DNA from: Arachis hypogaea
Lineage: Eukaryota; Streptophyta; Magnoliopsida; Fabales; Fabaceae
Direction: 5' to 3'
Assembly: GCF_003086295.3 (NCBI RefSeq)
Contig: NC_092053.1
Span: 87,605,671-87,669,670, forward strand
Length of the DNA stretch: 64,000 bases
Both the position numbers and the translations under genes were made by a program. Below, piece by piece: positions 1-64,000 of the stretch. The stretch's first letter is position 1. Each line of letters begins with the position of its first letter. The notes below the pieces were generated by a model. It searched no databases. It was not told the DNA's origin and worked only from the letters and a program-made list of their open reading frames with translations.

Positions 1-41
1 ATTTAAAGAAATAACAACTAAAAACTACTCAAGATGCACAT
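1..41. other. Unclassified flank left of solo LTR H
   Basis: AT-rich sequence with no ORF or recognisable motif. Its last five bases, CACAT (37-41), resemble GACAT at 61975-61979 and are read as the left target-site duplication of H, with one mismatch. Confidence 0.4.
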
Positions 42-90
42 TGATACGTAAAAAATAGATTTCTTACGTATTTACTACCGGCAAGTATAC
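42..90 (-). repeat. Solo LTR H, left fragment (3' end of the LTR on the minus strand)
   Basis: Read on the minus strand this fragment continues the U5 end at 59875 onward and finishes in TATCA, like the other LTRs here. TACGTA at 45-50 and 65-70 forms a short inverted repeat. Element A interrupts the LTR after 86-90 (TATAC). The fragment abuts no primer binding site, which fits a solo LTR. Confidence 0.6.
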
Positions 91-1004
91 TGATGACAAG
101 TCATCTTATGCTAGCTTTGGAGTGGATTTGTATGGTTTTGTTGAATCAATCAACCATCCTTTATTTGACACAAAATCATGAGGTTTAAGCTAGAATTAGT
201 TAGTTTTTGAATGATTTATAAACCTTGTGAATTTGGTGATGCTTTGATTGGTTATTTTGATTACTTGTAGGTGAAGAAAAGAAAGAAACCAGGAAAGTAT
301 GCTCAACTAAGCGTGGCCCAAGGAAACAAAAGCGTGGCACTCACTCAAAGAAGCAAGCATAGCGCTCAAAAAATGAGCGTAGCGCTCAAAAAGTGGGCAC
401 TAGAGACCAAGAACTCAGCACCAAAGGCACAAGGTAAAGGTGCTGCATTGAGAGAACAAATGGAGCGCTCAAAGGGATACCAAATTAACAAAGCCAAGCA
501 TAGCGCTCCGTTAAAACATTTACCTTTTTCGTGGGGCTCAACAAAGAAAATCAAGGCACGACAATAGCAAAGGGGGCAGCCAAGGTTCAAACCCATGAAC
601 CAAGAGAAGCGTGCTACAAGGTTTGGCAAGGAAATTGGCTAAAATGGCTTCACCAAGATTTGAAGAAGGGGACAAGCGCATAAAAGAAACGGCGCTACGT
701 GAACTTAGTTCACTGAGCGCTATGCTTCATGAGGAAGTTAGCAAAAGATAGCCACCAAGATTTGAAATGGGGACCGTGAACAAGGCAAAGGAGTGCTACG
801 TTTAAGTCACCAACGTAGCGCTATGAAGGAGGCTTGGTTCGAAGCCTGGGAGAAGGCCATTGAGTGCTGCGTTACTTTACTTCACCAAGCGCTCCCCTGG
901 AGGTGTCCCATGGTCTATTTTTCAATAAAAAAAACAATTTGAACCCACTTCTTCACCAATTTGAAAAATCCACTCCAAATTCTGAAAATCAAAAATAGAA
1001 AGTG

Positions 1005-1013
1005 TATAAATAG
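1005..1013 (+). promoter_or_regulatory. Putative TATA box of A 5' LTR
   Basis: TATAAATAG, with the same box at 58727-58735 in the 3' LTR and in the LTRs of G. It probably marks the U3/R boundary region; transcription starts are not visible from sequence. Confidence 0.6.
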
Positions 1014-2057
1014 GAGTTAGTTTGATTTGTAGAGGACCTTCTTTCATTTTAAGTTTTACGTTTAGCTCATTTTTAGTTTTGACTTTAGCTAAATTTTAGT
1101 TTTCACTCTTGTTTTGAATTTGGGAAATCGGAATTGAGATATGAGTTTTCTTTCTGATTGTTCTTGCTTTGGCAATTTCTACTTTCTGTTTTGAATTTTG
1201 GATCGAGATTGAAGAAATTCTGTTTCAATTCTTGATCTGAAATTCATCTTTTTTTTTTCTGCATAATTCTGAGAATTAAGGAATTGGATCTAATTTCATT
1301 TGCTGCTTTTATTTTTTTTCTTCTGTAACTTTTGCTTTTCTGTTTTGGATCTTGGATTGAGATTGAAGAGCTCCATTGATTCAAATTCTGAGAATCATCT
1401 TTCACTCTTCCTCTCAATTGATCTGATTGGGTTTTAATCTTCTCTGCTGATTTAATATTTCGTTTTCTTCTGAAATTACTTTTCTGTTTGATCAAGAGAG
1501 CAATTGAGCTTTAGATCTGTGTTCTAATCTCATTGCTCCTCTTAGTTCTTCATTTTTCTTTTAGATTTCATAATTAAGCTAAGTTTCTTTTCTGCTTTGC
1601 TTCTTCAAGAAATTTTTCATCTCTGTTTAGATCTTCTACAATTCATTTCATCTTTTACTTCTCTGATTGATTGCACTTTACACTTTCCTGTTGAATTCCA
1701 AATCCCAGCACCCAAATCCCTTTAATCTTCAAGCTATTTAAGTTTCTCAGCAGTTTAGATTCAGTAATTTAGTTCTCTTGCACTTTAAGCTTTAGCTATT
1801 TATATTTCTTGCTATTTAAGTTTCAGTCATTTACATTACTTGCACTTTAAATTTCAGCTCTTTTACTTTCTTGCACTTTAAGTTTCATACAATTTACTCT
1901 TCTGCACTTTACTTTTCTGTCAATTTCCCCTCTCCCTTTTATTTTCATGCAACTTAGCTTCTGTTATTCACAATTCACTCTAATCATCATCTGTTTGCTT
2001 AACTAAATTAACCACCTAACTAAAATTGCTCAATCCATCAATTCCTGTGGGATCGAC

Positions 2058-2071
2058 CTCACTCATGTGAG
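2058..2071 (+). promoter_or_regulatory. U5 hairpin of A 5' LTR
   Basis: CTCAC-TCAT-GTGAG lies between a GGGATCGACC box and the ACTTG...GGTACACTTGCCGG end of U5. The same arrangement, with other stem sequences, is found in B, C, D, G and H. Confidence 0.5.
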
Positions 2072-2148
2072 TAATTACTACTTGATGCGACCCGGTACAC
2101 TTGCCGGTGAGTTTTGGTATGGAATCTTATTTTCACCCATCAAGTTTT

Positions 2149-2166
2149 TGGCGCCATTGCCCGGGA
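2149..2166 (+). other. Primer binding site of A
   Basis: TGGCGCCATTGCCCGGGA lies 6 bases after the 5' LTR. It differs at two bases from the consensus seen in B, E and G, which is complementary to the 3' end of plant tRNA-Asp(GUC). Confidence 0.85.
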
Positions 2167-2342
2167 TTGATCTAGATTGATAATGATTAAGTAAGGTGGT
2201 GGTCTAGATTAAGCTTTTTCTTTTTATTTTTACTAAGCACATTAATTATTTGAATTTTTGCTTAAGCTAAAACTAACTTCACTCTATCAGTAGAGTGAAT
2301 TGTTTTTGTTTTTGGTTCTGTGTTTATTTTTCTTGCTGTTTT

Positions 2343-4340
2343 ATGACATAGGCAAGGAGAGAGATCCCTACCTTTTGTGACCAAGACGAGAAAACTCTTA
2401 GAAGACTAAGAAGGGAAGCTAGAGGAAAGGGGGTCATTGGTGAAGAACTTTTGAAGAAGAATATCAAGAAATGGAGGAACATTCAACAAATCCAGCAGTG
2501 GGAGTGGCCAACAACAATGGTCAACCCCAGAGGAGAGTCTTGGCTTCATATACGTTTGCTAATCCAAGGCATTGTGGGAGTAGAATCCTTACCCCAAATG
2601 TCAATGCAAACAACTTTGAATTGAAGCCCCCAACTCATCACCTTAGTATAAAACAACTGCTCCTACGGAGGAACTCCATTAGAAGATCCAAATCAGCATT
2701 TATCTATTTTCTTGAGGATCTGTGACACAGTGAAGTCCAATGGTGTGCATCCAGACATATACAAATTGTTGCTATTCCCATTTTTATTGAGGGACAAGGC
2801 TGCTCAATGGCTTAAAGCCTTCCCACAAGGAAGCATCACCAGCTGGGAGGATCTAGTGAATAAGTTCCTAGCCAAGTTCTACCCACCTCAAAGGATTATC
2901 AGATTGAAGACAGAGGTGCAAACCTTCACACAGATGGATGTAGAATCTCTCTATGAGGCTTGGGAGAGATACAAAGCCTTGATTAGAAAATGTCCCCCTG
3001 AAATGTTCAATGAATGGGACATCCTTTAAAATTTTTATGAAGGATTGACTCTGAAAGCTCAGGAAGCACTAGACCATTCAGCAGGAGGTTCATTACAACT
3101 CATGAAGACAGTAGAGGAAGCCCAAAACCTCATTGATATGGTGACAAACAATCAATACTTCTTTGCTCATCAAAGGCAACGCCAACCAGCTCAAAGAAAG
3201 GGAGTACTGGAGTTGAAAGGAGTAGACACCATTCTAGCTCAACACATGGTGATGCAGCAGCAAATCCAGCAACAATTTGAGCAAATGGCTAAGAAGATTG
3301 ACAGCTTACAAGTTGCATCAATGAATGTCACCAATCAACCACCAACTGGGTGGGGACAAAATGAGGAAAATTGTTAAGATCAGCAGCAAGAACAAGTGAA
3401 CTACATGCACAACCAAGGATCCAGCCAGAATGAATTCCATGGAGACACATACAACCCCTCTTGGAAGAACCATCCAAACCTAAGATGGGGAGATAACCAT
3501 AATCAAAACCAGCAGCCCTGGCAGAAGAATTCAAACCAGAATAACTCAAGAAACACAAACAACCACAACCATCAGAACACTAACCAAAATCCATATAGAA
3601 AACTCCAAAATAACTACCCAAATTCCAGCTATTATCCACCCAATAACCCAGCTACTAACCGAAACACCTATCATACACCTTCAACATCCCACAACCAGCC
3701 ACAAATACCACAAGATGCTCAAAGGATCTCAAACTTAGAAATATTAATGGAAAAGATGATGAAGCAGTAGGAACTGACAAGCAAGAATCATGAAGCTTCA
3801 ATGAGAAATTTAGAAAGGCAAATTGGACAACTGTCCAAGCAAGCAGTAATTGAAAGACCAACAAGCTCACTCCCAAGTGATACTATTTCGAATCCCAAGG
3901 AAGAATACAAAGCTATTCAATTAAGGAGTGGAAGAATCTTGGTGAATGAAAAAGAAGACAGCAAGAAGCCTATGGAGAAACTGGCTGAGAAAGCTGAAAC
4001 CAGCAACAAGGAAGAGGTGACAGTAAACAAGAAAGACCAATAGAAGCTTAAAGAGAAAGATGAGCAACCACAAGAGTCAAGGAAAGGGAAGCAAGTAATG
4101 GAGGAACCATCTCAAGACCAGAGGAAGGTGGTAAAGGCTTACACACCTCCTCTACCATATCCTCAAAGGCTACAAAAAGAACTCAAGGATCAACAATTCC
4201 CTAAGTTCCTTGAGGTCTTCAAGAAGCTGGAGATCAATATCGCACTTGCTGAAGTATTAGAGCAGATGCCTCTATATGCAAAGTTCTTGAAGGAGCTCAT
4301 TAACAAAAAGAGAAGCTGGCATAAGAAGGAGACCATTATG
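2343..4340 (+). pseudogene. gag: Element A gag (degenerate)
   Basis: This is the capsid/nucleocapsid region of a Ty3/gypsy element. The ATG at 2343 is followed two codons later by TAG. Two frame changes occur before 2712. From there one frame carries most of gag, with stops at 3027, 3375, 3768 and 4041. Recognisable parts are the N-terminal LRRLRREARGK stretch, the retrotransposon gag core (LLLFPFLLRDKAAQWLKAF, SLYEAWERYK, about 2712-3130), and an Asn/Gln-rich linker (about 3400-3700). I see no CCHC zinc knuckle. The gag of G (39288-41720) is the closest readable relative in this window. Confidence 0.88.
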
Positions 4341-4351
4341 CTCACAGAAGA

Positions 4352-5430
4352 ATGCAGTGTTGTGATCCAAAGGGTATACCACCAAAGCTTAAAGATCCAG
4401 GTAGCTTTGTTGTTTCATGCACCATAGGCAAGATGACACTAGAGAAAGCTCTCTGCGATCTAGGTGCTAGTATCAACTTGATGCCCCTCTCAATGATGAG
4501 AAAGCTTGCCATAGAAGAAATCAAACCTACCAGGATGTCACTGGTGATGACTGATAGATCAATCAATACACCCAATGGAGTTGTGGAAAATCTATTAGTG
4601 AAGGTTAGAGAGTTTATCTTCCCACAGACTTTGTGATCTTGGACACAGAAGAGGAAGGAAACAACTCAATTATCCTAGGAAGACCATTTCTAGCCACGGC
4701 AAGAGCTATTATTGATGTAGAAAAGGGAGAAATGACCTTCATGGTGCACAATGAGCAAATGGTTATCAATGTTTTCAAATCAATGCAACATCTCCCTGAG
4801 CAAAAGAACTACATGAGAGTGGATATGATAGAAGGTTTGGTGGAAGAATTGTTGGAAGCCAATTATCATGAGCAACAGGAAGAAGAAGGGGAAGGAGATC
4901 AAGAGACAATGGAAGAACAAGTAGCTGAAATTTCCATTGAGAAAGAGGTGGAACAAGACAAGACAGAAGAGGTGCCAAAACAAGAATTAAAGCCTCTTCC
5001 CCCTCATCTCAAGTATGTATTCCTTGGGGAAGCAGATGCCTTACCAGTAATCATAAATTCCTCTCTGAACATAGCAGAAGAAACAAAGCTCATCGAAGTG
5101 TTGAAAGCTCACAAGATAGCCTTAGGGTGGACCATTGATGATATCAAGGGTATAAGCCCTGCCATCTGTATGCACAAAATTCTACTGGAGGAAGATTCAA
5201 GTCCTGTAGTTCAACCCCAAAGAAGACTCAACCCAGCCATGAAGGAGGTGGTTCAAAAAGAAGTCATGAAGCTATGGAATGCTGGGATAATCTTTCCAAT
5301 CTCTGACAGCTCATGGGTGAGTCCGGTTCAAGTTGTACCAAAGAAGGGAGGAATGACAGTCATCACCAATGAGAAGAATGAGTTGATCCCCACTAGGACA
5401 GTGACTGGGTGGAGGATGTGCATAGATTAT
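4352..5430 (+). pseudogene. pol: Element A protease and N-terminal RT (interrupted by B)
   Basis: An aspartic protease domain with the CDLGASINLMPLSMMRKL signature (DLG instead of DTG/DSG) lies around 4450-4620. A frame change near 4630 leads into an acidic linker, then the start of RT (PQRRLNPAMKEVVQKEV, SWVSPVQVVPKKGG, GWRMCIDY). The RT frame stops exactly where element B is inserted after ATTAT (5426-5430). The rest of the domain resumes at 16770. Confidence 0.9.
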
Positions 5431-6975
5431 TGGCGCACGAATTGTGAATCACACTTTTCATAATTCGTACCACTAACCAGCAAGTGCACTGGGTCGTCCA
5501 AGTAATACCTTACGTGAGTAAGGGTCGATCCCATAGAGATTGTTGGCTTGAAGCAAGCTATGGTTATCTTGTAACTCTTAGTCAGGATATCAATTATGAT
5601 TATCAGTTGACTTGCAAATGAACAAGAGAGCATGGATTAAGTAATACTTATTATGCAGTAATGGAGAATATGTTGGAGTTTTGGAGATGCTTTATCTTCT
5701 GAATCTCTGCTTTCCCCCTGTCTTCCTCTTCACGCATGCAAGGTTCCTCCTATGGCAAGCTGTGTGTTGGTGGATCACCGTTGTCAATGGCTACCATCCG
5801 TCCTCTCAGTGAAAATGGTCCAGGTGCGCTGTCACCGCACGGTAAATCACCTGTCGGTTCTCACTCATGCTGGAATAGGATCCATTGATCCTTTTGCGTC
5901 TGTCACTACACCCAACCCTTCTGAATTTGAAGCTTGTCACAGTCATTCAATCCCTGAATCCTACTCAGAATATCACAGAGAAGGTTTAGACTTTTCGGAT
6001 TCTCAAGAATGCTGCCAATGGATTCTAGCTTATACCACGAAGATTCTGATTAAGGAATCCAAGAGATACTCATTCAATCGAAGGTAGAACGGAGGTGGTT
6101 GTCAGTCACACGTTCATAGGTTGAGAATGGTGATGAGTGTCACGGATCATCACATCCATCATATTGAAGTGCGAATGAACATCTTAGATAGAAACAATCG
6201 TGTTTGAATAGAAAACAGAAATAATTGCATTAATTCATCGAGACACAGCAGAGCTCCTCACCCCCAACAATGGAGTTTAGAGACTCATGCCGTCAAAGAG
6301 TACATAGTTCAGATCTAAAATGTCAAGAGATACAAAATAAATCTCTAAAATTTGTTTAAATACTAAACTAGTAACCTAGGTTTACAGAAAATGAGTAAAC
6401 TATGATAGATAGTGCATAAATCCACTTCCGGGGCCCACTTGGTGTGTGCTGGGGCTGAGACTTGAGCTTTACACGTGCCTAGGCTGTTTCTGGAGTTAAA
6501 CGCTAGGTTGTAACCTGTTTTGGGCATTTAACTCCAACTTGTAACCTGTTTCTGGCGTTTAATGCCAGAATTTTTACAGAGGACTGGCGTTGAACGCAAG
6601 TTTGCGTCATCTAAACTCGAGTAAAGCATGAACTATTATATATTGCTGGAAAGCCCTGGATGTCTACTTTCTAACTCAATTGAGAGCGCGCCATTTGGAC
6701 TCCTGTAGCTCCAGAAAATCTACTTTGAGTGCAGGGAGGTCAGAATCCAACAGCATCTGCAGTCCTTTTTCAGCCTCTAAATCAGATTTTTGCTCAGGTC
6801 CCTCAATTTCAGCAAGAAATTACCTGAAATCACAGAAAAACACACAAACTCATAGTAAAGTCCAAAAATGTGATTTTTATTTAAAAACTAATAAAAATAT
6901 ATTAAAAACTAACTAAATCATACTAAAAACTATGTAAAAACAATGCCAAAAAGCGTATAAATTATCCGCTCATCA
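5431..6975 (-). repeat. Element B 3' LTR
   Basis: Same length as 15225-16769. On the minus strand it starts TGATGAGCGG. Copies of the GGCGTT...AACGCC type palindrome lie at about 6490-6600. A hairpin at 5508-5523 (CCTTAC-GTGA-GTAAGG on the plus strand) lies in the U5 block. Confidence 0.95.
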
Positions 6976-7013
6976 CAACACCAAACTTAAATTGTTGCTT
7001 ATCCCCAAGCAAC
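6976..7013 (-). promoter_or_regulatory. Element B pre-LTR hairpin and polypurine-tract substitute
   Basis: On the minus strand, a hairpin GTTGCTT-GGGGAT-AAGCAAC (6994-7013) is followed by TTTAAGTTTGGTGTTG directly at the LTR edge. This is where a polypurine tract should be, yet the sequence is not purine-rich. The same module occurs in A, C and G. Confidence 0.6.
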
Positions 7014-8866
7014 TGAAACTCAAATAGGATAAAAAGAAGAGAATATACTATGAATTCCAAAATATCAATGAAACTTAGCTCCAATCAGATGAGCAGGACT
7101 TGTAGCTTTTTGCCTCTTGAATAGTTTTGGCATCTCACTTTATCCTTTAAGTTCAGAATGATTGGCATCTATAGGAACTTAGAATTTAGATAGTGTTATT
7201 GATTCTCCTAATTCAGTATGTTGATTCTTGAACACAGCTACTTTATGAGTCTTGGCTGTGGCCCTAAGCACTTTGTTTTCCAGTATTACCACCGGATATA
7301 TAAATGCCACAGACACATAACTGGGTGAACCTTTTTAGATTGTGACTCAGCTTTGCTAGAGTCTCCAATTAGAGGTGTCCAGGGTTCTTAAGCACACTCT
7401 GTTTTTGCTTTGGACCTCGACTTTAACCGCTCAGTCTCAAGTTTTCACTTGACACCTTCACGCCACAAGCACATGGTTAGGGACAGCTTGGTTTAGCCGC
7501 TTAGGCCAGGATTTTATTCCTTTAGGCCCTCCTATCCACTGATGCTCAAAGCCTTGGATCCTTTTTATTACCCTTGCATTTTGGTTTTAAGGGCTATTGG
7601 CTTTTTGCTCTTGCCTTTTGGTTTAAAGAGCTTTTGGCTTTTTCTGCTTGCTTTTTCTTTTTCTTTTTTTTTTTGCCATTTTTCTTTCTGCAAGCTTTGT
7701 TCTTCACTGCTTTTTCTTGCTTTAAGAATCATTTTTATGATTTTTCAGATTATCAAATAACATTTCTCCTTTTCATCATTCTTTCAAGAGCCAACATATT
7801 CAACATTCATAAACAACAATATCAAAAGACATATGCATTGTTCAAGCATTCATTCAGAAAACAAAAAGTATTGTCACCACGTCAAAATAATTAAACTAAT
7901 TTCAAGGATAAATTCGAAATCATGTACTTCTTGTTCTTTTGTTTTTAGAACAGTTTTCCTTTAAGAGAGGTGATGGACTCATAGGACATTCATAGCTTTA
8001 AGACGTAGACACTTAAACACTAATGATCATATAGTAAAGACACAAACATAAATAAAACATAAGGCTCAAAACTCAAAAAACAGGAAAATAAGAACAAGGA
8101 GATTAAGGAACGGGTTCACCTTAGTGAGGGTGGCGTCTTCTTCTTCTTGAAGAACCAATGGTGCTCTTGAGTTCCTCTATGTCTCTTCCTTGCCTTTGTT
8201 GCTCTTCCCTCATAGCTCTTTGATCTTCTCTAATTTCATGGAAGGTGCCATATGGTTATGGAAAATGAAAAAGCAGGGCTTTTTCCACACCAAACTTAAA
8301 ATATTTGCTCGTCCTCGAGTAAAAGAAGAAAGAAAGGAGGAGATGGAGATGTGTGGTGGGTTCGGCCAAGGGAGGGTGATAGTGTGTATGAGGGGTTTAT
8401 GATGGATGGATGTGAGTGGTGAAGAGAGTATGGAGAAGAGTGTTATGGAAAGGTGTGAAAAGGAGAGAAGAAGAGGTGGGGTAGGTAGGGATCTTGTGGG
8501 GTCCACAGATCTTGAGGGGTCAAGGACTTAGCATCTCTGCTCCATTGAGGTGTACAAAAACGCCCTTAGAGTGCAATCCTGGCGTTTAACGCCAGACTGC
8601 TGCTTGTTTCTGGCGTTAAACGCCAGATTTTCCCCTTTCTTGGTGTTGAAAGCCAACTTGATGCTTGTTTCTGGCGTTTAACGCCAGCTTGATGCTTGTT
8701 ACTGGCGTTCAAATGCCAGTAAGCTCTTCCTCCAGGGCGAGCTATTTTTAATACTGTTTTTCATTCTGTTTTTGATTTTTCAATAGTTTTTGTGACTTCA
8801 CATGATCATCAACCTACAGAAAACATAAAATAGCAATGGAAACTAAATAGATATAGTTAAATAACA
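7014..8866 (-). other. Element B 3' noncoding region with remnant of a third ORF
   Basis: Mostly noncoding. Around 8110-8240 the minus strand has a short coding remnant (MREEQQRQGRD, then EELKSTIGSSRRRR) that resembles the C-terminal tail of the third ORF of C. The main plant-transposon-protein domain is missing. GGCGTT...AACGCC palindromes lie at 8578-8725. Upstream of the remnant, 8286-8323 holds a second copy of the hairpin plus AAGTTTGGTGT motif (stem CTCG/CGAG). Confidence 0.6.
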
Positions 8867-8912
8867 TTGGGTTGCCTCCCAAGAAGCGCTTCTTTATTGT
8901 CTTTAGCTGGAC
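8867..8912 (-). promoter_or_regulatory. Element B post-pol two-hairpin module
   Basis: On the minus strand: GTC-loop-GAC, then AAGCGCTT, then the hairpin TTGGG-AGGCAA-CCCAA. It begins 12 bases after the pol stop. Homologous modules are in A, C, E and G. Confidence 0.55.
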
Positions 8913-8924
8913 CTTGCTGAGCTT

Positions 8925-10961
8925 TTAATCTACCCTCAGCCTTGAGCACTCTTGCTCATCATTTCCTTCAAGATAATGCTTGATTCTCTGTCCATTAACA
9001 ATGAACTTCTTATTAGAATCAATGTCTTGAAGCTCCACATAGCCATATGGTGACACACTTGTAATCACATATGGTCCCCTCCACCGGGATTTCAGTTTCC
9101 CAGGGAATAGCCTGAGCCTAGAGTTAAACAGCAAAACCTTCTGTCCTGGTTCAAAGACTCTAGATGACAGCTTTCTGTCATGCGACCTTTTTGCTTTCTC
9201 CTTTTAAAGCTTGGCATTTTCGAAAGAAGTGAGTCTGAATTCCTCTAGCTCATTTAGCTGGAGCAATCTTTTTTCTCCAGCTAATTTAGCATCAAAGTTT
9301 AGGAATCTGGTTGCCCAGTAGGCCTTATGTTCCAGTTCCACGGGCAGATAACAGGCCTTACCATACACAAGCTGGTATGGAGAGGTCCCTATAGGAGTCT
9401 TGAATGCTGTTCTGTATGCCCACAGAGCGTCATCCAAGCTTTTTGCCCAATCCTTTCTACGGGTACTTACAGTCCATTCCAGGATTCGTTTTAGTTCTCT
9501 ATTAGAGACTTCAGCTTGCCCATTTATCTGTGGATGATATGGAGTTGCCACCTTGTGGCTAATTCCATATCGGACCATAGCAGAGTAGAGCTGTTTATTG
9601 CAGAAGTGAGTGCCCCCATCACTGATTAGTGCTCTAGGGACACCAAACCTGCTGAAGATATGTTTCTGGAGGAACTTTAGCATTGTCTTAGTATCATTAG
9701 TGGGTGTTGCAATTGCCTCTACCCATTTAGATACATAGTCTACTGCCACCAGAATATATGTGTTTGAGTATGATGGTGGGAAAGGCCCCATGAAGTCAAT
9801 ACCCCATACATCAAACAACTCAATCTCCAAGATTCCCTGTTGAGGCATGGCGTAACCATGAGGCAGATTACCAACCCTCTGGCAACTGTCACAGTTACGT
9901 ACAAACTCTCGGGAATCTCTATAGAGGGTAGGCCAGTAGAAGCCACATTGGAGGACCTTGGTGGCTGTTCGCTCACCTCCGAAATGGCCTCCATATTGTG
10001 ATCCATGGCAATGCCATAAGATCTTCTGTGCTTCTTCTCTAGGCACACACCTACGGATTATTCTGTCTGCACATCTCTTAAAGAGATAGGGTTCATCCCA
10101 CAAGTAGTACTTTGCATCAGTAATTAATTTTTTCTTTTGTTGCCTGCTGTACTCCTTGGGTATGAATCTTGCAGCTTTATAGTTTGCAATGACTGCAAAA
10201 CATGGTGTTTCCTGATTGGCAAACAGTTGCTCATCCAGAAAGGTTTCAGAGATCTCAATAGAGGGAAAGGACGTCCCTTCTACTGGCTCTATCCGGGACA
10301 GATGATCAGCCACTTGGTTCTCTGTCCTTTTTCTGTCTCTTATTTCTATATCAAACTCTTGCAGAAGCAACACCCATCTTATGAGCCTGGGTTTTGAATC
10401 TTGCTTTGTGAGTAGATATTTAAGAGCAGCATGGTCAATGTACACAATCACTTTTGATCCTACTAAATATGATCTGAACTTGTCAATGGCATAAACCACT
10501 GCAAGCAATTCTTTTTCTGTGGTTGTGTAATTTTTCTGGGCATCATTTAAAACACGGGTAGCATAATAAATGACATGCAAAAGCTTGTTATGCCTCTGTC
10601 CCAGTACTGCACCAATGGCATGATCACTGGTATCACACATTAGTTCAAATGGTAATGTCCAGTCTGGTGCAGAAATAACTGGTGTTGTGACCAGCTTAGC
10701 ATTCAGAGTTTCAAATACCTGCAGACACTCTGTGTCAAACACAAATGGCGTGTCAGCAGCTAGTAGATTGCTCAGAGGTTTTGCAATTTTTGAAAAATCC
10801 TTTATAAACCTCCTATAGAATCCTACATGCCCTAGAAAGCTTCTGATTGCCTTAACATTGGCAGGTGGTGGTAATTTTTCAATTACTTCCACTTTAGCTT
10901 GATCCACCTCTATTCCCTTGTTTGAAATTTTATGCCCAAAGACAATTCCTTCAGTCACCAT
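8925..10961 (-). pseudogene. pol: Element B pol, second half: RT tail, RNase H, integrase
   Basis: One frame from 10961 to 8925 with a single stop near 9201. It encodes the end of RT ([28 protein letters not shown]), RNase H ([35 protein letters not shown]), the HHCC zinc-binding end of integrase (around 9890-10015), and the integrase core ([21 protein letters not shown] carry the expected D, D, E). The C-terminal part has FEPGQKVLLFNSRL and PYVITSVSPYG. A frame change near 10970, in a run of T, separates it from the upstream RT. The same enzymes in C are broken at other sites. Confidence 0.93.
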
Positions 10962-11001
10962 AAAGTGACATTTTTTTCCAGTTTAAAACTAGGTTAGTCT
11001 C

Positions 11002-13143
11002 TTAGCATCTTTTCAGAACAAGTGTTAAATGGTCAAGGCAGGAGCTGAATGAATCTCTAAATACTGAAAAGTCATCCATGAAAACTTCCAGAAATTTCTC
11101 TACCATATCAGAGAAGATAGAAAGCATGCATCTCTGAAAGGTTGCAGGTGCATTGCACAGACCAAATGGCATCCTTCTGTAGGCAAATACTCCAGATGGA
11201 CATGTGAATGCTGTTTTCTCTTGATCCTGGGGATCTACTGCAATTTGGTTGTAGCCTGAATAGCCATCCAAAAAGTAGTAATAATCATGACCTGCTAGTC
11301 TTTCTAGCATCTGGTCTATGAATGGTAAAGGAAAATGATCCTTTCTGGTGGCGGTATTGAGCCTTCTGTAGTCAATACACATGCGCCACCCTGTAACTGT
11401 TCTTGTAGGAACCAGTTCATTTTTTTCATTATGAATCACTGTCATGCCTCCCTTTTTGGGGACAACTTGGACAGGGCTCACCCAGGGGCTATTAGAAATA
11501 GGATAAATAATCCCAGCCTCCAGTAACTTGGTGACCTCTTTTTGCACCACTTCCTTTATGGCTAGATTTAGCCGCCTCTGTGGTTGAACCACTGGCTTAT
11601 CATCATCCTCCAATAGGATCTTTTGCATGCATCTTGCTGGGCTGATGCCCTTAAGATCACTTATGGACCACCCAAGAGCTGTCATATGTGTCCTTAGCAC
11701 TTGAAATAGCGCTTCCTCTTCTAGGGGATTTAAAGCATAGCTTATGATCACCGGAAAAGTGTCACCTTCTCCCAGAAATGCATATTTCAGGGATGGTGGT
11801 AATGGTTTGAGCTCGAGTTTAGGAGGTTTTTCCTCTTCCTGAGGAAGTTTCAGAGGCTCTTTCAATTCCTCTGAATCCTCCAGATCAGGCTGAACATCTT
11901 TAAAGATGTCTTCCAGCTCTGATTCAAGACTCTCAGCCATGTTGATCTCCTCTACCAAAGAGTCAATAAGATCAACTTTCATGCAGTCTTTTGGTGTGTC
12001 TGGATGCTGCATGGCTTTGACAGCATTCAACTTAAACTCATCCTCATTGACTCTCAGGGTTACTTCCCCCTTTTGGACATCAATGAGAGTTCGTCCAGTT
12101 GCTAGGAAAGGTCTTCCTAGAATGAGAGTAGCACTCTTGTGCTCTTCCATTTCCAGCACTACAAAGTTAGAGGGGAAGGCGAATGGCCCAACTCTGACAA
12201 TCATGTCTTCAATCACGCCTGATGGGTATTTAATGGAGCCATCAGCAAGTTGGAGACATATCCGGGTTGGTTTAACTTCTTCAGTTAAACCAAGCTTTCT
12301 GATAGTGGATGCAGGTATTAAGTTGATGCTTGCCCCAAGATCACATAAAGCTGTCTTAGTGCAATTACCCTCTAATATGCATGGTATCATAAAGCTCCCG
12401 GGATCTTTAAGCTTTTCTGGAAAGCTTTTCAGAATGACTGCACTGCATTCTTCAGTGAGGAGAACTCTTTCAGTTTCTCTCCAATCCTTCTTATGACTTA
12501 AGATCTCTTTCATGAACTTGGCATAAGAGGGTATTTGCTCAAGTGCCTCTGCAAACGGAATCTTTATTTCAAGAGTCCAGAGATAGTCTGCAAAGCGGGC
12601 AAATTGCTTATCCTGCTCCTCTTGGTGGAGTTTTTGAGGATAAGGCATTTTGGCTTTGTATTCCTCAACCTTAGTTGTTGCAGGTTTATTTCCTACAGAG
12701 GTGGTTGGAGAAGCCTTTTTAGAGGGGTTGCTATCAGCACTTATGTATGTCTGATCCCTCACTTGCATTTGAATGCCAGGGTTAGAAGCTGGATTGGCGT
12801 TGGACGCCAACTTCTTACCTGTTTCTGGCATTTGAACGCCAGAACTGAGCTTCCATTGGGCGTTTAATACCAACTCCTTGCCTGTTTGTGGCATTTGAAC
12901 GCCAGAACTGAGCATGGGTTGGGCATTTAACGCCAGCTCTTCACCCTTTTCTGGCGTTTGAGCGCCAGAATTATTCCTCTTTGAGCTCTTACTGTCCTCA
13001 GAGAGATTTTGGGTAGCAGTTTGTTCATTCCTTGGCTTCCTGCTACTTTGAAGTAAGGTATTTAATGTTTTTCCAGTTCTTAATTGAACTGCTTGGCACT
13101 CTTCTGTTATTTGTTTTGATAACTGCTGTTTTGTTTGCTTCAA
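11002..13143 (-). pseudogene. pol: Element B gag C-terminus, protease and RT
   Basis: About 713 codons are open. The N-terminal part is linker with AVQLRTGKTLN, then a repeated segment (about 12785-12975) whose DNA is the GGCGTT...AACGCC palindrome module in frame. The protease follows (CDLGASINLIPASTIRKLGL, about 12270-12350), then RT with PQRRLNLAIKEVVQKEV, the GWRMCIDYRRLN block, [33 protein letters not shown], and FMDDFSVF (about 11070) in place of YxDD. It ends in a TAA at about 11000. Upstream it is in frame with the gag part beyond a stop at about 13151. Confidence 0.92.
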
Positions 13144-13977
13144 CTGTACTTACATATTCATATTAGCCATTCTTGTGTCTTGTAGTATCTCCTTGAATTC
13201 GGCTAGCTGTTTTGTTAGAAAATCTAATTGCTGATTGAATTCAGTAACTTGTTCTGCAGGACTGAGTTCAGCAGTTACTGTTTTAGCCTCTTCTTTCATA
13301 GAAGACTCACTACTTAGGTACAGATGTTGATTTCTGGCAACTGTATCAATGAGCTCTTGAGCTTCTTCAATTGTCTTTCTCATGCATATGGATCCACCAG
13401 CTGAGTGGTCCAAAGACATCTGAGCTTTCTCTGCAAGCCCATATTAGAAGATGTCTAACTGCACCCACTTTGAAAATATTTCAGAGGGGCATTTTCTTAG
13501 CATCTCTCTGTATCTCTCCCAGGCATCATAAAGAGATTCATTATCTCCTTGTTTAAAGCCTTGGATGTTCAGCCTTAGATGTGTCATCCGTTTTGGAGGG
13601 AAATATTGATTCAGGAATTTTTCTAACAGCTGTTTTCATGTCCTTATGCTAGCCTTAGGTTGGTTATTTAACCACCTCTTAGCTTGGTCTTTTACAGCAA
13701 ATAGAAACAGTAATAATCTGTAGACATCCTGATCTACTTCCTTCTCATGTACTGTATCAGCAATTTGTAAAAACTGTGCCAGAAACTCTGTAGATTCTTC
13801 CTGTGGAAGACCGGAATACTGGCAACTTTGCTACACCATGATAATGAGCTGAAGATTCAACTCAAAACTACTAACTTCGATGGAGGGTATACAGATACTA
13901 CTCCCATATGAAGCAGTAGTGGGGTTAGCATATGACCCCAGAGTCCTTCTGGACTGTTCATTTCCACTTAGGTCCAT
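13144..13977 (-). pseudogene. gag: Element B gag (degenerate)
   Basis: The start is the ATG at 13977 (MDLSGNEQSRRTLGSYANP), in the same frame as 11002-13143. Four in-frame stops interrupt it, near 13835, 13637, 13446 and 13151. The gag core is clear: RLLLFLFAVKDQAKRWLNN, SLYDAWERYREMLRKCP, then LDHSAGGS and a Gln/Glu-rich coiled-coil-like tail. The gag of C (29864-31795) is the intact-looking counterpart. Confidence 0.9.
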
Positions 13978-15200
13978 GATGGAGAAAGGGAGATGTTGTG
14001 AATTGGAGATTCAAATAATATTAAAATATATTTTATTTTTTAGAAAACAGAAATTAAAAATAAAATAAAATAAAATGAAAAATGGGTGAGGATTTTCGAA
14101 AAATAAAGAGAGAGAAAAAGTGGTTAGGAGGTTTTGAAAAAGATTTGATTTTTGAAAAAGATATGGTTGAAAAATTTGATTGAAAAAGATATGATTAAAA
14201 AAGATATGATTTTTAAAATTGATGACTAATTTAATGCTAAATTTTCGAAAATTATGAGTGGAATGAGGAAAAGATATGTCTTAAAATTGAAGATATTTGT
14301 AGGAAAATAAGTAAGAGAAAATATTTGAAAAAGATATGATTTTTAAAAACTTGACAACTAAGATATGATAAGGTAAAATTTTGAAATTAAAATCTGAATT
14401 TTTTTTTTTTTGAAAAATTTCGAAATTTTTGCTAAAAAATAGTTAGAGAAGATATATTTTTTTTATTTTTGAATTTTATGATGAAAGAGAAAAACACCCA
14501 AAAGACACACAACTTAAAATTTTTAGATCTAATGCTCCTTATTTTTGAAAATTTTGGAGGGAAAACACCAAGGAACACCAAACTTAAAAATTTTAAGATC
14601 AAAACACAAAGAAGACTCAAGAACACCTTGAAGACTCACAAGAACATGAAGATAGAACACCAAACTTAAAAATTGACACAAAATTTAATCAAGGAAAAAT
14701 TATTTTTGAAAAAGTTTCTTAAAAGAAAGATACCCAATTACCAGGAACATAGGCACAACGCTCTAGCCAATTGAGTTATAAATTTAAAGTGTTTTAATAA
14801 AGGTATTTAATGTATAAAATATTTTATTTTTTTTTGGATACTAATAATTCAAAAATGCACAAGAAAAACAAGAAAAATCATAAAACAAGAAAAACTAAAG
14901 ATCAAACAAGGAAAATAAACAAGAACAACTTGAAGATTAAGAAAGAACAATGAACACAAATTCGAAAATTTAAAAGAAAATAAAAACATGCAATTGACAC
15001 CAAACTTAAAATATGAAACTAAACTCAAACAAAAAAACTCAATTATCAGTTTATAAAATTTTCGAAAAATTTAAAAAGAGAAAATAAAGATTTAAAAAAA
15101 ATTTCAACCAAAAACAATAACAGAAGATTCTAAACCAAAAAGAAAAATTTTTCCTAATCTAAGCAACAAAATAAACCATCAGTTGTCCAAACTCAAACAA
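13978..15200 (-). other. Element B 5' leader (noncoding)
   Basis: An A-rich leader between PBS and gag with no supportable ORF. It holds repeated sense-strand TTTAAGTTTGGTGTT motifs (plus strand CACCAAACTTAAA at about 14574, 14658 and 14999), the same sequence that abuts the 3' LTR. Confidence 0.6.
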
Positions 15201-15218
15201 TCCCCGGCAACGGCGCCA
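15201..15218 (-). other. Primer binding site of B
   Basis: On the minus strand TGGCGCCGTTGCCGGGGA, a perfect complement of the 3' end of plant tRNA-Asp(GUC), 6 bases inside the 5' LTR. Confidence 0.93.
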
Positions 15219-15224
15219 AAAACT

Positions 15225-16769
15225 TGGTGCACGAATTGTGAATCACACTTTTCACAATTCGTACCACTAACCAGCAAATGCACTGGGTCGTCCAAGTAAT
15301 ACCTTACGTGAGTATGGGTCGATCCCACAGAGATTGTTGGCTTGAAGCAAGCTATGGTTATCTTGTAACTCTTAGTCAGGATATCAATTATGATCATCAG
15401 TTGACTTGCAAATAAACAAGAGAGCATGGATTAAGTAATACTTATTATGCAGTAGTGGAGAATATGTTGGAGTTTTGGAGATGCTTTGTCTTCTGAATCT
15501 CTGCTTTTCCCCCTGTCTTCTTCTTCACGCACGCAAGGTTCCTCCAATGGTAAGCTATGTGTTGGTGGATCACTGTTGTCAATGGCTACCATCCGTCCCC
15601 TCAGTGAAAATGGTCCAGGTGCGCTGTCACCGCACGGCTAATCACCTGTCGGTTCTCACTCATGCTGGAATAGGATTCATTGATCCTTTTGCGTCTGTCA
15701 CTACGCCCAACCCTTGTGAGTTTGAAGCTCGTCACAGTCATTCAATCCTTGAATCCTACTCAGAATACCGCAGACAAGGTTTAGACTTTCCAGATTCTCA
15801 AGAATGCTGCCAATGGATTCTAGCTTATACCACGAAGATTCTGATTAAGGAATCCAAGAAATACTCATTCAATCGAAGGTAGAATGGAGGTGGTTGTCAG
15901 TCACGCGTTCATAGGTTGATAATGGTAATGAGTGTCACGGATCATCACATCCATCATATTGAAGTGCGAATGAACATCTTAAATAGAAACAAGCATGTTT
16001 GAATAGAAAATAGAAATAATTGCATTAATTCAACGAGATACAGCAGAGCTCCTCACCCCCAACAATGGAGTTTAGAGACTCATGCCATCAAAGAGTATAA
16101 AGTTCAGATCTAAAATGTCAAGAGATACAAAATAAATCGCTAAAAGTTGTTTAAATACTAAACTAGTAACCTAGGTTTACAGAAAATGAGTAAACTATGA
16201 TAGATAGTGCATAAATCCACTTTCGGGGTCCACTTGGTATGTGCTGGGGCTGAGACTTGAGCTTTACACGTGCCTAGGCTATTTCTGGAGTTAAATGCTA
16301 GGTTGTAACCTGTTTTGGGCGGTTAACTCCAACTTGTAACCTGTTTCTGACGTTTAATGCCAGAATAGGGCAGAGGACTGGCGTTGAAGGCCAGTTTGCG
16401 TCGTATAAACTCAGGCAAAGTATGGACTATTATATATTGCTGGAAAGCCCTGGATGTCTACTTTCCAACGCAATTGATAGCGTGTCATTTGGACTCCTGT
16501 AGCTCCGGAAAATTCACTTTGAGTGCAGGGAGGTCAGAATCCAACAACATCTGTAGTCCTTTTTCAGCCTCTTAGTAAGATTTTTGCTTAAGTCCTTCAA
16601 TTTCAGCCATAAATTACCTGAAATCATAGAAAAACACACAAACTCGTAGTAAAGTCCAGAAATGTGATTTTTATTTAAAAACTAATAAAAATATATTAAA
16701 AACTAACTAAATCATACTAAAAACTATGTAAAAACAATGCCAAAAAGCGTATAAATTATCCGCTCATCA
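15225..16769 (-). repeat. Element B 5' LTR
   Basis: 1,545 bp, starting TGATGAGCGG at 16769 on the minus strand and ending at 15225. Palindromes of the GGCGTT type lie at about 16285-16400. A TATA-like stretch lies at about 16430-16440 on the minus strand; I am unsure it is the promoter. Confidence 0.95.
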
Positions 16770-18365
16770 ATTATAGAAGATTAAATGATGCTACAAGGAA
16801 AGATCACTTTTCTCTCCCATTCATTGACCAGATGCTAGAAAGATTGGCTAGCCATGCCTATCATTGCTTCTTGGATGGGTACTCTGGATACAATTAAAAA
16901 GTGGTGGATCCCAAGGATTAAGAAAAGACTTCCTTCACCTGTCCATTTGGAGATTTTGCTTACAGAAGGATGTCCTTTGGTCTGTGCAATGCCCCTGCAA
17001 CTTTTCAAAGGTGTATGCTTTCTATATTCTCTAATATGGTGGAAAAATTTTTAGAAGTCTTCATGGACGATTTTTCTGTCTTTGGCAATTCATTTAACAC
17101 TTGCTTGCATAATTTAACTTTTCTTTTGAAAAGATACCAAGAAATTAACCTGGTATTGAATTGGGAGAAATGCCATTTCATGGTTCCTAAAGGGATAGTT
17201 CTTGGGCATAAGGTTTCAAGCAAAGGTATAGAAGTTGATAAAGCTAAAATAAAAATCATCGAAAAGCTTCCTATACATGTTAATGTGAAAGCAGTAAGGA
17301 GTTTTCTTGTACATGCTGGTTTTTACAGGAGGTTCATCAAAGATTTTTCAAAGATAGCAAAATCATTGAGCAATTTGCTAATGATTGATAGTCCTTTCAT
17401 CTTTGATGACAGTTGCAAGCATGCCTTTGAAACTTTAAAGAGAAAACTCATTACAGCACCAATCACACCTCCTGATTGGGAGTTACCTTTTGAACTTATG
17501 TGTGATGCAAGTGACTTTGCAATTGGTGCTGTATTGGGGAAAAAGAAAGACAAATTGTATCATGTTATATATTATGCTAGCAAGGTGTTGAATGAAGCAC
17601 GGAAAAATTATACCACCACTGAGAAAGAGCTACTAGCCATTGTATATGCATTTGATAAGTTTAGACAATACTTGATTGGTTCAAAAGTTATAGTGTATAC
17701 TGATCATGCTGCTCTCAAGTATCTTATGTCTAAACAGGATGCAAAGCCCAGACTCATCAGATGGGTGCTACTACTACAAGAACTTGACATTGAAGTAAGA
17801 GATAGAAAGGGGAGCGAGAATGAGGTGGCAGATCATCTGTCAAGAGTACCATAAAAGGCCAATCAAGATATACCATAGCAAGTGAATGAGAAATTTCTTG
17901 ATGAACATCTTTTCAAAGTTCAACAAGCACGTTGGTTTGCTGACATAGCAAACTACAAGGTAGGAAGAAAGATCCATCAAGAACTCTCTAAGCAACAAGT
18001 GAAAAAGCTACTCAATGAAGCTATGAAGCTTTTGTGGGATGAATCATTTTTGTTCAAAAGATGTCCGGATGGAATGATTAGGAGGTGTGTCCCTGAAGCT
18101 GAGATTAGAGACATATTGTGGCACTATCATGGTTCAGCCTATGGTGGACACTTTGGACCAGAGAGAACAGCTGCCAAAGTACTACAAAGCAGATTTTATT
18201 GGCCAACCATCTTCAAGGATGCCAGAGAATTTGTTCACCAATGTAATGAATGCCAAAGAGCTAGAGGATTGACAAGAAGGAATGAGATGCCTCAGAACTA
18301 CATCTTAGAAGTGGAGCTATTTGATCTTTGGGGCATTGATTTCATGGGCCCGTTTCCTCCCTCTT
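16770..18365 (+). pseudogene. pol: Element A pol, middle part: RT C-terminal half, RNase H, N-terminal integrase
   Basis: Resumes the RT of A after element B (RRLNDATRKDH). RT continues through [21 protein letters not shown] and [12 protein letters not shown], then RNase H ([54 protein letters not shown]), then the integrase zinc-binding segment (WHYHGSAYGGHFG ... CNECQR) and [11 protein letters not shown]. In-frame stops occur twice near 16895-16920 and twice just after 17852. The frame is cut after CTCTT (18361-18365) by element E and resumes at 48373. Confidence 0.92.
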
Positions 18366-19934
18366 AATCTTTGGTGCATCGATCATGAAAAACAAAATAA
18401 ACACCGTAAGATGAAAACATACAAAAGCTAGGAAGAGTGAATTGTTGGAATGAGGTGAATCACTAGAATTGAGTGGTGAATTGGTGTGACATTGATGAAA
18501 AATAGTTGTATGGGTTCTAACTTGCATGCGGTTTAGAACTCACACTCTAGTATTTAAAAATCATGTCACAATTATACAAATGAAAACATGCACTTCACTC
18601 ATTCTAGTGTGCTTGAGATACTTTAAAAGACTTGTAGGTTAAGTCAACCACAAAAGTAGTGAAGAGGCACGGAAGCATTCAAGCAATTAATTAAGCCATT
18701 GTGAAATTGGATGGTGCATGGACATTGATTGATGTGTAGGTAGATTTAGTGAACAAAATGGTATATGAAACTCACGCAACAATCAATGACACACATTGAG
18801 GTTGTTGTAACACCTAAGTGACATAGAGGTGAAACACATGGATGCTATGGAACTTAGAAAAAAGAAGATAGAAGTGAAAATCAATCACATAGCAAGCATG
18901 GCCCACAAAGCTTTACAAAGCTCAAAAATATGTCACTAGGTAAGCTTTGATCTAATTTCACAATTTCACAATCTCAATACATGAAATAGGTGATGGTCAC
19001 TTAGAACAATCCAAAAAAAATGCATTGATAATATACAATTGCCTAACAATGGATGATGAATGCATGGTGGCCAAAACATAAAATTCAAAGAGGTAAGATG
19101 CATGAAGGCAATGTAACAAGTACTTGGTATTCAAAAGTGTTAAACATGAAAAATTCCAAACCAAGTAATAAATTGCAACCTCAACAAAGGAATCCAACAA
19201 TGACAATAACGACAATGATGTTAAATTAACATCCCATTAGTAATAAGCAGCAGTAGACGGTAAACAAGATTAGTAATCCAACACTTATAATGGAAAACAA
19301 AAATTAAACTAACTAACTAACTAAAAGAAATGGTGTTATATGATGCTTGGTAGTGTTGGATGATGATTGAAGGGTGGAAAGAGAAGAGACGAAGGAAAGA
19401 AATGGAAAGAGGAGAAGAAAAGAAGGTGAGTGAAATAGGGCAATCCACGCATGCGTGTCATGTGCGCGTAAGCGTGGATTGATGAAAATGGAAGCGATGC
19501 GTATGCCCGGCTGATGCGTACGCGTGCATGGCAAAGCAGAGAGTCGGCGCAGATGCGCAAGGTACGCGTGCGCGTGCCTTGGGGCATAAAGTTGGCACAC
19601 TTCAGGCACAACTCTCGGGTGAATGTATGGGAAGTGGAAAAATCAATCCACACGTACACGTACATGGCGCGTCCGCGTGGATGGTCGAAATTGCTTGATT
19701 CACGCGTACGCGTGGAGTGCGTGTGCACATGGGTGGAGCTCTGTTTTTCAAAAATTTTCTATGTTTTTGCACCAAACCAAGCATTCCAAACCTCCAAACA
19801 ACTACCAAAACATCATAAAACCTTATTTAACGTACTAGACTACCAAACAAACTTAACAAATCAATCAAAACATGAGATTAAACCTATTTTACCAATATGT
19901 ACAAAAGGGAAAATGAAAAGATGTTACCATGGTG
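18366..19934 (-). other. Element E 3' noncoding tail
   Basis: Noncoding on the minus strand. 19445-19735 has clustered CGCGTACGCGT-type palindromes and related CACGC/GCGTG pairs, similar to those in solo LTR F (34915-35105). The rest to 18366 is plain AT-rich sequence. It breaks off at 18366 with no LTR. Confidence 0.6.
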
Positions 19935-19980
19935 AGGTGTCTCCCACCTAGCACTTTTGTTTATTGTCCTTAAGTTGGAC
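19935..19980 (-). promoter_or_regulatory. Element E post-ORF two-hairpin module
   Basis: On the minus strand GTCC-loop-GGAC, then AAAGTGCT, then AGGTG-GGAGA-CACCT. It lies 17 bases after the stop of the unknown ORF, in the position and order of the post-pol module of A, B, C and G. Confidence 0.5.
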
Positions 19981-19997
19981 TTATGGGGAGCTCCTCA

Positions 19998-21794
19998 TCA
20001 AGGTGGCTTGTGCTTGAATCCATCCTTGAACATCCACCAATGCTTGGATTTCCATTGTGCTTCATCATTCAAAGTTAGTAACTCCAAGCTTTGATGGAGT
20101 TCTTCACAAACCATAGGCTCCCAAAGTTGATCTTCCTTGTACGATCCGGGATCCCACACTTTGTTTTCACACCCGTCCTTGAGTTGATCATGGTGATTTC
20201 CTCCGGGTGGCAAAAGAGATGAATTCTCATGGAAGCACCAAACTATTCTCCTAGACCCGTCCAATTGAGCACTAGTCCAACCTTTGTATTTCATGTTTGA
20301 TGCATCAACCATAATGAGCCTTGATGTGCAACGCCAACCACAAAACATCTTTCTTTTACACTTCATCCCACAAAGCATCCTAAGTTGGCCATCCATTTCA
20401 AGCAAACCATATTCAAGTGAGATAATAAAGCTAATAGAAATGAGTTTCACCCATTCAAATGAAGGTGTAGATGGCAACCTAGGCAAAGGTGATTCCAAGG
20501 GTCTTGACAAGGCGTATTCAATTCCCATCCTCCTTTTTCTAAGGACTCCCACCTCTCCACAAGATCTCTTAATTTCAATCCTTTGTTCAACAATTTTATC
20601 TAAACCTTTTCCCTTACTCAAATCATAAATGGGAGGACGAAAGAGATTTACCTCCATATTGCTTTCAAATCCAATGGGAGAAGGTTCTTCATGTTCAAAG
20701 GATTCTTCACCACTAAGACTTGGTGCTTGATCTTCCTCACCAAGGGAACTCAATTCTTGCTCTATCCCATCCAAATCTTCATATGGAATATGCCTTGGAA
20801 GGTGTGCACTTCCCTCCCTAGCATCAATTTCAATCATCTTGGGGGGTTTCTTCATCTCTATGTTCCCAAGGAGGTTTCGCTCTCCTAAGTCTTCAACCAT
20901 CTCTTCCTCTACTTCAACAATTATGGCTTCCTCCAATTATTCCAATACAAAGCAACTTCCCTCATTCTCCACCAATCTCTCCTTCATGTTATGCTCTTCA
21001 TTTGATTCTCCACATGTAGCCATGGGAATTCCTTGAGTGTTTAAGCATTGGGGTGCTAACTGATTTACCACCTCATCTAAGGCAGCCGTGAATTGTTCTA
21101 CATCCTTTTTCATCTCCTCTTGTCCTTGAACAAGAACATTAAGGATATCATCCATTGGATGTTGGGGTGAATGGAAGGGTCCATCAATTTGGGGGAAGGA
21201 TTCAGAGTCGGAAGTTGGTTCTTCATGGTAGAGTTGTGGTGGTCTAATGTTTTCCCTTATTTCCATTTGTTGCACAACACACTCCAATGTTGCTTGGAAT
21301 TGTTCCAATGCCTCCTTAAAACGATCTCTTGACTCTTGCTCCTCTTGGATATCATGAGTAGGATCATATGGCTCTTAGATTAAAGGGCACAAATATTCTT
21401 CCTTGGGAGGTTGTGGTAGAAAGTAGTATTCATCTTGTGGTTGGAAATTTTCATACATTGGAGGTGGTTCATCTTGGTAATAATATAGAGGGGGTGGCTC
21501 TTGAAAATGTTGATGTTGGAATGGTGGTGGCTCTATATGTGGTTCATATGGCTCATATGGTTGTTGGTAGGATGGATATGGATTAGGGTCATATGAAGAT
21601 GGTTGGTGAAAGGTGGCTTATGAGTATGGTTGATGGCTATGTTGAGGATATGGCTCATAGGTGTATGGTGGTGGTTCTTGGAAGTCACAAGGAAATTCAC
21701 CATAACCATTGGATTGGTATGCATCATAGAATGGCTCTTCTTCATAATGCATTGGTGGAGGTTGTTGCCAAGAGGATTGATCATATGCATATGG
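19998..21794 (-). pseudogene. Element E protein of unknown function, main part
   Basis: I do not recognise a family. On the minus strand one frame runs for 599 codons to the stop at 19998, with three internal TAA stops near 21632, 21387 and 20937. The N-terminal third is rich in Pro, Tyr, Glu and Gln (PPPMHYEEEPF, PPPYTYEPYPQ and similar). The middle is acidic and helical-looking with periodic Gln/Glu. The C-terminal part is acidic (SLGEEDQAPSLSGEESFEHE), then mixed. The start lies in 35415-35519, cut off by solo LTR F. It occupies the gag position behind a PBS and leader. It could be a divergent gag-like protein, but I see no gag core or zinc knuckle. Confidence 0.6.
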
Positions 21795-21799
21795 CTCCT

Positions 21800-21935
21800 T
21801 GGAGAGAGGAACTTTTGCGTGGTCTAGAATTCAGAATAAATTCCCGTTGTAAGTATAGCTTCTAAACCAACAAAAGTCCTTTCTTACAAACGTTTTGGTT
21901 GTCACAAGTAACAAACCCCTAAATAAATTAATAAC
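21800..21935 (-). repeat. Solo LTR F, left fragment
   Basis: First piece of an LTR homologous to that of E (AACTTTTGCGTGGTCTAGAATT). It is preceded by CTCCT (21795-21799), a one-base variant of the CTCTT that follows the right piece. C interrupts it after ATAAC (21931-21935). Confidence 0.75.
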
Positions 21936-23471
21936 TGGTGCACGAATTATGAATAACACGTTTCACAACTCGTACCACTAACCAGCAAGTGCACTCGGTC
22001 GTCCAAGTAATACCTTACGTGAGTAAGGGTCGATCCCACGAAGATTGTTGGTTTGAAGCAAGCTATGGTTATCTTGCAATTCTCAGTCAGGATATTAATT
22101 GGTGGTTATCAATTGACTTGCAAATGAACAAGGGAGCATAAATTAAAAATTACTTGTTATGCAGTAATGGAGAATATGTTGGAGTTTTGGAGATGCTTTG
22201 TCTTCTGAAATTCTGCTTTCCTCTGTTTCTAATTCACGCATGCACGTCCTCCTATGGCAAGCTGTATGTTGGTGGATCACTGTTGTCAATGGCTACCATC
22301 CATCCTTCTAGTGAAAAGGGTCCAAGTGCGCTGTCACCGCACGGCTAATCATCTGCAGATTCTCAATCATACCGGAATAGGATTTACTATCCTTTTGCGT
22401 CTGTCACTACGCCCAGCACTCGTGAGTTTGAAGTTCGTCACAGCCATTCAATCCCAGAATCCTACTCAGAATACCACAGACAAGGTTTAGACTTTCCGGA
22501 TTCTCATGAATGCTGCCATTAATCTAGCTTATACCACGGAGATTCTGATTAAAGAATCTAAGAGATAATCATCCAATCTGATGTAGAACAGAAGTGATTG
22601 TCAGACACACGTTCATGGAGTGAGGAAGGTGATGAGTGTCATGGATCATCACCTTCTCCATAATGAGGCGCGAATGGATATCTTAGATAGGAACACGCAT
22701 ATTTGAATGGAAAACAGAAATACTTGCATTAATTCATCGAGACACAGCAGAGCTCCTCATCCCCAACAATGGAGTTTAAAGACTCATGCCGCCAAAAGTT
22801 ACAAAGTTCAGATCTAAAAATGTCATGAGATACAAAATAGATCCCTAAAAGTTGTTTAAATACTAAACTAGTAACCTATGTTTACAGAAAATGAGTAAAC
22901 TATAACAGATAGTGCAGAAATCCACTTCTGGGGCCCACTTGGTGTGTGCTGGGGCTGAGACTAAAGCTTTCACGTGCCTGGGGCTGTTTTGGGCGTTCAA
23001 CGCCAGCTTTGGATCCATTTCTGGCGTTGAACTCCAACTTGCAGCTTGTTTCTGGCGCTGGACGCCAGAATTGGGCAGAGAACTGGTGTTGAACGCCAGT
23101 TTACGTCGTCTATCCTTGAGAAAAGTATGGACTATTATATATTGTTGGAAAGCTCTGGATGTCGACTTTCCAACACAATTAGAATCGCGCCATTTGGATT
23201 TTTGTAGTTCCAGAAATTCCATTTTGAGTGCAGGGAGGTCAGAATCCAACAGCATCGGCAGTCCTTTTTCAGCCTGAATCAGATTTTTGCTCAGCTCCCT
23301 CAATTTCAGCCAGAAAAAACCTGAAATTACAGAAAAACACACAACTCATAGTAAAGTCCAGAAATATGAATTTTTCCTAAAAACTAATGAAAATAAGCTG
23401 AAAACTAACTAGAACATACTAAAAACTATATGAAATTAACCCCAAAAAGCGTATAAAATATCCGCTCATCA
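21936..23471 (-). repeat. Element C 3' LTR
   Basis: 1,536 bp. It retains a stretch of about 31 bases around 22840-22870 that is missing from the 5' LTR. GGCGTT palindromes lie at about 22990-23100. The U5 hairpin (CCTTAC/GTAAGG) is near its left end. Confidence 0.95.
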
Positions 23472-23509
23472 CAACACCAAACTTAAACTGTTGCTTGTCC
23501 TCAAGCAAC
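23472..23509 (-). promoter_or_regulatory. Element C pre-LTR hairpin and polypurine-tract substitute
   Basis: On the minus strand GTTGCTTG-AGGA-CAAGCAAC (23490-23509) and then TTTAAGTTTGGTGTTG at the LTR edge. The stem differs from those in A and G in a compensated pair. Confidence 0.6.
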
Positions 23510-24562
23510 TAGACAAATAAAATAGAAGACTAATAGGTTGAGAAGCAATAATATCTCAGAGTTTTGAGTGAAGCTCAGATTCTAATTAGATGAGCAGGAC
23601 TAGTAGCTTTTTGCTTCCGAACAGTTTTGGCATCTCACTTTATCCATTGAAGCTCAGAGTGATTGGCATCTATAGGAACTTAGAATTCAAATAGTGTTAT
23701 TGATTCTCCTATTTCAGTATGATGATTCTTGAATACAGCTGTTTTATGAGTCTTGGCCATGGCCCTAAGCACTTTGTTGTCCAATGTTACTACTGGATAC
23801 ATAAATGCCACAGACACATAATTGGGTGAACCTTTTAGATTGTGACTCAGCTTTGCTAAAGTCCCCAATTAGAGGTGTCCAGTGTTCTTAAGCACACTCT
23901 TCTTTTTGCTTTGGACCTTGACTTTAACCGCTCAGTCTCAAGTTTTCACTTTACACCTTCACGCCACAAGCACATGGTTAGGGACAGCATGGTTTAGCCG
24001 CTTAGGCTAGGATTTTATTCCCTTAGGCCCTCCTATCCACTGATGCTCAAAGCCTTGGGATCCTTTTTATTACCCTTGCCTTTTGGTTTTAAGGGCTATT
24101 GGCTTTTTCTGCTTGCTTTCTCTTTTTCTTTCTCTATATTATTTTTTTTCTGCAAGCTTTGTTCTTTGCTGCTTTTTCTTGCTTCAAGAATCATTTTTAT
24201 GATTTTTCAGATTATCAATAACATGTCTCATGTTCATCATTCTTTCAAGAGCCAACATATTTAATAGTCTTAAACAACAAATTCAAAAGACATATGCACT
24301 GTTCAAGCATTCATTCAGAAGACAGAAAGCATTACCACCACATGTAACTAATTAGAATTTTTTTTATATTATTAAAAACTCGAAATTTTATTGCCTCTTA
24401 TTCAAAAGATCTACTATTTTATTCATGTTTGCTGATGATGAGAAAAATAGACTATAACTTAATTGGGGATAAAATCAAAATAGATACTAATTACTACTAT
24501 ATGACTCCTAAGGTAAACTCCTATAACGACAACTATCACAGAGTTAAAGCAGAAATTGGAAT
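23510..24562 (-). other. Element C 3' noncoding region
   Basis: Aligns with 7014-8000 of B, including a T-rich run. No supportable ORF. Confidence 0.6.
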
Positions 24563-25653
24563 TTAACAACCTTTGTTCTGGGAAGTGGATGTTCCTCGGA
24601 TCTGTGGGGTGCTTGGTCCTTCAAGAGATAACTTCTGGCGCTTCAATTCCCTCAAGTCACGCCCTTGCTCCTCTTGTTCTTTAATCAAATAGCAAAGAAT
24701 TTGACTTTGTTCCTTCTGTTCTTTTATTATTTTTTCTATAGCTTCTTGCATTTTGGTAACTGATGTTTCAAGATACTCCCAGTATTCAGATTGAGGGATT
24801 TCTGGGAGAAATTCCTGTGTTTTCTTCTTGATGGGATCATCCTGTGCTTGTTGTTTTTCCATTGATGCTTTGGTGATTGGTTTCTCGACTGAGATATACT
24901 CAGTTATTCCCATCCTTACTCCAGCGTCCTTGCAGAGCAGAGAAATCAAGCTTGGGTAAGCCAACCTGGCCTCTTTAGAATTTTTGTTAGCAATTTTGTA
25001 GAATTCAGTTGAAATCAGTTGATGAACTTCCACTTCTTTTCCCATCATGATGCAATGGATCATCACTGCTCTTCTAACAGTGACTTCAGAACGGTTGCTA
25101 GTTGGCAGCAGAGAATGCCCAATGAAGTCCAGCCATTTTCTGGCGACTGGTTTGAGATCCACCTGGCTCCAGGGATACATATATCCTCTAGAATCTTATC
25201 CAGGCCCTTGTTTGTTCTCATCATTCTCCTGTTGAAAGAGTTTGGATCATCTTTCAGCTGAGGTAGCTTTAAGATCTCCCTGATCTTGTCAGGGTTGGTA
25301 TGAACAATCTTTCCTCTGACCACGGTTCGATATTCATAGAAAGCAGTTCCAGATAGTTTTTGCTTGTCTGTCTGCCACATATTATCATAGAACTCCTGGA
25401 CCATATTCCTTCCCACTTTCGTTTCAGGATTAGCTAGGAGCTCCCAGTTCCTGATTCAAATTTGCTCCTGGATCTCCGGATATTCGTCTTCTTTCAGACC
25501 GAATCTAACTTCCAGGATCACTGATCTTAGACCCATTATTTTGTAATAATGGTCTGAATGTTCTTTAGATAAGAATTTCCCTTGATTCCAAAGTGATTTT
25601 GGAACACTCTATTTCTTGCCTCTTGAAGTGGGTTGTTTTCCCTTAGGAGCCAT
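24563..25653 (-). pseudogene. Element C third ORF: putative plant transposon protein domain
   Basis: Minus strand, ATG at 25653 (MAPKGKQPTSRGKK), stop at 24563. Two in-frame stops occur early (about 25610 and 25455), and one frame change near 25100-25180. The middle (FYDNMWQTDKQKLSG, then WLDFIGHSLLPTSNRSEVTVR, AVMIHCIMMGKEVEVHQLI) matches the intact ORF of G at 43170-44699 (WYAIVRRSILPTANSSEIV, AILLHCIMVGGEIKVHKLI). It ends in a Glu/Gln/Lys coiled-coil-like tail. This is the env-like position of Athila elements, but I see no signal peptide or membrane segment, so I do not call it an envelope protein. Confidence 0.72.
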
Positions 25654-25675
25654 GATCTTAGTGATCATGGATAAA

Positions 25676-25712
25676 CACACCAAACTTAGAGGTTTGCTTG
25701 TCCTCAAGCAAA
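25676..25712 (-). promoter_or_regulatory. Second hairpin plus AAGTTTGGTGTG module, upstream of the third ORF of C
   Basis: On the minus strand TTTGCTTG-AGGA-CAAGCAAA (25693-25712) followed by CTAAGTTTGGTGTG, ending 23 bases before the ATG at 25653. It duplicates the module next to the 3' LTR. Confidence 0.5.
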
Positions 25713-26657
25713 AGAAAAGAAAGGAGAGGGATAGAAGGAGAGCTAGGTGCAATTGTTGATGGAAGGGGAGGGATGCCGAACCCATATTTAAAGGGAGGGG
25801 GGTGGGTTCGAAAATTTAGAAGAGATATGATAAAAAAGATTGATTTGGAAAAGATAGGATAGAAGATATGATAAGAGATGATATAGTTTAAAATTGGAAA
25901 GATAAAAAAGATTTTTGAAAAAGATAAATCTAAATTTTGAAAAAGATAATGTGGGGATTTGAAAAAGATATTAATTAGTTGAAAAGATTTTTGAATGAAA
26001 AGAGATGGATTTGTTTTGAAAATTTTGAAAAAGAGTTGAATTGGATAAAAACGGTTGGTGCTTATGGATTAAGATACATTTGATATTTTTTCTTCAAAAA
26101 GGGTTTTTGGAAATTAGGAATTTTAGAAATCAGGGTTCTTAACATGTTTATGTAAGAAATCATGAATTGAAGCATGAAAATCAAAATTAAAATGAAAAAT
26201 ATGAAGAAAAAATTGAATTTACCTCCTCCCCACCATCCTGGCGTTTGAACGCCCAAATGCTGCCTCTCCTGGGCGTTCAACGCCCAGCTGCTGCTTCTTT
26301 CTGGCGTTGAACGCCAGGAAATCCTTTGTGACTGGGCATTTTTCTGAACGCCCAGAATGCTGTAAATCTGGCGTTAAACGCCCAGAAAGAGCTTCTTTCT
26401 GGCGTTTAACGCCCAGATGGCTATCCTCACTGGCGTTCAACGCCCAGTGGATGCTTCTGTTGGGCGTTGAACGCCCAAAACAGACTTTTACTGGCGTTTT
26501 CTTGCCAGTGAGCTCTTTTTCTCTGTTTTGTGTGTAGAATCCATCCGTAACCCTGTGAACTTATACAATTGACTCTTTACCTTAGGATTAGTGAACTTTA
26601 TATAAACAAATAAAATCAAGAATAGGGCAAAATGCTTAGAGGAAGTGATGCCCCATG
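25713..26657 (-). repeat. Element C spacer with GGCGTT palindrome array
   Basis: 25713-26230 is A/G-rich and noncoding. 26238-26510 carries about ten short palindromes of the CTGGCGTT-n-AACGCCAG kind, separated by roughly 15-25 bases. Reading frames through the array come from the repeats and are not taken as genes. Confidence 0.7.
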
Positions 26658-26704
26658 GCTGGGTTGCCTCCCAGCAAGCGCTTCTTTACTGTCTTTAGCT
26701 GGAC
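26658..26704 (-). promoter_or_regulatory. Element C post-pol two-hairpin module
   Basis: On the minus strand GTC-loop-GAC, AAGCGCTT, then GCTGGG-AGGCAA-CCCAGC. The loop is as in A, B and G, while the stem has changed on both sides. Confidence 0.6.
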
Positions 26705-26716
26705 CTTGCTGAGCTT

Positions 26717-28753
26717 TTAATCTAGCTTCGGCCTTGAGCACTCTTGCTCAACATTGCCTTCGAGATAGTGCTTGATTCTCTGTCCATTAATAATGAACTT
26801 CTTATCAGAATCAATATCTTGAAGCTCCACATAACCATATGGTGATACACTTGTAATCACATATGGTCCCCTCCACCAAGACTTCAGTTTCCCGGGGAAT
26901 AGCCTGAGCCTAGAGTTAAATAACAGAAGCTTTTGTCCTGGTTCAAAGATTCTAGATGACAGCTTCCTGTCATGCCATTTTTTTTTATTTTTCTTTATAA
27001 AGCTTGGCATTTTCGAAAGCAGTGAATCTGAATTCCTCTAGCTCATTTAGCTGGAGCAATCTTTTTTCTCCAGCTAATTTGGCATCAAAGTTTAAGAATC
27101 TGGTTGCCTAGTAGGCTTTATGTTCCAGTTCCACGGGCAGGTGACATGCCTTACCATACACAAGTTGGTATGGAGAGGTCCCTATAGGAGTCTTGAATGC
27201 TGTTCTGTATGCCCACAGAGCATCATCCAAGCTTCTTGCCCAATCCTTTCTACGGGTACTTACAGTCCGTTCTAGGATTCTTTTTAGCTCTCTGTTAGAG
27301 ACTTCAGCTTGTCCATTAGTCTGTGGATGATATGGAGTCGCCACCTTGTGGCGAATCCCATACCGGACCATGGCAGAGTAAAGCTGTTTGTTGCAGAAGT
27401 GAGTGCCCCCATCACTGATTAGTACTCTAGGGACACCAAACCTGCTAAAGATATGTTTCTGGAGGAACTTCAGCACTGTTTTAGTATCATTGGTGGGTGT
27501 GGAAATGGCCTCAACCCATTTTGATACATAGTCAATTGCCACCAGAATATAAGTGTTTGAGAATGATGGTGGGAAAAGTCCCATGAAGTCAATTCCCCAT
27601 ACGTCAAACAACTCAATCTCCAAGATTCCTTGTTGAGGCATGGCATAACCATAAGGCAGATTACCATCTCTTTGGCAACTGTCACAGTTACGTACAAACT
27701 CTCGGGAATCTCTATAGAGTGTGGGCCAATAGAAGCCACATTGGAGGACCTTGGTGGCTGTCCGCTCACCTCCGAAATGGCCTCCATATTGAGATCCATG
27801 GCAATGCCATAGGATCCTCTGTGCTTCTTCTCTAGGAACACACCTACGGATTATTCCGTCTGCACATCTCTTAAAGAGATAGGGTTCATCCCACAAGTAG
27901 TACTTTGCATCAGTAATTAATTTCTTCTTTTGTTGCCTGTTGTACTCCTTGGGTATGAACCTTGCAGCTTTATAGTTTGCAATATTGGCAAACCATGGTG
28001 TTTCCTGAATGGCAAATAAATGCTCATCCGGAAAAGTCTCAGAGATTTCAAGAGAGGGGTGGGGCGTCCCTTCTACTGGCTCTATCCGGGACAGATGATC
28101 AGCTACTTGGTTCTCTGACCCTTTTCTGTCTCTTATTTCTATATCAAACTCTTGCAGAAGCAACACCCATCTGATGAGCCTGGGTTTTGAATCCTGCTTT
28201 GTGAGTAGATATTTAAGAGCAGCATGGTCAGTATACACAATCACTTTTGATCCTACTAAGTATGATCTGAACTTGTCAATGGCATAAACCACTGCAAGCA
28301 ATTCTTTTTCTGTGGTTGTGTAATTTTTCTGGGCATCATTTAAAATGCGGCTAGCATAATAAATGACGTGCAGAAGCTTGTCATGCCTCTGCCCCAGCAC
28401 TGCACCAATGGCGTGATCACTGGAATTACACATTAGCTCAAATGGTAATGTCCAGTCTGGTGCAGAAATAACTGGTGCTGTGACCAGCTTGGCTTTCAGC
28501 GTTTCAAACGCCTGCAGACACTCTGTGTCAAACACAAATGGCGTGTCAGCAGCTAGCAGATTGCTTAGAGGTTTTGCGATTTTGAAAAATCCTTTATAAA
28601 CCTCCTATAGAATCCTGCATGCCCCAGAAAGCTTCTGATTGCCTTAACATTGGCAGGTGGTGGTAATTTTTCAATTACCTCTATTTTTGCTTGATCCACC
28701 TTTATTCCCTTGTTTGAGATTTTATGCCCAAGAATAATCCCTTCAGTCACCAT
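26717..28753 (-). pseudogene. pol: Element C pol, second half: RT tail, RNase H, integrase
   Basis: Minus strand. The RT tail ([27 protein letters not shown]) shifts frame near 28570. The next frame (28535-27108) encodes RNase H ([20 protein letters not shown]), the integrase zinc-binding segment ([19 protein letters not shown]) and core ([24 protein letters not shown]). A stop at about 27106 and a frame change near 27000 precede the C-terminal part (FEPGQKLLLFNSRL, WWRGPYVITSVSPYG), which ends at 26717. Confidence 0.92.
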
Positions 28754-29861
28754 AAAGTGACATTTTTCCCAGTTTAAAACTAGGTTGGTCTCTTGGCATC
28801 TCTTCAGAACAAGTTTCAGATGATCAAGACAGGAGCTGAATTAGTCTCCATATACTGAGAAGTCATCCATGAAGACTTCTAGAAATTTTTCCACCATATC
28901 AGAGAAAATAGAGAGCATGCATCTCTGGAAGGTTGCAGGCGCATTACACAGCCCAAATGGCATCCTTCTATAAGCAAACACTCCAGATGGACATGTGAAT
29001 GCTGTTTTTTCTTGATCCTGGGGATCTACTGCAATCTGGTTATAGCCTGAGTAGCCATCCAAAAAGCAGTAATAATTATGACCTACCAGTCTTTCTAGCA
29101 TCTGGTCTATGAATGGTAAAGGAAAATGATCCTTTCTGGTGGCTGTATTGAGCCTTCTGTAGTCAATACACATGCGCCACCCTGTAACTGTTCTTGTAGG
29201 AACCAGTTCATTCTTTTCATTATGAACCACTGTCATGCCTCTCTTTTTGGGGACAACTTGGACAGGGCTCACCCAGGGGCTGTCAGAAATAGGATAAATA
29301 ATCCCAGCCTCTAGTAATTTGGTAACCTCTTTCTGCACCACTTCCTTCATGGCTGGATTTAGCCGCCTCTATAGTTGAACCACTGGTTTAGCATTATCCT
29401 CCAATAAGATTTTGTGCATGCATCTAGCTGGGCTTATGCCCTTAAGGTCACCTATGGACCACCCAAGAGCTGTCTTGTGTGTCCTTAGCACTTGAATAAG
29501 TGCTTCCTCTTCCTGTGGATTTAGAGCAGAGCTTATGATCACTGGAAAAGTGTCACCTTCTCCCAAAAATACATATTTCAGGGATGGTGGTAATGGTTTG
29601 AGCTCGGGTTTAGGAGGTTTTTCCTTTTCCAGAGGAAATTTCAGAGGCTCTTCCATCTCCTCTAAATCCTCCAAATCAGGCTGAACATCTTTAAAGATGT
29701 CTTCCAACTCTGATTCGAGACTCTCAGCCATCTTGATCTCTTGTACCAAAGAGTCAATAAGATCAACTTTCATGCAGTCTTTTGATGTGTTTGGATGCTG
29801 CATGGCTTTGACAGCATTCATCTTAAACTCATCATCATTGACTCTCAGGGTTATTTCCCCC
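28754..29861 (-). pseudogene. pol: Element C protease C-terminus, linker and RT
   Basis: Same frame as the gag part, separated from it by tandem stops at about 29858-29863. It has an acidic Glu/Pro-rich linker, a stop at about 29366 just before RT, then the RT palm ([66 protein letters not shown] at about 28865), a stop near 28839, and the frame continues to 28754. Confidence 0.9.
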
Positions 29862-29863
29862 TA

Positions 29864-31795
29864 TTAGACATCAATGAGAGTTCGTCCAGTTGCTAGGAAG
29901 GCTCTTCCTAGAATGAGAGTAGCACTCTTGTGCTCCTCCATTTCCAGCACTACAAAGTCAGTAGGAAAGGCGAATGGCCTAACTCTGACGATCATGTCTT
30001 CAATCACGCCTGATGGGTATTTAATGGAGCCATCAGCAAGTTGGAGACATATCCGGGTCGGTTTAACTTCTTCAGTTAAACCAAGCTTTCTGATAGTGGA
30101 TGCAGGTATTAGGTTGATGCTTGCCCCAAGATCACATAAAGCTGTCTTGGTGCAATTACCTTCTAATGTGCATGGTATCAGAAAACTCCCAGGGTCTTTA
30201 AGCTTTTCAGGAAAGCTTTTCAGAATGACTGCACTGCATTCTTCAGTGAGGAGAACTCTTTCAGTTTCTCTCCAATCCTTCTTATGACTCAAGATCTCTT
30301 TCATGAACTTGGCATAAGAAGGTATTTGCTCAAGTGCCTCTGCAAATGGAATCTTTATTTCAAGAGTCCTGAGATAATCTGCAAAGCGAGCAAATTGCTT
30401 ATCCTGCTCCTCTTTCCGGAGTTTTTGAGGATAAGGTATCTTGGCTTTATATTCCTCAACCTTAGTTGTTGTAGGTTTATTGCCTACAGAAGTGGTTGAA
30501 GAAGCCTTTTTAGAGGGGTTATCATCAGCACTTGTGTGTGTCTGATCCCTCACTGGCAATGGAGTGCCAGAGTTAGAAGCTGGAGTGACGTTAGACGCCC
30601 ACTCCTTGTCTGTTCCTGGCGTCTGAACGCCAGAACTGTGCCCATTTTGGGCGTTCAACACCAGATCCTTGCTTGTTTCTAGCGTTGAACGCCAGTCCTT
30701 GCTTGTTACTAGCGTTGAACGCCAGTCTTGGGCATGGTCTGGGCGTTCAGCGCCAGCCTTCCACCAGAAATCTGACGTTTTAGCGCCAGAATTACTTTTC
30801 CCTGGGCTCTTACTGTCCTCAGGTGAATTTTGGGTGGTTTGCTCATTCCTTAGCTCTTTGCTGCCTTGAGGTGGGGTATTTAATGTTTTCCCACTTCTTA
30901 ATTGAACTGCTTGGCATTCTTCTGTTATTTGTCTTGACAGCTGCTGCTTTGTTTGCTTCAATTGTTCTTCCATATTTATATTAGCCATCCTTGTCTCTTG
31001 TAGTTTATCCTTGAATTCGGCTAATTGCTTTGTTAGAAAGTCCAATTGCTGATTGAATTCAGCAGCTTGTTTTACAAGGCTGAGTTCAGCAGTTACTGTT
31101 TTAACCTCTTCTTTCATGGAAGGGTCACTGCTTAGGTACAGATGCTGATTTCTAGCAACTGTATCAATGAGCTCTTGAGCTTCTTCAATTGTCTTTCTCA
31201 TGTGGATAGATCCACCAGCTGAGTAATCTAGAGAGATCTGAGCTCTTTCTGTAAGCCCATAATAGAAGATGTCTAACTGAACCCACTCTAAAAACATTTC
31301 AGAGGGGCATTTTCGTAGCATCTCTCTGTATCTCTCCCAGGCATCATAAAGAGATTCATTATCTCCTTGTTTAAAGCCTTGGATGTCCAGCCTTAGCTGT
31401 GTCATCCGTTTTAGAGGAAAGTATTGATCCACGAATTTTTCTGTTAGCTGTTTCCATGTCCTTATGCTAGCCTTAGGTTGGTTATTTAACCACCTCTTGG
31501 CTTGGTCTTTTACAGCAAATGGAAACAGTAATAATCTGTAGACATCCTGATCTACCTCCTTATCATGTACTGTGTCAGCAATTTGTAAAAACTGTGCCAG
31601 AAACTCTGTAGGTTCTTCCTGTGGAAGACCGGAATACTGGTAACTTTGTTGCACCATGATAATGAGCTGAGGATTCAACTCAAAACTACTAACTCCAATG
31701 GAGGGTATGCAGATACTGCTCCCACATGAAGCAGTAGAGGGGTTAGCATATGACCCCAGAGTCCTCCTGGACTGTTCATTTCCACTTAGATCCAT
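29864..31795 (-). CDS. gag: Element C gag-protease polyprotein (open, C-terminally cut by stops)
   Basis: 643 codons from ATG 31795 (MDLSGNEQSRRTLGSYANP). Gag core: RLLLFPFAVKDQAKRWLNN, SLYDAWERYREMLRKCP, DYSAGGS (about residues 80-220). A coiled-coil-like linker follows, then a segment built on GGCGTT palindromes (about 30585-30795), AEALEQIPSYAKFMKEILS, and the protease CDLGASINLIPASTIRKLGL at about 30100-30150 up to GRAFLATGRTLIDV. It stops before the usual end of the protease-linker region because of two adjacent stop codons. Probably once one gag-pol frame, as in B. Confidence 0.88.
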   Translation of the reverse strand: MDLSGNEQSRRTLGSYANPSTASCGSSICIPSIGVSSFELNPQLIIMVQQSYQYSGLPQEEPTEFLAQFLQIADTVHDKEVDQDVYRLLLFPFAVKDQAKRWLNNQPKASIRTWKQLTEKFVDQYFPLKRMTQLRLDIQGFKQGDNESLYDAWERYREMLRKCPSEMFLEWVQLDIFYYGLTERAQISLDYSAGGSIHMRKTIEEAQELIDTVARNQHLYLSSDPSMKEEVKTVTAELSLVKQAAEFNQQLDFLTKQLAEFKDKLQETRMANINMEEQLKQTKQQLSRQITEECQAVQLRSGKTLNTPPQGSKELRNEQTTQNSPEDSKSPGKSNSGAKTSDFWWKAGAERPDHAQDWRSTLVTSKDWRSTLETSKDLVLNAQNGHSSGVQTPGTDKEWASNVTPASNSGTPLPVRDQTHTSADDNPSKKASSTTSVGNKPTTTKVEEYKAKIPYPQKLRKEEQDKQFARFADYLRTLEIKIPFAEALEQIPSYAKFMKEILSHKKDWRETERVLLTEECSAVILKSFPEKLKDPGSFLIPCTLEGNCTKTALCDLGASINLIPASTIRKLGLTEEVKPTRICLQLADGSIKYPSGVIEDMIVRVRPFAFPTDFVVLEMEEHKSATLILGRAFLATGRTLIDV

Positions 31796-32541
31796 GATGG
31801 AGAAAGGGAGATGATAAAAAAAATATTTATTTTTATTTATTTACTTATTTATTTAATTATTTAGAAAATAATTAAATTAAAATAAAGTAAATAAAAATAG
31901 GTGAATATTTTCGAAAAAATTGAGGAGAGGGAAAGTGGTTAGGAAGTTTTGGAAAAGATTTTAAATTTTGAAAAAAAATCTGAATTTTAAAAATATAATT
32001 TTCGAAAAAATTGTTTTAAACATAGAGAGAAAAGATATTTTTGAATTTAGTGAGGAAAGAGAAAAACAATAAAATAGCACAAGATTTAAAATTTTTAGAT
32101 CTAATGCTCCTAGTTTTCGAAAATTTTGGAGGGGAAACACCAAGGAACACCAAACAAAAAAAGTTTAAGATCAAGACACAAGAAAAACTCAAGAACACTT
32201 TGAAGACTCACAAGAACACAAGAACATGAAGAAACAACACCAAACTTAAAATTTTTAGAAACCCAAACTAAAATTTTCGAAAAACAAAGAAAAATCAACA
32301 AGAAAACACCAAACTTAGAGTTTGGCACAGGATTTATTCAAAGAAAAATTATTTTTGAAAAAGATTTTAAAAATTAGGATAGCCAATTACCAAGAACATA
32401 AGCACCACGCTCTAAATAATTGAGCTATAAATTTAAAGTATTTTAACAATGTATAAATAATAAAAGACTCTAAACCAAAAAAGAAAAATTTTTCCTAATC
32501 TAAGCAACAAAATAAACCGTCAGTTGTTCAAACTCAAACAA
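31796..32541 (-). other. Element C 5' leader (noncoding)
   Basis: A-rich leader with CACCAAACTTA-type motifs (sense TAAGTTTGGTG) near 32240 and 32308. No supportable ORF. Confidence 0.6.
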
Positions 32542-32559
32542 TCCCCGGCAACGGTGCCA
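32542..32559 (-). other. Primer binding site of C
   Basis: On the minus strand TGGCACCGTTGCCGGGGA, one mismatch to the tRNA-Asp complement, 6 bases inside the 5' LTR. Confidence 0.9.
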
Positions 32560-32565
32560 AAAACT

Positions 32566-34070
32566 TGGTGCACGAATTATGAATAACACGTTTCACAACT
32601 CGTACCACTAACCAGCAAGTGCACTGGGTCGTCCAAGTAATACCTTACGTGAGTAAGGGTCGATCCCACAGAGATTGTTGGTTTGAAGCAAGCTATGGTT
32701 ATCTTGCAATTCTCAGTCAGGATATTAATTGGTGGTTATCAATTGACTTGCAAATAAACAAAGGAGCATAAATTAAAAATAACTTGTTATGCAGTAATGG
32801 AGAATATGTTGGAGTTTTGGAGATGCTTTGTCTTCTGAAATTCTACTTTCCTCTGTTTCTAATTCACGCATGCACGTCCTCCTATGGGAAGCTGTATGTT
32901 GGTGGATCACCGTTGTCAATGGCTACCATCCATCCTTCCTGTGAAAAGGGTCCAAGTTCGCTGTCACCGCACCGTTAATCATCTGCAGGTTCTCAATCAT
33001 ACCGGAATAGGATTTACTATCCTTTTGCGTCTGTCACTACGCCCAGCACTCGTGAGTTTGAAGTTTGTCACAGCCATTCAATCCTAGAATCCTACTCGGA
33101 ATACCACAGACAAGGTTTAGACTTTTCGGATTCTCATGAATGCTGCCATCAATCTAGCTTATACCACGGAGATTCTGATTAAGGAATCTAAGAGATAATC
33201 ATTCAATCTGATGTAGAACGGAAGTGATTGTGAGACACACGTTCATGGAGTGAGGAAGGTGATGAGTGTCACGGATCATCACCTTCTCCATAATGAGGCG
33301 CGAATGGATATCTTAGATAGGAACACGCATGTTTGAACAGAAAATAGAAATACTTGCATTAATTCATCGAGACACAGCAGAGCTCCTCACCTCCAATAAT
33401 GGAGTTTAGAGACTCATGCCGTCAAAAGTTACAAAGTTCAGATCTAAAAATGTCATGAGATACAAAATAGTAACCTAGGTTTACAGAAAATGAGTAAACT
33501 ATAACAGATAGTGCAGAAATCCACTTCTGGGGCCCACTTGGTGTGTGCTGGGGCTGAGACTAAAGCTTTCACGTGCCTGGGGCTGTTTTGGGCGTTCAAC
33601 GCCAGCTTTGGATCCATTTCTGGCGTTGAACTCCAACTTGCAGCTTGTTTCTGGCGCTGGACGCTAGAATCGGGCAGAGAGCTGGCGTTGAACGCCAGTT
33701 TACGTCGTCTATCCTTGAGCAAAGTATGGACTATTATATATTGCTGGAAAGCTCTGGATGTCTACCTTCCAACATAATTAGAAGCGCGCCATTTGGATTT
33801 TTGTAGCTCCCGAAATTCCATTTTGAGTGCAGGGAGGTCAGAATCCAACAGCATCGGCAGTCCTTTTTCAGCCTGAATTAGATTTTTGCTCAGCTCCCTC
33901 AATTTCAGCCAGAAAATACCTGAAATTACAAAAAAACACACAACTCATAGTAAAGTCCAGAAATATGAATTTTTCCTAAAAACTAATGAAAATAAGCTGA
34001 AAACTAACTAGAACATACTAAAAACTATATGAAATTAACCACAAAAAGCGTATAAAATATCCGCTCATCC
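32566..34070 (-). repeat. Element C 5' LTR
   Basis: 1,505 bp, matching 21936-23471 apart from scattered changes and about 31 bases missing near 33468, where short TAG-containing repeats flank the gap. Confidence 0.95.
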
Positions 34071-35414
34071 ATAACCGAAGTATTTAAACCTCGGGTCGTC
34101 TTCTCAAGGAACTGCAGGGAGGTATGTTCTTATTATTGGTTATGAGTTTTGTAAATTGGGGTTTTGAAAGTGAGGAACAAGTAATTTAAACGACAAATAA
34201 AATAAACAAATAATTGTAAAATAAACTCTTGGCAAGGTATGAGAATTTGAAATTTCTATCATAGTTATTCTTATGAGGTGTGATGAGAATTGGATATTAA
34301 TCCCACTTAGTTAAGTCAAGTAGACTAATTAGATTGATCCTCAAGTCCTAGTCAATCCCTGTGGGAAGACTAGCTTTAGAGCGATCTAGATTAATTAGGA
34401 ATCTGCCAATTTAAACCACTGCTGAGTTTGACAACTCAAGTGTTACCAATTACTTAACCAAAGCCAAAAGAGAGAAAATATTTAAATTAAATTAAAAGCA
34501 TTCATGAATAGAATAAAACAATTATAAACTGAAATACCTCAAATAATATTAATTAAGAGAATCAAATCTAAACATGAATGGTTCATCAGCCAATTTAGCA
34601 AAAAAGTAATTAAAAGAAAGCATTAAAATATCTGAAAGCAAAAAGGGAATATAAAGTAAAGGAATATTGAACCTGATAGGGAGTCGGAATGCTAAATAGA
34701 AATAATAAGAAATCCTAATCCTAAAACCTAAGAGAGAGGAGAGAACCTCTCTCTCTAAAAACTACATCTAAACTATGAAAAGTGAATAATTGGAGATCTC
34801 CCCAATATGGATGCCTTCCCCCACTTCATAACCTCTAATCTGTGCCTTCTGGACTTGGATCTGGGCCAAAAAAGAGCTTCAGAAATCGCTGGGAGTGTTT
34901 TCTGTAATTTCTTGTGCGTGGCGTCTGTCACACGTCCGCGTGGGTCACGCGGTCGCATCATCCGGAGTTTTCCTTGTCACGCGTTCGCTGAGGTCATGCG
35001 TCAGCGTCATCTGTGTTCTGCTCATAGCGCGCATCCGCGTCAGTCACGCGTTCGCGCTGCTGTCTTTTCATACTGGGCACGCGGCTGCATCATCCATGCG
35101 TTCGCGTCGCTGCCAGTTTCTTCAAAAACTCCGTTTTGTGCTTTCCTTCTATTTTTGTATGTTTCCTTTCCATCCTTTAAGTCATTCCTGCCTTAGAAGA
35201 TCTAAAACTTCTCAACACACAAATCACGGCATTGAATGGAAATAAAAGGTAATTAAAATAAATAATTTCAAAGCATAGGAAACATGTATTTCACAAATAT
35301 CACATAATAAGGGAGGAAAAGTAAAACCATTCAATTTACATGAATAAGTGGGTGAAGAATTGAATAAATCTCTTGAATTGAGCACAATATATATCATAAA
35401 ATATGGGTTTATCA
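34071..35414 (-). repeat. Solo LTR F, right fragment
   Basis: Continues 21935 after the ATAAC duplication (CGAAGTATTTAAACCTCGGG) and ends TTTATCA, followed by CTCTT (35415-35419). Without C, F is about 1,475 bp. CACGC/GCGTG palindromes lie at 34915-35105. No PBS or internal region is attached, so it is a solo LTR left by recombination between two LTRs. Confidence 0.8.
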
Positions 35415-35519
35415 CTCTTCCCACCTTTGGTTATCCCATCCTTGGTGCACATCTTCATTGAAGTTCCCATTTCCTACAACATAGTTGTAATCACACTTAT
35501 AGCCAAAGTGAGAATTCAT
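35415..35519 (-). pseudogene. Element E unknown protein, N-terminal 35 codons
   Basis: Minus strand, ATG at 35519 (MNSHFGYKCDYNYVVGNGNF). The 35 codons end exactly at the solo LTR F insertion. Reading continues in the same phase at 21794, which supports one original ORF of about 634 codons. Confidence 0.65.
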
Positions 35520-35667
35520 AGTGAAAAGTGAAAATAAGAAACAAAAGCTAACAAGAAATAATGAAACAAAGTCCTAAAACTAGCAAAAACTAACAAGCAA
35601 TCCAAAAATCAAGCTATTCACAATATTCACATATATACAATAACCAATAACATAACACCATTGCAGA

Positions 35668-35685
35668 TCCCCGGCAACGGCGCCA
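35668..35685 (-). other. Primer binding site of E
   Basis: On the minus strand TGGCGCCGTTGCCGGGGA, 3 bases from the LTR start at 35689. Perfect match to the tRNA-Asp complement. 35520-35667 is a short noncoding leader. Confidence 0.92.
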
Positions 35686-35688
35686 TTT

Positions 35689-36749
35689 TGATGAACAAAC
35701 TTTTGTGTGGTTTAGAATTCTCAAATGAAATCTCGTTGCAATATAGTTTCTAAACCAACAATAGTCCTTTCATTCAAAAATTGTGTTTGTCACTAGTACA
35801 AACCCCTAAATTTATAAACTGAAGTATTGGAACCTCGGGTCGTTCTCCCTAGGAATTACAATAAAGTGTCTTGTTATTGGTTGTAGAGTATGTTTTGGGG
35901 TTTTTGGGATAAGAGGCATGAAAAGTAAATGGTAATGAAAATAAACTAACAATTAGAAAGGTCTTGGCAAGGTTTAGTGGTTAAGGATCACTAACCATAA
36001 CATGAGAATTGGCAAGGATCAACCCTATTAAGTCATCCTTTAACTAATAAAGGAAAGTCAAATGAGCTATGTCAATCCAAGTCCATAAGTCCTAGTTCTA
36101 CACCAAATCAATTAGTGAGATCTAAAGTTAATGGCTCCCAATCGTCAATCATTTGGACATTAGTAACTCAAGAGTTCCTAAGTTACCTTCCAAAGCCAAG
36201 AGTACTAAAATCTACTCTAAAATCTAACCAAGCATTTCATCAAACACTTGGAAGTCATAAAAGGAAAACATAGTAAATGACAAGAAATAGTAAAATCTAA
36301 CAACTCAAATTCACAATAAAAGACATCAAACATTAAAATGCATTAAAGAAAAGATCCAAATCTAACAAGAGTCATCATCACAAAAGAGACATAAAAGTCT
36401 AACACTACAAACTAAGAGAATCAAGAGTAGAAGCATGAAATTGTAAAGAAAACAAGATGAGAACATGAAATTAAAACTAGATCTAAGATGAAATTAACCT
36501 AAGAACCCTAATTCTAGAGAGAAGAGGGAGCTTCTCTCTCTAGAAACTAACCTACATGATGCTAAGTTACAAAAAATTGCTCCCTCCTTTGCCCAAGCTT
36601 GAATTCTGCATGAAATAGCATTAGAAATGAGTTGGGTTGGGTCCAAAGTGCTTCAAAAATTGCTGGGGGCGATTTTACTTTAGTGGGCCACAAGCAGCAT
36701 CGGCACGCACGTGCACATGGCGCGTGCACACCCCTGAACGTGAAGTAAT
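35689..36749 (-). repeat. Element E 5' LTR, left fragment
   Basis: Starts TGATGAACAA next to the PBS and is homologous to solo LTR F (CCTCGGGTCG, AAACCCCTAAA). G interrupts it after GTAAT (36745-36749). It resumes at 47938-47943. Confidence 0.85.
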
Positions 36750-37055
36750 TGATGCCAAGGCATCTTAGGCGAGTTTCACTAGCTTTTTTTTGTTAGTTTT
36801 AGTTGTTTTATTCACTTTCTTGAGCTTAAAGTAACCAAGAATGGTTAAATGAATAACAAAGCAATGAACCATCCAAACAGTATGATTTTTATGCAAATTT
36901 CATGAGTTTTTAGTTATATTACTTGAATGCTATGAATGGAAGATTCTCATGAAAATTTGCAAGACTTTGATGCAGTTGTTTGGATGATTTCAGGAAAGAA
37001 GAGGCTAGGCAAGGAAGCAACAAAAATCAATAAAGGAATCTTGAATATCACATGT

Positions 37056-37720
37056 GGAGTTTAAGTTCCAGTTTAAGCTTAAACTGGAACTTAAACGGCC
37101 AAAATCATGAAAGCTGAGGAAAGGGTGAAAGTGGCGTTTAACCTCCAGTTTAACCTTAAACTGGAAGTTAAACGCCAGAAATGGGAAATGCACCAGGGAG
37201 CCATTTCCACGTTTAAGCTCCAGTTTAACCTTAAACTGGAGCTTAAACGTGTTCGACCAAGTTTTCTCCTCCAGGGTTGCTTTCTCCATTTCTACGTTTA
37301 AGCTCCAGTTTAACCTTAAACTGGAGCTTAAACGTGTTCGACCTCCAGGGCTACCTTTCTCCGCTTCCACGTTTAAGCTCCAGTTTAACCTTAAACTGGA
37401 GCTTAAACGTGTTCGACCTCCAGGATGGCTTTCTCTATTTCCACGTTTAAGCTCCAGTTTAACCTTAAACTGGAGCTTAAACGTGTTCGACCTCCAGGGC
37501 TGCTTTTCCTATCTCCACGTTTAAGCTTCAGTTTAACCTTAAACTGAAGCTTAAACGTGTTCGACTACGTTACCCTCCAGGGCTGCCTTCTTCCATTTCC
37601 ACGTTTAAGCTTCAGTTTAACCTTAAACTGAAGCTTAAACGTGCTTCCACAAAAAGGCATCACTGGAAGTGTCTGGCGTTTAAGCTGCAGTTTAAGCTTA
37701 AACTGCAACTTAAACGCCAC
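37056..37720 (+). repeat. Palindrome array in G 5' LTR (nine units)
   Basis: Nine near-perfect inverted repeats built on GTTTAAGCTCCAGTTTAA, spaced about 75-85 bp. The unit at 37208-37251 has 21-bp arms and a CC loop. The units between 37208 and 37642 share the spacer text GTTCGAC...CTCCAGG. Stem variants (CTCC/GGAG, CTTC/GAAG, CTGC/GCA) change on both sides. Confidence 0.92.
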
Positions 37721-38041
37721 TATTGGAAAAGGTTTCCGGGCCAAAAATATTGCAGTTTAAGTTAGCTTTTGAGCACAAACATTAACTTAAACTTACTCTG
37801 GTATGAAACCCAATTGAATATCATGGTTTATGGGATTGGGCCTGAAGGATTGATGAGTCTGGAATTTCAATTTGTTGAGTCATGTGTCATTATTTGATTA
37901 TCACTAACTTGGCTCAATGAATGTTACAGAATGTGGATCAGCAGCCTCATCAAGATTATGGATCATAAACCCAAAGCAAAAGGAAAGCAGGGAGAGGCCT
38001 CAAAGCCCAAGAAACACAACAGAAGCTCAATATAGAAAGTG

Positions 38042-38050
38042 TATAAATAG
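38042..38050 (+). promoter_or_regulatory. Putative TATA box of G 5' LTR
   Basis: TATAAATAG in the context AAAGTG-TATAAATAG-GA, repeated at 46975-46983 in the 3' LTR and nearly identical to that of A. Confidence 0.6.
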
Positions 38051-39010
38051 GATAGAATTTAAGTTAGGAGAGAATTCTTTTACCTTTTCATTTTACTAGT
38101 TTTCATACCTTTGTGATTGAATTCAGAGCTATGACTCACTAAACCCCCTTTCATTGGGTTAGGGAGCTCTATTGTAATTCAATGAATCAATAATAGTTTA
38201 TCTTCTTCTTCAATCTTTTCTCTTGAATTTTGTTAGAAAGCTTCTCGATCTAATTCCATTGGGTAGTTGTCTTGGGAAAGAAACTACCCATAATTGGAAT
38301 CCTTCGGAACCTTGGGAAAGGAATGGAGGATTCATGCTAGAGAAGCTTTCTCACAGTGAATTGGATTGGGGTTTGGATGGATATTGTGACATGTAATCCT
38401 ACCAAATTGTGGTTCATGAAATTGTGTGGTATAATCAGTGATCGAGCATCATCTCTTCTTATGAACATTTAAACCAAGGGATTGGGAATTTGTTTGTTTT
38501 TAGAGAGAATTGGTGAGCCAAGGGATTGGGATCCAATCATATAAGATTGCCAAGCAAAATTTAATGAACGCATTGGTTGAGGAAGAGATAAACATGTTTT
38601 GATTCGGAGATCTCAATATCTCCTATAACCCAATGAATTCCCCATCTCCGATTTCCACTTTCTCTTTACATTCTGCAACTCAATTCATGCAATCACCCCC
38701 ATTCCCTTTTAATTTCAGCAATTTAGCTTCTGCTCTTTAATTCATGCAATTTAAGATTCCGCCATTTCAATTTCTTGCCATTTACGTTTCCCGCCAATTT
38801 TACATTCCGCAATCCTCATCTAATTCTTGATTCCGCTCAACTAGACACACTTCTAATCCGAATTGCTCATTCAACCAATCCTTGTGGGATTCGACCTCAC
38901 TCTATTGTGAGTTTTTACTTGACGATAACCGGTGCACTTGCCGGAAGGAATTTTGCCGATCGTGCAATTTCCTAAATCGTGGCATAACTAGTTTATGCGC
39001 ATCAAGTTTA

Positions 39011-39028
39011 TGGCGCCGTTGCCGGGGA
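39011..39028 (+). other. Primer binding site of G
   Basis: TGGCGCCGTTGCCGGGGA, perfect tRNA-Asp complement, 6 bases after the LTR. Confidence 0.93.
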
Positions 39029-39287
39029 TTGGTTTTCGATTGACAATTCTCAAATTGGAAGTTAACTAGATTGAGCATTTTTCTTGCTTTGTTAATTCAG
39101 TTCAAGTTACTTGTTGAATTCTTAATTTCTGCACTCTGTTACATGCTTTCTTTCTTTATGCCTTTAAATTCAAGCAACTAACTCACTGACTCACTAACTA
39201 TTTGAATTAATTCCTCAACTACTCTAACCATACTCTTCCATTAACCAAGAGTATTTCACTTGTTTGTTGCCTGTGCTGTGTTCTTGT

Positions 39288-41720
39288 ATGACAGGTAGGA
39301 GAGGAGAGACATCAACCCCTCCATATACCGAACCAGAGAGGACCCTTCATAGACTTAGAAGGGAAGCAAGAGGGAAGAGAATACTGAGAGAAGAGGAATC
39401 TGAAGGAGAATCTGAGGACAATTTTGAGGAAGCTTTAGATCTCAACATGGATAGAGAAGTTCACAACCATGAGAGGGATGATGGAAACAACGCCATTCCT
39501 GAGAGGAGGGTTCTTGGTTCATACATAAACCCAACCTCTGGGAATTGTGGTAGCAGCATTCAGAAACCAACCATTCAGGCCAACAATTTTGAGCTCAAAC
39601 CACAGCTAATATCACTTGTGGAGAATCATTGTTCATTTGATGGGAGTGCTAATGAAGACCCAAACCAACATCTCACAAAATTCCTGAGAATTTGCGACAC
39701 TGTGAAGTCTAATGGAGTCCAGGAAGATGCCTATAAACTGCTTTTGTTCCCATTTTCACTTAGGGACAAGGCAGCTAAGTGGCTGGAATCATTCCCAAGG
39801 GGGAGCCTAACAACCTGGGATGAGGTGGAATGCAAGTTTCTGGCACGTTTCTACCCCCCACAAAAGGTCAATAGGCTTCGATCTGAGGTTCAGACTTTTA
39901 GACAACAAGATGTGGAAACTCTCTACGAGGCATGGGAGAGGTTCAAGGATTTGACAAGGAAATGCCCACCAGACATGTTCCATGACTGGGTGCAATTGCA
40001 CATTTTCTATGATGGACTTTCTTATGAATCAAGGAAGGCTGTAGACCATTCATCAGGAGGTTCATTGAACAGGAAAAAGACTGTGGAAGAAGCCATTGAA
40101 GTGATTGAGACAGTGGCTGAGAATGAGTACTACTATGCATCAGAGAGACACAACACTAAGGGAGTCATGGAGCTGAACCATGTTGATACAATTCTAGCCC
40201 AAAACAAGGTGTTTGCCAAGCAACTAGCAGAGCTCACCAGGAAATTAGAAACAAAGCAAGTGGCTGCAATACACACACAAGATCAAGAGGAAGCAAGCAC
40301 TGAAGGAGGTGATTGGGAAGAGGCCAATTATGTAGGAAATCAACAAAGGCAACCATATGATCCACATTCCAACACTTACAACCCAGGCTGGAAAAACCAC
40401 CCAAACTTTGGGTGGGGAAACCAGCAAAACCAACATAACAAGTCCACATACCAAAACTCCAACCAAAGATCATATCAAGCCACACAAAACACTTACTCCC
40501 AACCATCATATCATGGCCAAAATAGTCAACCTACCCAACCTAATCCGAACCAACAATTTCAAGATCAATTGAACAGGATAGAAGGAAGGCTGGCAAACAT
40601 GGGTCAGGACGTAAGTGAGTTGAAAATCTTTAGGGATGATGTGAGATCTACCTTAAGGAACCATGGTGAAAGACTAAAGAGGATGGAGTCTCAAGTAGGA
40701 GAGCTATCTCAACAAGCCCCCAAGTCAACTGCAGTGTTCCCTAGTGACACGGAAAAGAATCCTAAAGGGGAACAAAAGGGAGTGAGATGGGAAGACTGCA
40801 AGGCCATCACCATATTGAAGGAAGTCTCAGAAGAAGAAGGAATCAGACCCTCAGAACAGGAGCCAGAAATCTTGAAGGAAGGTTTGGAAGAAGCTAAGCA
40901 GGAAAGTGAAACTGATCAAGCCAAGGAACTGCAAAAAGGCACGATGGAAACATACCAACCAAAAGCACCATTTCCTCAGAGGTTAGGAGGAGGCGAAAAA
41001 GGGAAAACCTATTCAAGGTTTTTAGAGACATTTAAGTCTCTCCATATCAATATTCCCTTTCTTGAGATTCTCCAGCAGATGCCTACACATATCAAGTATT
41101 TAAAGGAATTGTTGAGCAAGAAAAGAGTTTTGAAGGGAGGACAAACGGTAACAATGAACAAAGAATACAGTGCCCTCATCAAGAAGGACACAGTCTCTAA
41201 GAAAACAGACCCAGGAAGTTTTCATATCCCCTGCATCATAGGGGAAACAAAAATTGACAGAGGATTCTGTGATCTAGGAGCTAGCATAAATGTGATGCCT
41301 CTAACTCTTATGAAGAGGCTACAACTGAATGAGGTGAGATCCACTGATGTAATCATACAACTGGCTGACAAAACTCAGAAGCAAGCTGAAGGGGTAGTTG
41401 AGAATGTGCTGGTGAAAGTGGGAGATTATTACTTCCCCACAGACTTTGTCATTTTGGACATGGAGGAAAGCTACTTACACCCTATCATTCTGGGCAGGCC
41501 ATTTCTAGCCACTACTAGAGCGCTCATAGATGTAGAACAAGGAGAGCTAATTCTGAGAATACATGATGAACAGCTCATTTTCAAAGTTTTCAAACCTGCA
41601 TCTGAGCCTGAACCAGAACCTGAAAAGCCTAAGGATGATAGTAGCCATCTGTGTTTGGAGGAAAGTAATCCAGCAGCTGAAACTCTAAAACAGTCCTTGG
41701 AAGGCAAACAAGAGTTGTAA
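39288..41720 (+). CDS. gag: Element G gag-protease
   Basis: An open frame of 810 codons. I chose ATG 39288 (MTGRRGETSTPPY) because D starts at the same place in its gag and A has the matching ATG-ACA; an open stretch reaches slightly further 5' without an ATG. Order: basic N-terminus LRREARGKR; retrotransposon gag core (LLLFPFSLRDKAAKWLESF, TLYEAWERFKDLTRKCP, DHSSGGS; residues about 130-270); Asn/Gln-rich linker (about 365-420); coiled-coil-like stretch; protease with CDLGASINVMPLTLMKRL (about residue 660) and GRPFLATTRALIDVEQGE. It ends in a Glu/Pro-rich tail and TAA. Lacks RT. Likely makes structural protein for particles. Confidence 0.92.
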   Translation: MTGRRGETSTPPYTEPERTLHRLRREARGKRILREEESEGESEDNFEEALDLNMDREVHNHERDDGNNAIPERRVLGSYINPTSGNCGSSIQKPTIQANNFELKPQLISLVENHCSFDGSANEDPNQHLTKFLRICDTVKSNGVQEDAYKLLLFPFSLRDKAAKWLESFPRGSLTTWDEVECKFLARFYPPQKVNRLRSEVQTFRQQDVETLYEAWERFKDLTRKCPPDMFHDWVQLHIFYDGLSYESRKAVDHSSGGSLNRKKTVEEAIEVIETVAENEYYYASERHNTKGVMELNHVDTILAQNKVFAKQLAELTRKLETKQVAAIHTQDQEEASTEGGDWEEANYVGNQQRQPYDPHSNTYNPGWKNHPNFGWGNQQNQHNKSTYQNSNQRSYQATQNTYSQPSYHGQNSQPTQPNPNQQFQDQLNRIEGRLANMGQDVSELKIFRDDVRSTLRNHGERLKRMESQVGELSQQAPKSTAVFPSDTEKNPKGEQKGVRWEDCKAITILKEVSEEEGIRPSEQEPEILKEGLEEAKQESETDQAKELQKGTMETYQPKAPFPQRLGGGEKGKTYSRFLETFKSLHINIPFLEILQQMPTHIKYLKELLSKKRVLKGGQTVTMNKEYSALIKKDTVSKKTDPGSFHIPCIIGETKIDRGFCDLGASINVMPLTLMKRLQLNEVRSTDVIIQLADKTQKQAEGVVENVLVKVGDYYFPTDFVILDMEESYLHPIILGRPFLATTRALIDVEQGELILRIHDEQLIFKVFKPASEPEPEPEKPKDDSSHLCLEESNPAAETLKQSLEGKQEL

Positions 41721-42062
41721 GAGTTAAAGCCACAAGAATCAATGGAAACAAATCAGAAGGATCCTCCTGGCATAAGGGTCAATGGAGAAATCCTCAAGAG
41801 AAAGGGAAGAATGGTAGGGAAATTGCCAAGAGGGTGGAGAAACAAGAAAATTCCCACTGAAGGTTTTTCTCCGGGAGATAAAGTGATATCAAGTCATTAT
41901 CTGCCAATCCCACCTAGCCTCAAAACCATTCCTTCCCAGCTCCCTCAAGTGTTCACAATCAGGAAAGTTCTTTCTATGGAACATTTAGAAGTCATGAAGG
42001 AATCAAATGGGGACGTTCTCATAGTGAGAGGAGAAGACATCAAGCACTACAATCCACCCTAA
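41721..42062 (+). CDS. Element G short frame after the gag-protease stop, resembling the integrase C-terminus
   Basis: Same frame as gag-protease, separated only by TAA at 41718. It has an ATG at 41742 and stops at 42060. FSPGDKVISSHY and VRGEDIKHYNPP sit where pol of A and B has [14 protein letters not shown] and the final KHYLGG. It is therefore read as the diverged 3' tail of pol, with RT, RNase H and integrase core lost between. Whether it is translated, by readthrough or from its own ATG, cannot be seen. Confidence 0.55.
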   Translation, partial: ELKPQESMETNQKDPPGIRVNGEILKRKGRMVGKLPRGWRNKKIPTEGFSPGDKVISSHYLPIPPSLKTIPSQLPQVFTIRKVLSMEHLEVMKESNGDVLIVRGEDIKHYNPP

Positions 42063-42074
42063 CAAGGGACAACC

Positions 42075-42121
42075 GTCAAGCTAGTGACGTTAAAGAAGCG
42101 CTTCATGGGAGGCAACCCATG
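42075..42121 (+). promoter_or_regulatory. Element G post-pol two-hairpin module
   Basis: GTCAA-GCTA-GTGAC, then AAGCGCTT, then CATGGG-AGGCAA-CCCATG. It begins 12 bases after the stop at 42060-42062. Confidence 0.6.
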
Positions 42122-43169
42122 TTTTAGTATCCTTACTCTTTATTGTTTTGCTTTACATCTAATAAAGCATGGTTCTTATGCATGAACTTGAATCCTCAGG
42201 ACAACTGTTGATAAAGTGCACTAAACATTGCATGTAAATTACAATTGGTCTCTAAGTTTGGTATGCCTGAAGGCACTCCCAAATCTTATTCAAATTGTAT
42301 TCAATCTTTCATTCAAGGTGCACGACCAAACATTAAGTTTGGTGTTCCTTTTGAACACAGTTAATGAAAAGCAAGAAGTTCCTCTGGATTTAGAAATTCA
42401 TGACAAGTATACCATTTGCATGTTTTAATACTTTGATTTCAATTACTTTAGGTAGTAAAATTGTTTAGGATCAAAGCGCCAAAGTGACTAGGATTTATTA
42501 GAATTATGCACATTCATTAAGGACAACCAACATGGATTTCATGTCATCAGGAGACATTACCAAACACTAAGTTTGGTGTCCAGTAATAAGTGTGCATACA
42601 TACAAAGGTCACGGCTATAAGCTCAGGAAGTCAATCATTGATTTACAATTCAAAAAGAAGGAAAAACATGTACAAGTACTATTCATTATTCACATGACCG
42701 AAAAAAATGATAGCAAATTTGTTTGTTTGTGCAGGTACAAAAGGGAAGATAAGAATGGAGGAAAAAGACAAGGGGGAGGTACGGTGCTTGGTCAAAAAGG
42801 AAGTTCACAAGTCTTTGAAACTAGCACATGGGAAAAGGAAGTTCTGCATGAAAAGATAGCTACATGTACAACCTAATGCACTCAAAATACTTCCAAGAAA
42901 ATGAAAAGCAATTCGTCCTTCTCCCTAATTCATATATTTACCATCAGGCCACCCTTCACAAATCACCCTAGCCGTCCATTTTTCACTTACGGGCACTATA
43001 AAGAACCACTTGGGGAACGAGTTCCACACCACCAAATCTCCTTCATGCACATTTTCTTTCATCATAGCATAACTATCTCTTGCCGAAAACAGCCTCACCA
43101 CACTTCCAACAACACTTCTTGCTTCACCTTGTCAACTTTAGCTTGTCACTTACCAAAACTAAAGAACCA
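42122..43169 (+). other. Element G spacer between pol tail and third ORF
   Basis: No convincing gene. It has TAAGTTTGGT motifs at about 42255, 42332 and 42564. The last two lie in small hairpins of the ACCAAAC...GTTTGGT kind. Confidence 0.55.
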
Positions 43170-44699
43170 ATGGCAGCCTCATCTAGCCACAAAAGAAGAA
43201 AAGACAAGCAGCCAATGGAGGAGAACAGGGAATTCGATGCATGGAGATACAAATCAGTTTTCCATGAGATTCAAGCCGAATGGATGAGACCTAAAACGGT
43301 ACTAGCTGAGGTTCCCTTTGACCTTGAAAAGGATGAGTTCCCAGGTGTTTGGGAGAAGATCAAAAAGAGGAAGTGGGAGCTCCTGACTAAGCCAATCACT
43401 AAAATCAACATCAACCTAGTGAAAGAGTTTTATGCAAATGCAGTGAGGGAGGATTCAACCGTGAAACCCACATACAAAAGCTATGTGAGAGGGGTGGAAG
43501 TTGACTTCAGCCCCAAGGCAATCATGAAAACTCTTGGCCTGAAAAACATACGTTTCAGCCAAGCAAGTTATGAGGAAAGGATGATAGGAGAACCTGACTA
43601 TACGACTATTGCAGAAGACCTTTGTGCCATCAGAGCTGAATGGGTGAGAAAAACAAGAGGGGCTCCAAGAGTCTTGAGAAGGGGAGACCTAACACCTGAA
43701 GCTAAAGGGTGGTATGCAATAGTTAGGAGATCCATCCTACCCACTGCAAACTCTTCAGAAATAGTCCCTAAAAGAGCCATCTTGCTACATTGCATTATGG
43801 TGGGAGGGGAGATCAAAGTTCATAAACTCATTGCTGAACAGATACAAGAGCTTAGTGAGAAAAGTGACCCTAAATCCTGGCTCCACTTCCCTAGCACCAT
43901 CATTAGACTATGCATCGATGCCCAAGTACCACTTGAAGATGAAAGACCGAATTGGCTATATCCTGGATTGGCCATAACTGCGTACAGAATGACTCTTGGC
44001 CCAATTGCTCCAAGACATACAAAAAGAAGAAATGAAGAAGGGCAACAAGCAGAAGCAGAGCAAGAAGCAGAGCAAGAAGGACAAGAAGGAGAGGACGGAG
44101 AAGAAGAGCAAGAAGAGCAAGGAATTCCAGAAAGAAGACAACAAATTCCCAGAGACCCCATGGATATGAGCAGAATGCAGGAAATCATAGAAGGAATGTC
44201 TCAACAATACATGAGGTCTCAGGAGAGACAAGAGGACTTTCACCTAAAAATGATGGATATGCAAAGGAACTTTGAATCAAGATTCTTAGATCTGCAAAGG
44301 GAACAGAATTTACAATTACAGGAATCCTTCAGCCACATATGCCAACACCAAGATGCCAATGTCTTGGCAATCAAGGAAGCCACCACTTTACAGAATGCAA
44401 GATACTCAGTTCAAGCTGATTACAACATCAGTTCGCAAATCAAGCTTAACTACATAGGGGAACATTTACACAAGATGGACCCAGCATTCCCAGCTTTTGA
44501 TGAGTATTTCAAAGGGAGGAAAGAAGGAGAAATAAACAAGGCAATGATCCTTGAAAAAGGAGTGGAAGAAACAATGAAAAAGGCTGGATTCTGGAAAAAG
44601 CTCATAAGAAAAGACAAAGGAAGTACAAGTGGTCAAAAAGGGGTAGGAAGCAAGAAGAAGCAGGATCCCAAGAATCAAGAAGAACCAAGCAATAAATGA
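43170..44699 (+). CDS. Element G third ORF: putative plant transposon protein domain
   Basis: 509 codons, no stops. ATG 43170 (MAASSSHKRRKDKQ) is chosen because the basic N-terminus matches MAPKGKQPTSRGKK of C; the open frame continues a little upstream. Residues about 20-285 form the globular domain (FPGVWEKIKKRKWELLTKP, FYANAVRED, YVRGVEVDFSP, WYAIVRRSILPTANSSEIV, LLHCIMVGGEIKVHKLIAEQ). Then comes a Glu/Gln-rich stretch (about 290-330), a long coiled-coil-like region with Met/Gln/Arg, and a Lys-rich tail. It has no signal peptide and no membrane helix. Position is env-like, between pol and the 3' LTR, but function is unknown. Its integrity beside two nearly identical LTRs fits a recent active copy. 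Confidence 0.82.
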   Translation: MAASSSHKRRKDKQPMEENREFDAWRYKSVFHEIQAEWMRPKTVLAEVPFDLEKDEFPGVWEKIKKRKWELLTKPITKININLVKEFYANAVREDSTVKPTYKSYVRGVEVDFSPKAIMKTLGLKNIRFSQASYEERMIGEPDYTTIAEDLCAIRAEWVRKTRGAPRVLRRGDLTPEAKGWYAIVRRSILPTANSSEIVPKRAILLHCIMVGGEIKVHKLIAEQIQELSEKSDPKSWLHFPSTIIRLCIDAQVPLEDERPNWLYPGLAITAYRMTLGPIAPRHTKRRNEEGQQAEAEQEAEQEGQEGEDGEEEQEEQGIPERRQQIPRDPMDMSRMQEIIEGMSQQYMRSQERQEDFHLKMMDMQRNFESRFLDLQREQNLQLQESFSHICQHQDANVLAIKEATTLQNARYSVQADYNISSQIKLNYIGEHLHKMDPAFPAFDEYFKGRKEGEINKAMILEKGVEETMKKAGFWKKLIRKDKGSTSGQKGVGSKKKQDPKNQEEPSNK

Positions 44700-45730
44700 G
44701 AGGTGGTCTCGTTCCTTAATAATCAAATGATAATTGGTGAATTGTCTTTATGAGCTTTCTTTCATTATAAGTCATTTAAGTTTTTAATGTGAAGTTTCTA
44801 GTATGTTTGTCTGTTTATTGCTTTGAATAAAGTGAATGCCTAGATGTTTGGATATAACTTCACCTTCTTAAACAAATGCTTGCCATGCTTGTTCTGTTTC
44901 CAAAAATAAAAGAAAAGTTTGAACAAAAGTAACTTGGCTCAATTAGTGACAAATCAAGTAGAATTAAGTGGTGGTATGCATGCTTGATTGTTTAGTCAGA
45001 TCACTGGAAATAGAGTGTAGAATTATCATTTTTTGTGTAGAAATTGAAAACTGTCTATGGGTCTTGATGAATAAATGTCTTTGGCCATGAAAAAGAAAGA
45101 AAAAGAAGAAGAAAAAGCCACTGAAAAAGGGCAACCAAAAAGCAAAAAAAAAAAATTGAGAAAATAAGCTAGGCATCAATGGTTTGAACTTCTGAGACAA
45201 ATGCCTGTGGTGTTTATGTATTAAGGATATGCTTGGATGAATAGGTTCTGAGGAGTGTTTCAACACTTGGTAATTTGGGTTAACTAACCCGGGATTATCA
45301 ACCAAAAATCCATTATCAAGAGCAACCTAAATGCAAAACATTTAGTCACACAAAGAGGTGCTGGGCACCAATGTCTCAAGAAGAAATGTGAACTAAAATG
45401 CCTGGAGTGGATATGTGTAGTGCACTGATAAGAAAAAGAAAATGCCAAAGGCTTGTGCAACACATGACACTAAGCAAACAAGGAGAAAAGGAGCTCTAAG
45501 AAAAAGAAAAGAAAAACAAAGAAGAGAAAAGTGCCAAGGACATAAGAATAACAAGAGGCCATAGCAGTGTTTGATGGATGCAATGAAAAAGTGATAATCT
45601 TACCTGATAAGAATGAAAAAGTGATGCTGCAACTTTCTGCATAAAACCCTTCTGATGAACTTCAAGTGCTTACTAATATAGCCAATGTAATTGCTTTCTG
45701 TTTCATACTTTCTTCTCAAATAACTCAGGA
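44700..45730 (+). other. Element G 3' noncoding region
   Basis: Noncoding, A-rich, with purine runs (about 45080-45150 and 45490-45540). Its text is shared with the 3' region of A (49900-50345 and 57299-57730). Confidence 0.6.
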
Positions 45731-45767
45731 CTTGCTTAGGGACAAGCAAGTATTAAGTTTGGTGTTG
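45731..45767 (+). promoter_or_regulatory. Element G pre-LTR hairpin and polypurine-tract substitute
   Basis: CTTGCTT-AGGGAC-AAGCAAG (45731-45750), then TATTAAGTTTGGTGTTG directly against the 3' LTR. Confidence 0.6.
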
Positions 45768-47937
45768 TGATGCCAAGGCATCTTAGGCGAGTTTCACTAG
45801 CTTTTTTTTGTTAGTTTTAGTTGTTTTATGCACTTTCTTGAGCTTAAAGTAACCAAGAATGGTTAAATGAATAACAAAGCAATGAACCATCCAAACAGTA
45901 TGATTTTTATGCAAATTTCATGAGTTTTTAGTTATATTTCTTGAATGCTATGAATGGAAGATTCTCATGAAAATTTGCAAGACTTTGATGCAGTTGTTTG
46001 GATGATTTCAGGAAAGAATAGGCTAGGCAAGGAAGCAACAAAAATCAATAAAGGAAGCTTGAATATCACATGTGGAGTTTAAGTTCTAGTTTAAGCTTAA
46101 ACTGGAACTTAAACGGCCGAAATCATGAAAGCTGAGGAAAGGGTGAAAGTGGCGTTTAACCTCCAGTTTAACCTTAAACAGGAAGTTAAACGCCAGAAAT
46201 GGGAAATGCACCAGGGAGCCATTTCCACGTTTAAGCTCCAGTTTAACCTTAAACTGGAGCTTAAACGTGTTCGACCTCCAGGGCTACCTTTCTCTGCTTC
46301 CACGTTTAAGCTCCAGTTTAACCTTAAACTGGAGCTTAAACGTGTTTGACCTCCAGGATGGCTTTCTCTATTTCCACGTTTAAGCTCCAGTTTAACCTTA
46401 AACTGGAGCTTAAACGTGTTCGACCTCCAGGGCTGCTTTTCCTATCTCCACGTTTAAGCTTCAGTTTAACCTTAAACTGAAGCTTAAACGTGTTCGACTA
46501 CGTTACCCTCCAGGGCTGCCTTCTTCCATTTCCACGTTTAAGCTTCAGTTTAACCTTAAACTGAAGCTTAAACGTGCTTCCACAAAAAGGCATCACTGGA
46601 AGTGTCTGGCGTTTAAGCTGCAGTTTAAGCTTAAACTGCAACTTAAACGCCACTATTGGAAAAGGTTTCCGGGCCAAAAATATTGCAGTTTAAGTTAGCT
46701 TTTGAGCACAAACATTAACTTAAACTTACTCTGGTATGAAACCCAATTGAATATCATGGTTTATGGGATTGGGCCTGAAGGATTGATGAGTCTGGAATTT
46801 CAATTTGTTGAGTCATGTGTCATTACTTGATTATCACTTAGTTGGCTCAATGAATGTTACAGAATGTGGATCAGCAGCCTCATCAAGATTATGGATCATA
46901 AACCCAAAGCAAAAGGAAAGCAGGGAGAGGCCTCAAAGCCCAAGAAACACAACAGAAGCTCAATATAGAAAGTGTATAAATAGGATAGAATTTAAGTTAG
47001 GAGAGAATTCTTTTACCTTTTCATTTTACTAGTTTTCATACCTTTGTGATTGAATTCAGAGCTATGACTCACTAAACCCCCTTTCATTGGGTTAGGGAGC
47101 TCTATTTTAATTCAATGAATCAATAATAGTTTATCTTCTTCTTCAATCTTTTCTCTTGAATTTTGTTAGAAAGCTTCTCGATCTAATTCCATTGGGTAGT
47201 TGTCTTGGGAAAGAAACTACCCATAATTGGAATCCTTCGGAACCTTGGGAAAGGAATGGAGGATTCATGCTAGAGAAGCTTTCTCACAGTGAATTGGATT
47301 GGGGTTTGGATGGATATTGTGACATGTAATCCTACCAAATTGTGGTTCATGAAACTGTGTGGTATAATCAGTGATCGAGCATCATCTCTTCTTATGAACA
47401 TTTAAACCAAGGGATTGGGAATTTGTTTGTTTTTAGAGAGAATTGGTGAGCCAAGGGATTGGGATCCAATCATATAAGATTGCCAAGCAAAATTTAATGA
47501 ACGCATTGGTTGAGGAAGAGATAAACATGTTTTGATTCGGAGATCTCAATATCTCCTATAACCCAATGAATTCCCCATCTCCGATTTCCACTTTCTCTTT
47601 ACATTCTGCAACTCAATTCATGCAATCACCCCCATTCCCTTTTAATTTCAGCAATTTAGCTTCTGCTCTTTAATTCATGCAATTTAAGATTCCGCCATTT
47701 CAATTTCTTGCCATTTACGTTTCCCGCCAATTTTACATTCCGCAATCCTCATCTAATTCTTGATTCCGCTCAACTAGACACACTTCTAATCCGAATTGCT
47801 CATTCAACCAATCCTTGTGGGATTCGACCTCACTCTATTGTGAGTTTTTACTTGACGATAACCGGTGCACTTGCCGGAAGGAATTTTGCTGATCGTGCAA
47901 TTTCCTAAATCATGGCATAACTAGTTTATGCGCATCA
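45768..47937 (+). repeat. Element G 3' LTR
   Basis: 2,170 bp, 85 bp shorter than the 5' LTR because one palindrome unit (equivalent to 37256-37340) is missing. Eight units lie at about 46076-46650. TATA box at 46975-46983. Confidence 0.95.
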
Positions 47938-48367
47938 GTAACGTATGACAAATTTTATATCAATTCGAAGCCCCAGATGTTAGCTTTCCAACGCAACTAG
48001 AACCGCCTCATTTGGACCTCTGTAGCTCAAGTTATGGTAGACTAAGTACGAAGAGGTCAGGCTTGATAGCTTTCCGGTTCCTTCATTTCTTCATGTGTTC
48101 TCCCACTTTGCATGCTTTTCTCCTCACTCCTTCCGTCCGATACTTGCCTTATGAACCTGAAATCACTCAGCAAGCACATCAAGGCATCAAATGGAATTAA
48201 AGTGAATTAAAATCACCAATTTTAGGGCCTAAAAAGTATGTTTTCACATTTAAGCACAAATCAAGGGAGAATTGCAAAACCATGCTATTTCATTGAATAA
48301 ATATGGGAAAAGGTGATAAAATCTCCCAAATTAAGCACATGATAAATCACAAAATTGGGGTTTATCA
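47938..48367 (-). repeat. Element E 5' LTR, right fragment
   Basis: Follows the GTAAC copy (47938-47942) and ends GGGGTTTATCA at 48367, next to CTCTT of the host. On the minus strand this is the LTR start, TGATAAACCCC, as in F (35414). Confidence 0.85.
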
Positions 48368-48372
48368 CTCTT

Positions 48373-49209
48373 TCAAATACATTTTGGTAGCAGTGGAGTA
48401 TGTCTCAAAGTGGGTGAAGCAATAGCCACAACCACATGTGATGCACAAATTGTCCTTTAATTCCTAAAGAAGCACATTTTCACTAGATATGGAGTGCCTA
48501 ATGGACTTGTTAGTGATGGTGGCAGTCATTTCTATAATAAATAGATGGAGAAACTACTTCAAAAATATGGGTGATGCATAAAGTAGCCATACCTTATCAC
48601 CCACAGACTAATGGCCAAGCAAAACTTGCAAATAGGGATTTGAAAAGGATTTTAGAGAAGACTGTGGGAGCCACCAGAAAAGATTGGGCCAGAAAGCTAG
48701 AAGATGCACTCTGGGCATATAGGACAACATTTAAAACTCCTATTGGAAAGTCCCCTTTTCAGCTGTCATATGGAAAATCTTGTCACCTCCCTGTAGAGCT
48801 TGAGCATAAAGCTTTCTGGGCCACTAAACTCCTCAACCTTGATTCTCAAGCAGCAGGGGAAAAGAGGCTACTGCAACTAAATGAGTTGGATGAGTTTAGG
48901 CTAGAAGCTTATGAAAATGCTAAGATAAACAAGGAAAAAGCTAAGAGGTGGCATGACAAGAAGATCTCAAGGAAGGAGTTCAAACCAGGACAGCAAGTAC
49001 TCTTATATAACTCCAGGCTCAAAGTCTTCCCTGGTAAACTCAAATCCAAATGGACTGGTCCTTATTTGGTAACAAAGGTTTTCCCTTATGGAAGCATTGA
49101 ATTGCTAGATAAAGCAACAAAGAGCCATTTCACAGCAAACAGTCATAGGGCAAAACATTACTTGGGAGGCCAATGGGACAAAGAAAAGGAAGTTCAGAAC
49201 CTGAGCTGA
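48373..49209 (+). pseudogene. pol: Element A integrase core and C-terminus
   Basis: Resumes the integrase of A after E (KYILVAVEYVSKWV). 48373-48570 has frame changes and stops; 48571-49209 is open. Features: [19 protein letters not shown], where Asp replaces the Glu of the usual NRE in the D,D,E core; [18 protein letters not shown]; and the C-terminal [27 protein letters not shown]. It ends at TGA 49207. Not functional because of the upstream breaks. Confidence 0.9.
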
Positions 49210-49224
49210 GAAAGAATGAAGGAT

Positions 49225-49271
49225 GTCAAGCTATTGACATTAAAAGAGCGCTTGTTGGGAGGCAACCCAAC
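49225..49271 (+). promoter_or_regulatory. Element A post-pol two-hairpin module
   Basis: GTCAA-GCTA-TTGAC, then AGCGCTT, then GTTGGG-AGGCAA-CCCAAC. It begins 15 bases after the pol stop. Confidence 0.6.
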
Positions 49272-50349
49272 TAGAGGTAGTTTTCTTTTCCAACTATTTC
49301 AATAAATAGGTTGAGTAGTCTTATCTGTATTGCAAGGAGCTAAGTTTGGTGTTGCACTCCAAAATAAATTAAGGGAGAATGAAGGATGCTAAGTTTGGTG
49401 TTCCACAAAAAAAAATCTCAATTGAAAACACATTTTCACCTTTTGCATAAATAGTTGCTAGCTCCAAGCAATCAGAAAAATTATTTAGCCATTGTTTGTT
49501 TTCTAGTTTTAGTTCTGTGACCTTCAGCAAAGGCACAAGGTGTCATATATATATATATATATATGTGGTTGACTGGTTGCATAAGAAACATTAGCAAGGA
49601 ACTAAGTTTGGTATTCACACACAAAAAATAAGTTCAAAAGCCTACAAGCAAATCTTGCATACTAACCAGCTGCCTAAGGGCTTCAGAAACAAGCAAATTT
49701 TAAGGATTATGCAGAAAAACATTCAATCTGTGATAAGGGTTCTGCATCATAATCCAAAGGAGGAACAACAAAGAGAAATAATGATGACAGAAGGAAAAGC
49801 TGAGAGGCATTCCCAACAGGTTGTATTGACATTTAATCCTTGTTGCTTTGAAGTATTTTAACTTGGGGATTCCTATATGTCTTGCTGAAGTGTTCAATTA
49901 GGTGCAAGTGTAAATGTTTGCTAAGAATGCAAGCCTGCATATTATGCTCGTCATAACTCATCAGCCTGAATTCTGTTTTGTTTCCCTTCTGCATAAATAA
50001 AAGAAAAATGTTTGAAACAAGAAAGTGATTGTCCAATGTTGTAGAAATTAGAATGAAATTCAATGGTGGTACTTGTCTGATTTAATGATTAGCTCAATAA
50101 TAAATGCTGCATAATAAAAAGTTCTTTGAAGTGTGAATTGGTTTGCTGCCATAAAGTCTTTTATTAATGAATGTCCCTTGAGAATGAAGCAAAATAAGAA
50201 GAAAAAGAAAGAGAAAAGCCAAGAATTGGCAAAGAAACAAACAATAAGGCTAGACACCAATAGTTTGGACCATAGGACATATGCCTGTGGTATTTTTGTA
50301 CTAGGATATGCTTGGACAAGTAGGTTCTGAGGAGTATTTCAAAACTTGG
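49272..50349 (+). other. Element A 3' noncoding region, first part
   Basis: Noncoding. TAAGTTTGGTGTT-like motifs at about 49343, 49390 and 49603. An (AT)10 microsatellite at 49545-49564. No third ORF like that of G is seen. D interrupts it after CTTGG (50345-50349). Confidence 0.6.
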
Positions 50350-52669
50350 TGATGAACGGAAACTTATCTCTCAACAAATTTTCCTCGGCAAGTATACCGA
50401 ATTGTCGTCAAGTAAAAACTCACAATAGAGTGAGGTCGAATCCCACAGGGATTGATTGGTCAATCAACTTTAATTAAAGGAATGTTCTAGTTGAGCAAAG
50501 CAGAATTTAATGTGAGAGTTGCAGGAAATTAGATGGTAGCAAAGTAAATAACAGAAAATGTAAATACTGGAAATAAAGAGCTGAATGTAAATGGCAGAAG
50601 GTAAATTGCAGAATCTTAAATGGGGAATGGGGAATTTAGTATGAAAGTAAATTGCAGAAATTAAAGAGAATGGGTAAGATCAGAATGGGGGATTCATTGG
50701 GCTTAGGAGATGTTGCATTCTCCAGATCAAGTTCATTTTCATCTCTTCCTCAATCAATGCATTCATTGATCTCCTTGGCAATCTTAAGTGATTGAACTCC
50801 AATTCCTTAGTAATTCAATCTCTCAAATCTTGATCAATAGCCAATTCCTTGGTCTAATTGCTCATGAGAAGAGATGAAGTATGGTCACTGATTATACCAC
50901 ATGTATTTCCAAATCAAAGTGTTGGTAGGATTATATGTCACTATATCCATCCAAACCCCAATTTGGTCCAACATGAGAAAGCGTTTCTAGCATGATCTCT
51001 TCATTCCTCTTCCAAGGTTCCGAAGAGATCCAAGTATGAATAGCTTCTTTTCCAAGACAACTACCCAATTGGACGAAGATTGAAAGCTTTCTAGTAAAAT
51101 CAAGAGAAAAGAAAGAAGAAGAATAATGAAAACTATTATTGATCCATCAAATTACAATAGAGCTCCCTAACCCAATGAAAGGGATTTAGTTGTTCATGGC
51201 TCTGGGAATGGAAAACAAAGATGGAGAATGCATTCTGAAAGTAAAACTAGAAGTTGCAGAGAAAGTAAAATTATACAAAGAGTAGTCCTCTCAATCCCCC
51301 AAAAGCTCCTCTCTAGTTCAAAACTACTCCTATATATACTACTCTTCTGATCTTCCAGTTGGCTCTTCAAGTCTTGGATATGGGCCTTTAGATCTTGAGT
51401 TGAAGCAGTTTGGAATTTTCAGTGGGCTCAGCTTTACTTGTAGAGAAAGTGTGAAGTAGGCATGGACTTTGGCTAGGACGTCAGTGGCGTTAACATTAAG
51501 TGAAAATGTGGGTTCGAGAACGTTAGTGACAATCACCTTTTGCACTAACATTCCTAGCCCAAGATGAGTTATGTTAACTTCAACGTTAGTGGCACTAACG
51601 TGACCACTAACGTTGCCTCTTGGTCCATCACGAGCGTTATCTGCATTTCCCTTTGCAAATAACGTTGCCCTTAGCCCCTTTTTCTCACGTTAGAGTCCAC
51701 GTTAGTATAACTAACGTGGCTCTTAACGTGGGCATGCCTTAGCCTCGAGAGCGTTAGTGACACTCACCTTTGTCACTAACGCTCCAAACGCCCCTTCTCA
51801 CATTAGTGCCCAACGTTAATTGTCTTAACGTGCCCACTAACGTGGTCATGATTGGCATCTCCAACGTTAGTGACAAAGGTGAGTGTCACTAACGTTGGCT
51901 CATCAATTCTTTCCTCCACGTTAGCTTCCACGTTAATGCACTTAACGTGGTAACTAACGTGGCTCATAGTGGCTTAGTCCAACGTTAGTGACAAAGGTGA
52001 GTGTCACTAACGTTGGCGATTCCTTGCTCCTTCCACGTTAGAGTTCACGTTAACCAAGTTAACGTGGCTCTTAACGTAGCCAATATGGGCTTAGTCCAAC
52101 GTTAGTAACAAAGGTGAGTGTCACTAACATTGGCATTATCTTCCTCTTCCACGTTAGAGTTCACGTTAACTGAGTTAACGTGACTCTTAAGGTGGCCAAT
52201 TTCCCTTTTGGAGCGTTAGTGGTACTTACTTTTACCACTAACGCTTGGAGCTTCCTTTTCTTCCACGTTAACTACCACGTTAATGTAGTTAACGTGGTAA
52301 TTAACGTGGGCTATGATGGCTTCGAAGACGTTATTGGCAATCACTTTTCTCATTAACGTTGCAAGCTAGCTCCCATTCCACGTTAGTGGTCACGTTAGTT
52401 AGACTTAAGGTGGCTACTAGCATGGCTTTTCCTTGCTTCCTTTGTCCTGAAATTAAGAAAATAAAGTGCATCAAAGCTCTAATCCAAGTTATGAGTCATG
52501 CATCATCCAATTTGTCATTAAATTCATGTACAATTCTCATGAAATTATATAAAATTCACAATGTTTGCTTGAATCAAGATGTAAGTGAAATTCTACCCAA
52601 AACTTGCTTATTTCCTAAGAAAATGCATGAAACTACCCTAAAACAGTAAAGAAAAGGTCAGTGAAACTG
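50350..52669 (-). repeat. Element D 3' LTR (start truncated)
   Basis: Matches 54954-57274 but lacks the terminal bases present at about 57275-57293. It carries the ACGTTAGTG palindrome array (51478-52430) and a TATATATAG box on the minus strand at 51330-51338. Confidence 0.92.
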
Positions 52670-52676
52670 GCTAAAG

Positions 52677-54677
52677 TTAACCCAAGTCACATAGAGCCTT
52701 TTCCACTATGATTTTCCCTATGATGCAAGGGATCTGGAAACTTCCAGGGTCCTTCAATTTCTGGGGTAGTTTGTGTTGAATGATGGCACTACATTCTTCG
52801 GTTAGTATCACGGTCTCATTGCTCTTCCAGCTTCTCTTCTTAGTCATTAATTCCTTTAAAAACTTGGCATAGAGTGGCATTTGCTCTATTACTTCAGCAA
52901 AGGGTATGTTGATTTGTAGTTTCTTGAAGATTTCCAAAAATCTCAAGAACTGGTTGTCGTCCCCCTTCTTCTTTATTTGCTGAGGGAATGGAGCTTTTGG
53001 GACGTCTGGCTTTAGTATTTCTCCTTTTTGCTGTGAACTGGGAATGGGAATTTGGACTCTGTCTCGCTCCTTTTCCTTTTCATTTGAGTTCTTCTCTTGT
53101 GAATTCTTGGGAATTTCCTTCAATTCCTTCCCACTTCTGAGGGTGATAGCCTAACATTCTGCTCTTGGATTTGGATCAGTGTTGCTGCACAGGTTATGAC
53201 TGGGAATTTGCTTGAATAGGTAGCCAATTTGTGTCTCAAGTTTCTTGATGGCAGCATCTTGATTCTGCATATTGGACCGTACTTCCTCTCAGAATACTTT
53301 ACTATCCTGGACTTTCTTACATATGCCTTCAAGTAGAGTCTCAATCCTTGATAGTCTTTCTTTCGATGATGGTGAGTTGAGATTGGAGGGATGAGAAGAG
53401 CCATTTTGGCTATGGTATGGATGTTGAGGTGTGTTGTTAAGTGGGTGCTGATATGATCTCTGTGTGGAATGTTGGTGAGCCGCATGGTTGTTGGGGTTGT
53501 GATGTCTCTGATCTTGGCTTTGGTATTGTTGGTTTCCCCACCCAAAGTTTGGGTGATTCCTCCAACCAGGATTATACATTTTGGAGTATGGGTCATGGTT
53601 CTGCCTAGGTGAAGTTCCAATGTAGTTGGCTTGCTCCTGACTACCCTTGGCTTCTTCATTCACTCCTTCTTGAGTTGCTACTGAAGTGGTGATTGCTGCT
53701 ACTTGATTCCTCTCCATCTTCTTGGTAAGGTTAGCAAACTGCTTGGTAATCATCTTGTTTTGAGCTAGCAGTGCATCCACATTGTTCAGCTCCATCACTC
53801 CTCTAGTGTTGCCTCTTTCAGAAGCATAGAAGTAGTCATTCTCAGCTACAATCTCAATGACATCTATGGCTTTTTCAATGGTCTTCTTTTTGTTCAGAGA
53901 TCTCCCGGATGAATGGTCTACTGCCTTCTTTGATTCATAAGAAAGATCTTCATAGAAAATGTGTAGCTGTACCCATTCATTGAACATATCTGGTGGGCAT
54001 CTTCTTGTCAGATCCTTAAACCTCTCCCATGCTTCGTAGAGAGTCTCACTATCTTGTTGCCTGAAAGTTTAAACATCAGCTCTCAACCTGTTGATTCTTT
54101 GAGGAGGATATAATCTTGCCAAGAATTTGTTCACCACATCTTCCCAGGTTGTTAAGCTTTCCTTCGGAAAGGATTCCAGCCATTTAGATGCCTTGTCCTT
54201 GAGTGAGAAGGGGAATAGAAGCAGTCTGTAGGTGTCAGGATGAACACCATTAGACTTCACAGTATCACATATCCGCAGGAAGGTGGTTAGATGTTGATTG
54301 GGATCTTCTTGCACACTTCCTCCGAATGAACAGTTGTTCTGAACAACGGTGATGAGCTGTGGCTTTAGTTCAAAGTTGTTGGCATGTATGGTTCGCTTTT
54401 GGATGCTACTTCCACAGTTTCCTGGGTTTGGATTGATGTAGGATCCCAGAACTCTTCTCTCTTGCCCAGCATGATGCACTGGGCCTTCTCTGCCATGGTT
54501 GTGAGCCTCTTCTTCATGATGGTTCTCCATATTCTCATCCATGTCTGGTTCAAAATACTCCTCTTCTTCCTTCGTACCAACTACTCTCTTTCCTCTTGCT
54601 TCCCTCCTTAATCTAAGGAAGGTCCTCTCAGGTTCAGAATCAAAGGAAGTTGAAGCACTGCTTCTTTTACCTGTCAT
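52677..54677 (-). pseudogene. gag: Element D gag and truncated protease
   Basis: ATG at 54677 (MTGKRSSASTSFDSEPERTF). One frame down to 52677 with three in-frame stops (about 54066, 53286 and 53151). Core: RLLLFPFSLKDKASKWLESF, FNEWVQLHIFYEDLSYESKK, DHSSGRS. An Asn/His/Gln-rich linker and EVIEQMPLYAKFLKELM follow, up to KALCDLG of the protease. There it joins the 3' LTR through a few odd bases (about 52670-52676). Close to G gag in order and sequence. Confidence 0.9.
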
Positions 54678-54929
54678 ACAACCCACAAATCACAAGCAAG
54701 AAAGATAGATGCAGACAGCATTCACTGCAGAAATACTGTTAGTGTGAGTGATGCAATATATCAAACAGTTAGTGGGTTAGTGAACTGAATTGTAAACAAC
54801 TAAGAAAAGGGTAGCGGAAAGGAAGAAAACAGCTAAACTGAAAGTGAATTACTCAAATAAAATCAAACAAAATAAAAAAATGCTCAATCTAGTTATCCAC
54901 CAATTTAATCATTGTTGATGCAAAATCAA

Positions 54930-54947
54930 TCCCCGGCAACAACGCCA
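54930..54947 (-). other. Primer binding site of D
   Basis: On the minus strand TGGCGTTGTTGCCGGGGA, two changes from the tRNA-Asp complement, 6 bases from the LTR. 54678-54929 is a noncoding leader. Confidence 0.88.
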
Positions 54948-54953
54948 TAAACT

Positions 54954-57293
54954 TGATGCACGGAAACTTATCTCTCAACAAATTTTTCTCGGCAAGTATA
55001 CCGAATTGTCGTCAAATAAAAACATACAATAGAGTGAGGTCGAATCCCACAGGGATTGATTGGTCAATGAACTTTAATTAGAGGAATATTCTAGTTGAGC
55101 TAAGCAAAATTTAATGTGAGAGTTGCAGGAAATTAGATGGCGGGAAAGTAAATAATAGAAAATGTAAATACTAGAAATAAAGAGCTGAATGTAAATGGCG
55201 GAAGGTAAATTGCAGAATCTTAAATGGGGAATGGGGAATTTAGCATGAAAGTAAATTGCAAAAATTAAAGATAATGGGTAAGATCAGAAATGGGGGATCA
55301 TTGGGCTTAGGAGATGTTGCATTCTCCGGATCAAGTTCATTTTCATCTCTTCCTCAATCAATGCATTCATTGATCTCCTTGGCAATATTAAGTGATTGAA
55401 CTCCAATTCCTTGGTAATTCAATCTCTCAAATCTTGATCAATAGCCAATTTCTTGGTCTAATTGCTCATGAGAAGAGATGAAGTATGGTCACTCATTATA
55501 CCACATGTATTTTCAAATCAAAGTGTTGGTAGGATTATATGTCACTATATCCATCCAAACCCCAATTTGGTCCAACATGAGAAAGTATTTCTAGCATGAT
55601 CTCTTCATTCCTCTTCCAAGGTTCCGAAGAGATCCAAGTATGAATAGCTTCTTTTCCAAGACAACTACCCAATTGGACGAAGATTGAAAGCTTTCTAGTA
55701 AAATCAAGAGAAAAGAAAGAAGAAGAATAATGAAAACTATTATTGATCCATCAAATTACAACAGAGCTCCCTAACCCAATGAAAGGGGTTTAGTTGTTCA
55801 TGGCTCTGGGAATGGAAAACAAAGATGGAGAATGCATTCTGAAAGTAAAACTAGAAGTTGCATAGAAAGTAAAATTATACAAAAAGTAGTCCTCTCAATC
55901 CCCCAAAAGCTCCTCTCTAGTTCAAAGCTACTTTTATATATACTACTCTTCGGATCTTTCAGTTGGCTCTTCAAGTCTTAGATATGGGCCTTTGGATCTT
56001 GAGTTGAAGCAGTTTGGAATCTTCAGTGGGCTCAACTTTACTTGCAGAGAAAGTGTGAAGTAGGCATGGACTTTGGCTAGGACGTTAGTGGCGTTAACGT
56101 TAAGTGAAAATGTGGGTTCGAGAACGTTAGTGACAATCACCTTTTGCACTAACATTCCTAGCCCAAGATGAGTTACGTTAACTTCAACCTTAGTGGCACT
56201 AACGTGACCACTAACGTTGCCTCTTGGTCCATCGCGAGCGTTATTGGCGTTTACCTTTTCCAATAACGTTGCCCTTAGCCCCTTTTTCTCACGTTAGAGT
56301 CCACGTTAGTATAACTAACGTGGCTCTTAACGTGGGCATGCCTTAGCCTCGAGAGCGTTAGTGACACTTACCTTTGTCACTAACGCTCCAAACGCCCCTT
56401 CTCACGTTAGTGCCCCATGTTAATTGTCTTAACGTGGCCACTAACATGGTAGTGATTGCCATCTCCAATGTTAGTGACAAAGGCGAGTGTCACTAACATT
56501 GGCTCATCAATTCTTTCCTCCACGTTAGCTTCCACGTTAATGCACTTAACGTGGTAACTAACGTGGCTCATAGTAGCTTAGTCCAACGTTAGTGACAAAG
56601 GTGAGTGTCACTAACGTTGGCGATTCTTTGCTCCTTCCACGTTAGAGTTCACGTTAACCAAGTTAACGTGGCTCTTAACGTAGCCAATATGGGCTTAGTC
56701 CAACGTTAGTGACAAAGGTGAGTGTCACTAACGTTGGCATTATCTTCCTCTTCCACGTTAGAGTTCACGTTAACTGAGTTAACGTGACTCTTAACGTGGC
56801 CAATTGCCCTTTTAGAGCGTTAGTGGCACTTACTTTTACCACTAACGCTTGGAGCTTCCTTTTCTTCCATGTTAACTACCACGTTAATGTAGTTAACGTG
56901 GTAATTAACGTGGGCTATGATGGCTTCGAAGATGTTATTGGCGATCACTTTTCTCATTAACGTTGCAAGCTAGCTCCCATTCCACGTTAGTGGTCACGTT
57001 AGTTAGACTTAACATGGCTACTAACGTGGCTTTTCCTTGCTTCCTTTGTCCTTAAATCAAGCAAATAAAGTGCATCAAAGCTCTAATCCAAGTTATGAGT
57101 CATGCATCATCCAATTTGTCATTAAATTCATGTATAATTTTCGTGAAATCATATAAAATTCACAATGTTTGCTTGAATCAAGATGTAAGTGAAATTCTAC
57201 CCAAAACTTGCTTATTTCCTAAGAAAATGCATGAAACTACCCTAAAACAATAAAGAAAAGGTCAGTGAAACTGGCCGAAATGCCCTAGCATCA
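54954..57293 (-). repeat. Element D 5' LTR
   Basis: 2,340 bp, starting TGATGCTAGGGCATT at 57293 on the minus strand. Palindrome array at about 56083-57020, including CCAACGTTAGTGACA-loop-TGTCACTAACGTTGG units with 15-bp arms. TATATATA at about 55936-55943. Confidence 0.94.
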
Positions 57294-57298
57294 CTTGG

Positions 57299-57736
57299 CC
57301 ACTTGGATTAACTAATTTGGGATTACCAACCAAAAGTCCACTATCAAGAGCAACCTAGTTACAAAGCATTTATTAATCCAAAGAGATGCTGGGCATCAAT
57401 GTTCCTATGAAGAAATTGTGAGCCATGTGTCTATGGTGAAGAAATGTTGAGAAAAATTGAGCCAAAAGGCTGCTCCAACATTTGCCACAAAGCCTTCATT
57501 AAAGAATAAGCTTTCTAAGCAAAGGAAAGAAAGAAAAAGCTAAGAGGGATCAACCAAAAGCAAGGCATTATAGCAGCAATTCTAATGAACCTTTGAGGAA
57601 ACATTTCTTATCTATTAGCAAAGTAATAAGTAAGCTGCATTTGTCTGCATAAAACCCCATGAATCAAGTAAAATTATCTGCTAAATAAGGACATGTATAT
57701 TTCTCTATTGCATTTTATTTCCTCTCATGTTTAGTG
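57299..57736 (+). other. Element A 3' noncoding region, second part
   Basis: Continues 50349 after D and aligns with 45262-45730 of G. No ORF. Confidence 0.6.
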
Positions 57737-57773
57737 CTTGCTTAGGGACAAGCAAGGTTTAAGTTTGGTGTTG
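57737..57773 (+). promoter_or_regulatory. Element A pre-LTR hairpin and polypurine-tract substitute
   Basis: CTTGCTT-AGGGAC-AAGCAAG (57737-57756), then GTTTAAGTTTGGTGTTG abutting the 3' LTR. Confidence 0.6.
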
Positions 57774-59869
57774 TGATGACAAGTTATCTTATGCTAGCTT
57801 TTCAAGCATTTCTCACTTGTTTCACTAGGTTTTCTGCACTTTCTTGAATTATAAGTGATTTGGAATGGATTTGCATGGTTCTGTTGAATCAATCAACCAT
57901 CCTTTATTTGACACAAAATCATGAGGTTTAAGCTAGAATTAGTTGGTTTTTGAATGATTTATAAACCTTGTAAATTTGGTGATGCTTTGATTGGTTGTTT
58001 TGATTACTTGTAGGTGACAAAAAGAAAGAAACCAGGAAAGTGTGCTCAACCAAGCGTGGCACTCACTCAAGGAAGCAAGAATAGCGCTCGAATAATGAGC
58101 GTAGCGCTCAAAAAGTGAGTGATAGAGACCAAGCACTCAGCACCAAAGGCACAAGGCAAGGGTGTTACGTTGAGAGAACAAACGGAGCGCTCAAAGGGAT
58201 ACGAAATTAACAAAGCCAAGATAGCGCTCCATTAAAGAAATTACCTTGTTCGTGGGGCTCAACAAAGAAAATTAAGGCACGACAATAGCAAAGGGGGCAG
58301 CCAAGGTTCGAACCCATGAACCAAGAGAAACGCGCTACAAGGTTTGGCAAGGAAATTGGCCAAAATGGCTTCACCAAGATTCGAAGAAGGGGACAAGTGC
58401 ATGAAAGAAAGGGCGCTACGTGAACTTAGTTCACTGAGCGCTATGCTTCATGAGGAAATTAGCAAAAGGTAGCCACCAAGATTCGAAATAGGGAGCATGC
58501 ACAAGGAAAAGGAGCGCTACATTTAATTCACCAACGTAGTGCTATGAAGGAGGCTTGGTTTGAAGCCTGGGAGAAGGCCATTGAGCGCTGCGTTACTTTA
58601 CTTCACCGAGCGCTCCCCTGGAGGTGTCCCATGGTCTCTTTTTCAATCAAAAAAATCAATTTGGACCCACTTCTTAACCAATTTGAAAAGTCCACTCCAA
58701 ATTCTGAAAATAAAAAATAGAAAGTGTATAAATAGGAGTTAGTTTGATTTGTAAAGGACCTTCTTTCATTTTTAGTTTTACCTTTAGCTCATTTTTAGTT
58801 TTGACTTTGGCTAAATTTTAGTTTTCACTCTTGTTTTGACTTTGGGGAATTGGAACTGAGATCTGAGTTTTCTTTCTGATTGTTCTTGCTTTGGTAATTT
58901 CTACTTTCTGTCTTGAATTTTGGATCGAGATTGAAGAAATTCTATTTCAATTCTTGATCTGAAATTCATCTTTGTTTTTTTTTTCTGCATAACTCTGAGA
59001 ATTAAGGAATTGGATCTAATTTCATTTGCTGCTTTCATTTTTTTTTCTTCTGCAACTTTTTCTTTTCTATTTTGGATCTTGGATTGAGATTGAAGAGCTC
59101 CATTGATTCAAATTCTGAGAATTATCTTCCACTCTTCCTCTCAATTGATCTGATTGGGTTTTAATCTTCTCTGCTGATTTTAAATTTCATTTTCTTCTGA
59201 CATTACTTTTTTGTTTGATCAAGAAAGCAATTGAGCTTTAGATCTGTGTTCTAATCTCATTGCTCCTCTTAGATCTTCATTTTTCTTTTAGATTTCATAA
59301 TTAAGCTAAGTTTCTTTTCTGTTTTGCTTCTTCAAGAAATTTTCCATCTCTGTTTAGATATTCTGCAATTCATTTCATCTTCTACTTCTCTAATTGATTG
59401 CATTTTACACTTTACTATTGAATTCCAAATCCCCACACCCAAATCCCTTTAATCTTCAAGCAATTTAAGTTTCTCAGCAATTTCGATTCAGTAATTTAGT
59501 TCTCTTGCACTTTAAGCTTCAACTATTTACATTTCTTGCAATTTAAGTTTTAGTCATTTACATTACTTGCACTTTAAGTTTTAGCTCTTTTACTTTCTTG
59601 CACTTTAAGTTTCATGCAATTTACTCTTCTGCACTTTACTTTTCTGTCAATTTTTTCTCTCCCTTTTATTTTCATGTAACTTAGCTTCTGTTATTCACAA
59701 TTCACTCAAATCATCAACTGTTTGCTTAACTAAATTAACCACCTAACTAAAATTGCTCAATCCATCAATCCTTATGGGATCGACCTCACTCATGTGAGTA
59801 ATTACTACTTGATGCGACCCGGTACACTTGCCGGTGAGTTTTGGTGTGGAATCTGATTTCCACCCATCA
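57774..59869 (+). repeat. Element A 3' LTR
   Basis: 2,096 bp, followed by TATAC. AGCGCT-type palindromes at 58080-58620, TATAAATAG at 58727-58735, U5 block at about 59765-59835. Confidence 0.93.
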
Positions 59870-59874
59870 TATAC

Positions 59875-61974
59875 CAGGTCGTATCAAGTAATAAAACTCA
59901 CTTAGAACGAGGTCGATCCCACGAGGATTAAAATATTAAGCAATCAATAGTTAGTTGATTATTCTAGTTAGAAGGTTCATATTGGAGCGATAAGCAAATA
60001 AGAATTGTAAATGACTAAAAATTAAAGGAAAGCAATAAAGTGCAAGGAAAGTAAATGACATGAATATTAAGTGCTGGAAAGTAAAATTGCAAGAAAGTTA
60101 AGAACATAAAAGAAAGTGCAGGAAAATAAAGTACAAAAAGTAAATTGCTAGAAAGTAAATTGCAAGAAAGTAAAATACTAAAAAGTAAATGACAGAAAGT
60201 AAAGGTGGAAAACATAAGGGATTGGAGATGTTGATTTCTCTTGAATCATTGGTCTCACCCCTTCTCAATCATGTAAGATAGATCCATGGCGAACTGCGAG
60301 TAATTAAACCTCAATCTCTTAGTGATTTAATTTCTCGTCACATAATCAATTGCCAATCTCTTGATCTAATTGTTCAAGAGAAAAGGTGAAGTTCAATTTC
60401 TAATCCAAAAGCCACACAACCCTCAAGACCTCAACTCAAAGAGGTTACATCTCACATACCAGCTAAGAGTGTATTGATCAGGAGGATAATGAGACAAGAG
60501 CCTCAAACTGAATTTCATGATTCCTCTCTCGAGGCTGACATGAAATTCTAATAGACTCAATCCCTCTTTCGATGGTGATTGAATCTTTGAAGCACATAGA
60601 CCCTTTCTTAGATAAACAAACATGATTTCTAATCTCATACTGCATAAATCCAAAGACTCCCATATTAGAGTGGTTATATGTCACGTACCAACTCTAAATC
60701 AATAATCAACTTCGTTATGCCAAGAGAGTTTAAACTGAATCCTATGATCCCTCCCTAGAGGTTCACATTAGGATTCTAATAGGTCCCAGGATCTTTAAAG
60801 AACAAAACTCTCTTGCAAGGATTCTAGCAAATATCCAAGTATGAAGATAGAGTGAAGAAGAGAAGGAGAAATAAACATAAATTCAATCAAAATTGAAACA
60901 GACCGCCTTTCCCAAATGTAGAGGGAATTTAAATGGTCATTGCTCTCAAACAAAAACTAAATTGCATGAAAGTAAAAATGAAGATCAAGGATTCAAAAAT
61001 TAAAATGACAATTCAAGATTCATAAATGAAAATTACAAACTAAAAACTAAACTAGTGCTAAGAAAGAAAAGAAGAGAAAAGGGTGAAGAGTGTGTGAGGG
61101 GAGGGGTCCGAAGACCTACTCCCCTTGGAGTGCCAATTCTCAGAATTCCAAATTGGTCTTCACTCTCACCCCCTCTGTGCAGAATCCAGCCTCTTCAATT
61201 CTATGAAACTAAGGCCTTTATATATGCTTTCCTAAATTACAAATTGAAATGAAATTGAAAACAAATTACAATCAAATGAAAATTAACTATTCTAGATGAT
61301 TCTTGTGGCCTTCATTGAGTGATATGAGTGGGCTTGCTTGCTTGTAGTTTAAATGGGCTTGGAATGAGATTAATCGAACCAGAATTCTGCTCCCGGGAGA
61401 ATGTAGCACTTTTGAGGAGAGGGGGGTGCTCTTGCACCGATGCGTACGTGTCACCCATGCGTGCGCGTCGTTCAGCATTTTGGCACTTGTGACGCGTACG
61501 CGTCGCCTTCAGCACTCTTGAGAAGAGCGTAGCGTTCGTGCCAAGAGCGCTCTTCCACGCGTACGTGTAGCCCACGCGTACGCATGGACCTTCAAGATTG
61601 CAACTTTCACGCGTACGCGTCGCCAGCTGATTTTTCCCACTTCCGTATCGCAGGCGCTCTTGCTTGAAGAACGTACCACTCTTGGGTGAAGAACGTAGCT
61701 CCTCCTGGGATGGTGCATAGCGCTCTTAGATAAAAACGGCGCGCCAAGCTTCCTTTATTTAGTCATGGGTCACGCTTTTAAAAGCGTGGCCTAAGGTTCC
61801 GAAACATGCTACGCTTTTTGCTCCTTTTTTCATCATTTTCTACAAAATAGATCAAAATCAATGAGATGAAAGTAATATATGATTTAAGCACAAAAACACT
61901 TAATAATTAAGCATGATTAATTAACTTTTAATGTGAAAAATCATAGAAAAACCTAACATGACGCACAGTCATCA
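59875..61974 (-). repeat. Solo LTR H, main fragment
   Basis: Continues 42-90 (CAGGTCGTATCAAG...). On the minus strand it starts TGATGACTGTGCGTCATG at 61974. It carries CACGCGTACGCGT palindromes and AGAGCGCT motifs (61430-61725), a TATATAAAGG box on the minus strand (61215-61224), and the U5 block next to 59880-59930. GACAT follows (61975-61979). Without A it is about 2,150 bp with no internal region in view. Confidence 0.75.
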
Positions 61975-61984
61975 GACATGCATC

Positions 61985-64000
61985 TGATGACTTGCATCAT
62001 CTACCCTTTTTTCTTGCCTAAAAAGAACCATAAAAGAGCATAATCTCATTTAATCATTGCAATTTATGAATTAATTGAGGAATATCATGGTATATTCCTT
62101 TGAAATGGGTTTGTGCTGAATTTCAGGTGAAAAGAGCAACAAAAAGGGAAGAAAACAACAAAACAAAGCTGGGCGTGTGAAACTGGCGTGCCACTTGGAA
62201 CAAACGCCATAAAAATGTATGGGCGTGGCACGCCAGGAGCTGGGCGTGGCACGCCAATATTGATTTCCAGAGAGGAATCCCAAAGCTTTTACATGGGCGT
62301 GGCACGCCAGTGTAAATTTCCAGAGAGCAATGCTGAAGGCCATAAGAGGGGCGTGGCACGCCAAGCTGGGCGTGGCATGCAAAGCCCATTACACATTATG
62401 GGCGTGCCACATGAACCATGGAGTTTGGTATGCCAGTTCATCAATCCAGAGGGGACCATCACCTGGGTGTGCCACTTGGTATCGAAGGCGTGGCACGCTA
62501 GCTTCAAATCATCACTTGGGCGTGCCACTTAAAGACCCAGGCATGGTACGCAAAGCTTAAAGGAGCCACATTAAAGTGGGCGTGCCAATTGAGCATCAAG
62601 GCGTAGCACGCCAGTACAAGTTTCCAGGGAAGAGGTTGAAGCCCCAAAAGGCTGGGCGTGCGACTTGGTGTCGAAGGCGTGGCACGCCAGCTCTCAACTC
62701 TCACTTGGGCGTGCCACTTGAAGACCCAGGCGTGGCACGCCAACACTCAAGAAGGCCAAAACAAAGCTGGGCATGCCACTTGATGTTGAAGGCATGGCAC
62801 GCCAAGCCCTCATCCTCACTTAGGCGTGCCACTTGAGCATCCAGGTGTGGCACGCCAACGTTAAAGAAGGCCAAAGCAAGGGCTGGGCGTGCCACTTGGT
62901 GTCGAAGGCGTGGCACGCTAGCTCTGAATTCTCACTTAGGCGTGCCACTTGAAGACCCAGGCATGGCACGCCAGCTACTGGACCAAGGAAAAATGCTGGG
63001 CGTGGCACGCCAGTTCTATTATCTAGAGAAAAGAACCAAGCATACAAAGTGGGCATGGCACGCCAGACCCTGGGTGTGCCATGCTAGTTCAATGGACCAG
63101 AGAGAAGAACAAAGCACACATAGTACGCTAGTTCAACTTTCCAGAGAAGAGAACAAGAAGGAAAAAGGGCTAGGCGTGCCACTTGGGCTCGAAGGCGTCG
63201 CACACCAGGCCAACACCAAGCTTAAGAAGACCCTGGGCGTGCCACTTGGGCTTGAAGGCGTGGCATGCCAGGGACACCAACACATGAGGCGTGCCACTTG
63301 AAGAGTTTGGCATGGCGTGCCAAGCCAAATTGGAGGCTGGGCATGGCATGCCACTCAAACGCCTATCACACGCCATCCTGGAAGGTCATGCTTATTGAGT
63401 TTTCCTTTCCCTCCAAATTGTAAATTTCTTTTCTCTTTTGTATTTTCTTTATTCTAGTACTAGGAGTAGTATAAATAACCCCTAGAAGTATTCAGAAGGG
63501 GGTTGGGTTGTTGAGTAGAGTTTTATTAAAGTATAGTTAGATTTACTTCTCATATCATCTCTTCTATCTCTTGTACTTTTCTCTAAGCTATGAGTAGCTA
63601 AATTCCCTCTCATTGAAAGAGGGAGCTCTGTTGTACTTGATAGATTAATGATAGTGAATTTCTTCTTCTCTTCATCTTCTCTTTGATTTACTAGAAGGAA
63701 TTTTGTTTTAATGTTAGTGTTCAATCATCTTGGAAAAGAGATTGAATGCAAAATGGGTTTCATGTGAACCTTGGAAAAGGAAACATGAAACCATGCTAGA
63801 AATGCCTTCTCACACTTGAGTAGGATCTAGGTTTTGGTGTTTGGATATGGTGACATATAATTCTCCCTCTACTTGGACCTATGATGATGTGTGGTATAAT
63901 CAGAGACCAAGCATATCTCTCTTCATGAGCAGTTAGACCAAGGAATTGGCTATTGATCAAGATCTGAGAGATTGAATCACCAAGGGATTGGGATTCAATC
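61985..64000 (+). repeat. Element I, LTR (5' part; runs off the window)
   Basis: Starts TGATGACTTGCATCATC, like A and G. It holds an array of more than 20 GGCGTGGCACGCC / GGCGTGCCACTTG motifs (62165-63370), a TATAAATAA box (63470-63478), then downstream text similar to G (AGAGGGAGCTCTGTTGTA; CAAGGGATTGGGATTCAATC). The end and internal region are outside the window, so it could be a full element or a solo LTR. Confidence 0.75.
63470..63478 (+). promoter_or_regulatory. Putative TATA box of element I LTR
   Basis: TATAAATAA just downstream of the palindrome array, the same relative position as in A and G. Confidence 0.55.

What the first reader, a model, noticed from the sequence alone, without database searches (positions are those of the whole stretch)
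49225..49271. Conserved two-hairpin RNA-like module just after the pol stop, with paired stem changes across five elements
Seen: the order GTC..GAC hairpin, AAGCGCTT, then a stem closing on AGGCAA occurs in A (49225-49271), G (42075-42121), B (8867-8912) and C (26658-26704). The second stem is GTTGGG/CCCAAC in A, CATGGG/CCCATG in G, GCTGGG/CCCAGC in C and TTGGG/CCCAA in B. The loop is fixed while the stem changes on both sides, the mark of a selected RNA structure. E has AGGTG/CACCT at 19935-19949. Inference: a cis-acting element for packaging, export or translation of genomic RNA. I know of no description of it.
Basis: partly seen in the sequence, partly recalled or inferred. Interest (0 to 1): 0.88.

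Follow-up and report, generated by a model that had tools for sequence, protein, structure and literature searches.

The report
Conserved two-hairpin element in plant retrotransposons
A short stretch able to fold into two hairpins sits at the end of the pol region of a very common group of plant retrotransposons, and its stems keep matching while their letters change, so it looks like a selected but undescribed signal that these elements probably need to copy themselves.

Summary
Window elements A, B, C, G and E carry a ~50-nt module: hairpin 1 (GTCA/TGAC type), an A-rich linker, AGCGCTT, hairpin 2 (up to six pairs, usually an AGGCAA loop). The window's 2.56-Gb genome has 42,228 exact cores plus 21,310 of an E-type variant, none for the reversed patterns. 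Stem letters covary: in 56 distinct DNA copies 576 of 616 pair cells pair; a tree-aware null reaches at most 559 in 300 runs, and the four best of 703 column pairs are stem pairs, none significant alone (pair 3 is selected, see report). Protein fragments from other sources agree for one pair per hairpin, less clearly when each residue combination counts once. A model built without E-type copies finds all nine. The module follows pol, protease or an unrelated ORF, is entered in two reading frames, and persists in an element lacking RT/integrase, so it is not a conserved peptide. Rfam has no match at gathering score; text searches showed no description. Most likely it is a cis-acting signal in Athila-type genomic RNA: packaging my first guess, export or NMD shielding second. 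Function is inferred.

The parts
49224..49239 (+). Element A hairpin 1 (TGTCA / TGACA; loop AGCTAT)
49240..49253 (+). Element A A-rich linker and GAGCGCTT (AGCGCT is a self-complementary 6-mer)
49254..49271 (+). Element A hairpin 2 (GTTGGG AGGCAA CCCAAC)
   Evidence: the 54-nt stretch 49222-49275 folds at z -3.5
42074..42089 (+). Element G hairpin 1 (CGTCA / TGACG)
42104..42121 (+). Element G hairpin 2 (CATGGG AGGCAA CCCATG)
26690..26705 (-). Element C hairpin 1 (GTC / GAC core; flanking pairs not formed)
26658..26675 (-). Element C hairpin 2 (GCTGGG AGGCAA CCCAGC)
8898..8913 (-). Element B hairpin 1 (GTC / GAC core; flanking pairs not formed)
8866..8883 (-). Element B hairpin 2 (CTTGGG AGGCAA CCCAAT; outermost pair not formed)
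19966..19980 (-). Element E hairpin 1 (GTCC / GGAC, 7-nt loop)
   Evidence: found by a covariance model built without E-type copies
19931..19948 (-). Element E hairpin 2 (GGTGGG AGACAC CTCACC)
48571..49209 (+). Element A pol C-terminal ORF (aligns to the C-terminal part of element B's integrase-bearing ORF); its TGA ends 15 nt before the GTC of hairpin 1
39264..41720 (+). Element G gag-protease ORF; no RT, RNase H or integrase domain was found in this element
43080..44699 (+). Element G env-like ORF (PF20167) downstream of the module
19998..20936 (-). Element E upstream ORF, no Pfam family at or above cut-off and no match elsewhere in the window; its stop lies 17 nt before the GTC of hairpin 1

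Best explanation
The module is a conserved cis-acting RNA element of Athila-type Ty3/gypsy retrotransposons: two short hairpins separated by an A-rich linker and the self-complementary AGCGCU. SHOWN here by sequence: its position at the 3' end of gag-pol or of truncated forms; its copy number; stem covariation in aggregate; independence of reading frame; retention in an element without RT and integrase domains. INFERRED: it acts in cis on the full-length RNA, because elements that must borrow proteins still keep it. My commitment to a mechanism (packaging at about 0.4, against export/stability at about 0.25) is that Gag or Pol binds the two hairpins, with AGCGCU possibly helping two genomes pair, and so selects the RNA for the particle. 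This would be similar in logic to the foamy-virus CAS-II region.
For: Copy number: 42,228 exact cores, control 0; 21,310 E-type cores, control 0. Covariation: 56 distinct DNA copies, 576/616 cells paired versus null mean 510.6 and maximum 559; summed covariation over the six variable stem pairs 193 versus null maximum 75; 0/300 for both. Without the six copies added for pair 3, the four best column pairs are still stem pairs. Pairs one step outside each stem show no association: 11/50 and 16/50 paired, fewer than expected. RNAalifold, given no structure, predicts hairpin 2 in full and three pairs of hairpin 1; sliding the 3' partners abolishes the signal. Copies whose left base at pair 3 of hairpin 2 is not T, searched with the partner free: 87 of the 100 listed (1,012 in all) are C-G, mostly one family. 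Protein frame test: hairpin-2 pair N2 paired in 34 of 45 distinct strings versus 21.7 expected (p<1e-5); hairpin-1 pair 0 in 32 of 38 versus 26.9 (p 0.0009); cross-controls p 0.75 and 0.10. Frame independence: pol C-termini run into the motif in one frame in P0050 and P0054 and in another in P0074; protease-type tails likewise in P0044 and P0076. Cis retention: G has no RT/IN domain but LTRs 99.4% alike over 1.7 kb; E follows an unrelated ORF. Precedent: foamy viruses need a second cis element, CAS-II, reported to hold packaging elements and purine-rich tracts (PMC7828637, passages).
Against: No functional or probing data. Individually no column pair reaches E<0.05 in my tree-aware test (best 0.07-0.08, the other four listed stem pairs 0.3 to 2.3; hairpin-1 pair 1 is not among the nine best), and pair 1 shows no association (46/50 versus 44.7, p 0.14). 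Counting each residue combination once, the protein test for N2 is only p 0.056 (0.10 without wobble), while pair 0 keeps p about 0.005. In one search the number of further pair types does not exceed shuffles (177/500). Most copies come from one genome. Fold z-scores are mostly unremarkable (A -3.5, G -1.1, B +0.6, C -0.5, E -1.5, L012 +0.1; the B, C and E stretches lacked the 5' arm of hairpin 1, and the L012 minimum-energy fold does not form hairpin 1). The B/C family breaks hairpin-1 pairs 0 and 4, and 13 of 60 protein rows do not pair at N2, ten of them C-A. G-U cells (28) outnumber A-C cells (13) only twofold in DNA copies, and in the protein set they do not (9 versus 15), so wobble does not settle which strand or molecule folds. 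Classical packaging signals lie near the 5' end.
Confidence: 0.45

Rival explanations
1. Export or stability element: the module lets unspliced, long-3'UTR retroelement RNA leave the nucleus or escape nonsense-mediated decay, like a CTE or the Rous sarcoma virus stability element.
For: It lies close to the last gag-pol stop in A and G; in 11 of 21 neighbourhood copies an ORF of 120 aa or more ends between -34 and +22 nt of the 64-nt module start. What follows would read as a long 3'UTR. The RSV RSE lies immediately downstream of the gag stop and aids NMD evasion, and the abstract suggests the pol 3'UTR may do so too (PMC2925335, abstract).
Against: In some relatives the ORF runs through the motif and ends after it (P0050, P0054, P0074). 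The minimal RSE is 155 nt per that abstract, three times longer. No expression data.
Confidence: 0.25
2. Reverse-transcription element: the hairpins position RNase H or plus-strand priming at the internal PPT-like copies (AAGTTTGGTGTT) that flank the module.
For: 22 sense-strand copies of AAGTTTGG[TG] lie within 700 nt up- or downstream of 22 modules; the local average of 0.14 per kb per strand predicts about 4. One extra PPT in the linkers of Athila4 and Calypso is mentioned in PMC2829016 (passage).
Against: Only 11 of 22 modules have such a copy. The copies are downstream in A, G, L041, B, L042 and one F1-type copy (L040), upstream in F1-type copies, and absent around all nine E- and F8-type modules and around C and L031, so no fixed geometry.
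Confidence: 0.1
3. DNA-level site: the palindromic AGCGCT and the inverted repeats bind a protein or form a cruciform, acting on transcription or chromatin.
For: Inverted repeats and a palindrome are equally visible in DNA; A-C cells are not rare (protein set).
Against: A G-T pair is common at pair N1 (14 of 56 distinct copies), fine in RNA, a mismatch in DNA. Position at the ORF end and conserved loops suit RNA better.
Confidence: 0.1
4. Translation element: stimulates stop-codon read-through, reinitiation or initiation of the env-like ORF.
For: Stop-to-GTC spacing in A, G and the pol-like frame of B and C is 12-15 nt. Predicted fold energy just upstream of hairpin 1, around the stop, is slightly better than shuffles (mean z -0.66 versus 0.00 for the adjacent control, 35 each).
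Against: Frames after the stop are short and differ; some ORFs end after the motif; E keeps it after an unrelated ORF.
Confidence: 0.05
5. Conserved peptide at the pol C-terminus (..KEALxGRQP..).
For: The frame is open in many copies and gives 61 different database hits over two searches.
Against: Pol homologues enter the motif in two different frames. In the GRQP frame the variable codon differs at positions 1 and 2 while position 3 is nearly always T in the DNA copies.
Confidence: 0.02
6. Neutral leftover of one recent ancestor.
For: Many copies are dead and decay one-sidedly: of 100 listed copies with a changed first G of GGG, 91 keep CCC and three have an A-T replacement.
Against: Family-level covariation beyond a tree-aware null in aggregate; copies with intact motif and diverged flanks in other plant sources (L012, L014, L015; P0024, P0057, P0062, P0074).
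Confidence: 0.03

Closest known systems
Foamy virus CAS-II (PMC7828637, passages read)
   Same: Second cis-acting RNA region besides the 5' packaging signal, reported to hold packaging elements and internal polypurine tracts; its location in the 3' part of pol is recalled
   Different: No sequence or fold comparison made; different retroelement family; function of the plant module untested; PPT-like copies near only 11 of 22 modules
Rous sarcoma virus RNA stability element (PMC2925335, abstract and outline read)
   Same: Structured element directly downstream of a retroelement stop codon; abstract suggests a similar role for the pol 3'UTR
   Different: Minimal element 155 nt; downstream of gag; the plant module is about 50 nt and is sometimes inside the ORF
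Sirevirus conserved non-coding motifs (PMC2829016, passages read)
   Same: Short conserved inverted-repeat motifs in plant LTR retrotransposons, near multiple PPT copies
   Different: Ty1/copia; near the 3' LTR, inside LTRs or beside ENV; the passages read describe none after pol in Ty3/gypsy
Athila / Calypso / Diaspora lineage (PMC1142308, passages read)
   Same: Ty3/gypsy elements with pol followed by an env-like region, or without it in Diaspora; the module is carried by elements of this type
   Different: The passages read describe no hairpin or conserved non-coding motif after pol
MPMV-type constitutive transport element (recalled)
   Same: Structured RNA in the 3' part of a retroviral genome
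   Different: Not compared; fold recalled as one long stem with repeated internal loops

Membership tests
Athila-type Ty3/gypsy (host element) | RNase H before integrase, Ty3/gypsy order | tested here: met
   B: protease-RT ORF then RNaseH-IN ORF; C: RNaseH-IN ORF and gag-protease ORF by Pfam, RT by similarity to B
Athila-type Ty3/gypsy (host element) | Env-like ORF (PF20167) between pol and 3' LTR | tested here: met
   G and C, L036 neighbourhood; not seen for A, B or E among the window's 13 ORFs of 200 aa or more, all scanned
Athila-type Ty3/gypsy (host element) | Placement in the Athila clade by RT phylogeny | not tested
   No tree of RT made; the label rests on gene order, PF20167 and the look of the primer-site region (family recalled)
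Any Rfam family | Match at gathering score | tested here: not met
   Only two snoR71 hits elsewhere in the window
Foamy virus CAS-II-like element | Located at the 3' end of pol | tested here: met
   A and G, L036 neighbourhood by eye, P0050/P0054/P0074; E follows another ORF
Foamy virus CAS-II-like element | Internal PPTs beside it | tested here: inconclusive
   PPT-like copies within 700 nt in 11 of 22 modules, none in E/F8 types
Foamy virus CAS-II-like element | Needed for packaging of RNA or Pol | not testable with these tools
   needs experiment
RSV stability element-like | Immediately downstream of a stop codon | tested here: inconclusive
   ORF end between -34 and +22 nt of the module start in 11 of 21 copies; inside the ORF in P0050, P0054, P0074
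RSV stability element-like | Protects RNA from NMD | not testable with these tools
   needs experiment
Structured cis-acting RNA | Stem covariation beyond a tree-aware null | tested here: met
   Aggregate 0/300 (my own simplified test, copies partly hand-picked); individual pairs not significant alone
Kissing-loop or pseudoknot element | Hairpin-1 loop AGCU complementary to AGCGCU in all families | tested here: not met
   L015 loop AGATGG and the E-type loop break the fixed pairing (by eye)

The most novel reading that the evidence does not exclude
The module is the mobilisation tag of the Athila clade: the RNA signal that autonomous elements read to package RNA, carried by their non-autonomous partners. 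Its variants (AGCGCU with AGGCAA loop versus AGUGCU with AGACAA-type loop and longer hairpin-1 loop) may be partner-specific, since the L036 neighbourhood (RT and integrase by eye; env-like by Pfam) and the E-type elements with an unrelated ORF share the second variant. It would mark many of one plant's high-copy retrotransposons.
Probability: 0.22. Interest if true: 0.85.

Novelty: new variant of a known kind. Interest (0 to 1): 0.7.

Why it matters
How plant LTR retrotransposons select their genomic RNA, and why non-autonomous elements lacking RT and integrase spread so well, is largely unknown (recalled). A 50-nt element present at least 63,000 times in one genome, kept after unrelated ORFs and in other plant sources, gives a concrete handle: it can be probed, removed from reporters, used to pull down proteins, and used to find and group Athila-type elements whose coding parts are gone.

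Tried and rejected
Rejected: conserved peptide (frame switch); fixed pseudoknot or kissing loop between the hairpin-1 loop and AGCGCU (no register holds in E-type or L015, by eye); chance (control counts of 0 in the own-genome searches); stop-to-motif spacing always a multiple of three (E has 17 nt, and F1-type copies are not preceded directly by pol). Led nowhere: viral contigs pattern and protein scans (nothing); plasmids (no match); genome contigs gave 12 matches, 11 of which I judge bacterial chance matches by eye and one (L012) plant DNA in a bacterial assembly. Paper text search for GGGAGGCAACCC: one paper on an unrelated subject. MAFFT put the E-type hairpin 1 one column off in A1, so I aligned by rule in scripts and left E-type out of A5.

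Possible third hairpin around the stop: mean z -0.66 versus 0.00, suggestive only.

Rows left out and how copies were picked: L033:2650 and L039:7451 (loose-pattern matches without the module) were dropped. Copies for one search were picked by their left-side letters, the right side not being shown; those mostly from the listing, right side visible, including both exceptions; the six were all picked from C-G rows, so the pair-3 score is selected. A5 holds 33 of the copies in hand, chosen by me. In one search, 60 of 61 proteins parsed (P0061 not), 45 distinct strings; the pair-0 test used 38, leaving out nine rows without Q at that place (P0005-P0008, P0010, P0019, P0028, P0033, P0035), six of which break pair 0 and one of which keeps it, so that test is kinder than the whole set. 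The 34 hits were read by eye only; P0095 looks unrelated. and 116 listings show the first 100 places of many; the tallies 98/100, 87/100 and those for one search were counted by eye. One search also lists one weak window match (26362-26424, E 0.11) that I did not count.

Full report
THE OBSERVATION. A differs in one base of the palindrome. The core pattern, up to 3 mismatches, has four matches in the window and a mean of 0.00 in 100 shuffles. E is a fifth full copy on the minus strand, with hairpin 1 GTCC/GGAC and, in register with the others, hairpin 2 GGTGGG/CTCACC.

SURROUNDINGS. The elements are Ty3/gypsy retrotransposons. B and C have gag, protease, RT, RNase H and integrase by Pfam or by similarity to each other, and LTR pairs 94.2% alike; G has gag-protease, no RT or integrase domain found, an env-like ORF (PF20167), and LTRs 99.4% alike over 1.7 kb. 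In A the pol ORF ends 15 nt before the GTC of hairpin 1. In G an integrase-tail-like frame ends 12 nt before it; in B and C the corresponding frame also ends 12 nt before it, but in B and C the listed pol ORFs stop earlier. E follows an ORF without a Pfam family at or above cut-off. I call the elements Athila-type from gene order, PF20167 and the primer-site region (the family label of that site is recalled); I made no RT tree.

ABUNDANCE. The genome holds 42,228 exact copies of AGCGCTTNNTGGGAGGCAACCC (control pattern 0), and 21,310 of the E-type core (control 0). In 264 kb around and including the window a covariance model finds 22 copies at E 1.9e-5 or better; it was built from 33 sequences without any E-type copy, and recovered all nine E-type (E and F8) copies at E 1.5e-10 to 1.9e-5. 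The 11 bacterial chance matches, which contain the core by selection, scored 13-21 bits (E 0.0039 to 0.52).

COVARIATION IN DNA. In 65 copies (50 distinct), pair N2 of hairpin 2 is TA 18, AT 13, GC 8, CG 7, other 4; N1 is GC 15, CG 13, GT 10, AT 6, other 6 (one of them T-G, a wobble); hairpin-1 pair 4 is AT 28, CG 10, GC 2, GT 1, other 9; pair 0 is TA 18, CG 16, TG 1, other 15. These four exceed permutation expectation (p 0.0011 or less); hairpin-1 pair 1 does not (46/50 versus 44.7, p 0.14), and positions one step outside each stem do not. On alignment A5, 93.4% of cells pair versus 81.8% in shuffles and 20-41% when partners are slid; cells changed on both sides 38 versus 11.0; further pair types are not in excess (177/500). 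RNAalifold, given no structure, predicts all six pairs of hairpin 2 and three of hairpin 1. Relatedness matters, so I wrote a simplified R-scape-like test: per-column changes are replaced at random on a tree. With 71 copies (56 distinct) the summed score over six variable stem pairs is 193 against a null maximum of 75, and 576 of 616 cells pair against a null maximum of 559, 0 of 300 each. The four best of 703 column pairs, and five of the best six, are stem pairs; individually E is 0.08 to 2.3, so no single pair is proven. A tree from unpaired columns only gives the same ranking. Six of these copies were picked by me because pair 3 was C-G; without them the four best pairs are pair 0, pair 4, N2 and N1, E 0.4 to 3.5. 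A search with the left base of pair 3 not T and its partner free lists C-G in 87 of the 100 copies shown (1,012 in all), mostly one family; six are C-A, four G-A, three A-A. Dead copies decay one-sidedly (91 of 100 keep CCC), as expected if selection acts only on active elements.

COVARIATION SEEN THROUGH PROTEINS. No plant DNA collection was available. In one frame the motif reads ALxGRQPy, and x and y reveal both sides of pair N2; the residues flanking QAxD reveal pair 0 of hairpin 1. This assumes the codon letters seen in the DNA copies. Two searches gave 61 different proteins, mainly from metagenome sources. N2 paired in 34/45 distinct strings versus 21.7 expected (p<1e-5), pair 0 in 32/38 versus 26.9 (p 0.0009), cross-controls p 0.75 and 0.10. 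Against: counting each residue combination once, N2 falls to p 0.056 (0.10 without wobble), pair 0 stays near 0.005; 13 of 60 rows do not pair at N2, ten being C-A; the GPAKD-type strings, which break pair 0, were left out of that test. Named sources: Stylosanthes scabra, Trifolium medium, and in a second frame Cuscuta epithymum and Stylosanthes again. Three copies with diverged flanks lie in the assembly of a leaf symbiont (its host is recalled); the contig of L012 carries plant-type transposase and gag domains, so I take it for plant DNA. L012 and L015 differ at hairpin-1 pairs 1 and 4, on both sides each time.

NOT A PEPTIDE. P0050 and P0054 are pol C-termini (E 2e-27 and 2e-12 to element A's) that continue into the motif in one frame; P0074 (3e-9) continues in another. 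Protease-type tails do the same (P0044 6e-22 to element C's ORF; P0076 6e-11 to P0044). Pfam gave no help on these fragments. The structure is kept, the frame is not.

HOW IT MAY WORK. Elements without RT and integrase domains, or with an unrelated ORF, keep the module, so it probably acts in cis on the RNA (or DNA) being copied (inference). My first choice is packaging by Gag or Pol; the foamy-virus CAS-II region, reported to hold packaging elements and internal PPTs, is the nearest precedent (PMC7828637 passages). PPT-like copies in sense lie within 700 nt of 11 of 22 modules, none in antisense downstream (upstream antisense not counted), and none near E or F8 types. Export or NMD shielding is second (RSE, PMC2925335 abstract). 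Function remains untested.

KNOWN OR NOT. Rfam has no match to the module at gathering score. Text searches (one search was aimed at the RSV element) showed no description in their listings, nor did the passages read. Wright and Voytas 2002 was not held, so a description in papers not held cannot be excluded.

Noticed in passing
window 39873-39976 (-) and 53983-54089 (+): Both Rfam snoR71 hits lie antisense in or beside gag ORFs of two elements, so this snoRNA family may include retroelement sequence.
   Followed up: no
window 45730-45767, 57735-57775, and minus strand near 6977-7015 and 23473-23510: A hairpin (TTGCTT..AAGCAA type) followed by AAGTTTGGTGTTG directly before the 3' LTR in B, C, G and a fourth element; AAGTTTGGTGT recurs inside the elements as PPT-like copies.
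   Followed up: partly
window 49170-49224, 42050-42074; L050, L084, L085: Possible third hairpin around the pol stop codon, with different sequence in each family; mean z -0.66 versus 0.00 for the adjacent control, 35 copies.
   Followed up: partly
window 36750-47937: Element G looks like a recent insertion (LTRs 99.4% alike over 1.7 kb) without RT and integrase domains, a young non-autonomous element with env-like ORF.
   Followed up: partly
L012, L014, L015: Plant-like stretches inside the Candidatus Burkholderia humilis assembly (L012 carries plant-type transposase and gag domains).
   Followed up: partly
L040 upstream of 5241: In an F1-type element the PPT-like motif is translated in frame at the end of the gag-protease ORF as repeated NSKFGVG-like units.
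   Followed up: no
L082: A copy with F1-type upstream sequence but B/C-type module, suggesting recombination between families.
   Followed up: no
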